A DNA stretch of 64,000 nt, taken from Owenia fusiformis. Lineage: Eukaryota > Annelida > Polychaeta > Sabellida > Oweniidae. Positions 1-64,000 of this stretch are shown piece after piece. Positions within the stretch are counted from its first letter, which is position 1. Every line of letters starts with the position of its first letter. The position numbers and the translations under genes are program-made. The notes under the pieces are model-generated. The model did not search any database. It was given only the letters and a program-made list of their open reading frames with translations, and was not told the DNA's origin. The stretch spans positions 8,311,098-8,375,097 of the forward strand of contig CAIIXF020000001.1 in NCBI GenBank assembly GCA_903813345.2, read 5' to 3'.

Positions 1-488
1 ACATCTATAAAATGCATACACATGTTGTACAATATTTTTTTTTGTTATTGTGTTTTATTTCAGTTTATAATAAAATCATATACATCAAATAAGATGGAAG
101 ACCCCCTAATGGGAGTATTATCCATATTACAACGTAAAATAATGAAAAAAAAATTACAAAATGTATACACACCACTGAACCCAATCTCCACCTCAGTCCC
201 CCCCCCACAACCACATGTACGATGCCTTTAGAAAAAGAACAGTTGATCGAGTGCCAGAAATGTGTCTCAGGATAAACTGAATAGTATGGGTCAGTTTAAG
301 GTCATGTTTATTGATATATGTTAATTTTGTGGTCATCTTCAACACTGAATGTTTAGTTATGCATTTAATCATAACTTTTGCTTTGATATGATAATGTTGA
401 AGGAAAGATGCACTATTGAATTTACTGATTTGTTATTGTTATTTCCTTGTTCTTCCATTTAAACCAATGGTTTATGATTTATTAAATA
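1..488. other. Noncoding, no gene seen
   Basis: AT-rich sequence with short homopolymer runs. Neither strand gives a recognisable coding segment. It may be intron of the minus-strand SLC7A-like gene, whose 3' exons are not in the window. Confidence 0.5.
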
Positions 489-1925
489 TTACTTCAGTTT
501 TGTCTTAAAGTGTGATACAGAATTGATTCGAAGTAAATCTCCAGGTACATCATTCCATATATCAGTGCCTTGTTTACATATCGAGAATTTTCCAATATCA
601 GTTCTATACTTTGCTGGTCGAAGTTTATATTCTTGTCTTGTGGAATGATCATGAATTTCATTACTAGGAGTAAAATAATATTTGAATTGCCTCTTACAGG
701 GTTTGTTTACACCTTTAATGCATTTAAAAACATAAACTGCAATATTCATGTACACTATTTGAAATACATTCAGGATATTGGCTCTTTTGAAATGTGGGAG
801 TGTGTGATCTCTAGGTTGGCAGTTTATATCGAAAATTCGAATAAATTGTTTCTGTAGTCTGTGTAACTTGGTCAAATAAGATGGAGGGACAGTCCCCCAA
901 ATTATGCAGTTATAGTTCAAGTATGAATAAATAAGTGAATAATATATTGTTTTCAAAGCTTTACCATCTAAATTGAATTTTACCCTATGAAGTACACCTA
1001 ATGTTTTTGAAATTTTTGTTTCAATGTGTTAATATTAGGTTTCCACGATAATGTTTCATCGATAAGTACGCCAAGAAATTTTCCAACTATAGTTCTATCT
1101 AAAAGTGAGTTATTCATGTAGATTTTTATTTTTTCATGTTCAATTACTTTTTTTGGAGACCTGAATAAGATATAATTTGTTTTTGTTGGATTTAATGCGA
1201 GTTTGTTGCACTTAAACCATTCATTAATTATAGAAAGTTCCTCATTTACTGTGGTATTGAGGTCATCAAGATTGTTACCAGAAAATAGTATATTTGTATC
1301 GTCTGCATATAGAAACATTTCTGCAGCCTCTGAAGATCTGTAAAGGTCATTTATATAAATAATAAACAAAAGAGGCCCTAGAATTGTTCCTTGTGGAACA
1401 CCACATGATAATTCAACAATATCAGATGTTTCCCCTTCAAATTGTACCACCTGGGATATTTTTGAAAGATAACTTTGAAACCAATTGGAGGCAGTTCCCC
1501 GAATACCATAATAATTTAATTTTTGCATCAATATATTGTGATTTAATTAATCAAAAGCTTTAGACAGGTCACACATTAATCCTATGGAATATTTGTGATC
1601 TTCTAAGGCAAGGCGTACTGATTCAACAAATTTTAAAACAGCCATGAATGTTGAGTGATCTTTCTTAAAACCATACTGATGTTCGTATAAGATGTTTTGT
1701 TTCTCTAAGAAATCAAGCAACCTGTGAGACATACATTTTTCATAAATTTTAGAGAATACAGACAGAAGAGATACAGGTCGGTAATGTGTAAATATGTCAT
1801 TGCGATCTTTTTTATGAATAGGAATGACTTTTGCAAATTTTAAATCATCTGGAAATATACCCTGCATAAATGAGAGATTGATAATATAAGCAAGTGGTGA
1901 GCTTATCAGATGACTGTTACAATAT
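489..1925 (-). pseudogene. Broken LINE (non-LTR retrotransposon) reverse transcriptase
   Basis: The minus strand encodes the fingers-to-thumb part of a non-LTR reverse transcriptase, with the expected motif order. First comes FPDDLKFAKVIPIHKK then YRPVSLLSVFSKIYEK (about 1860-1720), next DLSKAFD, then GVPQGTILGPLLFIIYIND, and the catalytic YADD box (about 1300). A C-terminal stretch ends in SLIYSYLNYNCIIWG and stops at 489. There are two lesions. One is an in-frame TAA straight after DLSKAFD (about 1545). The other is a one-base frameshift near 1020, where the C-terminal part continues in another frame. The 5' end, including any endonuclease, is missing beyond about 1925. The motif style resembles the CR1/L2/Jockey group, but the clade was not tested. 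The copy looks dead but fairly young. Confidence 0.9.
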
Positions 1926-1940
1926 ATAGAGCTTCATGTA

Positions 1941-2315
1941 CAGGGTGACCACAAAAAAAGTGTGTAGATAGGGTGTTAAATTCAGGAAATATTAATGTAC
2001 TTACATAGCATTACAACAAAGACTTAGAGCTTTAGAGATATTATGTTTTCTGTGGAGGCATGCTCTGACGATGAACCACCCAAAAAGGGATAGCTATGAA
2101 ATATTAATGACTATGTATGAAAGCAATAATGGCTCAAATAATGGCTAAGATATAAATCCTGAATTCAGAAAATTGCATCTTTAACATTTTTGGTTAATTT
2201 CACATGAGAGCATATCTGGACGGATAATGTGATTACTCTTAACCTAACTCTTAATTCCATCATATATGACAAAGTTGTTCCAAAATTAGACAATGATATT
2301 TTTGTGGTCACCCTG
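1941..2315. mobile_element. Short TIR element (MITE), CAGGGTGACC ends
   Basis: The ends form a perfect 17-bp terminal inverted repeat, CAGGGTGACCACAAAAA at 1941 and its complement ending at 2315. The 375-bp interior has no coding potential. The left flank is TA and the right flank is GA, so a TA target duplication is possible but not intact. The ends resemble those of the larger element at 39419-40478. It lies directly behind the truncated 5' end of the LINE. Confidence 0.6.
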
Positions 2316-2904
2316 GATATATACATGTATTCAATTCATCTCAATAAAATGGAACTAAGCAATTAAAAGATAACATGCTGGTATAAGGTTCATAAAAAGT
2401 AATATTATTAAATAATTCACATGTATTTTAGAAAGAGGATTGGGCAGATAAAATGGCTTGGAAGGACATTATCTTTCAAAATAATGTTATAAATAATTTA
2501 CCAAGATACTTCTCAAGTTCAACCCTGCCATCCACCCAACCATGATGCTAAATGATATAAAAAGAATTAAAAATTGATTGAACTCATAGTGATAATGGCA
2601 TGGCATATATAAGTATTAAGTAATATGAACCTCATTGCAAAATAAATAGTTAATGCCTTAATGTATCGCATTATCATCATAAATATATTGAGCTTTATTG
2701 CTCAATAGCATTACTTTGATCATTAAGTATTATGTTTCTATAAATGAAAGTGAAACAGTAACACCTATTAAAGCAATTGGAATCGCTGATGATATTGCTG
2801 ATACCATAACTACAATAATGCATAAAAGAAGACAAGCATACGCTTTGAATAATATGAAACAATACACCTAAACTAATTGAACTAATAACAATGTGACAGT
2901 ATCG
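2316..2904. other. Noncoding 5' flank of the channel gene
   Basis: AT-rich, no coding segment on either strand and no clear repeat. Confidence 0.5.
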
Positions 2905-2914
2905 TATATATAAG
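2905..2914 (+). promoter_or_regulatory. TATA-like box before the channel gene
   Basis: TATATATAAG lies about 90 bases before the start codon at 3001, a spacing that would allow a short 5' UTR. Such AT-rich words are frequent by chance here, so this is only a candidate. Confidence 0.3.
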
Positions 2915-3000
2915 GGGAATGAATCATACCGTCACAGGAAACAACGAACAGATAACTTCCTAGAATTAACATCAAGTATTTCAATGAGCTGCATACAAAT

Positions 3001-4713
3001 ATGGAAAATACATTGAAAAGAAGAAAAATTGTTCCAGCAACGGCAAAGGAATCTATGGTAAAGTTTATGGAAACAACATCTATTAGGGGCTTGCCGAGAA
3101 TAGTGAGAACTCAAAATAAATTATGGCGTGTGATGTATGCAATAACTTTTCTTGCGGCATTAGGTGCAAACTTATATTTTGTATATACCACACTCGAAAT
3201 ATATTTTGAATATAATACACACACAAAGGCATCAATTTTAAGGATCAATGAAGTGGATTACTTTCCAGATATCACTCTGTGCAATATTCGTAACCAAGCA
3301 AATTCACGATTTTTTACCAATGACGGGAATTTAACGATATATGCCCAGAGAATCAGAAAATACATGACATCTGCTCTATATAAATTACATGATTTATTTG
3401 ATGCAGATATAACAAGTGACTTGACAACAATAGGGATGTATGATTTGGAAAAATTATTTATCACAACAATAAACAAAGTAGGAGCGAATCAAAAAAACTT
3501 GACAAGATCTGAACAGAAAGTCTTGGAATCTCTCACAGATTTTAGAAGTTACTTTACAATGTTTAATTCAAGTGAGAGAGAAGATATGGGTCACCAGAAG
3601 CATGACATCATAAAACAATGCCGTGTGCTTAAATGGTTAGAAACAGATGAAGAAGACTGTAACGTGGAATCAATCATACTTTACCAAGACATGAAGTACA
3701 TCAACTGTTATACAGTTCAACTTCAGAAACAGGTAACAAACAAGACACGTGGGATCTCAACTGTTCTCTATATGACACCACATAACTTTGCAGTATTGGA
3801 AAGTATTCCAGAGAAAATCCCACAAGACAGTGGGATAGTGGTCTTTATACACCAACATAACACCATGCCTTTTGGTGCCCCGAGCTTCACAGCGGCTCCT
3901 GGATTTAAGACCATGGTTAACATTGACGTCACAAACACTATCACTCTACCAGCTCCCTTTACAAACTGTGTTCAAGAAAGAAAATTAAATTTCACTAAAT
4001 ATAATGGTGATGAATTTGTGTATGACAAAGAGCCCTGTGTGGCCCAGTGTGTACAAGAGCAGGCCCTAAAACAATGTAAGTGCCTTAATGCAGATTTTCC
4101 TCCATTACCCAATGCATCATACTGCACAGACCTTACATTAGACAGCAAATTGTATGAAGCTAATATTGCTTGCATGCATACAGCACTGCCTACTGCCGAA
4201 ACAAAGCCTTGTCTAAAACAGTGCCCAAGTAAGTGTAACCAGTATATATATAATTACAAACTGAGCCAATCAACATGGCCACAAGAAATGAGTCATCTTG
4301 GAATATATAAAACCTACATACGAGGCACACAATATGAAAGTGAATTCACAGACTATGAAGCACTTCTTAAAGAAAATGCCCCAAACCTTACAAATAAAGA
4401 AAGGTATGACAAATTAAGAACACTATCTACAATAAAAGACACGTTTGTAAAGCTTGAAATTGGTCTCACTGACAAAGATGTAATACAGTTCAAGGATACT
4501 CCACAACTAACAAAGTTTGATATTTGGAACACTGTCGCTTCGACTTTTATTTTTTGGATTGGATTCACATTTTTTTCCATCATGGAGATCATTGAATGTG
4601 CATTTCATGTTGCGATAGGCTACATGTTTCATGGTGGCAGGACCCGTGAACATCCAGATAAAAGAAAACAGGTGGAGATGGGAGATAAAGGTGACAACAA
4701 TACAAAGTACTAG
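3001..4713 (+). CDS. DEG/ENaC-family ion channel, intronless
   Basis: The predicted protein has 570 aa, the usual size for degenerin/epithelial sodium channel family members. TM1 is at about residues 41-65 and is followed by the family motif FPDITLCN (88-95). A long extracellular loop has a cysteine-rich part (from about residue 320: CVAQC, CKC, CLKQCPSKC). TM2 is at about 508-532 and ends in IMEIIE before a short basic tail. Two signature positions differ from the family norm. The N-terminal gating dipeptide HG is RG (TSIRGLPRI, 29-30). The selectivity-filter GxS reads GFT (521-523). Family members form trimeric, sodium-permeable channels gated by protons, peptides or mechanical force; the stimulus here cannot be told. 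The frame is open from the ATG to TAG with no intron, either ancestral or a retrocopy. Confidence 0.92.
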   Translation: MENTLKRRKIVPATAKESMVKFMETTSIRGLPRIVRTQNKLWRVMYAITFLAALGANLYFVYTTLEIYFEYNTHTKASILRINEVDYFPDITLCNIRNQANSRFFTNDGNLTIYAQRIRKYMTSALYKLHDLFDADITSDLTTIGMYDLEKLFITTINKVGANQKNLTRSEQKVLESLTDFRSYFTMFNSSEREDMGHQKHDIIKQCRVLKWLETDEEDCNVESIILYQDMKYINCYTVQLQKQVTNKTRGISTVLYMTPHNFAVLESIPEKIPQDSGIVVFIHQHNTMPFGAPSFTAAPGFKTMVNIDVTNTITLPAPFTNCVQERKLNFTKYNGDEFVYDKEPCVAQCVQEQALKQCKCLNADFPPLPNASYCTDLTLDSKLYEANIACMHTALPTAETKPCLKQCPSKCNQYIYNYKLSQSTWPQEMSHLGIYKTYIRGTQYESEFTDYEALLKENAPNLTNKERYDKLRTLSTIKDTFVKLEIGLTDKDVIQFKDTPQLTKFDIWNTVASTFIFWIGFTFFSIMEIIECAFHVAIGYMFHGGRTREHPDKRKQVEMGDKGDNNTKY

Positions 4714-5045
4714 TCACTCCTCTCATTGCAAGCACATCAGAAAGCCTACACTTTTTCATGGACTGAGTTGATGTAAAAGTCACAGGTACGCTGAAAGTTA
4801 TTTCCAGAGTACCTGAGTATACCTGTCACCTGTCATCAGAGATGGTTTCATATAAATTGAGCTGACGCTATGGATGTAATTTTATCTGCTATGTAAATGT
4901 ACAGTATTATATATAAATTAATTATTATAAAACTACTCTGCCTCGTATATTTTTTAGCATTATGCAGACAATCGATAGAGACAAAGAGAGACTTCAAAGA
5001 CATACAGCCTCTTGTTCAGATATTGTAATCTAAGCTTTTGTTGTA

Positions 5046-5051
5046 AATAAA
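5046..5051 (+). terminator. Candidate polyadenylation signal
   Basis: AATAAA about 330 bases after the channel stop codon. It is the clearest canonical signal downstream, but no cleavage evidence is available. Confidence 0.35.
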
Positions 5052-5744
5052 TTAGTATATGGATTCTACACTGCACAACAAGACTACAATTCTGAGCTCG
5101 ATTTATAAGCTTCTCATTATCTGAATTACTTCATTCCTACAACATAAAATGCACACACTGTGTTTCCAATGGAGGGTATACTTGTCCCATAACTGTTGTA
5201 ATTGCACATAAACAGTGGATGTCTTAAAATATATGCTCAAATTCAAATTCAAAGTGTTTACAATGGTGTATTATATATTATATTTGTAGAGGTATGAGCT
5301 ATCAAAATCTCTGGAATCATGGTAACATTGTGCTACTTTTAAAAAGCAGGTGTCATTACTTCCATTTTTGATATTAATGGGATTGTGGGGGAAAAATGAG
5401 TAGTCAATTTCACAAAACATTGATTGCAGCAAAAAACAGCCTTACGGTACAAAAAAACATACTAGTAATCCAAATTATAAATTATGTCAGAGACACAATG
5501 ACATTTTAGCATAGTTCAGTCTAACTGAAACATTTTTTAGGCATTAACTTGCAAAATATCACCACCTGCCATTTGTTACATACACTGAATACCCACTACC
5601 GGATGCAAAATATCAAACACAAACCACCAAACACAAAAAAATTGAAGATTATAACAATATGTCACCACTTGTGATGGTGACATAAAAATGATGTTCATTC
5701 AATAAGGATACCATATCCCCATACAAGAAATTATTAGTACATAC

Positions 5745-8700
5745 CTCATTCTTTGGAATGTTCCAGTTGTGAAAATCAGCTTTGAACATGCCACATATCA
5801 CAACATATGTGACAACTAACAAGTTCACACCAGTGAATATATTGTTAAATGTTGAAGATTCTTTCACCCCTATGGCAAGTATGACTGAAACATACAATGA
5901 TAAAGAACATTATGATTCAAAATTTTAAAACCCAGATCATTGTACAGTAATGGATGAACAGGAGGAAAAAGAAATGTTTTGACATATATCTGTTTGTTTT
6001 GACACTCGGGTTTCGACAGTTCACTGACAACCAATATATGATACGTACATTGATAATTGTATTGAAACTATATATGTACACAGGTGGCACTTGCAATTTT
6101 AATAAGAACTCGATATATCGTGTACAGCTCACATTACATAGCATTTATTCTAGCTACTTTAAAAACCACTAATGGAATAACTAAAATGGAAATAAAAATA
6201 ATCAATCTAGCAGAACTTAATAGTGATCAGACATAGCAACAATCATTCAATATAAACATTCCATCAATTTGACAGAAATACAAAAGTATTTAGGAATGCT
6301 ATTTTGTTCTGAAAGCCCATGCTGCAACTCACTATTTGTTTTTATATTCAAACCGGATATCAGTTTTGTACAGCCACTGATCAGATCATGATGCATAAGG
6401 GGTAACACTAAGTATACATGCTTACATATAATATAACTCAGCTATGCTTAGAATTGATCATATATCTAAAAAGCATTGTTAGCATTCCCATAATTCCAAA
6501 TAAATAGAGGTTACTTAATGGGAGGGATGGAATATGTAACTACAACTACATACTACAAAACTACTTTACATCAGTTTCACATGTCAGGGTATGATATCAG
6601 TGTGGTGTATCCATAATACATGTGTTTTAAAAAATGTTTACATAATATTAATCATTTTCCAAATTTTTAAAAGAGTGATATACAAACTTGGATAAAAGTA
6701 AGTTAACATGAGAGCTTTTACTAGACATAATAGTTTCAAACAGTTTATCTGGATCTTTGCACTGTTTCAGATCAGATTCTAAAGTTTCAAACAAAAGCTC
6801 TCTGTGTTTTAAGTTCTTTGTACAGCTTGTGATAAAGTGAAGCTATTTCTGAAACTTATTCATTTTCAAGTATGATTTGTCATCAACCAATGATGATGAT
6901 ATAAAGTGATACAATTTGACTTATATAACATTTTCAACTTTTATTAATAAGTTTTAAGATAAAAAGAAAATGTAAAAATCAAGAGAAATCCCAGGGAATA
7001 GTTCTGATGAGGATCTGATTTGGATCGATTTTGACTGTTACAGGATCTGATGCAGGATTTTGGATGATGTGGGATCCCTTACGGAATTATTTAAATATCA
7101 ATTTTATTCCCTGTTTATTTCCCAGGGAAAACATGTTATTATGGAATAAATACAGGTCATGTGTACAATAAGCCATTTACTTACTTGATAACAGTATTGT
7201 AATGGCAAATGCAAAGAAATCTGGGTAGCTCGATAACCACGCAACATCCATGTGTACAGTACTGTTTAGGTATGTGCTGATCTTGTAGTCTATGATGGAG
7301 TCAAAATATGCACTCCATGCTCTGGCCACACTAGCTGTTCCTATAGCAGAATAATTGCAACAATTGTAAAAACATAGAGAACACCTTTCATTTTAATTAA
7401 TACAGACATATCAAAAACATATTGGAATAAACAACAGAACTAAAGTGCCAATACCTATCTCTTGCCCTAAGATAGAAAACATTTCAGAAAAATCTGTAAA
7501 TTGCATCAGCAATAGAATTTATAACAAATGGCCTCTTTTCAGTATTTTAGTATGTGCATGTACCTTTTGTAAATCGAACACACCATGCCACCGTGAGTGA
7601 TTTGGTATTTGGTAGGATTTGGTATTTTCGGAAGAGAAGCTTTGTATTAAGTCTGTTAATGATGTAGGCAGTTAGAATTTCTAAAAACTGGGGTTTAATT
7701 TTAAAGGCTTTTGAGAGAGCTTTTTAATAACCAATGTGATATTTTTTATTGTGTATGTATAGTGCAGATTGATATTCTTATTTTTTGAAGACAGTCTCAG
7801 ATTTTGCATCCCTCATATTTAAGTGAGCCTACCTATTACATATTCTAGAATTAGGTTCCAGCCAATGATAAAGGCCCATAGCTCTCCAACTGTCACATAA
7901 CTGTACACATAGGCAGAACCAGTCTTTGGTACTCGGGCTCCAAACTCAGCATAGCACAAGCCTGAAATGACAATAATTCAATTAAAACTATTGCTTCATT
8001 TAATTGCCTTTTAAAGATGTATTGTCCATAACAGGGAAGACTCGAGGAATTCATGTATTTTCACCTGCTCCTAAAACGATAAATGAGGGACAAGTAAATC
8101 AGAAAGAAATTCAAAGTATAAAGGTGACGAATCAGTTCACGAGTGCTGCCCTCTTAATAACAAGTCATAATCAATGTGTAGATTTCTTTATTAAAGGAAT
8201 AGTAACCCTTGCCAATGATTTGTTTCACTCAAGTTGTAATAATATGAAAACTAAAGGTTATGGATTTATGTTAAAATTATTAATGATTTTCTTAATCTGA
8301 ATGTTCTTTATCTTTTCTATAGATGGAAAGAATCCAGATCTAAGTGATAAGTTAATGGATGTATTGAGTTGTTTATATATAATGTTTTTTTAATGTTTTG
8401 ACATATTGACATAGATTACTCACATTTCTCCCTAACTAAACTTCTACATCTACAGATTTAATATGCATATTGAAATCAAACGAAAGAGGCAATATTTAAA
8501 GAGTGATGTGCTGACTATTCTAAGCTGTTAAGTGAATGATAAATAAATTTAACAAAATGTCATTACAAGCTGATATTACCACTTGAGGTAATATTTGTAA
8601 ATAAATCCTCACTGTTCAAATTTTGGTTAGATTTCAGGAAGTTTACTAAAAAATGTTTTCCTGTGTTGAGAAAGCTTTGTACATTTTATGATAAAATGTA

Positions 8701-11700
8701 CATGATATGTACTGTATGTTACATAACCTTTCATTTACAAGTTTTGGTAAGGAAATGTTAATGTTGTTTGTTTTAAAAGATAAATAAACCTAGTTGTATC
8801 GACTTTACATGTTAGCCATAATACATTCTATTACTCCAGTCCCTGGAGGTGTCGCAGAACAAAAAAATCAGAATGGTTCGGTTTGGAACATAATGCTTCA
8901 AAATGGAACAGAGTGACTGTGTATTTTAGATTACTTTAAAACCCATGCGTCATAGTCAAAACTCTTCAATGAGAAAATGAACTTCTTTTGGTGTAAAATA
9001 TTGAAAGAGAAATGCTGTTTTGTGGGTCAAAAGCTGTGAAAAAATGAGATTTTTTGTTCCAGGACGGAACTGAAAGGTCCATGTGCTGTATGGCAAGTGA
9101 TTGTAGACAGCCATATCTTTCACCATGAGTACTTTCTGGATATAAATACAGTGGTTTTTATTAAAACAATATGTTTTCTTTAAGGTGAAGTCCACATGAT
9201 AGTAAAATATCAATCCAACTCTCTGAAAAATTATGGATTGGGACCCCACCTTGTCACTTTTTTAAAAATGTAAGGCTTATTTTCTAAAAAGAGGATCTTG
9301 TTTTTCTCAATTTAAACATATCAAAAGTTTCTTCTACACTATATTAATAACTTCTGAAAAGGGGATGGGTATTGAAATGCGATAAAGTCAAAAACCACAT
9401 TTCCCATGTTATTTTCCCATAGGGAAAATTCATGCTATCCATTGTTTTCAGCATGCTTTTGGTCATTGAAAATTGATATCTTCAAAACTAGACTTTCAAT
9501 ACCATTCTACTTTTGAAGATGTTTTAGAGCCCTTGTTGAATAATCTTTTCATGCAATAAAATCAGAAAAAGAAGATCCTCTTTTGTGCAAATAAGTTCAA
9601 CATTTTGAAAAAATTGTTGACCTGGGGTCCCTATTTATAATTTTTCGAATTGTTCGATTGATAAAATATACTGTTTTGATGAAACCACTGTATTTATGCC
9701 CAGAAAGTACTCATGGTGAACGATATGACCGTCTAAAATCAGTTGCCATACTGCCCATTGACCTTTTGGATTTTTGTTCCATGTTCTGGACCAAAGAGCC
9801 TAATTTTGTTGGTCGGAAGAAAATTGGGTATCTGTGACACCTCTACCAGTCCCAGTACCTCTCTGCTTTAATGAATGAATGTGGTGTTCTTATTCATCTG
9901 GAAAGACCATCGTAACATTATTCAGAAAATACTGTTTGATTATTTCTTAAAGTGAAGTGTGAAAATGTGCTAGCCATGTTTAAAAGTTGAAGACATTTTA
10001 ACTGAACACAGCCTTAATGATGATATGTTCAACAATGACAATGAAGAGTATGATTTCTATCTTGCTATATCCTCCCAACAATGCAAACGTAAATTACTAG
10101 CCCACAAACTCTATACACTGGTATTTTATAAAACTATCAAACAAACTCCCCCTTCCTTTCTGAAGAAATATCTTACTTAAGGTAAATTACTTTATTCACT
10201 TAAAGATCAAAGCCAGAGAGGTTCGTGTTTATGAGAGATGTTTTTATGTATACACACAATCAAAGTGAAAGAAATAAGTATTATTACAGAACTATGTTCA
10301 TGAGAATGTGTTTTTAACTTTCTCTGGATGAACAATTGAAATGGTGCCTTGGAGATGATTTCATTATTTGGTGCAAAAATTAGGTTTTTATTTGAAAATT
10401 GTGTCAAATGATATTTAGGCTACTGACTGGTAACCTCTATTTGATTCTACGTTAAATGTGTTTCTGCACAGGAATTTTTCTATTGTGCAACCATTTAAAA
10501 ATTATTTGGCTTTTATTCAATTGAAACAGCATTTCTAATCTTATATTAGATTCCCTGATCAACATGCAGTGAAGCACCTCTCTTATCTGAACACCTCTCA
10601 ATGTGAACACTTTTTCTGGGTCTCAAAATTATTTTCTCTCATTGACTAACATGTTTATAAAACCTTGAAATGTGAACACCTGCTAATCTGAACACTTTTG
10701 TCCAGTCCCAGAGGTAATCAGAGGTTTTACTGTACACATTTTTACATTACATACTTAGCGTAAGATTAGAAATCTCAAGGCACAGAATGTGGACAAAGTC
10801 CCGAGTCTCGGGCTGGGACTATAGAGGAAAAAACATGAACATTTAAAATAAACCCCTCGTGAACCCTAAGGCAAAAAATGCACAAACAAATAGCTGAACA
10901 AAGTTATGCAAATGTGATTTACATCTATTAGTAATCTCTCAAATATATTTACCAGCTAACACAGATGCCACTGCAGCAACAAAGAAGGCAAGGACAACAG
11001 AAGGACCAGCTGATTGCTTTGCTACCTGGCCTGCCACAACATAAATACCAGCTCCAAGTGTACTGCCAATACCTACAACAGAGAACCAGCATACAATTAA
11101 TATAACGCATATTATGGCAACACCAAGGTGTAGCAAATTCCTTCAAACATCTTATAACATTGCTAGATATTATTTCACAAAACGTCCATCATGCTGAAAT
11201 TGAAATATGGCAAGTAATATTCTGCCAACAGCAAATGGCTGCTAACTCACCAAAATATGAAGCAGTGTATCATGTTTACAGATATTTAATATAAACAACA
11301 AATCGTACTAACAAATTGCTGTACTACATTTCAGGTCACAGCAAAAAAACGTAAACTATAAAGAGTACATATACTGTACTTCTACTTAATTTGGTGCTAC
11401 TTATTTTGGCGGATTTGTTGTTTTGAACATTTGGTTGCTACTTTATTTGGCGGACTTGCAATATTACAATGTACTAATATTGGTACCAATTAACATGGTA
11501 CTAAAATTACTGGGGAATTTGGCAGCGACTTAATTTGGGGGACTTTATTAATGGCACCAAATTAAAACAGCCGCTAAATTATGTAGAAGTAACCTGCAAC
11601 GTGCGATAAGTATATACATGTACATGCATGCATAAGTACCAGCATGCAAATGTATGGAAAAAAGTGCTAGAAATCATCTGTTACAATGAGGCATTTATTC

Positions 11701-12357
11701 ATTTTTTGAGCGATTAACTCTTTCTAAATTCATGAAAATTTCTCTCAAAGAGAAACATTTTAGAAATATACAGGATGAGAGAGAAGTTGAGTTGTGTTGA
11801 ATTAAGTGTTAGTTTTATGTCTACCTGACTGCTTCTCAAGTTATTACTATAACACGTTATTACTTTTCATTATCATGGTAACAGATATTGCCTATCTATT
11901 CAAACTTATAATATATTTATACAATATGTGTTCAAAGTAAACAATTCAAGTCTATCTAAACATAAATTCTCATAAGATATAGCAAATTACAGAACTTTAA
12001 CTATTGTTACAGATGCAAATGCTAATCACTGAAAGTTAATCGCAAATCAATGGTAATACAATTGCCATAGAAAATGTCACAACTTCTTGCCAGCATAGAG
12101 TGACAAAAAATTAATGTTGATTTTCATCACTAATGAAACAAAATGAATTAGATTTGAACACCGACTCCCAATTTAAAATTCTCCACTTTCTATTCCGAAT
12201 CCAACTTCGATAATTTGAAGGCCTCCTTTAGGAGTGAAATGAACTCACCTAATGCAGTTAGATCAAAAGTAGACAAACATCTTGCAAGTTTGGTTTCTGA
12301 GACAGTTGAAAGATCGATATACTTCTTCCGTATCAACCGTCCAACAAATCTTGACAT
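5745..12357 (-). CDS. SLC7A: Cationic amino acid transporter, SLC7A family (5' five exons, partial)
   Basis: Five coding exons on the minus strand, in transcript order: 12249-12357, 10953-11072, 7833-7961, 7185-7340, 5745-5884. Every intron is GT..AG. The first four introns are phase 1 and the exon at 5745 ends in phase 0 before GTATGT. Together they give 218 codons starting [12 protein letters not shown]. Diagnostic stretches are [19 protein letters not shown] (end of N-terminus, unwound TM1), [18 protein letters not shown] and [17 protein letters not shown] (TM3 region), then [11 protein letters not shown] and GVKES. This is the order in CAT-type (SLC7A1-4) carriers, which move arginine and lysine across the plasma membrane. 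Only the N-terminal third is present. The next exon was not found between 1 and 5744, so the gene should continue left of the window, with the antisense channel gene inside that intron. The exact paralogue is undecided. Confidence 0.9.
8833..9858. repeat. Foldback/MITE-like element in an SLC7A intron
   Basis: About 200 bases at 9050-9260 are inverted at about 9610-9785; the shared words include CACCATGAGTACTTTCTGG and ATAAATACAGTGGTTT. Outer ends at about 8835 and 9855 share GAGGTGTC.CAGA in inverted orientation. The interior has no coding capacity. Boundaries are approximate and no target duplication was settled. Confidence 0.6.
10567..10732. mobile_element. pogo/Tigger-like MITE remnant
   Basis: Begins CAGTGAAGCACC and ends GGTTTTACTG followed by TA. 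Inside it repeats phrases such as TCTGAACAC and TGTGAACAC. Ends of the CAGTRAAACC type with TA targets are typical of pogo-like non-autonomous elements. The same end type recurs in this window at 17886, 19745, 21350 and 36718. Confidence 0.5.
11377..11591. mobile_element. MITE in SLC7A intron 1
   Basis: TACTTCTAC at 11377 is matched by GTAGAAGTA ending at 11591. Just inside, TAATTTGGTGC is matched by GCACCAAATTA. The 215-bp interior repeats words such as ATTTGGCGGA and is noncoding. Confidence 0.5.
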
Positions 12358-14980
12358 ATTCAATCTCCTTTACTTCTAGCTTCTTTTGGTTGAATATAAA
12401 CTCAGCCTTCTTAGAACTATAAGCTGCCGGGTAGATATTATACACGTATGGCCTCTCTCATCTATATTACGTCCTGGAAAGAAAAACAGACAATTTCTAC
12501 CTGTGAAATCTACATCTGAACTTGTTGAATGCTGCAATTCAATAATCACATGATGAACAATGACTTTCTCCATAACAATGATGATACGCTGTAGATACCA
12601 TTATTTGCATTCACATTCAGAAAATACTTGTTAGTACTGTGCAAGGCTACTCCAATAAGACAAATGTTTCCAATAAATTACAAATGTGTCTGCAATGGAA
12701 GAGTTGTTTTATCGGTGGGTAAATTGGTGCAAGATGGGTTTTGGTTGTGCTTGATACTGATATTTAACATACAGAAATCTGACAAGTCACTTAAAACATC
12801 AAATATTTCCAATTGAATTCAAATATATCTCAAATTCAAATAAAGTTCTTCAAGTAAAAAATCATGAGCAACATATTGTCTGACTCATCATATAAAAGAT
12901 AATTTAAGATTAAATATGTAAATTTCTTAAAAACTCATTAAAAGGAGGCTTCGATAGGATTTTAAAATAAAGCAAAATCTCTATTTGAAAGTGCTATATG
13001 ATTCCTTCACCTCAAGATGTAAGTACATGTGCGTACATATTAATGGCCAAACAAGCTACATATTCATGATTTATTTGGAGTGGCCTGGTGATAAGTATTT
13101 GTCAATACAGAACCATGTGATAAATTAATGATCAACTTCTGTTTGTCATTTGGTTTTAACTGCAATCATATGCATCATTGAAGTAATTATGTTCACCAGG
13201 GGAATATTCTGAAATCTGAGAACCTTATTGAAAATGTGTGCCAATTTTCAAAATTTAAGCCCTATTTTCATAGGGGTAGGGGGTTTGTTTTTTGATCAGA
13301 AAGATCGATAGATATGACATCTGACCAAGGGTGCAAGGAGGAAATATAAAATATATCATTCTATGGGATAAAACCCATAAACCCCAAAACTTCGCGGGGC
13401 TCATTTAACACGCTAAAACAGAAAAAATCAATACTCCTATTCGTGATAAGAGTTCAGGTGGTAATTTACATAAATATCTCCCATGATGCATCGCTTTGGA
13501 AGGGACAAATTTTCATTGGCCCGCCAAACAAGTCGATTTCTCTGAACGTTTCTAAGCTTCTGATCTTCCATCAGCCCTCAAGCATAATTATATGATCCAA
13601 TCTATTCAATAATCAGAAAGATAATCGGAGATTCAAAGTAAAATTTCTGGGATATCAGTGACGTCACTGGAATTGGACAGCATTTTCAACTACAGATTTC
13701 TTCGGATTTGGGGATTACAGTTCAAAAAGCTTTGTCATATATCTTAATTACATATATACCCTATCGTTTGTGCAAATGAAACTCGACATAAATATTTAAT
13801 AGAGTCGCAGTGCGGCATTGAAAATAGCACCCCTGTGTAATCCAATGGGAAAGAACCCAGATGTAGACGAAGCTGTACCATACATGAGAGCTCTTCAAAC
13901 GGGAGGTAGCTAAACTGAACTAAATTAAACATTATGTTATCGCGTATTGGTATATTGATAACTGCACCACGTATGTGAAGCGTAATGGTCCCATTCATAT
14001 TGAAAAGGTTCATATACGTAAAGACTACCTTCATAATACTGTTAATACTTACAGTATTATGCATGAACTCAATAATATTCCACTGGGTAGATACCATATT
14101 CTCTGGAATAAGGGCCCATCCCCTAAAAGCGCCTATTCCCCTTCTCAAAGAATATAGTGACACGATAATATTAATTTACATATGTTTTCAGCATAACTCT
14201 GAGATATTAATGAGATCTTGATGTATTGGGTATTTTTAATATTTAACGTATACATAAAAATATTGGGTGAGACTTGAGATAATGTATGCGGCGCCAGTCA
14301 AAATTGAAACTTCTGATTGGGTTCGAAGCCGAGATGCCCGGATATGTCCCAGCAAAAGCCGGAATTCACGTGATTTTTCACGAAGAAGGGGCGGAGTTTA
14401 AGCGAGATTCATCGAGACTTCTTCGTGTCAATCGTGTCAATCCCTGCATTGCTTATTGTTAACTCCACCTTTTTGCCCATATATGGAGTTGGAGATGCCA
14501 CTTGCGAGCGTGAACAGTTCAGTCTAGAAATAGAAATTTCTTAAGCGATGTCTTTCTTCAATTTTTCTACACGATATCTCGATAAATAGTGGACATATTT
14601 GTACCATTCTTTCGTCAAAATGAGGGTATCGCTGGAATACATATTTCCAATCTGTTGGTCAATAGATTTATTCATTGATACTGGCAGGAATTAGATCGTA
14701 ATAAACATGCTAAAATTGTAAAACTTGGAACGTTTGACAGTAATCTCCGAGTAATGTATGAATTGCATCGGGAGAAAGCAGGAGAAAAGATGGGACAGTC
14801 TGTTGTGTGGAGTTTGCAAAGCAATCCCGGATATAAATGACGTCATCTTAGCAGTTTACATGGTTTCGAAAGTGATATATTTTTGTGTCGTAGTGATGAG
14901 TTTGAATTATGTCGATTATTCGATTGTTATATATAAATAAACATCGATCTTCGGTGAAGATAAAGTAAGAACAACATATA
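12358..14980. other. 5' flank of the SLC7A gene, no coding gene seen
   Basis: Between the SLC7A start codon and the mariner relic I see no exon. About 13,740-14,245 is a dispersed repeat whose end recurs at 21.9 kb. About 14,280-14,440 is richer in G+C and CpG than its surroundings, with a GGGGCGG word, and could be part of a promoter, but nothing ties it to a transcript. Confidence 0.4.
14150..14245 (+). repeat. Dispersed repeat, copy 1
   Basis: This stretch, with the words TTTTCAGCATAACTCTGA and GATGTATTGGGTATTTTTAA, recurs inverted at about 21,890-21,985 with roughly 90% identity by eye. It has no coding capacity and is a mobile-element end or solo fragment of unknown class. Confidence 0.6.
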
Positions 14981-16048
14981 CCAGGTCGTTCAATAAGTTC
15001 ACGGAAAAATGCTCTCATTTCAAAGATTTTTGATATTTTCTCATGAAATTTTCACACAATGAATAAAAAATACTTTCTGATTGAATATCAAAATATCAGC
15101 ATCTCTTATTTGATTGGTCAAAAATAAGGGTTACTATGGTAACTTGACTTTTGGGTATGCGGGGCACTTTTTACGTCACATTATTCATTAGAAAAACAAC
15201 AGAATAGTAGGCAGTTTGTGAGTATATCACATGAATTTCTTCTCCGCTTTCTACTTGTACATGGTATTACTTAATGCAATAGTTACAACTATTGTCCCAT
15301 AAGGTTTCAGAAATATTCTCCCTCATGTTTAATGCACAGTCGCTTACATTCAGCCCATTGACGATACAGTGCTCTGAAGCCATCTGGAAAACTTGTTTAA
15401 AAGGCAATCTTGACTGCAGTCAAAAGTTGTTTCATTGTTCCATAAAGTGCACCTCTTAGCTGATCCTTCATCCTAGTGAAAACAGCAAAATCAAGGATTG
15501 TCTCATCTGGAGATTTTGTAACTTGGGGCAGCTTTGCCATCTATTTTGCCAATTAATTGAGATGGTTTCTTGCACAATATTAGCAGTGTGATCGGCTGCA
15601 TTATTACTATGGAACAATTTAGAGTTTGGCTGGTGGTTAAGTTTTAATCAACTTCCCATAGCATATACTATACTCTTTGTTGATTTTCTGGTCCACTGGT
15701 ACAGCATTGACTAGCACGATTCCAGAAATGTTCGTGATAATAAGGAACATCAATTTTCCCTCAGAACATTTGTAATATAAATAAGAACAAATAAAAAATA
15801 GGGATCCTTCATTTGCACATATTGATAGATATATGTAATGGTAAATTGTGTGACGTAAAAAGTGCCCCGCCTACCCAAAAGTCAAGTTACCATAGTAACC
15901 CTTATTTTTGACCAATCAAATTTGAGATGCTGATATTTTAGGAATCAATCAGAAAGTATTTTTTGCACATTGTGTGAAAATTTTATGGGAAAATATCAAG
16001 AATCTTTGAAATGAGAGCATTTTTCCGTGAACTTATTGAACGACCTGG
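14981..16048. mobile_element. mariner-type element with about 200-bp inverted repeats
   Basis: The ends are CCAGGTCGTTCAATAAGTTC and its complement, each flanked by TA (14979-14980 and 16049-16050), the Tc1/mariner target. The inverted repeats run about 200 bases, through a shared segment ending at the GTGACGTAAAAAGTGCCCCG word near 15,170 and 15,855. Length is 1068 bp. Between them, on the minus strand, lies a decayed piece of mariner transposase. A 107-bp element with the same ends sits at 54186-54292. Confidence 0.85.
15275..15616 (-). pseudogene. Decayed mariner transposase (C-terminal part)
   Basis: Minus-strand translation gives FHSNNAADHTA, matching the mariner box around the second catalytic aspartate, which here reads N. 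Next come a SPDETILDFAVFTRMKDQLRG segment in the position of the third-aspartate box and WAECKRLCIKHEGEYF near the C-terminus. Stops and frame changes interrupt it, and the N-terminal half is absent. It cannot encode an active enzyme. Confidence 0.75.
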
Positions 16049-16399
16049 TATATCCGAGAAACATGTTGGTAAGTACAGTATTTCATTTATAATGGCAGAA
16101 AATCAAATTGAATCGAAATCGAATTTTCAACTTTTTCAATTTTTTTTCGTTCGATTAATCTATTTTGATTTTCAATTTGATTTTTACATTCTATCTTCTT
16201 CGTCCTGCGGGACTATACTAGGCATAGGCCCGGAACATGTATAACATGAGTCAAATTCACTTAAATAGAACATGCTGTAAGCTTTATTTCTTTACATTTT
16301 TACGGGCCTATGCCTGGGCTATGACTCTAGGCCTAGACTACTAGATCTATAGGCCTTAGACTAGCCTAAAGCTAGAGCCTTAGATCTAGCTCTTTCAGA

Positions 16400-19300
16400 G
16401 GCTGTGACTGATATGTTAGAACAGCCTTTAGAGCCCCCTATCAACCGCTTCAAAATTGTGTTAGTGTCCTCCCTGCGAAAATCGAAAAAAATTAAAAGGT
16501 GCTTTTGTGCCGAACAGCAAATTCTCATTATTCATTGAGAATCTACTCTTTACCAAGGAACCAAAAATGGAAGTTTTGACGGAAAGACATGACGTACAAG
16601 TCAAAATCTCTGAATCTTGCTAGGTACATGACAGATAAAGAGAATTTAAATCCTGATCGGCAAAAAAGCGGCTAATAACTTACATATTTTCTCAACAAAA
16701 AGCACTGATGTAGCTCACATTGGGAGATAGTAGTAAGCACTTGAAGTTGATTTCAGTAGATCAGTTACACCTGTCATGATTTCAAGGAAAGACACAAAGT
16801 ATCCGTCAAAAGAGAAAAGCTTACATAAATGCGAGCAAAATCTGCAGATTTATTATAGCTATTGACTTCTCGAATATGTTGAACGCACAACTCTAAACAA
16901 TACTTGAAATTGAATAAAATTGACAAAATATGAGAAGACAGTCTAAAACCTAACTGGGAGAGCTGCCATTGTTTGCCCGGAAATCTTCAGAGATTTTGAC
17001 TGGTACTTTGTGTCTTTCCATCAAAATTGCCATTTTGGTTTCTCACTGGGTAATTCACAGATGAAGAGAAATCTTGATTGACAAAAATACAGCTGATAGC
17101 TAACAGCTTTTCTTAAACAGAAGATAAAGGAAGATATAAAGGAACCTGTTATGATTTTGAAGCGGGTGATAGCCGATAGGGGGCATGTTAAGGCTGTAAG
17201 TAGAGGGTGTAGCCGAATAAATCTAACCCAAATAGAGTTTAACACATCTCAGTATAGGCAAAATTAAAATTCATTAAAGTTTCATCACTTTAGCATGTGT
17301 ACATTTGCTGGCCTTCTAATATTTTGCCAATAGATTTGTTAGGCTTGATTGCAAATTCTTATGAAATATAAGTGTATGGTTTCAATGTACTGTACTCCCG
17401 ATATTTTTCGCGTGCAATTTAGTTTCGTGCTTTTCGCGATTGTGTAAAAATCACGAAAATTAATAGTCGCGAATATCGCCAATAAAGGCTGAGGTGCAAC
17501 ATGCCATTGACTAAGATCTAGAGATTGTAAATCTTATCCAGAGTATATGATATTGGGTAGGTGTAATTACTGTAGATAAGATAAATTAATTTTGAGGATT
17601 CAGAGAATAATGGAAGTTAAACCTTTGATATCCGCAAAATTTAATGGCCGCAAAATTGGTATTTCTCAAAATTCATGAAATTTAAACTCGCAAATTAACC
17701 GGTAGTACAGTATTTGCATGTGGAATAATTATGATATTGAGAGCATTGATGAAACAAATGCAATGAACTGATTTGATTGGCCAAGGGAGCATTGGAATTT
17801 TGACCTGAAGTTCACATGATTGTTGCTATAGGCCTTATGATTTTTTGGAATTCCAGTAATACTATTAATGTCTATTATACTTATACAGTAAAACCTGTCT
17901 TATCCAAATGCCACCGCTACAAATTAAAAACATTCAGATTTAAACGTCTGATTTCGAGGTTTTTGCATCCGAAAGATTCTTGATTTTGAAAAAATATTAA
18001 TGCATTTTCACTTAATATTACATTGTAGGCGTTATGATTTTTTGAAATTCCAGTAATACTATTATACTTATACAGTAATATCTGTCTAATACTTATACAG
18101 TAATATCTGTCTAATCCAAATGCCACCATGACCAGTTAAAACACCATGACCAGTTAAAAAAAACATTCAGATGTGGAGGTGATCGGATTTCGAGGATTTT
18201 GCATTCGCAAGATTCTGCATTTTAAAAATATAAATGCATTTTCACTAAAAAGTATTAAGATTACTTTTGACCGCATAGCTTTATGACATTCCAAAATCCA
18301 AATCGAATGCTTGAAAGGTAAAACAGAAGTGTGCAATCAGAGATGATAGATACTATTGCATGAGTATATGAAGGCCATGTGTCAACTCTTCGATTGATAA
18401 TACACCTCGAAATAAACACCCACTGGCTTGGGAAAGCTGTTTTCCCTCTTTGAGTTCTTTCTAATAAAGGCCCTGTGCAAAATAAATGCTCAGTGGGCCT
18501 ATATGTTCGTTGAATTTAAAATTTCCCCTTCTACTCAATTTTTATAAATGTTTTATGCATCAGTATGTTGCATTTGGAGACACAAATAAACTCTTAAAAG
18601 GAAAATATTTTCTCTTTAGTATGTTAACTTTGTCTACAAATGCAACATATTAATGTGAAAACATTATAAAAAAAATGGAAGGAACTGAAAATCAGGAAAA
18701 CATTTTTGAAAAAAAATGTTGATGGGGTCTTTGCACCTTCCCTGTCTCAATCTCCAATTTTTTTTATCATCTGTATGAGTACTTTTCCTTTAGATAATAC
18801 ATTGGCCTAACATACACACCTTACATTTTCAGAAAATTTCTGCAATTCAACATATGACCGTCTAAATTCTGTTGCGAAACCTTTAGTATTCTTTCAAGAA
18901 ATTTCCTGCTTACATGAAAGTCTTTTACAGTTTTACATTCTGTTTTTTTTTAATGTAACATAATGGCTGATACCAATATTGTTCAAAGTTGTATATGTTT
19001 ACACTATGGAACTAATCATTCTTTGAATTGAGTTCGATTCCTGAACAACTGGATATTTGACTAAACATTCCTTGGATTTGATTTGGTTTGATGAAGAGAA
19101 ATCTTGACTGACAAAAATGCAGCTGATAACTAACAGATTTTCCCAAACAGAAAATATAAAAAAAATTTAAAGTGAGCACTTGATTTCAATAGTTTAGTTT
19201 CACCTATGCTTTTGAAGCAGGTGATAGCTGATAGGTGTCATGTAAAGGCTTTAAGTACATGGTATAGCAATAATTAAAGGTAAGAAGGTACTGTTTCATT

Positions 19301-19830
19301 CATATTTCTTGGTCTTAAAAACATTTAATCAAATAAGCTGGAAATTTTGAGAAATGATATGATGGTGAAAGAAATAGATACAAAATTATAAAAAATTTAT
19401 AATTAGCGAAAATTGATATCCGCAAAATTTCAAAATTGCAAAATTGTGAAAGATAACAGCATCAAATATTAGTGGCAGTACAGTATTTGCATGTGAAATA
19501 ATTATGATATATTAATATAATAATATAATAATTGATGAAACAATTGCAATGGACTGTTTTGATAAGCCAAGGCCAGAGCATTGGAATTTGAACTAAAGTT
19601 GAGTATAATGTTATTGTATAAATTAAAAAAATAATTATAGAGACTTCTTACAAAGTTGATCTTCATTTCAAATAGCTGAGAATATTTCCCAAAATAGATT
19701 GACTAGGCCTTCAGATTTTTTTTAATTTCAGTATTACTATTACTCATACAGTAAACCCTGTCTAATCCAAATGCCACCGTGCAGTTAAAAACATTCAGAT
19801 TGGGAGGTGTTCGTTATCACAATAGATTAT
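16400..19830. repeat. Degenerate duplicated blocks with embedded MITEs
   Basis: A block at about 17,058-17,940 recurs at about 19,092-19,830 in the same orientation. Shared landmarks in order are GATGAAGAGAAATCTTGA, GGTGATAGC.GATAGG, AGTACAGTATTTGCATGTG, and a pogo-like end with CTAATCCAAATGCCACCG. A more diverged relative of the first part is at about 16,630-16,800, and part of it appears inverted near 16,420-16,450. Inside the first block, TACTGTACT at 17,388 and AGTACAGTA ending at 17,712 bound a MITE-like segment. At 18,065-18,150 two short tandem duplications are visible. No gene was found in this stretch. Confidence 0.55.
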
Positions 19831-20512
19831 AATTATATCATTGATAATTTAGAGTTTATTCAAAGATGGCAGCAGCATTCTCAGAACAAAACAATCAGAA
19901 TCTCATTAATCTTTTGTTCACGTTAGTTATTTAAACTTTATATTCATATATAGATGGCAGTTCTTAAATATATGATAGACACCAATAATTCAACATCATA
20001 ATTTAACCTTTTCCATTAAATATACCCTGTATCAAGCACAGAAACGTATTTACACCCTTTACTAAAATGGCAACCCCTGTATCACGCACTTGTTTATATA
20101 AAAAATAATGTTTAATTTTTTTGTCTGCTGTGACGGAGCAGCTTTAACTGTGAACAACATTAAGTATTTAAGATTCAAATTATATCTTTTAAAAGTACCC
20201 TTAGAGGAGAGAACGTCTCAAATCACTTTCCTTAAAGCTGGACTACGCTCCGAAACGCAATCTTGGGTTGTTTCGGGGGTGAACTTTATCATTTTGAGCT
20301 TAATGAAAGATTATAGAATGATGAACAAATGGGGCAAATCTTGTGTAGAAATACTTACGATAAATGTGTCATTTCAAAGATTTTTCATTGAATTTGCTTC
20401 GATCGGAGCCGGCGATATGATTTTGGAAAGGTTTCTAAATGAAGAACGTGACGTCACTTCCGAATCATAGCAATCAAAATAAGTAGCGTTTAATTACATC
20501 CATCATATATAA

Positions 20513-20583
20513 TAATACGGTGGTGTAGCGGTAGAATCCTCGCCGAGCACGCGGGAGGCCCGGGTTCGAATCCCGCATTCGCC
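20513..20583 (+). pseudogene. tRNA-like sequence (tRNA-Gly-derived relic or SINE head)
   Basis: The D-arm word TAGCGGTAGAATC, a five-pair anticodon stem CTCGC/GCGGG and a perfect B-box GGTTCGAATCC occur with tRNA spacing, followed by TTTTT. The middle resembles tRNA-Gly(GCC). However, the 7-nt anticodon loop reads CGAGCAC (anticodon position AGC, with G instead of U at position 33), and the 5' and 3' acceptor strands do not pair. A functional tRNA is unlikely; Pol III promoter boxes could still work. Confidence 0.6.
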
Positions 20584-21339
20584 TTTTTATTTTTCTAACT
20601 AAATGATTGTTCTTTGATATTACGCAGAAAAAAACATTTTTTATTTACATAAACTTTATATTAGAGCATGAAAATGTAAAAACAATATATGTCAACATAT
20701 TGCGTTTTGGAGCGATGTGCAGGTTTAATCATGACAAGTAGTCTGGGAGATCTGGGGTAATGTAAATCTGAGATATAAAAACAACCACTCTTCCCATTTT
20801 CGGAGGATTGTACTGAAATCAACATAAATCAACATAATATTTCTAATACGTTTTCTACAAGACGCCTTGGAATGTAGTGTAAATTGGGCTAATATGAATT
20901 TATTCAAAATAGTGCACAGACATCCTGCATTCCGACAGTTGCATAACCTTGCATGCTGTTCCAATTTGTTTACTTACCTCCTGAACCCGACTTAAGTTTT
21001 TTATTGACATTTCGTCCTATTTTATTGGTTTCACGCATATCTGCTACATTGATAATTATTGAAATTATTGAGATTACAGTTTACAAATGCTCCGACAGAA
21101 AATTTTGGCTCCGGACAATTTCTCCCTGCCATTTTGAATTTTGCAGACGAGAGGGGGATGCGAAAAGAACAGAACGGCCTAAACTGACAAATGAGTGCAC
21201 TGAACGAAACACTTAGTACAGAGCCGGGGATTTGATCTCGAATATAAGCCAGCTGAAGCATTGTTTACAGTTTATAGAAGGCGTGAATACAGTCATGCTC
21301 GAATACTGTATATAAGATAATCCCAATATAAAAAAGTTT

Positions 21340-21515
21340 TGGTAAACATGTTGCAAGGTAAACCTGTATCAATGAACATCTTTCTCTAGTGAACACCTCT
21401 TCTTATGACATATTCCTCTGACTTCTGTATGAAATTGCCTCTATGGAGCGAACATCTACCAATTGGGAATACATTTTTGGGGCTCCATATGTGTTCACTG
21501 TACACATGTTTTACT
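21340..21515. mobile_element. pogo-like MITE remnant
   Basis: Internal phrases (GTGAACACCTC, GAGCGAACATC) and the end GTTTTACTGTAG resemble the pogo-type remnant at 10,567-10,732. The left end is diverged. Confidence 0.4.
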
Positions 21516-21884
21516 GTAGTTGCACCAGATAACCCTAACTCTCATTCAAATAAAGAACAATCTTAAAATTAAATTTTGCATTTTCGTATACCAAGATACA
21601 CTCCACTTACCTTTTGGAATGACTACAGAGGGACTATAGAAGGAAGTTGGATTGCACTACAAACTGATAAAAAAAACTTTAAAAAGTGGTCGTATACTAG
21701 TATACATCTCAAAATTTGAATTGTGTACTTTTATTAGGCTTCATTTTTCAGAATACTTTACGAATCGTTCGCTCCTCAACAGTGTAGTTGTAAAAGGTAT
21801 ATTATAAATATTGAATTCTTAACGTATTCCAGATTTGAAACTGCTCCGTCACAGCGGACAAAAAATTTAAACATTATTTTTTAT

Positions 21885-21985
21885 AAAACAAATTAAAAAT
21901 ACCCAATACATCAATATCTCATTAATACCTTCAGAGTTATGCTGAAAACATTAATATTATCGTGTTACTATATTGTACCATTTAA
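21885..21985 (-). repeat. Dispersed repeat, copy 2 (inverse of 14.2 kb)
   Basis: Inverted counterpart of 14,150-14,245, containing AAAATACCCAATACATCAAT and AGAGTTATGCTGAAAAC. It abuts the right inverted repeat of the 20,096-21,892 segment. Confidence 0.6.
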
Positions 21986-22261
21986 AAGAAATAAAACAAA
22001 TGGTACATTTTGGAGTATGATACTCCAGCACTGATTTCAATAGCTTTTACTCTAACCATTGTTGGACTTCAAATAGAAGTTAAAGTTACCCGCAAATGAT
22101 ATATCCATTGCATGGAGTAGGTAATTTTCTTGGATATAGCGAAATATATGAGTAAAAATATAAATTGCGTGGATTTCCTGGTTCCTGGATTTGCGTGTTT
22201 CTATGCAAAATAACATGCTCCGTCAAAGCAGACACATTTTTCGATACCAGCCTGTGACACC

Positions 22262-22452
22262 ATTCCTAGAAGTATGAAGTACTATTACTTATTTGTTACA
22301 TTCAGTATATTTTAGTGCATTCGTGTTCAGTATTTTAATGCACTTAAAGTTCTCCAACCTTTCCCCATTGTACATCTTGATGTTCATCAATGTTTACTCC
22401 AGAAAATTGCTGATGCATCGATGCACGATTATGGCACATCGCAACAACACTA
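22262..22452. mobile_element. hAT-type MITE, family 1, truncated copy C
   Basis: Right half of the family seen intact at 23,846-24,309. It contains the TTAGTGCATT and GCATCGATGCACGATTATGG landmarks and the right terminus GCAACAACACTA. The left half is missing. It ends only 13 bases before copy A begins. Confidence 0.65.
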
Positions 22453-22477
22453 GACTACTCTACATTAGTGTACTCGC

Positions 22478-23384
22478 CAGTGTTTTTCCTAAGCGTCGGA
22501 CCATGGGACATCTCCGATGATGTTGACCCAGGACTGACGATTTATTCCAACCAACCAGTCCACAAGACCGTCCAAGTCCGATGGCTAAGATATGCACCAA
22601 AGTCTTACCTCAAACATCAGTCCGATCGTTGAACTTCATTTAATCAAGATTTTACTCATTATCACATCGAAAATCTTAAAAACAGACAGGATTTTTTGAA
22701 ATATTTTTTGAGTTTCAGGTCTGCAAACGAGGATAAATTGCGTAGCATAATCTATCAATAACTTCGAAAAACTGTTTTCTGATTGGTCGAAATGAATTGT
22801 GGGTAGTGACCATATGGTATTTCGTTCGATGTAAAATTTCTGATTATGGAAGCAAATTAACCGGGAATTCCAACACGGGGACTTCATTACTCTCCACTAA
22901 CTATTAAATAAATATAATTATAACGAGAAATTATATGGGGATTCATAAATTGATCGAGTAGGATAAATGGAGGTTAAAAAATCCCGGGTGAAGATACAAA
23001 CTACATTTGTTTTCGTCCAGTGTAGCAAAAGTAATTTCCGGTTCCTTTATTAATTTTTTAAATTTCTTTTTGAACTTTTGACAAATGTCACGAAATGTGG
23101 TCTATTTTCAATAAAAAACGTACTCAAGAACCGCAAGGATGTGAAGATGAGAATGGTATACATGTAAATCATACGTAGTTATCCTTTAGGTAAGTGCCAA
23201 TACATATAGTTCTGAATTCGAAGTAACTTTAATATTTTAAGGACTGGTTGGTTTTCACTTGGACCTGTGATGTAGCAGAAGTTACAGGTCCAGATGACTG
23301 ATGATGCTTAGCCTGGACTGGTTGAAATTTTGATATTGCCAGTCCATTGGTCCTGTGATTTATATTTGCTTAGGAAAAACACTG
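22478..23384. mobile_element. hAT-type non-autonomous element D
   Basis: 907 bp with inverted ends CAGTGTTTTTCCTAAGC at 22,478 and its complement ending at 23,384. A perfect 8-bp target duplication GTACTCGC lies at 22,470-22,477 and 23,385-23,392; 8 bp is typical of hAT transposases. It inserted into the left terminus of copy A. The interior has no recognisable transposase. Confidence 0.85.
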
Positions 23385-23845
23385 GTACTCGCGCTTAATT
23401 GATACATCGCAATATACATCGCCAAAGCAGATTGTGGCGATGCATCGATGTCTGAAACAAAACATCAATGTCTTTAAAAAAATTTAATTTGCTAAGTATC
23501 ACCCTTTCTTATCTTATTTTGACGCAAATCGCTTACCTTTCTCATGCCTTATTTCATTTTCCAATGTTTTCTCATATTCTTTCGCTTTAAAACTGTTTTA
23601 GCTAGTCGAAATGAACCATCAATCTAAAAAAATTACTTTACTTACATTTCACCGTTACTAGACGTTCCCGGATGTACCAGCGTACTCTTATTAATTTGTT
23701 CTGTTCAGTATTTTAGTGCATTAGCATTCGGTATTTCAGTGCACTTTTCTCTGACTTTTTCTCAATGTACATCGCGATGTGCATCGATGTTTACTACTCA
23801 GAGGGGGAGAAACACCAGGGTTCAAAGATGACATACGCTTATAAT

Positions 23846-24309
23846 TAGTGTTGTCGCGATTAATCGATACATCGCGATATACATCGCTACAGCTGATTCG
23901 GGCGATGCATCGATGTCTGAAACAAAACATCGATGTTTTTGAGAAAAATTAATTTGCTAAAATTCACCCTTTCTTATCTTATTTTGACGCAAATCGCATA
24001 CCTTTCTCATGTCTTATTTCATTTTCCAATGTTTTCTGATATTCTTTTGCTTTAAAACTGTTTTAGCTAGTCGAAATGAACCATTAATCTAAAAAAATTA
24101 CTTTCATTTCACCGTTACTAGAAGTTCCCGGATGTACCAGCGTACTCTTATTAATTTGTTCTGTTTGGTATTTTAGTGCATTAGCTTTCGGTATTTCAGT
24201 GCACTTTTCTCTGACTTTTTCTCGATGTACATCGCGATGTGTATCGATGTTTACTATTGAAAATTGCCGATGCATCGATGTACGATTATGGCACATCGCG
24301 ACAACACTA
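23846..24309. mobile_element. hAT-type MITE, family 1, intact copy B
   Basis: 464 bp with ends TAGTGTTGTCGCGAT and GCGACAACACTA, and a perfect 8-bp duplication CTTATAAT at 23,838-23,845 and 24,310-24,317. Unit 2 at 25,338-25,346 has the uninterrupted sequence ACGCTTATAATGTAAATC, a natural empty site that confirms the insertion. Noncoding, with repeated ATCGATG words. Confidence 0.92.
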
Positions 24310-24454
24310 CTTATAATGTAAATCTGTATTGAGATGACATAGTCGCTGATTGGTCAAAAGTCGACAAACAAATGACGTCATCAATGGTGGTTTCAAAATT
24401 TTCAAAATACACTTAGAATATTATTATGTTCATTTCTAGCGTGTTAACCAATAT

Positions 24455-24475
24455 CCACGGACTTTAAGGTCCGTG
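24455..24475. repeat. 21-bp palindromic insert between CAATAT repeats
   Basis: CACGGAC and GTCCGTG form a 7-bp stem around TTTAAG. The insert is flanked by CAATAT at 24,449-24,454 and 24,476-24,481, while unit 2 has a single CAATAT at the same place. It is either a tiny insertion with a 6-bp target duplication or a 27-bp loss between direct repeats in unit 2. Confidence 0.6.
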
Positions 24476-25301
24476 CAATATCATAGCTTCTCATTTCACA
24501 TCAAGATAAGGAAAGGTGTACGGAATATGCCTTTATCAATTAAAACATCCCATCGAAGTGTAGTATTTGATTACTAGCCGATGAAAATTCAAACAACCGA
24601 AGGTGGTAATCAAGAGACGTAATTATGTCTGTCATCTTTAAACTCTGGGGCTTTCCCTCCTCTTTTTACAACTGAAAATTACCGTTGCATCGTACGATTA
24701 TGGCACATCGCGACAACACTAGCTCTACGGATTGTTGAAAATGTAATAATTTCCCACAAGATGAGCTGGGTTTGGACCATCCAATGGAAGCTAATTCTTG
24801 GATATTTTTGTTTCCAGATAGGCTAGCTTTGTTTTACTTCGGTCCAAAGCCTTCTCTATATTCCGGCTTTGAGGAGGAAGATTGAGCTGCCTTAGTATTA
24901 TAAATATTGTAATTCATTGTGTCACACGCACAGTAAATATGGCATAATAATATGAAATATACCTTTATGTATAGATTTGAAGAACATCAGCTCACATCCC
25001 CGTCTGAATCTATTGTTATATTTGATTTCTTTAAGCGAGAATAATTTCAAATGTTATTCACGTCCAGAACCGGAAGCCATTTTTAGCTACAGCGAGAAAA
25101 TTTCACCATGTGTCAAACTCCGAAATGAAATTTTGAAATATCTAAATCCAGACAAGCAACGCTTCATCCTAAATATGATTAATATTCTTAAAAATATTTA
25201 TAAAACTTATTAAAAATGAGTTCTAGGTGCGTGTAGGTGCGTGTAGCACAGTACATACGAAATCAATGAAGTTTCGTCTAGCTGTAAGCTAGAGACTCGA
25301 G

Positions 25302-27672
25302 CAGAGGGGGAGAAACACCAGGGTTCAAAGATGACATACGCTTATAATGTAAATCTGTATTGAGATGACATTGTCGCTGATTGGTCAAAAGTCGACAAAC
25401 AAATGACGTCATCAATGGCGGTTTCAAAATTTTCGAAATACGCTTCGAATAATATTATGTTCATTTCTGGCGTGTTAACCAATATCATAGCTTCTCATTT
25501 CACAACAAGATAAAGCAAGGTGTACGGAATATGCCTATGTCAATTAAAACATCCCATCGAAGTGTAGTATTTGATAACTAGCCGATGAAAATTCGAACGA
25601 ACGAAGGTGGTAAGCAAGAGAGGTAATTATGTCTGTCATCTTTAACTCTGGGACTTTCCTAGTTCAACGTCGTTAAACTCAATAACGGCGTTCTTTATTA
25701 TTAGGAATTTTCTTGGGGCCATTATTGAGTTTAACCTCCATGCTATTCTTTCCTTTGATGCAAGTTGTGGATCTATCGAAACCACTTTTCCTCGCTAATA
25801 TGACACTGATACTTAACAATAATATAAAACCACATTTCATCAGGCGATTTCACATAATATTATTGTGTTAAATGTTCATTTTTAATCGTAAAATGAGTCT
25901 TATTCTTACCAATTTATGAGACGAATATTTCAACCGGCAATGTCTGTCTGTGCGTCGCCAAAGTAAACTTGGTCAGCGAAACGAAATTGTTCTTCAATAT
26001 TGATATTTATTATAACCATCCAGTATGACACGAATCTTTGCTTTATTGAAACAGCGCGTGTATTCACCCAAGTTTACTCTATTGTTATTTATAAAAACTT
26101 TAAAAAGCAATACTCGCAACATTATTGATGCATTTGATTACTGGTAATTTCAGCTCAAAGAAATATAGATGTCATTGATTGTGCTAGATTGTGATTGTGT
26201 TGAATAATTGTGCCTAAATATTAAATTATGGTAATTGTTCATGGTTTTCTGCTTGCAAAAACGTACCTAGGAATACACTCAATTGTTTATAACTGGGATC
26301 ATGTATTTTACTCAGCATACATGCTTTGTAACAATTGTTACATTTTAATAACTTCAATGTGGTGATGTATTGTGATAAGATTACATGTTACTTGTATAAG
26401 CATGGTTGTTTTATTCCTAGCTCTTAAATGTATGATGTTCTTAATAAAATTAAACAGAAGTTTTGTTTATGCTATTTTATAAAACATATTTTTCTACAAT
26501 GATATTTCATTTACTCAATGAGAGAAAAGTTAAACACATGTGTTTTATCACGATATTGGAGCAAGTAAATGTACTTTTAACCTATACTTCACACCTGATT
26601 TATCTCGATACCTCCAAATCTGATTTTTTTCAAATCAACACTTTTCAGCTTTTTTCGATCTCATTACTCTAATGTTAAAAAATCTTACTTGATCGTCATT
26701 AAACATTCAGTCAAAATGATGTCATACTATCTAGTATTTGAAATGTACATGTAAAAGTACATCAAGAAATATTGCTTCAAATATTGTTGATCAATTTTGA
26801 AAATTTTTTGTTTTGGAAAATGTAAATGCTACTACGGAGAGATTCAACATATAAAGTCACAAAAAGTGAAATATGTTTTCTTGTATTGGACAGATAATAT
26901 TTTCTTTTACATTATTTTAATTTGCATAACTATGTCATGCTATGTGACCTGAATGAGCCACCTGGTGGTGAAACTGGTAACTACCTACTCGCATCTGAGT
27001 TATTACAATGGGAAATCACTGACTTTCTGGGAGAGAAAACTTTGGCACAATATATATTTAAACATGTTAAGAAAAATATCTAATTATTCAGTATCACATG
27101 CTTGCGTCTGTCCAAAGATGTTGAAAGCTTTAGCATTTTAGCCAGAAATTTACCATAATTCTGAAAATAAAACAGGAAAAAAAGTAGGAAACTTAATCAT
27201 GTTTATCGCAAGCCTCCTACAGTATTACAATATTTTGTACTTATATATAGGATAACCGGGGTTCGTTTCGTTTTATGAACTTGTTTCGTTCAGTGTTGCT
27301 AACGGCGGTTTATTCCTGAAAGGATTTGCCATTTCGATGTTACCGGAACCAGAACAGAGTTTTCTAAACTAAGAAAAAGCCTTCTCCCAACATTTTCATA
27401 ATTATACATCGATGAGGTTACAGGGGGGTATGTGATGATTTGTATTTATTCATAAGGTATGTATGCATGCGTTGATCACATTATTTCTGTAACGATACCA
27501 TCTTATTACGGTTTAATTAGTTCCGCATGTCGAAACCTGCTGAACGATTAAATGATCGCATCAAGGGCAAAATCATCATGGAAGTTAGACCTAGCCGGGG
27601 CCATAAGACAGTTCAGATAAGAAACGAGGCCCAGGCTAGGTCTGTTGTTGGACTAGGACTTTCCCTCCTCTT
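25302..27672. mobile_element. GAGG-type TIR element, unit 2, split by a 2-kb insertion
   Basis: Left part 25,302-25,659 is close to unit 1 apart from copy B and the 21-bp insert. The right terminus CTCCTCTT ends at 27,672. The flanks AGACTCGAG at 25,293-25,301 and 27,673-27,681 are identical and look like the target duplication. The middle is occupied by another element. Confidence 0.7.
25660..27655. mobile_element. 2-kb element nested in unit 2
   Basis: Bounded by GGACTTTCC at 25,651-25,659 and 27,656-27,664, a perfect 9-bp direct repeat. The ends TAGTTCAAC and GTTGGACTA are short inverted repeats. 1996 bp, AT-rich, with no transposase found, so a non-autonomous hAT-like element is the best guess. 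Confidence 0.6.
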
Positions 27673-28123
27673 AGACTCGAGTAAGCTTTGTTTACCCGGA
27701 AGTTGAATTCAAAGTCATGGTGTGCAGCTTACCCTTTTCCATCAGTCTAGATCTCGTTGTCTACATGTGAACATTGAACATCAGCTGTCGTCATAATTCT
27801 AAATGACGTCGTTATTCTTGGGTTTATTCTGAGTTTTCCAAAAATAATCTACTTTCAAAGTTTCAATATTATTCGGCAGTGAGTTCAGAAAGGTTTAACC
27901 AGGTCAGCCAGTGTAAGACCTTGACCTCGAGTGATGAACTATTGCCCCCTATCATCTGTCTGAAGAACTAAATTTTTGATTCAGTCTCAGAGCAATATCA
28001 CACTTTCTAGAGCAAATCACTGACTCAGATCACTCAATACTTTCTTTGTCTGACAAAGTTAGTTTTTTATATGTCTTAATGTTGTCTAATTAGCACGTAA
28101 ACACTAATTGATTAAACACCTGA

Positions 28124-28166
28124 CGCATGCGCAAAAGTTGTTTACTACTTTTGAGCTGACCACGTG
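28124..28166 (+). promoter_or_regulatory. Candidate IRS promoter elements (NRF1-like, E-box)
   Basis: CGCATGCGC (28,124-28,132) resembles an NRF1 core, and CACGTG (28,161-28,166) is an E-box. They lie about 450-490 bases before the IRS start codon. The transcription start is unknown, so this is suggestive only. Confidence 0.3.
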
Positions 28167-28615
28167 ACCAACATGGTGGAAAAAAGGACGAAAAAAAATT
28201 TGAACGAGTAATTATAATTTGAAACAGCCAACATGAGTCCGTGATATACAATCATACGGTGGCATATAAAACCGGAATACATACTGTATGCGTAGAGAAA
28301 ATTTGGGACACTAGAATTGCGTGATTCAACTAGAATTAAGAGGATATGTATGAAGTGCATACTTATCAATTGGCCTCCATTGACTGTACCCAGTCATTCA
28401 CATTGTCAAAATAATTTGTGTATTTTCCAAGACATTGAGGAACATATTTACATAAGGCTTACCTCCATCGACAGGTGCAATATATAGTTGTGGCGATATG
28501 TATTTGAATCTGATCTACCTCTTACATATTCCATTTGTTCAACCCATTTCTTGAAAAGTGAGATTGTGAGCATTCTTTAGTCTGTTGTCTCGCTAGAGAA
28601 GTATTACCATTAGCT

Positions 28616-31600
28616 ATGGACCACAAAAAGAGGTCAGAATCCAAAAAGAGCCTTTCTAAGCCAGGGGGAGATATTCGAAAGTGTGGGTACTTGAAGAAGT
28701 TGAAGGTAAGTTGAATATACTTACAGGGGGTGGGGTCATTGTGTTGTTGTTGTGTTTGAAAGAGTGACAATTCAGTCGAAACCTCAGGAAGGAAAGACAT
28801 GGGGAATGATCATTAGATAGCAAACTAGGGAGAATTAAAAACAAGGAAGGCAACTAAGAAGGTGGCAGCTTGTGAAAGCTTGTGTGGCACCACACCTACT
28901 TTCTCTCTGGAGTGTAAATCATAAGAGAATTCATTGAGACATTGACATTTATCTTCCAATTATCAGAAAACTTTCTGCATTGCCTGTTCATATACATCTT
29001 ACCTCAGTTGATTCTAAAAGCTTGTATCATTTCTGTGTTGATCGATACCATTGGCTTTCTCTTAGAAGCCAGTGTCGACTGTCGATACATACAGTCCAGC
29101 TTTGCTCATAATACAAGTTAAGTTCACAATTGTATTCGATAAATATGTCTCAAGGGAGTAGCTATTTTTCTTAAGATCAACATTTTTAAGTTTCAGTTTT
29201 TATTTGGATTCATTACAAAATATTAACAAATTATAGTTTGAAATGCTTAGAATGCACCATATACAAATGTCAATTTTGAAAAATTTCCGGCAGTGAATCC
29301 CCATACCCCCCTTTTGATTTCCTTCTCTCGCAGTATGTTTCATAGTAAGTCTTTTATTTTAAATAATACAGTTGTTTGAGACTTTTTAGAGGCCGTGCAA
29401 GGAAAACTAGATCTGGAAAGGAGTGGTATCGATATGGAGAACTTTTTGAACACACGTTTCTCTTAAACCAGTCATAAAAAAATCTAAAATTTTACACATC
29501 GTCAATTTAATGGTCATCTTTTGAATGGTAACAATATAATTTGAAAAATATATATATACTTTCATCTATATTGTTTTAGAAAACACATGTTTTGTTCTTG
29601 GTATCATGTTTCCAGAGTGAAATGAAACATCTTTCCGAACCTCATTGGAACAAAATGACATAAACACAACATGTTTAGGTCTCTCAATATTGTAATTGTA
29701 TAAAGGAAATTTTGGTTGATTTTAAAAAAGTATCTTGTTAATGAAATAAAAGGTTTATCTTGATTTTTATCTATTTTTGGGGGATTTTGTTTTAATTTTT
29801 TGAATACTTTTTAAAAATCAACCAAAAATTCCTTTGTAGCTATAATATTAAGAGGTCTAAAAACATGTTGTATATATGCTATTTTGTTACAACAAGGTTC
29901 GGAAAGACATTTTATTTCATTCTCAAGAATTGGTAGAAAGGAGCAAAAACAATTGCACTAAAAAAAACAAAAAATGTTAACAAAAACAGTTATATAAAAT
30001 ATTTCTAAATAATCTTTGCATTAAATTGTTGTCAATCAGTCAACATTACATAAAATACCGTGTTTTTTACAGAATGTTTTCAATTATTGGTTTAAGAGAA
30101 AAACATTGTTGAATTCAGTTCTCCATATCGATACCACTCCTTTCCTTTTTTTGCTGGAAATGTCGGGGAAATTCATTTTGAAAAAGGTGTACGAACCCTG
30201 TTATACTCAAATTGAATAAAATAAAACAGAATTTGGAATATAACATAATTATAGTAAATGTTTTTCTGATTCGACATTTGGAAAGAGTATACATGTCATG
30301 ATATTAAAGACTGGATTTCCATTTTGGATATATTTTCTTTATGACAATTTCTTATATCAATTTGACTCCATGTCTTATGTTACTTTCAGACGATGAAAAA
30401 GAAGTTTTTTGTACTGCGTCACGAGATTGATGATCAACCAGCTTGTCTAGAGTATCACGATACAGAGAAAAAATTCAAAACAGGACATGCACCGAAACGA
30501 AGAATTGATTTACCTTCCTGTTTAAGCATCAATCGTAAATCTGATCCCCGTCATAAATATGCCATTGCCATATATACAAAAGATGACTGCTTTTCTGTGC
30601 TGTGTGATAGTGAGAGTGGAATGGAGGAATGGCTAACTGCAATGCTAGAGATGCAAAGTGAACAAGTTGAAGGGGCAGAGCCATTGAAACCATTATTTGG
30701 TAAGTAATCTGACCATTGCCATAAACAGTTGTTTGTTACCAGAACTTGTAGCACAAAGTAACAATACAACCGAAATGATACTTTCATCAAATTCACCAAT
30801 AATTCATTCTGTTAATTTCTCTTTAGACAAAGGTTAAAAGTGAACCCAAGGTCAAAAACTACTTAGCATACCAGGGCTCTCCCAACATTGAAATCTCTGT
30901 CCGCTCTGAGGTACAGCACCTCCATAATTATATTAAAATGTTCCTTTAATATTTCTATGCACTCCATAAAATCCTCAATAAAAAAACATAAAAATTACAA
31001 AACCCTAAAATGTTGTTTTAAAAATCCTCCACACAAAATTTTTTTAGGGAGAGCACTGTATACTGTATGCAAAGTCTATGTTTAAGGTCAGACATACTCA
31101 TAATATAATTGCATGCAACCGTCAAGTGATATAGTGAGGGCATTGACTCAGCAGTTGAAGTGACAATAATAATGGAAAAGTTGATAATATATCATAGTAA
31201 GAACTGATTGCCCAATTATCATTTGATTTTCAAGTGTAGATTCTTCACTTATGCCTTGCTATGCTTTGAATAAATGAACAGTTTCTTTGAGATATTCTCA
31301 AAGTATATTTTTATTTCACCACCAAAAGTGGTGATTGTAATAGTCTTCAACTTTGGTGGTCAGCATTCGGCATCTGTAACCAATCTTACAACATTCATAA
31401 CAACTTTCAACTTACCAGACTGTTACATAACTACTGTTAAGATTGACTTCAAATTTTTACTGTGAAGATATGTAAACATGTTATGAGTTCAAATATATTT
31501 CTGCCAATACCTGTTACTAGAATACTCATGCATCAGATATTTTTGCGGGACGGGCCAGAAAAAAAGTGTGCGAAAAAAAGAATGAGTTTTTAATAATATC

Positions 31601-34600
31601 AACTGGGTGAATACATGGCACATTATAAACCTGTTTAAGCCTACATTACTGCATATTATACTTTGATCAAAGAAAAAAGACAGCATTAAATCGTTCAAGA
31701 AGAACTGTAAATTATTATCTGTTCGTAAGTTATACATATACAAGAAATAGGCCAGCAAAAATTTGAAATATTTGCGGGAACATAAAACATTTTACGATAA
31801 TTTACGATATTCCTGAGTGTTCTGACCTGATCCGAAATTAGTAAGTGGCTGTTTGTGACCCGACCTGAGCCTTCCGAATTCGGTTCAGTGTGACACCTCT
31901 ACCTGTTACCATGGCAACAATTAAGTGGACTTGTAACATTTCGTAACCATTTGATATAGTTTAAGAAGCAGTGTTCACATGGACTTAACATTTTTATTGT
32001 CAACACATATAGACATGTTCTGACTTTTAACATATTGTTGGCAGTTTCAGTTACCATGGTAATGAGAAAATGTAACGTTACCATTGAAACCGATTATTTG
32101 TTTTAAAACACTTCACATTTTTTTAATTGCAACCAAGTGATGGCATTTTGACATGTCAATGCCTTGTTATGATTGTTTTGAATAGATCTTAAATTTTTTT
32201 TGTTTGTATCATCTGTTTTTCTCTTGAATATTGCTCACTGAATTTGCCAAAATTATTCTTCAAATAGCTGTCTTTTATCTTTTCAAACTTTTCAATGGAT
32301 TATTTCTGATTCAACATAATTTAAGCAATTGGGCGTGGTACCCACCTAAAATTTTAAAAACAGGCTTGGACCCACCTGAAAATCTAATTCCACCCACTTG
32401 AAAATGAGAAAAATCATGGAAATTAGGCATATTTTGACCAAATTTGGTTTGAAATGTGAAAATGAAATGCACCTACTTGAGAAAAAATCTTTTGGAGAAT
32501 ACTAATAATTGAAGGTACCAAATTCTACAACTGATCTACTTTTTAATGGCTTCTAGGTGGTAGAATCTTGTTTATGTTGTGAATCTTGGTATTCAACAAA
32601 AAAAGAAAACCCTGGTCTTTTTTTGTCCAAAACACATTTTTGTTGTTTTATTTATGCCATGGTCTTTCTATCACATTACATGTCAACAAGTCATTACAAA
32701 CAAGAAAAATAATAAAAAAAATTAGATGCAATTATCAGTTATTAGAACCTAATGTTATCGCATCTCCCAGGTCTCATATTTGTCATTATATTAGCTTTTT
32801 GTTGTTGTTCATGTAAGGCGTGTACTTTGTGTTATTATCTGATCTTGTTTGTTTAAACATCTACAATTTCAAATCTTTCATCTCAATCATAAAGAAATTG
32901 CTGGAAATACTACCCGGAAAATCATGTCATGATTGTTATTATTATATACAGACAAAATTCTTTTCATGTAGTTGAGCAGTCTAGTCAAAACATGCTGACA
33001 ATGTGTCCTAGTGGTGTCATTAACAAGAAAAATTCACTAATTTTAATGAGATTTTAGGATATTTTTAACCATTAAAGACTAACATTTTCTTCTATTTGAT
33101 GGCATATTTGAATTCTGTGTGTAATAATTTATCAAAACAACTTTGATTTGCACTGTTATTTACCTTTATTCAAATTATTCTAATGATTTTCTAAAAAAGG
33201 TTGGGCTAAATCCCCATTGACACAATGCTGAAAAACCTTTAAAAGTTCATTTGCTCTTACAAGGATTACAATTTCAATGTGAAATCACAATCCACATGTC
33301 AATAAGATCACATAGTTACATTCCAATGATGTTTTAAGTTTTAAGATCCAAATGGAATTACTTCTTAGATCAAGAAATTAAGTGACACTGGCAATACATT
33401 TACATGTATTCTAGCCCTACCCTAGCCCTACCAATACCGATGATGCCATCTATTTTCCATTTATATGGAAAAAGGTCAATTCACCCAGTCTAATTACGAT
33501 TCCCCTGTTTGGATGATTAATATCTATATTTTAAATATAGATATATTCTTATTTTTTTGTTTGCTTCTTTTATTACACATGGTTTAAGAAACAATTTCTA
33601 TGACAGTAATTGTTTTTATGGCACAAGGTGCACAAAGAAGTAAAAAATATAGTTTAATTATATTTGCTGGAATTACACCATGCGTTTTAGAAACCTGGTT
33701 TCAAAAATAGGTGTAATCACGATTGCAGTATTACAAAAGCGCTTTTCCAAAACTCCTAGAACCTTAGTCACTAGAACACTGGTGATCCACTCGATTACGC
33801 TGGTTACTGAAACGGTTCGTTTTGGTAACAAAAAAAGAAAAATCGTACCTTTGACGTTCTGACATTTTGTTACCAAAACGAACCGTTTTGGTAACCAGCG
33901 TAATCAAGCGGATCACCAGTGTAGAAAACGCTCTTTAAATCATAAGGTATATCAAACAGTTTTTCCTTTTTTGAACTTTTTCATTCCACATTGATATAAC
34001 AACTAAACTGTCATACAGTAAAATATTCTATGTTGATAATTGGTTCCCCAGTATTGAAACAACTGCACGGAGCGGTAGCCAAACTGCGCGCATACTATGC
34101 ATAGTATGCACACAGTTTGGTTACCACTCCGTGAACTGGGGGTAGTACCCTTTTCAAAATCTCATATTATGTGCTACCATGTTGAAAATCTGTCTCTGCC
34201 AAAAGGAGGAAATATTGAGCTATTTTGACTAAACCAGGTGATATTAGGATCAGCACCTGGAGAAAAAATCCTTTGGAGATCACTGGTCTGATGTTCTGAA
34301 GAAAATATGTTTGTCTTTTTATCGTCTGTTGTCTTACTGAGGAAATTGTAAATGCTTGTTTGTGTAAGGCATTCAACTCTGGTAATTATTAAGCATGAGC
34401 CATTCTGAAACATTGGGAAAACAACACTGACATAATGACGGGAGGGGCAATGTGAAGATATGTGATTAAAAAAATGAAATTGTACACTTGTGAATTCTAC
34501 AGTGTTTGTCTTAGTTAGTCACATTAAGATCTCGTCTAGAATTCTAGTGGGGACGTGGGGTTTGTATTATTTCTGATTTCCTAAAAAGAAATTATTTTGG

Positions 34601-37600
34601 TATGCATATGCAGTGTTTGTTTTCAAGAGGAATAGACCGGAGGTCACGTAAAGGTTAGGGTTGTTTTTGAGAAATGATTACCACAAAAATGTTTGAGGTT
34701 GTCTCGATTTCTCTTAAAAGATATTTCACGGCGGTCATGTTTATGTTTTATCGCTATCAAACACAGAACTAGGTAAAATATGTAAATTGGACTTCTTATA
34801 TTCAGTTGGTTATATAAAATGGATCAACTTGTTTTATTATAGTAGGATATTTCATAGAATTTATTACACTTTTCTCAGTTAGTTGCAAGAGATTATAATA
34901 TGCAGGAAGGTATTTATTGGGATAATTTAATTTTACCACATTTGATGTACATTTTGTTATGGGAAATTGAGGTTTTAATTTGTACTAGTTAACTTTTGTA
35001 CTTGATTTGATATTCTTTATTTATTTCCTCCATTTATGTGTTGTTTACCATGTGATGTTTTAATGCTAATGTTTCAGTGTCAGTATTGAAAAACATTGGA
35101 TCCATAAAAGCTGAATTTTCAGATTGCTAGTATGATAGTTGAAATGGCCTCATTGAAGAAAATGATGTTTTCCATATTGTAGACAAAACATATTCAACAA
35201 TGCATGTATAATCAGAAATATTACATCAGTGTCATTGATCGGCAATATAGGGGAGTGCCTCCTGCTTGAATGTGACTGATACGAAAACAACATATTTTTT
35301 TAATATGTACTTCAAACACTATAACATACAGTACTTTTATGGGAAATAGGTACATCTCTTGATTAGTATATTCTAATCTATTAGATCTATTTTAGTTGCT
35401 GGGGGAAATTGAGGTGAAATGATGATGCCATAACATTCAATCTCTTGCATAATACATGGCTTATGTTCAATAATCTATGCAATTCAGCGTTCTAGCCAGG
35501 AATTAGGCAGAAAAATTCTATCGGGATATTGGTAGTTGTTGATAAAAGGCTCACTTCCCTACAATAAAATTTTGTCTTAGCAAGCAGGAAACATAAGTCC
35601 ATTTCCCTTATATGATAAACCAAATACACCTAATATGTGAAAGTTATCCTTGAGGGATAGAGAAGCCATCAATCTTTTACTGTCTGTTTTCTGTTCATTC
35701 ATTTGATAACTCAAATACTGATTGACAGATTTAGTTTAGGCATTGGACCATTCTTAATAGTGTGTTACAGCTACCCTAAAGTGACAATGTTACAACCCTT
35801 TTTACTGTATTACAGTCATTTTTAACTGTATGCTACACCCATTCTTGACTGTATGACATAGCATTTTTACTGTATGTTACAGCCATCATAACTATGTTAC
35901 ATCCATTTAATAAATTTATGTTACATCCATTCTTACTGTATGTTACGTTCATTCTTACTGTATGTTACAGTCCTTCTTACTATATGTTACAGTCATTCTT
36001 ACTGTATATTATAACCATTCTTACTGTATGTTACAGCCATCTTAACTATGTTACATACATTTAATAAATTTATGTTTATTTTTTTAACTATGTTACAGCC
36101 ATTCTTACTGTGTGTTACAGCCATTCTTACTGTATGTTACAGCTATTCCCATCTGTATGTAACAGCCATTCTTACTGCATGTTACAGATATTCCCATCTG
36201 TATGTTACTTCCATTCTTACTGTATGTTACATTCATTCCCATTTGTATGTTACAGCCAATCCCATCTGTATGTCAGTGATTCTTAACTATGTTACATCCA
36301 CTCATTCTGTATGTTACTTCCATTCTTACTGTGTTTTACATCCATTCTTAACTGTATGTTACAGAGCATGTGTGGCAGGTATCAGTGCGTAACAAAGGCC
36401 TTGGGAGCAGTAAGAACCTGGTGGGAACCTACAGACTCTGCCTCACCAATGAACTACTCACCCTTGTCAAACTAAACAATGATAAACCAGAGATCACATT
36501 CCAGGTGAGAAAGGATAAAATATGTGCTCTTTCTAAAGCCAAGCTGCCTGTTAGTTGTTGAAGACAAGATTCATTGAAGATATAGAATATAGAAATTCAC
36601 TTATATTGAATATTGAAGTCAACTTTTTATTAAGTTAATTTTGAAGGTTTACTGGCAGTTACTAATTCAGAAAGGAAATGCAATTTCAATTATTGTTCAG
36701 TTGTTATTTCACTATGACAGTAAAACCTGTCTAAGTGGAACACTTTTGGTAGTGTTCCACTTGGGAGTTGTTTGACTTATAGAGATTCATTAAGCATTGA
36801 GTCATTTAGTCATGTGACTCAGAAGTGTTCCACTAATAGAGGTGTTCCACTTCCACTTTACAGGTTTCACTGTATATTGTTTCAGCTGGCTAGTATTCGA
36901 AGATGTGGTCACACTGATTGTTTCTTCTGTATGGAAGTGGGTAGATCTTCTGCCACAGGACAGGGAGAGCTGTGGATGCAAGTAGAAGATGCTATCATTG
37001 CACAGAATATGCATGAAGCCATACTCAGGTATGTTTAACTTAAATCATAAAACATGTTATTTGTGTTATCAGTAGTGAAATTATATCCATATAAGGACCA
37101 AGGTACAAGTAAAGTTAAGCATGCTGATGAGATTTAATTGCACTTAAAAAGTGTTATATTGCTGTCACCTTGTGCTGAAATTTTCTAAATATTTCTAATT
37201 AAAACATGTATTTATTATCACAATTCCAGGAAAACACTTATTTTTAGTCCAAAGTCTGTACAGATGTTAGAGGGTATACGTTTCTACCTTTTTTGTGGCT
37301 ATATTAATTTTTGCGGAAATTTTCAATTGTTTCAATATTTATTATCCCGATTCCAGAAAAATGCACTTATCAGATTTAGGTATCCCACCAAAGGAAATTT
37401 GGGTAGGGATATAAATAAGCCATTTATTCATTTGTCTGTCTGTTCATCTGGGCAATAACTGAAATGCTAGTCCCCTGATATAGTTCATATTTTATAGGTT
37501 GATACCTTATTGGCATAGAACTAGATAAAGAATGAATTTCTAATATGGCTGCTCATTTCATAATGGCCACCATTTTCATAAAAATATACTTTTTGATGAA

Positions 37601-40600
37601 TTAAATACCAGTTGAAAAATTTGATTCAAATTTTATGTCACATATGACCTCTGCTTAAGTAGTTTTTAAGGTAGCCTCTGAATTCAAAATGGCTGAGTAA
37701 GAAAAAATGTAATTTTTCATTTCTTTAATACCAGTTGAAGAAGTTTGTTCAGATTTTACATTGTGCTGAAAAAGGGATTTTCAAAATGGCTGTATAATTC
37801 AAAATGGCCACCATTTTTCAAAAGAAATACATGATACCCATTGTCAGATTGCTCCAAATTTCAAAGGCTAATGCGAAAGAATTTCTTGAATGAATACATC
37901 ATGGGTGTCAGTTTTGCCTAAAGGAGACTAAAGGAGTACTATTGCCTGGGAACTAGTTCTATCATGTAATGTTCAAAATAACTTGTGAGGGATTTGATAA
38001 AGATAGGATTTGCTACTCTTGGGAGTTGCTATGTTTTTATGCCTGTTTTTCTCATTTCAGCTCCATGAAGAAGATTGATAAAGAACAGATGCAGATGGCA
38101 TTGCCAAAGTTTCGTACCAGAAGTCACAGTTCTGCAACTGACAAGGGGAAACTGAACACTAGTGGCCTTTCAGTGCGCAGTGGAGGGAGCAGTCCTGTGC
38201 CTTATCTGCCTGACCCAGCACTGGCCCCCAAGAGATCAAAGACCATCAGCGAGGGACAATGTGGAAGGTATGTAGGACAATTTACAATCTACTCTAGTAG
38301 CTCTCACAGGAGAGCCTGAACACCTATTGGTAGATTCATTTTATAAATTGATTTTAATCCTGAGTTGCTTTTCTGCCTCCAAATTAAGGTTACCATGATT
38401 GGAGTTTAGTGTTCCCCCAAGGTTTGAAGCAATTTGTGCTCCAACAAGTTGTGACTTTGAAAATAACCTCCAATCCTGTGGAAAATCTATATGCACCCAG
38501 TTGAAAATGACAATGTTATAACCAGATTTGTACATTTTTACTCTGATTGTCACAACCAATATAATTCACCTAATTTGAAAATGAGCCTGAGTTGGGGAAA
38601 AGAGACATTTTGTGTGTTACATTGACCAGGATTTTATTTACCCATCCTAGAGTGTGACAGTACATAGTAATTCCCAATTGACAGAAAAATCACATTTTCC
38701 TGTTCAATTAATTCAGACAAAGCCACCTGATTTGTAAAATATATAATTTACGATGAACAGCAGGTGAATCCTACAATTTTATTAACAATCTTAGTGTCTA
38801 AGAATTTCTAAACCTCCTCTAAATCCATGTCATTCATCTTCAAATTCCCGAAGTGGAGTGTGTATATGGATGAATTAAAGAACCTCGATGCAAGACAAAA
38901 CGGTCTTCAGAAAAACAGGAAATGACTCTCAAAGCTCATAAATTATCGAGTGAAGTCTACGCAGACCCAGAGGGAATTTCACATACAAATAAACCAATTA
39001 ATATCTGTTCATTATATCAAACCCAGACAATCTGCCAAGTAAGCGCCCAACAGCTAACACTATTATCTCTCTTTTCAATGAATGTCTTGTGTAATATAAC
39101 TCTATATCAATGAAGATTGATGAAATACAGAACAATACATCATCGCACTGAGCTTGTTTTATGAATGAAGGTTCATCACTTTGATAAACATTCATTCATT
39201 TTTGTTGAAAATAGAAAATATGTCTTGTAAATTCATGAATTGTTATTGATGTCATTCTGACAATAAGGATATATAATAACTTATTGTAATTATTATGTTG
39301 CACAATTTGCACAATCAATTATCTGTAGTTTATTGTTTTTCTCTTTATTATGTTTCTTTTAATTGAACCGATAGTCAGTTTTTAGAATCATATAATATTG
39401 ATGTGTTGATAACTTCTACAGGGTGGTCCCAAAAAATTGGAACATTTGATAATTGAACTCAAAATCGTTATTTGTTCTCTAAAATGCACCAACATTTTAC
39501 TGAGTATTGTTCAATCACTTATTTATCTGATGTTAAGTTTATAGGTGCAAACAACAAAGTTAATGCATTAAACTAGAGAATGTTTTATATGACCCCTTTT
39601 CTCCTGAATTACAAGTTGAAGCCTGGGACTCAGTTTTGAAATGATTCATTCACATTGCTGTTCGTTAGATTTTGTCCAAACCATCTTGATTAAAACATTC
39701 AGCTTAAATGTTTGCCTTGGAAGATCAAATATATGAACATATTCACCTTTTTTACCCAAATTGATGGGTATCAAGCATATTTTGATGGCTGTTGTTGGAT
39801 ATATTACTGATTGAATATTGTCCAGAAAGAGGCCAGGGCAGTCTGTTTTGACTGGTAAATGACCCCCCCCCTCTTGTTCTCATATGAATAATATTCATTG
39901 AATATATGTATATCAATATCATTAATGAGTTTCCCAGAACACAAATGATATATTATATTATATGTGCTTAGAGGTGGTCTTTAAATAACTGGTCAGTGTC
40001 CCCTTTACTGAAAAGTGCAGGTGGAAACAATGATTTTGTCAGTTTAGTAGCTGTATGGGTTATGGAATCATTCACCTCTGACATGTTCTTTCTTTCCTAC
40101 TCTTAAATAAAAATAATGATTTTAGGTATTCTTAAGTTGACAATAACACAATAGTTTTCCAATAAACCAAAGGTGTTAATACCTCATGTCAACTAAATAT
40201 GATTTTATAAAATGTGTATAGCAATCAACATGTTCATTAAAGCTTTGAAATAAAGAATACTTGAAAAAGTAGCTGTGAAATTGATATATTTAAGAAAATG
40301 GGGTCATATCAAACATCGATTAGTTTAATGCATTAACTTTGTGGTTTGCACCTATAAACTTTACATCAGAGAAATAAGTGACTGAACTCTGCTCAGTAAG
40401 ATTTTGGTGCATTTTAGAGGTAAAATAAAGGTTTTGTGTTCAATTAACAAATGTTCCAATTTTTTTTGGACCACCCTGTAGATAACTATGATTTGATAGG
40501 TGTAAACGATGTTCAGCATGTTTGTATTTTGGTACCTATGTTGTTATATAAGTAACATATCCCATTTCAGGCCCAACCCGTTCCTTTATCACCACTTGTA

Positions 40601-43600
40601 TTTCAGTATGTTGTGATAGTTCAGCACCCATGTTTAATCCCCAAATCTCTGCACTGTACACAATCAGTGTGTTGTAGTGCAAATTACAGGGTTAACACAA
40701 CTATGGTTAGAAACATGAATTCCAATTTAACATGGGCAACTTGTTTTTCCAAGTTCATTGCCAAGAGTGAAAAATGATTCGCATTGCCATTGACAGTGAG
40801 GCAGCTGTAAGTTTTGAAGCCTGCAGCAAATTCCAACCCCTATAACTCTGCACTGTACATTTCAATATGTCGTGATGGTGCAGATCCCATTAAAGCTCTA
40901 CACTGTATATATGAAAAAAGTTTGTTCTGTTCATTTTAACCTCCCTATTTCAAGACTGTATTAAGTTTGTTGTGATGTTGCACCCCTCATTTCAAGGCCC
41001 ACAACTCCACACTGTTTATGTCAGTAATATGTTGTAATATTACAGCCCCCGACGTCATCGCATTACCCCAAAGTCTAGAGAGACTACTTCAGAGCTGAGA
41101 CCAGTGAGCATGTTTTCGAGAGCCCATGGTTCTCACTCCCCCCATAGCCCTGCGGGCAGTCCTCTTGTTAGGTCAGTATAACACTAGGATGCTTGGAGAG
41201 ACATGCATGAGAATCTACAAAACTACATTTTACTTCTGCTTTGCATGTTGACATCTTGGTGGTTTTTGCAGATATCAGCATGCTTTAGTCCATTATTATT
41301 TAGTTAAATGCATATTTGCTTCTTTTGTTTGCATTTCCTATTTAGGTTTAATCATGGAACCGGATTGTTTGTGCCCCATCTTTTCTCACTCAGATATATA
41401 GGGACACTTAGATATACTTAAATCATCCCTCATCCTCTGCTATTTATGCATGATTACTGAAGAACTCCTTATTCTGTATTATTTATGCATACATGGGTTA
41501 AGGCCACTTAAATCATCACTTTATTAAAAATTCCTCGTCCTATGCTATTTATGCATGATTACTAAAAGAACTCTTCATTCTATATCACTTATGCATTTTG
41601 GGGTAAAGACCGCTTAAAGGAACATTCCTGGCCAAACCTTTTCTATCCTGATGTGATAGCTATAATCATATATACTTTCCATATTTAGCAAAACATAGGG
41701 AAATGTTTTAATATAGTCAATATTGATAATTTAAAAATGTAGTGCTCATTTCCAGTAAGCTGCCATCTTTTAAGATTTTACTCAGGAAGTGATGTCATCG
41801 ACTCTCAACTTTCATGACCTTGCATATAACAGTATAGGAAAATAGCACAATATCACTTCTAGACGAGTGATCCTTACTTTATGCGCAAAAATATGTTCAG
41901 AGCTTGTCAGCTTAGAATAAAAGAAGAGACTTTTAGAAGGATTAAATCATAGACAAAATTGAAAAAGAATATTCAGCTGGTTTTGTAATTCTTAATAGCT
42001 CCTTATAGTGTTATATGCAAAGTTGAGAGTCGATGACATCACTTCCTGAGTGAAATATTAAAAGATGGCAGCCTACTGGAATTCGGCACTACATTTTCAA
42101 GTGATCAATATTGACCATATCAAAACATTTTCCCCTGTTTTGCTAAATATGGAAAGTATATATATGGTTATAGCTACCATATTAGGAGAAAAATGGTCTT
42201 GCCAGGAATATTCCTTTAAATCATCACTTAATTAAGAACTAACCATTCTATGGTATATATGCATCTAAGAAACTCTTCATTCTATATTATTTATGTATTT
42301 ATTGGTAAGGCCACTTCAACCATCACTCAATTAAGAACTCGTCATCCTATGCTATTTATGCATCATTGCTAAAGGAACTTTTCATTCTATATCATTTACT
42401 GGTATGCATTTTTGGGTAAAGGCCGCTTAAATTATCACTTAATTAAGAACTCCTTGTCCTTATGCTATGCTATTTATGCATCATAACTGAAATTCTTAAT
42501 TTATGCCATGCTAAACATTTTGGCATAATTTAGTTCTAGGCATTTTGAAAAAGCTATTGCCAATATTAGATTTTTGGCCCACCCCGTATATACCAGTGTT
42601 GGTGGTAAACAAATTATAATACACATCAATATATATTTTTATTTAGTCATATCGTTTATGATAATCATTTATCATTAATATTTATAAGATTTATTTTATT
42701 TTACCTGCACAATACTGGTTGAATTATTTCGGGAAGAGAAAAGTAGTAGTATTTTTATGAGACTCCACTGTTGACCAGGCAAAATTGATGGGATTACTAA
42801 TAATTTTAACAACAAATACAATAAAATGTACATCACTATTGTTTCAGTATAAGAGGATTGGAGGCAGAGCATCGGGCCAGATCTGACAGCATGGACTCAA
42901 GGGGATCTCATGCCTCATCAAGGGGAACTAGTAGTAGTGTTTCGGGGGAGGAGGTCGATGGAGACATTATGCTGAGGTATGGACAAGTGTCAATTCATAT
43001 TAGAGTGGCATTTGATGAATGATGCATTCCAGCAAATAATGTAATATATTTGTATGTTTTTGGAAGTTGACCCTGGATATTCAGGTTATGCATGGAAACT
43101 CATTGAACCCTTTGCTTGTGTTCATTTATATTCAGTTCGTCTAGTACTGTTTCGTGAATGTTTATTACATATCGAATATGATTATGCTTTCAAATGTCTG
43201 TCATTTCCCTAGTCAGCGGTAATCCACTCTAGTGTCGCTTTAAAAAATGACAGTTGTGCGTCACATAAAAAATTGTTATTTTCGCTGTATTAGCCAAATT
43301 TGAAACAAAATGATCAATCCCTTCCACTCCCTCATTTCTGCATTATATCTGCGCATGCTCGCATATTTAATTAGCAAAATAAATGGCTCCCGACAGCGAA
43401 TTGTCAACTCGTGAGTTTTTCAGCTAATTTCTACATTTTTCGAAATGAATTTCGTAATATGCATAGTGTCGAGTGGTAGAATGATGTTTTAGGACACTGA
43501 ATGTGTTGTTTTTTTTCGAGGGGTATGCGCAGGAGCTTGAATCTGAAGAAAAGACACCAGGTCGTAACATCCATAATATGAAAATAAAAATGGCTAACAT

Positions 43601-46600
43601 CTGTGAAAACGACGGGAAATTGTTGCTGTTTTCCTTGTGCAAACATCATCGCTGAAATGACCTTGAGATGAGGCGGCAATTTTCTGTCGTGTTAGCATGC
43701 TACGCATCTAGGCTCATATGTGTACATCATTATTTGCGACACTAACAGTTCATGTACCAGGCGACACTTGAGTGGATTACCACGGACTGTTCAAACTGAC
43801 TTTTTATTATCTATTAATATAGATTTTTTTTTAGATATTTGACATGTCTATAACTTGATAGCATTTGATATCAAAGAAATTCTCATCCACCTGTGCAAAA
43901 CTATATTATATTATTGTTATTCCAGGTCAATGACCCCAGATATAAACGAAGATAATGAACAGTATTTCCATATGGGATTCCACAAATCAAGCTCAGGTAT
44001 AAAAGAAAGTTTAGCAATTTGTAGTTATATGTCACTACTAGAAGTGGTGACATATTGTTTTATTCTCCAACTTTTTGTGGACGGTGTTTGGCAGTGGTGG
44101 TGACATTTTGCATGTTAATGCCTTAAAGTTTTGTGTACAGTATATTATTACATGTACATGTTATACCATGAATATAAGCTCAACAAAATTTTACCTAGCC
44201 ATCCTCCAGCTCAAATATTTGTTTAACCTTTTGGGCACTTGAGTATTAGAAAATCTTGACCATGATATACACATCATTAGCTCTGGAGCAATTACTGAGG
44301 AAATGCACTGCATTTCTGTCTAATAATTTGTTGACCAGCTCCATGTGAGGTCCCCTGTTCAATTGTATAATTTGTTTTGAACATTGCTGTTGCAGAGAAC
44401 TCAACTGTGAGGTCCCCTGTTCAATTGTATAATTTGTTTTGAATATTGCTGTTGCAGAGAGCTCAACTACTGACACATCATCTATACCTGGTTACATGGA
44501 TATGAGGCCCGTGTCTCAGACTATTCCCACACCTGTACTAAAAGGTCCCGATGACTATATAGACATGTCCCCAGCCTCCACACCCAAGCCTTACATGGAG
44601 ATGTCAATGGGCAAAGCTGCAGCTCCAGGTGAAATATTTAATACATTGCATATACATGTAATCAATACTAATTACTAAATATTATTGTACATGTAATATT
44701 GGTACATGTATTTTATGATCAAAGTATAGACACACTTTATTATTGTAGAAAACATATTTTTGAAAAAGTACTACTTAGGAACTGGACCTTGGAATATACT
44801 AAATGAAAGGTGATCAAGAGTAGCATTCTGAACCACTCATTGATACACTGTTTGCATCATGGGTTTTATGAGAATATGCATATATATATACTTCCACTTC
44901 AACAAACTCCGCTTTTCATTACATGTATTTCTTTCTGAATTGTGACCATGTACTGAAAATATGAAAATGAAAGTTGTTTTTTGTAAACATTTAATGTCTT
45001 AGTACACAAGACAGTGCATTGTTCGTTTGATTCATTTTAGATGCCAAAGAAGGTTACATGGAAATGACTCCTTCTACAACTCCTAAATGTGAGTACATTT
45101 TGCATTGTAAATTATACAGTAATTAATGTTAAGCATCTATCGATGATATTGGACATGTTGTTTATTCCCAAATGCTTGATCATTTATTGGAGGATTATGC
45201 TTCAGAGGAACACAACACAGTAAAAAGCTATTTTTAGCATTCAAAACTAGATCAGTATATTAACACAACAATCATAAAAACACTCAAAATTTTCAACATC
45301 ACATATTGTGATTTGCTTTAGCTGATACTGGTGCTTATTTCGACATGTCTCCTGGAGTGGCGCCAACTCAGCAGAGTCCTTACTTGGATATGTCTGTGGG
45401 AAGTAGTGCAAGCAACACCCCCTCGAGCCTCATACTTGGCACCTCACCATCTAGACGAGACATCATTTCTGACTCAGGAGGTTATTTTGACATGTCCCCA
45501 ATGTCCCACTCTCTGCCAACAGTGTGTGAAAAACCAGGTTAGCATCTGACTAAGACAAGAACATAGATATTATATAATGATAAACTACCTGTTGATATGT
45601 CAAGTCATTTTATCTTAAACGAGTAGAAAAAATAATTCAAAGAGCATTTGAAGTTAAATCTGACTGGTCTAATGATTTGTAGTTGAGTAAAACGATGGAA
45701 TCAATGAGTTTCAATTATTAAATAACCTTTGACCAATGCTATGTATCTTTCAATATATATTCCTTGTTTGCATCTCCAGCGGCTGTCGAAGCAGGGTACA
45801 TGGACATGACTCCAAAGATGGCTCACAAAGACCCTACCATCCCTGAGGTGAGCCGTCCTGACAGAGTAACCAGTTTCCTCGTAGATGATGGAAGTCTCAG
45901 TGATTTTAGACCAAAGTCATTCTCGGTTGGTAGTCGCCCTTTGAAGAAGATCCACCATCAAACTGCTCCTTATATGGAGGCAATAGCTCAAGAGGGATCA
46001 TTAGAGAGAGATAACAAGAGCTCCAGTGCTCCTCACCTTACCCCAGACCAGCAGATGAAATCCCAGAGTAGCTCTTCTATCCCAGCACATGCTTCCTCCA
46101 TGAGTGGCATAAGTAGCAGCAGTTCTGGCCTACAGTCCCACTCAAGTAGCATGCAGAGCCATAGGGATATGTCTGATCTCTTCATGGAAATGGAGTTTAA
46201 CATGCGACCAAGAACATCCAGCGATACATGGTCCCAACAACACAGACCACGTACAGGAAGTGATAGCTATGGTCAGCGTCCACGTGCCTCGAGTTTCACT
46301 CAGAAAAATGACCTCAGACCTCGTTCATCGAGCTATGGCCAGAAAAGCACTTGGACAAAACCCCAACGACGCAGGTCGAGAGATTCCAGTATGAGCTCGA
46401 ACATAAGCATGGATTCCCAAGAGTTGCAGTTCTCATTGAATACCTCACATGACTCTATGCCCCATATGGCCTCTTACAGCTCCTCTGAGTCTCTAGGTAA
46501 AACCTCTACCCCACGATCAACTCACTCCGATTATATTGGTATGGGAGGCCCAACAAGTTCCCCCCGATCTGATTTTTTAAGTGCTACAGGGATAGGTGTA

Positions 46601-49279
46601 TCGCCCCTTGCTGTATCTGATTACATGTCAATGGGTAGTAGCTCTTCCTCGTCACCACCCAAGCATAGCAACAGCAAGCCTAAATCTCCAGGGCCTGGTT
46701 CTGATGTCTCTGGCTATATGATAATGTCTCCACCTGAACTACCAGAGCCTGGTGATGTCCATGTACCACTTGCTACTAGCAAACTCTCACAGCACACAAG
46801 ACACTCAAAACACAAGCCAAAAACTGATCCTAGGTACCCTAAGAATTCTGGGAGGGATAAACCGGGATTAAAAGTTGAGACAAGTCCTCTGGTACGTGCC
46901 AGTAGTCTCCCAAGCCCCGGTGCTTATGTTAGCTTGGATTATAACACCCCCAAAATAACGACACCCAGAACTGAACAGCATAAAGTGAAGTCCAAATCAG
47001 ATTTGCTAGCAGCAGACAGGAAAAACACAGAGTCCTCTCCTAAATCCCAGCCAACATTGCCCTTGCCTAGCAGGACTCAAAATACTGGAGCTGAGTCTTA
47101 TGTCATTTACTCACCAGGAAGTACTCAACCCAAGTCTACCAGTCCCCACCAAGCCATAGGCAAACCTCCTGGACACGATTATGTCAATATCAGTTTATCA
47201 AAGAAGGCAGAGACAATAGAGAAAAGTGGGAACTCTCAAGTCGACACAAGTGAAGTCCAGAAACGTGTTACAAAGAGGAAACCAGTTCCCAGTGTTCGGA
47301 AAAGTGTAAAGTCAAAAAGTAAGATTGCAGTTGATGACAAGACACAAGCAGAGGATTCCGGTGTTAAAGCAACTGACAATAGCAAAAACACCACTGGGGC
47401 ACCTAGTAGGGCTCTTGATGCTTACGCGGACATGTCACATGTTAATGTAAAGAAAGACTTCATGCAGACAAATGTACCACAATATGAACTTAAGGCTGTA
47501 GAACCCACCAATAGTTTAGAAAAGAAGACATGTAAGGATTCTCATAACTCATCTAAGAAAACAATCGATGATGCTTATTCAGAAATGGGTCCTTTTACCA
47601 AATCACCCAGTAGTGTAATAAAGGACTCGAGTACAGATGCTTATTCTGTGATGGCCCCATTTTCATTACAAACAAAAACTCCCAAAGTTTTGGTCAGTGC
47701 TTCAAAAGACACAAATGTTGATGCTTATTCTGAGATGGCCCCCTTATCACTACAAACCAAAACACCCAATGTGTTTGTAAGTGCTTCAAAAGACACAAAT
47801 GTTGATGCTTATTCAGAAATGGGTCCTTTTACATCACAAACTAAAACAGCCAAATCACCCAGTAGTGTAATAAAGGACTCGAGTACAGATGCTTATTCTG
47901 TGATGGCCCCATTTTCATTACAAACAAAAGCTCCCAAAGTTTTGGTAAGTGCTTCAAAAGACACAAATGTCGATGCTTATTCTGAGATGGCCCCCTTGTC
48001 ACTACAAACCAAAACTCCCAATGTGTCAAGTAGTGTATCAAAGGACACTAGTTTTGATGCCTATTCTGAGATGACCCCTATTTCAGTACAAACTAAAACT
48101 AATATAAAATCTCCCAGTAGTGTAACAAAAGACATATATTATGATGCTTATTCTGAGATGCCCTCTTCAAAAGTATCTACCACAAAGGACAATAGTTCTG
48201 ATGAATATTCTGAGATGGCCCCCATGTCACTACAAACAAAATCTTCGAAAGTGTCAGGTAGTGCCTCGAAGGAATCAAGTTCTGATGCATATTCTGAAAT
48301 GACCCCTGTATCATTACAAGCACAAAGTAATTTAAAGAAGGACTCCAGTAGTGACATATATTCTGAAATGGCTCCCTTAAGTAAGTCCGTCAACAAGGAA
48401 GCTCCTCCGATGAGACAAGACATGAGTCCAGGGTTATCTTCGAAGATACCTCACCAAAGTTCCCAAGAGGATTCATATACCGAAATGGCTCCTATAAACA
48501 AGAAAGGATCTGTGAAAATTGGAAAAACTGATGTTAAAATCTCAATGGTAAAGAAGGGTGCAATGAGCAGTCCTAAAAGTAGTAGTGCTTTACAGAAAGG
48601 AACCCCAAAAGCAACCAGCCTAAGTCCAAGTCCTAAGCCAGATCGTGCTACAAGCCCCCTAACACAAAGGCTTAAAGCAGAAGGAGCAAGTTCCAAGAGC
48701 CCTACTACATCCAAGGCCATTGAACTATCTGCCAAAAAGGCTGGTCTACAGCCCAATTTGCAAATGACCCCACTATCTATAGACTTAGGTACCGATATCG
48801 ATGCTGACTTGTCTCCACGTTCAGATGCCAGTCCCAGACAAGCTACAATAAGTCTACCTCGAGTTAGAAGTGGAGGTTCCTTAGGCGATGCTATCCCTAA
48901 GCGGGGTAGCTCTTCAAGCCTTTCAAGTATTGGATCTGGGGACAGAACCAGGCATTTTTCAGGCGGGGCAATATCTAAACAAAGCAGCCTCTCTAGTACA
49001 AGTGAAGATTCTCCAGGAATCCGAAGCCCAAAGGTCTCCAGTCTTAGTCCTTCTATAATGTTTCAAGCCAAGTCTCCAAGGTCCTCACTTGGGGAGAAGG
49101 AATTGAATTATGCGGCCCTGGACCTATCTGATTCTCTACCCCCCAAGTCACCCCTCTCATTGAAGAGTAGAAACTCATCTAATAACAGTGAAGACAATGA
49201 ACCACTGTCATATGCCAAAATAGACTTTGAAAAGTCTGGTAAGCCAGACACTTCACGATTTGAATTTGAGCTGTTATAA
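28616..49279 (+). CDS. IRS: Insulin receptor substrate (IRS), complete, 12 coding exons
   Basis: Exons: 28616-28705, 30390-30699, 36365-36504, 36886-37028, 38061-38267, 41046-41171, 42848-42976, 43926-43996, 44458-44628, 45041-45088, 45322-45537, 45780-49279. All introns are GT..AG and every phase joins, giving 5151 nt (1716 aa plus TAA). The start is [12 protein letters not shown]. The PH domain (about 22-127, from IRKCGYLKK) and PTB domain (about 138-240, with [32 protein letters not shown]) are followed by a long Ser-rich tail with 25 YxxM motifs that would bind p85 SH2 domains. It also has YVNI (Tyr1018, Grb2-type) and a C-terminal pair LNYAALDL (Tyr1661) and LSYAKIDF (Tyr1695), resembling the SHP2-binding tail of vertebrate IRS. 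It is a docking protein under insulin/IGF receptors. It is clearly longer than vertebrate IRS1 (about 1240 aa). Confidence 0.95.
29394..30160. repeat. About 750-bp imperfect palindrome in IRS intron 1
   Basis: GGAAAGGAGTGGTATCGATA near 29,415 is matched by its exact complement near 30,140. Inner blocks also pair: TTCCGAACCT at 29,633 with AGGTTCGGAA at 29,896, and TGGTTGATTTTAAAAAAGTA with ACTTTTTAAAAATCAACCA either side of about 29,780. The whole element folds on itself. Boundaries are approximate and there is no target duplication. Confidence 0.65.
30390..30699 (+). CDS. IRS: IRS exon 2: PH domain
   Basis: Joined in phase to exon 1 (LKKLK then [12 protein letters not shown]). It carries the remainder of the PH fold: [11 protein letters not shown], then [20 protein letters not shown], where the tryptophan is the conserved C-terminal helix residue. 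The PH domain brings IRS to the membrane and receptor. It ends in phase 1 before GTAAGT. Confidence 0.93.
33777..33921. repeat. Hairpin-forming inverted repeat, about 56-bp arms
   Basis: The left arm 33,777-33,834 (starts CACTGGTGATCC) and the right arm 33,866-33,921 (ends GGATCACCAGTG) pair with only a few mismatches around a 31-base spacer. GAACCGTTTTGGTAAC-type words recur inside. It is probably a MITE of foldback form. Confidence 0.7.
34066..34133. repeat. 68-bp near-perfect palindrome
   Basis: Runs from CACGGAGCGGTAGCC to GGTTACCACTCCGTG and is centred on CATACTATGCATAGTATG with no spacer; only about four positions break symmetry. CCCCAGT/ACTGGGG words further out suggest a somewhat larger inverted-repeat element. 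Confidence 0.75.
35765..36364 (+). repeat. Minisatellite of about 21-bp units ending at the exon 3 splice acceptor
   Basis: About 25 diverged copies of a unit close to CATTCTTACTGTATGTTACAG fill this stretch. The last copy, ending in TTACAG at 36,364, is itself the 3' splice site of IRS exon 3. Each unit has a pyrimidine-rich part and ends in CAG, so it resembles an acceptor. Confidence 0.8.
36365..37028 (+). CDS. IRS: IRS exons 3-4: PTB domain
   Basis: Exon 3 (36365-36504) gives [20 protein letters not shown] and [16 protein letters not shown]. Exon 4 (36886-37028) gives [39 protein letters not shown]. This is the phosphotyrosine-binding fold that recognises NPXpY in insulin/IGF receptors. 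Both 3' splice sites are crowded by repeats: a minisatellite before exon 3 and a pogo-like MITE before exon 4. Confidence 0.93.
36718..36872. mobile_element. pogo-like MITE just before IRS exon 4
   Basis: Ends CAGTAAAACCTGT and the complement of CAGTGAAACCTGT (right end GGTTTCACTG, then TA). Inside are inverted AGTGGAACAC/GTGTTCCACT words. 155 bp, noncoding. It ends 13 bases before exon 4. Confidence 0.7.
37029..38060. other. IRS intron 4
   Basis: No coding segment. Around 37,520-37,820, phrases such as TTCAAAATGGCCACCATTTT occur several times with variations, which suggests a degenerate dispersed repeat. Confidence 0.5.
39419..40478. mobile_element. Tc1/mariner-type non-autonomous element with about 185-bp inverted repeats
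   Basis: Starts CAGGGTGGTCC after TA (39,417-39,418) and ends GGACCACCCTG before TA (40,479-40,480). The inverted repeats stay alignable for about 185 bases each (for example AAAGTTAATGCATTAAACTA near 39,560 and its complement near 40,325). The interior has no transposase. It lies in the IRS intron between exons at 38,061 and 41,046. Confidence 0.85.
41405..42500. repeat. Five tandem units of about 100 bp, interrupted by a MITE
   Basis: Units begin near 41,420, 41,508, 42,219, 42,318 and 42,430. Each has the order AAATCATCACTT, then a TATGCTATTTATGCAT word, then TTCATTCTATATCA, then GGTAAAGGCCGCTT. The TTAA-flanked element at 41,618-42,215 sits exactly between units 2 and 3. Noncoding, in the IRS intron after exon 6. 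Confidence 0.65.
41618..42215. mobile_element. TTAA-flanked (piggyBac-type) MITE with about 210-bp inverted repeats
   Basis: TTAA at 41,614-41,617 and 42,216-42,219 flank ends AGGAACATTCCTGG and CCAGGAATATTCCT. The inverted repeats extend about 210 bases, sharing AGAGTCGATGACATCACTTC and its complement. TTAA duplication is the hallmark of piggyBac transposition. No transposase inside. Confidence 0.8.
43211..43789. mobile_element. TIR element in an IRS intron
   Basis: GGTAATCCACTCTAGTGTCGC near 43,218 is inverted at GCGACACTTGAGTGGATTACC ending near 43,781. The inner GCGACACTAACAGT also pairs with ACAGTTGTGCG-type sequence. The interior is noncoding, with locally higher CpG. No clear target duplication. 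Confidence 0.6.
44345..44468 (+). repeat. 62-bp tandem duplication spanning the acceptor of IRS exon 9
   Basis: 44,345-44,406 and 44,407-44,468 are nearly identical and both start GTGAGGTCCCCTGTTC. Each copy contains TTGCTGTTGCAG and the first 11 bases of the exon. Use of the second acceptor (exon from 44,458) keeps the frame. Use of the first (from 44,396) reads into TGA about 45 bases later. Confidence 0.85.
45780..49279 (+). CDS. IRS: IRS terminal exon (1166 codons)
   Basis: One 3.5-kb exon from the acceptor CATCTCCAG to TAA encodes two thirds of the protein. In order: GYMDMTP; Ser-rich stretches; four RPRxxS repeats and an RSRDSS site (about 46,205-46,385); YIGM, YMSM and YMIM motifs; YVNI; a Lys-rich stretch ([17 protein letters not shown]); YADM; the 12-unit YxxM array (47,567-48,490); and the two C-terminal SHP2-type tyrosines. 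The frame is fully open, which argues for selection on so long a repetitive exon. Confidence 0.93.
47567..48490 (+). repeat. IRS: Coding tandem array of 12 YxxM units in IRS
   Basis: Twelve units of about 19-38 codons, each with a D(A/E/I/S)Y(S/T)(E/V)M core: ten YSEM/YTEM and two YSVM, at Tyr1150 through Tyr1450. Most are followed by (A/G/T)P(F/L/M/I)SLQTK and a SASKDxxx linker. A two-to-three-unit block is repeated with an offset of about 234-252 bp (47,582 onward versus 47,821 onward) at high nucleotide identity, so the array is still expanding. All units are in frame. Confidence 0.9.
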
Positions 49280-51940
49280 TAGTAATTAACACAATATAAT
49301 TGTGATTATTTAATTATAAAATAGTGTGTATGTCTGATTGTGTGTGTGTCTGTATGTATGCTGATGATGTGGTAAGATGCAGTTGTATTGAGAATGCTTT
49401 ATTCAGTTATTCGAGGTTTATGAATGTATAGACTAGATGCTAGACAAAAAGTATATGTACACTATTTTTACATTTTATTGGTAATCTGAGTCTTAAATGC
49501 AATTTGTACTGTAATTCAGTACTTCCCTTATACACAGTGTTCTATTAAAGCTCTGTCAGCTTCACCTATCTCCTGCAAAGAAAGACCCTATTGTAAATGA
49601 TCATCCCTGTGAAATGGACAAAATACACGGGGGATCGTAACTAAATTAAGGCTCAATTAAAAAATTAACAATGTCATCCTTTGATAGTAACTTCATCTTA
49701 TTTATTGCAGGTCAGGTAGACCCGACTGCTTGATACAAAGCACAAAATTTGAGTTTTGCACACTAAAGATGTTGCTTTATTTTCTACGGATCTCAAAATA
49801 TTCATACAAGGCACAGTGTGGGCTTTCTGCATTTAATTTGAAAACTCTCTCATGAAAAAGTAACTCTTGCAGATTTTTTTGGATTTTCTTGCAAAACATG
49901 ATCCCCTCCACATATTTTTCCATTTCACAGGCATCGGGCACTGGTCTTGAAAATGTGAACTGTACTAAACAGCGCTAAATATGTTGACAGGTGGGTTGAT
50001 TTATGGTTGGTGGGTGGGTCAGGCTTTATTATTACAAAATGGTAACCTCAGTATTCTACTTGAACACAATGTAGAAAATTATTGCTGAAATGCACTCTGA
50101 TATAAACAAAGATGTAGGTTAAAATGTGATGTTAATCTACTTTTGGTCAAACAAAGAATAATCTTCAAATTAAAAATGACCAGAAAGGTATATTTAGATA
50201 ATTTTTTAGAGTTGAGTTTAAAAAGCATTACTCTACATCATGTACAATATTCAGTTTCCAAAACTATTTGATTTGACAAATTCTGATCGATCATGGTATA
50301 AATCATATTGTTTTGTTTACCCTACACTCTTGAAGACTGCTTCAGATCCCATCATGTTACAATATGTTATCCTTGCTATCCCACTCACCTTTTAATCCAC
50401 CAGCATCAATAGGGGTAAAATGAAACTGAATTTATTACTAGGTATTTTTGTGAGATACAGAATACGTAAAATATACTAAAATCATTAAATTATTGGGCAA
50501 TGTTAATAAAAGTGGGAAATTTCCCAAAATAGCCAATATATTGTTCCCTCTGAATTTGATCTTTAGACTGACTGGAATTATTTCATCCTTCACTGGAGGC
50601 ACCATTTTATGTTATGTTAACTGGTTAAACATTATATGTTTATGTAGTAAGTAAATACACCAGAAGTGTTCCATCGCAATATCACAAGTCCAATAGCTTA
50701 TACAGTACTGTGATCTGCCCAGCATCAAAGCAAGTGGCCGCTACACCCAGACTCTGTTGAGATTGGAAAAGGTTTACCACCTGAATAGAAAACTCATTTG
50801 TACCATGCGAAAAAAGCATGATTATTAGAATTTTGCAACCACTTGAAAAGATCCTGGAGAGAATACTGCAGTAATATAATGTTTTGTGTTATTATTGCCC
50901 AAGTGGCATTTCTGATATAATAGAATGTTAAATGCAATTATGCATTTTCTATTTGAATGCAATATTTTCTTTGTAATTGATACTTGCCTTTATTATCCCA
51001 TTGAACTTAATGCGTGATGGGATATTATAAAAGAGCATATTGACCATCAATCATTGTCTCAAGATTTATTTTCGATGCTAACCTGAGGTTTATGGGTAAG
51101 GAATAAAACTAACCTTCTTCCTCAGACAATTCAGCACAAGAGGAGGAAAATACCCAGAATTCAAAGATGAACCCATCATCTTTACAAAAGGAAAGGTTCA
51201 TCTTTGAATTCTGGGTTATTCCCCTCTTATTCAGCACACAAGTTAGAATTACTGTATACATATGAGACCTCTGCTCGAAACAAAAATGGCGAACATATTC
51301 TACACACTATTTTGCCTGGACTTTAAGTGCAACTGAAAGTGTTTAAATTATTTTCATATTAAAGAAGAAATATTTCTCTGATTACCATGGGATAAAATCT
51401 CATTTGATTTATTCACTTATGAACCACCAAAACTAAATATCTGACTTGAGCAATGTTCATTCCTTTGTGATTTGTCAAAAACTAATCGTAATGCTGGGAT
51501 TAGTTCGATGGGATTTGCTGCTTGGAGTTGCCATTGTCTAGTTTGAATCATGAAACTCTGATAACAGTAGTAGACTTCAAAATATCACTGTAGTTAACAA
51601 ATTAAATAGTGACACCATTAAGAAACTACTTTTCCAAATTAATGTTTTCTTTGTAATGTCAATCAAAATTTAACCAATACAAAGATTATTTATAACAAAA
51701 AATGATATATTGTTGTTGGAACAAACATTTTTGATTTGTCAACAGTGGTATTTTGGGAATTATGACTACTATAGGAGTTTGTTAAATTAAGTATGATCCA
51801 TGTTATAATATATAGTCTATAATATAGATTTATCATGAAATAAATGGATTGTAATATTTGGATGTATGCATTTGTGATTTTAGTTAAAGTTTATCTGCAT
51901 TTCATTTGATGTGGAGAAAATAAAACTTTATAACTTCAAT
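49280..51940 (+). other. Probable IRS 3' UTR and downstream flank
   Basis: No exon on either strand. AATAAA signals occur at 50,505-50,510, 51,839-51,844 and 51,919-51,924; which one is used cannot be told. A GT-rich stretch follows the stop codon (about 49,325-49,365). The 90-bp hairpin MITE at 51,139 would lie in the transcript if a distal signal is used. Confidence 0.45.
51139..51228. mobile_element. 90-bp GAGG-type hairpin MITE
   Basis: Arms AGAGGAGGAAAATACCCAGA and its near-complement pair over about 35 bases, leaving a loop of about 20. A 10-bp direct repeat ATTCAGCACA flanks it at 51,129-51,138 and 51,229-51,238. The arms end in TTCAAAGATGA, the same end type as the units at 23,798 and 25,302. 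Confidence 0.8.
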
Positions 51941-52129
51941 ATTTTTGTTATTGTTTGATTTTAGGGAGCAAAGAAAAACACTAAATATTACTGCTATAAA
52001 GAGTTTCTTACAAAACAAAGATAGTAACAATGAGAGGAAAATGTTATTTTTCAATTAATAATCAAGTAATACGCATTAGCACTTTCATTGATAATAACAG
52101 ATATATTTTTTATTACATTATATTTGGTA

Positions 52130-52430
52130 AGATGGTTGTGTTGTTTGGGTACATGTTTATGTTGTTTGGGTAGGTTGCTGGGTTTCTTTGATTAGATACC
52201 CTTCGTTTAGGTAGATGATTGTATTGCTTGGGTTGATAGTTGTGTTATTTAGGCAGACGATTGTGTTGTGTAGGAAGATGGCTGGATTGTTTGGGTAGAT
52301 AATTGTGTTGTTTGGGTTGATTTGGTGTTGTTTGGTTAGATGACTGGGTTGTTTGGGCTTTCCTTGGTCTGTGTTCTTTGATTAGATGTCATTGTTGTTT
52401 GTGTATATGATTGTGTTGTTTGGGTAGAGT
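52130..52430 (+). repeat. Degenerate GT-rich minisatellite
   Basis: About ten diverged units of roughly 25-30 bp around GATTGTGTTGTTTGGGTAGA. Intergenic between the convergent IRS and EXOSC6 genes. Confidence 0.65.
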
Positions 52431-53366
52431 ATGTGTACATGTAAAAAATATATTTACTTCCATGACTTGGCAAAAAGGAACAGCTCTTTTGAAGAATGTG
52501 CTTAGGAAGGGTCCTAGACCATATTTTTGGAGTCAGATTGATAATTTTAATATCCTGGGAACCTCACAAAAACATATTGCTGTGATAATTGAAGGTTGAT
52601 TGATCTTGGGTTCATTTTATTATTATGTCACCACCAAAAAGTGACATATTGTTATGGGCTACATTTTTTTGTGACAGCGGTGGGTAGCGGTTGGCGTCTG
52701 TAACAAATTCTTAAAACTTCCAACAACTTAACAAATACTGTTTAGACCGACTTGTTTTTTCAAAATCATCCATCATCCAAGTTTTCAGAAGTTCATATCC
52801 GACTTTATATTTAAGATTTGACCTTCAGTGACCTTTTCAAGATGTAACTGTTTCATCCTCCTTCCACTGGAAAATCATTTTTCAAGATTTTTGAGAATAT
52901 TTTTCAAAACATTCTGAAATTCAACTGCCCTCTTTTTATTATGGAAAATGTTAAAATGATGAGCACAAGTGGGCAATATTTGAATTAAAAACAAAAAAAA
53001 TTTTCTTTTCAGAGCTGTTACTATCAACTGATTCCTTTATAAACGTGGCAATGAGAGCATTTGTATTTATGGCCCTTAAAAGTTTCATAATACCAAATAA
53101 TTACAGAATGAATAACTCAAATTAAATTCCTGCCATTGTATGTTTTTAATCTGTCATCCATTTCATTCCCCAATGCAAAATCATATTCCATTTGGTAGGC
53201 CTATTTTTTAAAACCCCAGTGCAATCACAATCAAATTAGTCATCATTGCTTTACTCTGTTGCTGACATTGGAAGGAACTGCTTCATAAAAAGGATACCAT
53301 TTAAAACCATATGGTATTAAATAATGTGAATGAACTCAAAAACATCTAATTAGAAAACATAGCATT

Positions 53367-53372
53367 TTTATT
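53367..53372 (-). terminator. Candidate EXOSC6 polyadenylation signal
   Basis: AATAAA on the minus strand about 130 bases after the EXOSC6 stop codon, a normal 3' UTR length for such a gene. Confidence 0.45.
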
Positions 53373-53499
53373 ATTAAACCTGTTTAACTGTACATTTAAC
53401 CAAAATTCACAACAACATGGATTGTCCAGTCTGGTGTCTGGTGACTAAGTAGTATGTAGCCTACTATGGCATGTGTTTATCATATGTGGGCTTGGTGTA

Positions 53500-56400
53500 T
53501 CATCTTTTTAATTTGGCTTCTACTGCCTTATTTAGGCACTGTTTAATAACAGGGTGCAGTTTTCTAGCAGTGTCCAGACATTGCTTAAGTGCTTGTTTTG
53601 CGCCATCTATTGAGAGTTCACCTTTCTGTATAATGGATGAGACTTGGTTGATAGAGGGCATAAGAGCAACTGTCATCATCGCTTGAGATGTTTCATTGGA
53701 CTTCTCGTCTGACTGCAAATAACAAATAAAAACAGAATTATCAATACTGGATATCATCATCGCTTGCCAAGCATTCAAAGGAAATGTCAATCAAACATTA
53801 TATGCATGCTCAGAAGAATCACAGATTTCACCATTTTCAGAAATATAGTCTGTATTTTCTGAGTTTGTCAAAATTCTGCTGTGTGATTTCTTAAGGTCAG
53901 TTATCATGTTATGCTTGGCTGTATTACTCTTTGTCAGCAATCACATCAACTTTACATTTTCACAGAGGCGAAAGCAGACAGGTGAGAAAAATGACAAAAT
54001 AGGGCATTCTTGGTTAATTACAAGACAGCCATTTTGAATTCTAAGGGCAAATAATACGTATCACTCCATTGGCTGATTGGTATAATGTTAGAATACTTAC
54101 CTGTGACAGAGATCTGTGGGATTCTTCATCTGTAGTGGGGTCAATCAAAGACCTCTCCCCAATCTGCCTCTATAAGTAACAAGTACCAGGTCATTCAATA
54201 AGTTCACAGAAAAATTCTCTCATTTCACCATCCCAAAAATATCTAAAATTTGAAACAACAGCATTTTTCCATGAACTTATTGAACGACCTGGTAAATACA
54301 ACTACTCACACATTTCATTCATTGGATGATTTCCTTAGGTTAATTTAATAATAATTCTCTAAATGGAAATACATTTCAGAACACTTCCTATTAAACCTTT
54401 CTGCTGACCTTTCATAAAAATAAATGATTAATAGTGAAAATCAGTACATTCAGTCCAAGGTAAATACTAAACATCTTAAAATACTGAGAATTACTGCTTT
54501 TAAGTGCAAGCTACCAATCTCAAACAGCAGTGTACAGTGTTGCTTATCAAGCAGGCTGTACTCTGTTTTAAGAGTACTACATGAGCATCATTTCCAAAAC
54601 AGTATTGTAACCCTGCCAGAACAGCTACACAGTACTGTTTTGATCAATACCAAGTACTGTGAGGGGGAATTCAATAATGATGCTGAATAAGGGTGTATTT
54701 ATAAAACTAACCAGTGAGCAGCCTATTACAACATCATACATCTCCATTCCAGCATCAGCTACAGCCACTGAGCCACATGTGATTGCAGCAGCCAGAGCTG
54801 AAAGTACATTACATGTTAAAAAGTGAAGGTTAATTAAGGAAGGACAATATGAAACTATTCAGCTATTAGTTGCATACAACTACTTACCAATAAATCTTTT
54901 TATTATCAACAAATACAAAGATAATCAGTTCAATAGTCTTTGAGTAACACTACAGATAAAGATAATCAGTTCAATAGTCTCTGAGTTACACTACAGATAA
55001 AGATAATCAGTTCAATAATAGTCTTAGGGTAACACTACAGATAAAGATAATCAGTTCAATAATAGTCTTTGAGTAACACTACAGATAAAGATAATCAGTT
55101 CAATAGTCTCTGAGTTACACTACAGATAAAGATAATCATTTCAATAGTCTTTGAGTAACACTACATATAAAGATAATCAGTTCAATAATAGTCTTTGAGT
55201 AACACTACAGATAAAGATAATCAGTTCAATAGTCTCTGAGTTACACTACAGATAAAGATAATCATTTCAATAGTCTTTGAGTAACACTACAGATAAAGAT
55301 AATCAGTTCAATAGTCTTTGAGTAACACTACAGATAAAGATAATCAGTTCAATAGTCTTTGAGTTAAACTATAGATAAAGATAATCAGTTCAATAGTCTT
55401 TGAGTAACACTACAGATTAAGATAATCAGTTCAATAGTCTCTGAGTAACACTACAGATAAAGATAATCAGTTCAATTGTCTTTGAGTAACACTACAGATA
55501 AAGATAATCAGTTCAATAGTCTTTGAGTAACACTACAGATAACGATAATCAGTTCAATAGTCTCTGAGTTACACTACAGATAAAGATAATCATTTCAATA
55601 GTCTTTGAGTAACACTACAGATAAAGATAATCAGTTCAATAGTCTTTGAGTAACACTACAGATAAAGATAATCAGTTCAATAGTCTTTGAGTTACACTAA
55701 AGATAATCAGTTCAATAGTCTTTGAGTTACACTACAGATGGATGGACAGATGAATGAAGGGCTTTGCTATATTATCCCATTCAAACTTCATTCATTGTTT
55801 TTCATAAAACATTGCTTTGTTGTGATAAAGGTTTTAACTGCCTCCCCTATAATGAAGTTGATCTTTGAGTTAGTCAATTGTACTCACCACTCCCTCCATC
55901 TTGTAAGACTGTAATAAAGATTTCTAGTCTGGCCTTTGGGAACTTATCCTAGAAAATACAACGTTCACTTGTACAGTTATGAATTTAGATTTGTTAGCTT
56001 ATAGGCAGATCAAAGATGAATTTGTGGAGACAATTGTTGTACTGTTGCATTAGTCAGTATTATTAGAAAATATACAATGTATACTTAGAGAAAGACTGGG
56101 AAATGTAGCATACTACATAATGGTAAATTGCTTTAATTTGATGATACCATGTGGCAAAGGGAAAACTACTTTTAGTGTTTAATTAAAGAAACATATACCT
56201 AATTCAAAAATCAGCAATCAATGGATAACATCACAAGGCAATACAAAAAAATTAATTTTCTGATGGTACAGTATACATCTTACCAGTCTAATTGCAGGCT
56301 TTAGGGCTTCTAAGATAGTCATTGATAATTCCTTCTCCCGATCATCCTCTATGTGTTTCTGTCGAGTCTTGCAAGAAAATGTGGCAAACTTAAAGACACA

Positions 56401-59400
56401 TTTTACCTGTCCTGACATCGTGAAATCTTCTCTCTTCATGACCTCCCGTGGACCATAACTAGAATCGGACATAGACTGAGATAACAACAAAACATACCGC
56501 CCATGACTTACTTTAAATAGATCTACTAATATAAATTGAATGAAAAGTTCTATGGAGTAACTCCAAATTAATGTAAACTTACACTGCAGCGATGACCTTC
56601 GTGTCAGCCATCTCAATGTAAGCTGAGCCCTTAGCCTGACTTATAGCACCTGCCTTCAAATCTGAAACAATAATTGGAGGTATATCATCATCCTGGTATT
56701 AGTTCTGCATTGTAATACTGTATCTATAGACTGCGATTTCAGTAACAACAGTCTGTTCTCCCTTACTGATGATGGATATAAATTGGGTTAGACTATTTAT
56801 TTATTGTGTATGTTATGTAAGATTATGTATGAAATAGGTGCAAAATGTATGCATCTAGAAAACCAATAGCATATTTGAACTATAAAACAATAAATGTATG
56901 AACTCTAGTACTCACATGTTGGTCTGTGTTGGTTAGCTTCTCTTCCATCTCTCCTCTTCCCATTCTGGTTGACCTGCAAGTATATAAACATTGTGAAGTA
57001 TAAATGACCTGCATATGATGTGGGAGCACATGAACGACCCATCAAAAATCACTCCCATTACTAGTAGAGTGTTTGACATACAAATAATACGGATTGTAAA
57101 TCTGTATATACTTACCCTTAAGAAAAAACGCTTGTTTTCTCCTCATGTGGTTAAAAGATGACCTTTTTTAACCACATTTTTACCACTCAAGATATGTAAA
57201 AGTGTGGTTGTGGTCACCTGTTTTGACACTCCTAAAAGTGTGGACCCCACTGGTATTTCTTCCACAGTTCCAGGAAATATCTCTCCATAGTTTCTCCTCA
57301 TAATGAGAAAGTGTGGTCAAGGTGTTACCAAAACTATGGAAGAGCAGGACATTCACCTTAATATGATTTAAGGTTACCATATTATTTATAGAGGTTAAAA
57401 GGGTTAATGCTTGTTAAATAAATTTTTGGATTTACTGTAGATGATATTCTGGTATCTAAATTGTTTCATGCATCTTTTTCATCATCAAACAAATATTTTA
57501 TTAAACATATGTGACACAAATGAGAATGTTGTATGATTGAAGCATGACTTATTTGTCTCAATTATTATTGATTTATTGGTGTATATTTTAATCATCAAAC
57601 TAAATGTCTAAATATAGGACCAAATATCTGGGAAACAAAATCAAAATCAAAATCAACCTTAATTTTTATTCACTATCAAAGAGGATGATGTTTGAATATG
57701 ACTATTCATCGTTCATTGAAGGCTGTATGCACCTTTCACCTGATTGTGACCAATGACAATTCTGCAGTAAATTTTGTGAAACATATAAAAAGTGTAAGCA
57801 TTGGAGATTAATAACAGTAAATAAAAAAATGAGCATTTGCTATTCATACCAAGGTTAAGATTGAGTCTATTGCCAGGTAGGATGGGTTGTTCTGTTATGA
57901 GAAATCTAACAATTTTAAGCAGTGTAAAAACTAAATTGAATTAAAAGAATTCCATTATATATAAAAACCACTGACCATACAATTCAAAGGTGTGGGTCGG
58001 GTGTGGTAAAAGTGTGGTTTGGAGATGGTATAAGAGCAGTACAGGTATGGGTGATGTGCAATATGAATAATAAAAAGTGTGGACTAAAAGTGTGGGGAAA
58101 GTGTGGTCTTTAAGTCAACAAACCAAAAATTGTTTACATAAGTTATAACAACAATGTTTAGTTCCACAGCTAGGACAAAATGAGTTTATTATTCAGATCT
58201 GGATCAGATATAGATTTAATGAAAATTAGCATCTAAGATCAATCATTATACTTATAATTATTTATCATGTAATTAATTATTATCAAATAATTATTAATGA
58301 TACTGAAAAAGAGACACATTGAAGTGACGAGTCTGGACTGAACATACAGAGGCAATCAGAACATGCCACCTAGATAGATATCATATTTTAGTACATTTTT
58401 AAGCACAAAATGTACAGAAAAGTATCATTTAGATGGATTGAATTATCAGTTAAAACTCCTTACAAATCTGAAATATGGTCCCCAAGCACAATAATGTACA
58501 TTGCAAATGTTTACAATAAGGCAAAGTTATGTTAGACCTTCACTGAAAATAGAAGAAAAATACACTTCGACCAATTTACGAAAAAAGGATCACATGATTA
58601 TGAGTATAAATATCTCCCACAAAATGCATCAAGTTGGGTTGTTGCTATAGAACAACATACTATCAACCTTTGGTATCAACTTAAACTGTGTTTTTCAGAA
58701 TCTCATAGTTTTTACTAAAACTGCTTTTAATAATCTGTCCATATAACTGTAGCCTTAAGGCTTAGGGTGATTAAGTACAAAATATGTCATGGAAAATATA
58801 CTGATATTAATGGTTAAATAAAAATCACATTGCTGGGTTTCCTCATTTGCAAGAATATAAGGTTTTTGAAAAGATATTTAGGACTTAATTTTTCCACAAA
58901 GCACATTCTTGAATGTGTAATAACAAGTTAACTGACTCATTGAGCTATTGTTTTTATAAACATATCAGCAACATCCTTTTCTTATTTAATCATTAGATTT
59001 AGACTCTTGATTAGAATTATAATCTCATTATTAAAATTAACATTGATATAATTCAAATAAATTCACTAACTACAGGTATTACTTTAATTCTTGTGACTCT
59101 TCAAGTCTTTGATGTCTAAGAAATAATAAAATCATGTCTGGACTATATTTTAACATATTGATTACATGTATTTGTATCCTTTTAATACAGCAGACACATC
59201 CTGTTATTCTTTAATATTAGTCTCATAATAAGATTAGTCAGTTCAGTCAAAATAATCTTCAGTTTAGAGTAACTAATTTTAAATACTTTGTTTTATATTC
59301 ATGCAAACTTCTGATCTACCTAAATAGAAAAGTCGAGCATCAATCCCGGGAGCATCATTCATTTGCCTCTAATCCTTATGTCATTTTACTGAAATATTTT

Positions 59401-61038
59401 GTAAAGAATCTCCCTATGCTTCGATCATACAACATTCTCATATTTGCGATATGCATAATGGAATATTTGAAAGAAGATGCTTAAAACAATTTAGATGCCA
59501 GAATAACAGGTATAGCACTGGCTTATCATGTTCGGTATATCCTAAAATATTTTATGGCAACCATTAACCCTTTTTACCCCTATTAACAATATGGTAATCT
59601 TAAATCATATCAATGTGAATGTCCTGCTTCTCCATAGTTTCATGAACACCTTAACCACACTTTTTCATTATGAGGAGAAACTATGGGAAGATGTTTCTTG
59701 GAACTGTGGAAGAAATACCAGTGGGGTCCACACTTTTATGTGTGTCAAAACAGGTGGCCACAACCACACTTTTACATATCTTGAGTGGTAAAAATGTGGT
59801 TAAAAAAGGTCATCTTTTAACCACATGAGGAGAAAACAAGCGTTTTTTCTTAAGGGTGACCCACAAACAATGTAGGTCAGGAGTGCAATAGGTGTGGGGG
59901 TATTTAGGTGTACTTTAGTACCTTGTGGAGAAGTACAACTAATCTATCTGTCTATTGCATGAAGAACATCTTAAGTACCCCTCACCTATTGCTTAAAAGC
60001 ACATCAAAAATATGCCCATCTACGTGTAGTAAGAGTAACTACAAAATATGCAATAAATGCAGGTTATAGTGTTGGGACTTAAACTAAAAATCCAACTCAT
60101 GTCAGAATTGACCTCTAATCTGAATTAGTTAAGAACTGTTTAAACTGACAGCATGCTCAATGTTTTGTTTTCCTGAAGATCTGAAGTTTTGAGTCCTTAT
60201 TTAACAGAACCTTCCCAGGCTATTCATTAAAAGAGACAAAACATCGCCTTTGAGAAATGAACACAAGAACCAAGGTAACATGATTCAAGTCCAATGATGT
60301 CATAAAGAAAATAAAACAGCAACTAATCTGCATAGTGACTGTAACCATGTAGAACAGCATCCTTATAGTGATGTCATAAGCATTAGAACAACATATTGAA
60401 AATGACATAATAAACATCTATTGTTTAGAATTTGGAGTTCTTTATGACATCACACTTGTTGTGACCATAGTTACAAACTTTTGTTATTGATACATAATCT
60501 GTAACTATTTGGATCATTCTGAATCTTGACTTGAAACTGAAAACAGTTCTGGAGACGTTGAGGACAGACAATCAAGAAAAAGATTATCAATAAAAATTAA
60601 ATTCGCAAAGTATCTAGGATGCTTTTTGGTCTCGTTATAGAGGTCCATGTGGCCCATATGTTGTTTGGAGAAAAGATAGACGACTCTAAAGAAAAGAAAC
60701 TAAAGAAAGGTAAATTGAAATCGTATGACAAAAATTTTGCCAGACACACAAAAATTGGCATTTTATTTTTACAATGTGAGACATATTTCAACACTGTTTC
60801 ATTAGCACTGAATAACAACTTGAAAGCCTTCTTATACTCAGAAAAACCTTTACACCTATCCCAGGGCTGTCAACTTGGGACCACCTAATATGAGTGACTT
60901 ACAAATGTTGGACACCGAAGTCCAAATCTGAACACTTTTGTCCAAATTTTGAACACCTTTGGGCCAAAGTTTGAGCACCTTTGCTAAACTTTTATCACCT
61001 CAAATTTTTCGCGCTCGCTACGCTCGCGTTGTCATCAA

Positions 61039-61073
<35 letters not shown>

Positions 61074-63918
61074 AGGTACGAAAATTTCCAATGAACATGC
61101 GTGACATATACGGGATTCGCGTGACAAATCCGAACAAATTGCGTTCGTTTTTTTTCCCACGTTCGTATTTTTACCGTATCATAAACATATTTTGAAAATT
61201 TTTTTACAGGAACATATTTGCGTGACAATTACCAGGTAAAATGCGTATTTGCGTGACATTTTGTGTCACGCAAAAAAAACTGGCGTGACTTCAAATTCTT
61301 CAGCAAATGCGTGACAAATACGCAAATTGCGGGACAGTTGACAGGCCTGCTATCCAGTTGAGAATACGGCGTTATGTATTTCAATGTGTCTATGACATAC
61401 ATTATTCAGAGAAGGTAATCTTTCCTGTATGATCATGATCATAAACAGACAGTTTACTCGATTCCATTTCATCATAAACTCTTATCATCTTATCTTATCT
61501 CACTCTCATCTCACTTATTTTCAGACAATATTAAATACCAACTATTGAGAAGTAAACAGAGGTTAGCCAAGTTGACTGAAGTCAACAAAGTCTACAATGA
61601 ACAAATCAACAAGCTAAAAGGAGAAATTGATGCTCTTAGAGAATGCATTAATTTCCAAAAGAACCTAATCAACGATAGGCAACAAGAATTTGAACATTTA
61701 GAGTCTGTAAATGGAGTGTGCCACTGCAACGAGTGTATAGAAACTGACATTAAAGCCAATATAAGAGCTGATAGAAGATCTGTGAAGAAGTGTAACACAA
61801 CAGAAGAACTCTGGATGGAGTGATGACACAGGCTATTAATGAAACACTCAACTTAGGCCAACCACTGAAGCAGTTATGTTTAACAACTGGATGTAAAATA
61901 GATTCAGGCGACCTTTATAGGCATCAGAAGAGTGGAGATAGACTCAGGTGACCTATTTATAGGCATCAGATAAGAGTGGAGATAGACTCAGGTGACCTAT
62001 TTATAGGCATCAGATAAGAGTGGAGATAGACTCAGGTGACCTATTTATAGGCATCAGATAAGAGTGGAGATAGACTCAGGTGACCTATTTATAGGCATCA
62101 GATAAGAGTGGAGATAGACTCAGGTGACCTATTTATAGGCATCAGATAAGAGTGGAGATAGACTCAGGTGACCTATTTATAGGCATCATTTATGAGCAGA
62201 GATAGACTCGGGTGACCTATTTATAGGCATCATTTATGAGCAGAGATAGACTCGGGTGACCTATTTATAGGCATCATTAATAAGCAGAGATAGACCCGGG
62301 TGACCTATTCATAGGCACCAAACAATAGTTCTTGCAATCACATCACTTTTCTTATATGAAGATAATTCTCATTCAATAAATGCATATACTATATGGGAAA
62401 ATTATTTCTTCTTACATAATGCAAGAGATGTGGTGATGTCCCCAGATATTTTTGCAACATGTTTCAAATATTTTTTTGCAAAAAACATCTCAATATTTCA
62501 TTCTTTGACAGGCAGACAGAATTTAATAGGGTGGCTTAGCCTTTACCAAAATCAATGATGAGATAAAAACCTACAAAGGATTTGAATTCAAACTTGGACC
62601 TCTCAGATTAAAGTATAGAGTACCTCATCCACTGCAGTGGATTCGCTAGAATTTCTCACAACAGGCTAAATAACTGAAAACAACAGGCAAAATAATGGAA
62701 ATCATAAATTTAACAGGGAAAAGTTGAAAAGCCCCTAAAAACAATAGCTGATTTTGTGAAAACAACTGTTGAAAATCGCCTGTTGCCTGCTGCTAATGAA
62801 ACCCCTGCACTGTATAATATATTTAGGTTGTATACAATTGGTGAGGGCCTTGATTTTAATATTATCGATAGCGATAATTTCAGTTTTATCATGGGCTTTC
62901 ATTCTTTCAAGAGAGCTTTCATCAAAACGATCGCTTTTTAGTATAGCTAAAACATTTTTGAAATTCGGTTATTTTACTACAAACACAGGCCCCTAGTGAA
63001 CTAGGTGAAAAACAATGAACTAAAGCTGAAAGATCGCAATGTTCGCTACTTTGTTCAATTCCGGAAATCTCCAAGGGGCTGCAAATGGCAAATGTTTTAG
63101 ATTTAGATTTTATAACCTCAGAATGCTGCCTTCAGTGTCGTGTTTGGCTGAGTTCCACAATGTAACCTACAGTAGTAGTAGTCCAATGGATGACATAGAA
63201 CAAACTGGTAAGTAGACACATGGTAACATCATATCATTTCGTTATTTTAACCATATGAACTGGTTACCAGAATAAGGGATTTGACTCTATATTACGATTT
63301 GAACATGAAAACTCACCAAAATGTTTCGAATATTCATCATGGTTTGCCATTACTAGGTTAGTATGTATCCAACAGACCGAATGTATTATTATATTGAATA
63401 TTTATTCAGACGAAGGATACAGTCTAATTACTAGGTATTGATCGTGAATATACCCCGGGTGAAATGTTGACTTTGTTTACAGTTTATAGAAGGCGTGAAT
63501 ACAGTCATGTTCGAATACCTGGTAATGCTAATTTCATGTGTGCCCTGTAGGTTGAAACATATATAATCCATACTCAAATATTATCGCTAATAGATCTAGC
63601 GAAGTTTATAATTGATAAAAGTGATTTTCCACATGAACAATGGTCACATCAGCTGGAGGTCCATCATATTAGTTCTTGTCATCTAATCCCTGGAACCAAT
63701 CATTGAAGTTTTAAAAGCAGTGGGCTATTCTCTTCACCTCTCCTACCATAGGGAGATTAGACCAGAGAAAGCAATGCAATGAAATCTCCATGGTGGGCGA
63801 TAATAGATAAAAATAGTAAAATACTACTCACTAATTCAGTGGTTGGCCTATATTTTGTTATAAATTCAGGGGGAATTGTTTCCTCTGGTGTCCATAGTCG
63901 CCTGTTGTCGACAGGCAT
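53500..63918 (-). CDS. EXOSC6: Exosome complex component EXOSC6 / MTR3, complete, 8 coding exons
   Basis: Exons in transcript order: 63832-63918, 56916-56973, 56583-56661, 56284-56458, 55888-55948, 54712-54797, 54101-54169, 53500-53712. All introns are GT..AG and phases join, giving 828 nt (275 aa), close to human EXOSC6 (272). The start MPVDNRRLWTPEE matches the family N-terminus. The RNase PH fold follows: AGAISQAKGSAYIEM, DTKVIAAVYGPREV, EKELSMTILEALKPAIRL, VLQDGGSALAAAI, VADAGMEMYDVVIGCSL, LIDPTTDEE. The C-terminal helix region MTVALMPSINQVSSI...CLDTARKLHPVIKQCL is diagnostic for MTR3 over RRP41/RRP46. It is a structural subunit of the six-membered ring that threads RNA into the exosome. 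Intron 1 is 6.9 kb and full of repeats; the other introns are short. Confidence 0.94.
54186..54292. mobile_element. 107-bp MITE of the mariner relic family, at an EXOSC6 acceptor
   Basis: Ends CCAGGTCATTCAATAAGTTC and the complement of CCAGGTCGTTCAATAAGTTC, flanked by TA on both sides. These are the termini of the 1068-bp mariner element at 14,981-16,048, with nearly everything between deleted. On the minus strand it ends 16 bases before exon 7 (54101-54169). Confidence 0.88.
54914..55739. repeat. 41-bp minisatellite in an EXOSC6 intron
   Basis: About 20 head-to-tail units of 41 bp (some 44 bp by an extra ATA). Each is close to GATAATCAGTTCAATAGTCT followed by YTGAGTWACACTACAGATAAA. Neighbouring units are almost identical, so the length is probably polymorphic. 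There are no unique spacers, so it is not a CRISPR-like array. Confidence 0.92.
57114..59857. mobile_element. 2.7-kb foldback element with about 440-bp inverted repeats
   Basis: ACCCTTAAGAAAAAACGC at 57,114 and its complement ending at 59,857 start inverted repeats. These remain alignable to about 57,550 and 59,405 (inner landmark GAGAATGTTGTATGAT..AAGCAT). The centre is noncoding but repeats AAAAGTGTGG words of the arms at about 57,985-58,110. No transposase. Target duplication not settled. In EXOSC6 intron 1. Confidence 0.75.
60619..61823 (+). CDS. Possible two-exon small coiled-coil protein gene, nested in EXOSC6 intron 1
   Basis: Exon 60619-60709 ends AAAG before GTAAAT. Exon 61525-61823 follows TTATTTTCAG. 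The phases join and give about 129 aa ending TGA. The first exon has a hydrophobic start (MLFGLVIEVHVAHMLFGEKI) and a Lys-rich end. The second is a heptad-like, charged segment (AKLTEVNKVYNEQINKLKGE) with a CHCNEC cysteine cluster. I recognise no family. The intron holds a MITE. An upstream in-frame stop lies near 60,597, so the ATG is plausible, but this could also be exons of a longer gene or chance. Confidence 0.4.
60862..61349. mobile_element. TIR element rich in GCGTGACA words
   Basis: Ends CAGGGCTGTCAAC and the complement of CAGGCCTGTCAAC, flanked by CTATCC on both sides (60,856-60,861 and 61,350-61,355). Inside, GCGTGACA-type words recur about eight times on both strands, and a 33-G run occurs. 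488 bp. hAT-like ends, but only a 6-bp flanking repeat is clear. Confidence 0.65.
61040..61072 (+). repeat. Run of 33 G
   Basis: Uninterrupted G homopolymer inside the TIR element. It could form a quadruplex and is prone to replication slippage and to assembly or sequencing length error. Confidence 0.95.
61899..62319. repeat. 44-bp minisatellite
   Basis: About nine units of 44 bp around GAGATAGACTCAGGTGACCT followed by ATTTATAGGCATC. The middle units are identical; the last three carry shared changes (TTTATGAGCAG, CTCGGG). It directly follows the possible small gene, inside EXOSC6 intron 1. Confidence 0.92.
62320..63831. other. EXOSC6 intron 1, proximal part
   Basis: No exon seen. 63,473-63,518 is a near-identical copy of 21,261-21,307 (TTTACAGTTTATAGAAGGCG..GAATACAGTCATG), so a fragment of a dispersed repeat is present. 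Confidence 0.5.
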
Positions 63919-64000
63919 TGTCACAATAATTTTACTTTCCTGAAATAATGTGAATTTGTCTACTTTTGAATATTTTTAACTTTGTAAAACGCTCCCGGAT

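Follow-up and report, generated by a model that had tools for sequence, protein, structure and literature searches.

The window, the whole stretch of 64,000 nucleotides analyzed from Owenia fusiformis, carries a predicted IRS gene on the plus strand, as do all features described below unless another strand is named. Its coding span (28616..49279) was modeled in 12 exons (28616-28705, 30390-30699, 36365-36504, 36886-37028, 38061-38267, 41046-41171, 42848-42976, 43926-43996, 44458-44628, 45041-45088, 45322-45537, and 45780-49279), with GT/AG junctions and agreeing phases, and the joined 5,151 bases with a single terminal stop would encode 1,716 amino acids. The N-terminal PH domain, from exons 1 and 2 (28616..30699), matched PF00169 over profile positions 2 to 100 of 105 (E value, 4.2e-8; 34.1 bits against a cut-off of 25.1) as well as the PH part of 1QQG. 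It is followed by an IRS-type PTB domain from exons 3 to 5 (36365..38267), which matched PF02174 over positions 2 to 91 of 92 (E value, 2.4e-20) and the human IRS1 PTB structure 1IRS (E value, 3.5e-38). Both Pfam matches were obtained on the joined first 624 amino acids of the model, and the predicted protein matched human IRS1 1QQG with an E value of 3.4e-66. A Pfam scan at E values up to 0.1 covering those 624 residues and exon 12, together the whole protein, matched only PH and IRS and gave no SH3 or FAT-type domain. The identification of the protein as an IRS in the earlier note is borne out by the PH and IRS-type PTB domains and the match to human IRS1, and the combination of these domains with a long YxxM tail is common to mammalian IRS1, IRS2, and IRS4.

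The spliced model contains 25 YxxM motifs, 13 of them dispersed (Tyr codons 43963 to 47423) and 12 in a tandem array (47576 to 48476), exactly as the earlier note had counted. When the 1,489-residue tail was shuffled 20,000 times, the mean was 1.66 YxxM and the maximum was 8; shuffling of the 312-residue array stretch gave a mean of 0.67 and a maximum of 5. The first dispersed cluster comprises nine sites in exons 8 to 12 (43963..45808; Tyr codons 43963, 44493, 44556, 44592, 45055, 45336, 45381, 45483, and 45797), three more follow at 46532..46726 (46532, 46622, and 46715), and the thirteenth is the YADM of DAYADM (47423..47434), which is possibly the founder of the array. Some dispersed sites, such as GYMDMTP, resemble the human-type GYMPMSPG, and the reading of YxxM as the p85 SH2 motif is supported. 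Amid the dispersed motifs, as in mammalian IRS, lies YVNI (47180..47191), labeled Grb2-type by its likeness to human IRS1 896-898, whose letters we take it to share. YAALDL (49109) and YAKIDF (49211), spanning 49109..49228, are presumably SHP2-type sites, given their likeness to the C-terminal sites of IRS1. In the part of PMC5666700 available to us, the Grb2-type site of human IRS1 is placed at 896-898, and 9, 7, and 7 YxxM motifs are listed for human IRS1, IRS2, and IRS4, so the figure of roughly nine given earlier for vertebrate IRS1 is right for the human protein. The human motifs listed there are irregularly spaced, whereas 12 of the 25 motifs here stand in a tandem repeat with Ser or Thr at +1.

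The array (47570..48490) consists of 12 units built around DAYSEM, starting at 47570, 47636, 47720, 47804, 47888, 47972, 48056, 48143, 48200, 48284, 48353, and 48470, and exon 12 (45780-49279) is an uninterrupted open frame through it. The DNA is a tandem repeat with a period of 84 and a higher order of 252. The unit is mostly 28 residues long, and the 12 motifs fall within 307 residues. The gaps between units are 22, 28, 28, 28, 28, 28, 29, 19, 28, 23, and 39, so that the earlier description as evenly spaced holds only roughly (6 of 11 gaps are 28), while "near-identical" applies to the motif and not to the linkers. A three-unit block has been copied recently: the first copy (47570..47770) is identical to unit 4 at 29/30 and 36/36 positions around an 18-bp gap, 130 of the 135 bases from 47636 to 47770 match those 252 bases downstream, and the same comparison places the second copy at 47804..48022. 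Units 3 and 6, the third pair of the block, differ by 6.2 synonymous and 6.8 nonsynonymous changes, as the recent copy does not extend into the second half of this pair. At the level of the DNA, these comparisons show that the array is of tandem origin and includes a recent three-unit duplication. A profile built from the 12 units recovered all 12 of them; its five further hits in the protein all had negative bit scores, none being a convincing extra or decayed unit, and a lost unit might sit in the 39-residue gap preceding the last one. The gene region abounds in tandem repeats. Two minus-strand open reading frames over or beside the array (48148-48450 and 48451-49062) had no Pfam match at an E value of 0.01 and look like shadows of the coding exon. 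That the array is disordered, as had been proposed, is plausible: an AlphaFold model of 323 residues made without an alignment was of low confidence throughout (mean pLDDT, 39.9; 0/323 residues at 70 or above), but in the charge-hydropathy plot the array did not fall among disordered sequences (|R| of 0.016 against a boundary of 0.053).

Tyr and Met are retained in all 12 units. Following the earlier suggestion that these codons be compared with the linkers for purifying selection, we obtained a pN/pS of 0.14 for the motif and 0.70 for the linkers over 12 units, a set that includes units 11 and 12, where the linker alignment is poor; the corresponding values were 0.11 and 0.62 for 10 units, 0.20 and 0.52 for 7 units, and 0.15 and 0.55 for 6 units. 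Neutral simulation kept every Tyr and Met in 18 of 20,000 runs for 7 units and in 0 of 20,000 for 10 units, with base frequencies and transition bias set by hand near fitted values and linkers assumed neutral. Conservation of the Tyr and Met codons relative to the linkers is thereby upheld, and comparison of the units within this single gene showed no random loss of either residue, an outcome that the earlier note had set against its reading. Asp at -2, Tyr, Ser/Thr at +1, and Met at +3 were held, and Pro at +5 nearly always, across units whose linkers changed, and the indels within the array lie in linkers and preserve the frame. Retention of these key residues in repeats that otherwise diverged suggests a functional array. 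The column test and the trees omitted units 11 and 12, whose linkers could not be aligned, and the 28-column alignment was made after deletion of a single codon inserted in unit 7. The linkers also have fixed columns, and with 7 units random six-column sets matched the conservation of the motif in 262 of 20,000 draws. The Tyr codons are TAT in 12/12 array motifs, compared with 6 TAT and 7 TAC among the dispersed ones; this uniformity may reflect homogenization between units, which would inflate the apparent conservation.

What this analysis adds as new is that the array and dispersed motifs form different classes at +1 and +4. The +1 residue is Ser or Thr in every array unit and in none of the 13 dispersed sites, 12 of which have a hydrophobic residue there, and Asp occupies -2 in 12/12 against 2/13. 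Ser or Thr at +4 occurs in 2/12 array and 9/13 dispersed motifs (Fisher P of 0.015, a test that ignores the shared ancestry of the units), while the difference in S/T-P pairs at +4/+5 (2/12 against 6/13; P = 0.20) is not significant. Tyr-Ser at +1 departs from the preference of the p85 N-SH2 domain, and some units may therefore be poor p85 binders. The graded or high-avidity PI3K recruitment suggested in the earlier note needs amending: the array sites differ in kind from the dispersed ones, and with Ser/Thr at +1, weaker sites acting through avidity are more probable than a multiplication of strong ones.

We predict from the gene's letters, with a probability of about 0.62, that the array is a working, repeat-expanded p85 (PI3K) docking region in the IRS tail; the best reading is low-affinity, high-avidity docking, built like the 15 YxxP of p130Cas. 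The PH and PTB domains would bring the protein to an insulin-type receptor, the array tyrosines would become phosphorylated, and the two SH2 domains of p85 could engage two neighboring sites. High-affinity PI3K activation requires two phosphorylated YXXM bound simultaneously, and the spacing of neighboring human sites is 20, 30, and 23 residues (PMC5666700, in part), near the 28 residues of the array. With Ser/Thr at +1, an array site probably binds less tightly than a dispersed site of the YMxM type; the array would accordingly contribute avidity, and a capacity that fills when stimulation is strong or prolonged. The +4 position, where mammalian IRS-1 has a regulatory kinase site, is without Ser/Thr in most units, and the array may thus partly escape Ser/Thr feedback. 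In rodent IRS-1, Ser612, the +4 residue of Y608 (peptide in PMC5903866), is phosphorylated along with Ser307 as Tyr608/628 phosphorylation falls, according to the portion of PMC10814773 at hand, which also mentions an article finding serine phosphorylation dispensable. The joint reading is that of a second PI3K docking class, an array of individually weak YSEM units tunable by copy number, which is partly shielded from Ser/Thr feedback and determines how high PI3K output can rise and how long it lasts; this reading is tentative and rather unlikely to hold in full. IRS couples insulin-type receptors to PI3K, and nine scattered sites make dependence on their number or strength hard to study; a natural IRS whose sites were multiplied in tandem, with Tyr and Met conservation apparent between its units, allows the effect of docking-site number and strength on PI3K output to be tested directly. 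Should copy number vary, the array would offer a simple genetic dial for growth-factor signaling, and if the tunable-array reading is true, evolution could adjust the gain of insulin signaling through array length, which would differ between species or individuals.

Near-identical blocks are prone to mis-assembly, and donor-like signals stand at 47531 and 47944, so we considered whether the array is an assembly artifact or is spliced from the mRNA. This is very unlikely: the block copies differ in substitutions and in the 18-bp in-frame gap, and the two acceptor-like signals in exon 12 that reach the strength of the gene's weakest (46480 and 46590) are both upstream of the array. A scan of the exon found none of that strength 3' of the array, so removal by splicing is not favored. 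Passive expansion, in which a stretch with YxxM was multiplied by slippage or unequal exchange into surplus copies without function, would agree with the recent three-unit duplication, the repeat-rich surroundings, and the uniform TAT codons, but it seems quite improbable in view of the motif and linker pN/pS, the neutral simulation, and the confinement of indels, all in frame, to the linkers.

Two further explanations accept a working array and change its partner. The units might mainly dock an SH2 or other phosphotyrosine-reading protein other than p85, chosen by Asp at -2, Ser/Thr at +1, Glu/Val at +2, and Pro at +5; the class differences at +1 and -2 speak for this, yet Met at +3, which marks p85, is fixed in 12/12 units and the host protein belongs to a PI3K adaptor family, and we consider it unlikely. 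Binding mainly to AP2 mu2 as unphosphorylated Yxx-hydrophobic signals, restraining receptor endocytosis as mammalian IRS-1 does, is a possibility that did not figure in the interpretation of the earlier note. All array sites match that pattern, and the available text of PMC5903866 reports crystal structures and mu2 binding of the IRS-1 Y608, Y628, and Y658 sites, with Tyr phosphorylation unnecessary. However, +3 is Met in all 12 units, although mu2 tolerates several bulky hydrophobic side chains there and Ile, Leu, or Val would result from 6 of the 9 possible point substitutions in ATG; Asp at -2 and Ser/Thr at +1 are also left unexplained. As the main function, AP2 binding is quite unlikely, though the array may have a dual role with p85 and AP2.

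Among known systems, the Pacific oyster (Crassostrea gigas) has a single lophotrochozoan IRS of 1,400 amino acids (PMC8156652); compared by description only, the available part of that article has 0 occurrences of YXXM for it and leaves repeats unmentioned. Searches for relatives of exon 12 gave 4 pattern matches in viral_contigs and 22 in genome_contigs, none confirmed, both being non-animal collections that are uninformative on animals. BCAP (PIK3AP1) is, like this IRS, a cytosolic adaptor whose YxxM recruits p85; the mouse protein has four YxxM, with an array unmentioned in the portion of PMC7982423 at hand. The protein most alike in its presumed working is p130Cas (BCAR1), although by analogy and not by membership. 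Its YxxP motifs are read by Crk/Nck and not by p85, and its different family is defined by an SH3 domain and a C-terminal FAT-like domain (PMC5043372, in part), neither of which was matched in this IRS. Migration needs multiple phosphorylations of p130Cas (same source), and its 15 YxxP repeats within a disordered substrate domain of 306 residues (PMC3983058, in part) compare with 12 YxxM within 307 residues here.

The coding part of the insulin receptor substrate (IRS) gene runs from 28616 to 49279 on the plus strand in 12 exons with consistent GT/AG junctions and phases, and their assembly gives 5151 bases with a single terminal stop, encoding 1716 amino acids. This model is a prediction from sequence; its start codon is putative, and untranslated exons may lie outside it. 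Within the joined first 624 residues, a PH domain (Pfam E value 4.2e-8, profile positions 2 to 100 of 105) and an IRS-type PTB domain (2.4e-20, 2 to 91 of 92) are both complete over exon junctions, and the PH-PTB part matched the human IRS1 structure 1QQG with an E value of 3.4e-66. The protein is a genuine IRS, and it carries a repeat-expanded, compositionally distinct array of 12 YxxM units built around DAYSEM, at 47570 to 48490 in exon 12 (45780 to 49279). The total of 25 YxxM motifs claimed in the earlier note was confirmed, with 13 dispersed sites (Tyr codons 43963 to 47423) and 12 in the array. Shuffling the 1489-residue tail 20,000 times gave 1.66 YxxM on average and 8 at most; equal numbers of shuffles gave a mean of 0.67 and a maximum of 5 for a 312-residue array stretch, and 1.05 and 7 for the rest of the tail, whose actual count is 13. 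Met occupies position +3 (counted from Tyr) at 25 of 41 tail tyrosines. An excerpt of PMC5666700 lists 9, 7, and 7 YXXM motifs for human IRS1, IRS2, and IRS4, respectively.

Tandem Repeats Finder reported array periods of 84 bases (28 codons) and, at a higher order, 252, and the successive Tyr-to-Tyr gaps are 22, 28, 28, 28, 28, 28, 29, 19, 28, 23, and 39 residues. Most of the sequence shared by units 1 to 3 and 4 to 6 stems from a recent copying of one block: units 1 and 4 are identical at 29/30 and 36/36 bases on either side of an 18-bp gap, and 47636 to 47770 matches the stretch 252 bases on at 130/135 positions, beyond which identity drops to 22/33. Taken together, unit pairs 1/4 and 2/5 differ by three synonymous changes and one nonsynonymous change. 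This recent copying indicates, as far as sequence can tell, that in-frame duplication of blocks is how the array expands. Individuals may differ in copy number, and the DAYADM site at 47423, just before the array, may have been the founder.

The older units have diverged enough for selection to be testable inside the repeat. Constraint on the Y and M codons, proposed in the earlier note, was borne out there by analyses that could have failed. Across all 12 units, pN/pS was 0.14 for the six motif codons versus 0.70 for the linkers, with similar pS (0.55 and 0.59), and the Y and M codons showed zero differences. The trusted 28-codon alignment gave motif and linker values of 0.11 versus 0.62 with 10 units, 0.20 versus 0.52 with the 7 full units, and 0.15 versus 0.55 with 6 units, and random six-column sets matched the conservation of the motif in 42, 262, and 185 of 20,000 draws, respectively. 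When a neutral Tyr-Met codon pair was evolved along the linker tree, every Y and M was retained in 18 of 20,000 runs with 7 units and in none of 20,000 with 10, the mean number of units losing either being 4.4 of 7 and 7.4 of 10. Passive expansion of the array is unlikely because of the pN/pS contrast, the column draws, and this simulation. Against the selection reading, the linkers likewise contain fixed columns, and all 12 array Tyr codons (47576 to 48476) are TAT, while the dispersed sites have 6 TAT and 7 TAC; this uniformity may be a sign of homogenization between units. The selection figures are only guides because the units share history. D at -2 and S or T at +1 are likewise retained in 12/12 units, and P at +5 in 11/12.

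The array is not a mere multiplication of the dispersed sites. Position +1 is M, F, I, or L in 12 of 13 dispersed sites but in none of the 12 array sites, all of which have S or T. Position +4 is S or T in 9/13 dispersed versus 2/12 array sites (Fisher p = 0.015, with no correction for common descent of the units), and an S/T-P pair at +4/+5 showed no significant difference (6/13 versus 2/12, p = 0.20). It is the p85 N-SH2 consensus that suggests low affinity for the array sites. The dispersed GYMDMTP and GYMIMSP resemble GYMPMSPG, DYMPMSPK, and GYMMMSPS at Y608, Y628, and Y658 of IRS-1, as given in part of PMC5903866, in whose peptides the +4 residue is Ser612 for Y608 and Ser632 (human Ser636) for Y628. 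According to portions of the review PMC10814773, phosphorylation of Ser612 by JNK/ERK pathways accompanies lower Tyr608 and Tyr628 phosphorylation, human Ser636 (rodent Ser632) is an S6K target, and loss of mTOR, Raptor, or mLST8 abolishes Ser636/639 phosphorylation and stabilizes IRS-1; those portions also cite an article finding serine phosphorylation dispensable. Given these residue differences and the serine feedback on IRS-1, the array seems to offer docking of low affinity and high avidity, and it may be exempt in part from Ser/Thr feedback.

The array lies between YVNI (47180), a Grb2-type site, and the C-terminal YAALDL (49109) and YAKIDF (49211), presumably SHP2-type sites. In the likely mode of action, the PH-PTB part would bind the receptor, tyrosines would be phosphorylated, and both SH2 domains of p85 would then bind neighboring sites. 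According to part of PMC5666700, high-affinity PI3K activation requires two phosphorylated YXXM motifs at once, and neighboring human sites (612/632/662; 989/1012) are 20, 30, and 23 residues apart, close to the 28 of the array. In design, the p130Cas substrate domain comes closest, with 15 YxxP in 306 residues (PMC3983058, in part). The single IRS of the Pacific oyster is 1400 amino acids long (PMC8156652, in part). Among open-licence papers, a search led to PMC4443775, PMC3895810, and PMC7982423, whose passages describe no IRS with a YxxM array; arrays of this kind may be widespread in the clade.

A rival reading is that the array binds AP2 mu2: IRS-1 YxxM motifs also bind mu2, slowing receptor endocytosis without Tyr phosphorylation (PMC5903866, in part). 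However, six of the nine possible point mutations of ATG lead to I, L, or V, which should suit mu2, and none of these residues appears at +3 in the 12 units; the array may still serve both p85 and mu2. The D at -2 and S/T at +1 make it possible that an SH2 partner other than p85 reads the array. Splicing of the array out of the mRNA would find donor-like sites at 47531 and 47944, but it is not favored by splice-signal weights derived from the 11 introns of the gene itself, because in exon 12 only two acceptor-like sites, at 46480 and 46590, equal or exceed the weakest acceptor of the gene in strength, and both are upstream of the array.

Elsewhere in the gene, intron 2 holds a tandem array of 22-bp units (35787 to 36363) that extends to the acceptor of PTB exon 3 (36365). 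This array contains 11 TTACAG and 6 TGTATGTTACAG, and since the final copy of each is the exon 3 acceptor, several decoy acceptors lie upstream. A 62-bp tandem duplication (44344 to 44467, 60/62 identical) includes the acceptor of exon 9 and creates a second copy of it upstream, from which a stop is met, as judged by eye, in the exon's phase. Also in the window are a single-exon DEG/ENaC channel gene at 2956 to 4713 on the plus strand (PF00858, E value 2.8e-51), whose closest PDB entries are the FMRFamide-gated sodium channels 7yvb and 8on7, mollusc and annelid proteins that make a lophotrochozoan source probable, and a broken LINE-like retroelement at 489 to 1933 on the minus strand, two pieces of which matched RVT_1 reverse transcriptase. 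A gene of the exosome RNase PH type probably has minus-strand exons at 53500 to 53790, assigned by eye, and at 56218 to 56640, with a weak RNase_PH match (E value 1.4e-4; 22.8 versus a cutoff of 25.5 bits). Minisatellites occur at 54917 to 55739 (41 bp, 20 copies, 91% matches) and 61898 to 62317 (44 bp, 9.6 copies, 95% matches).
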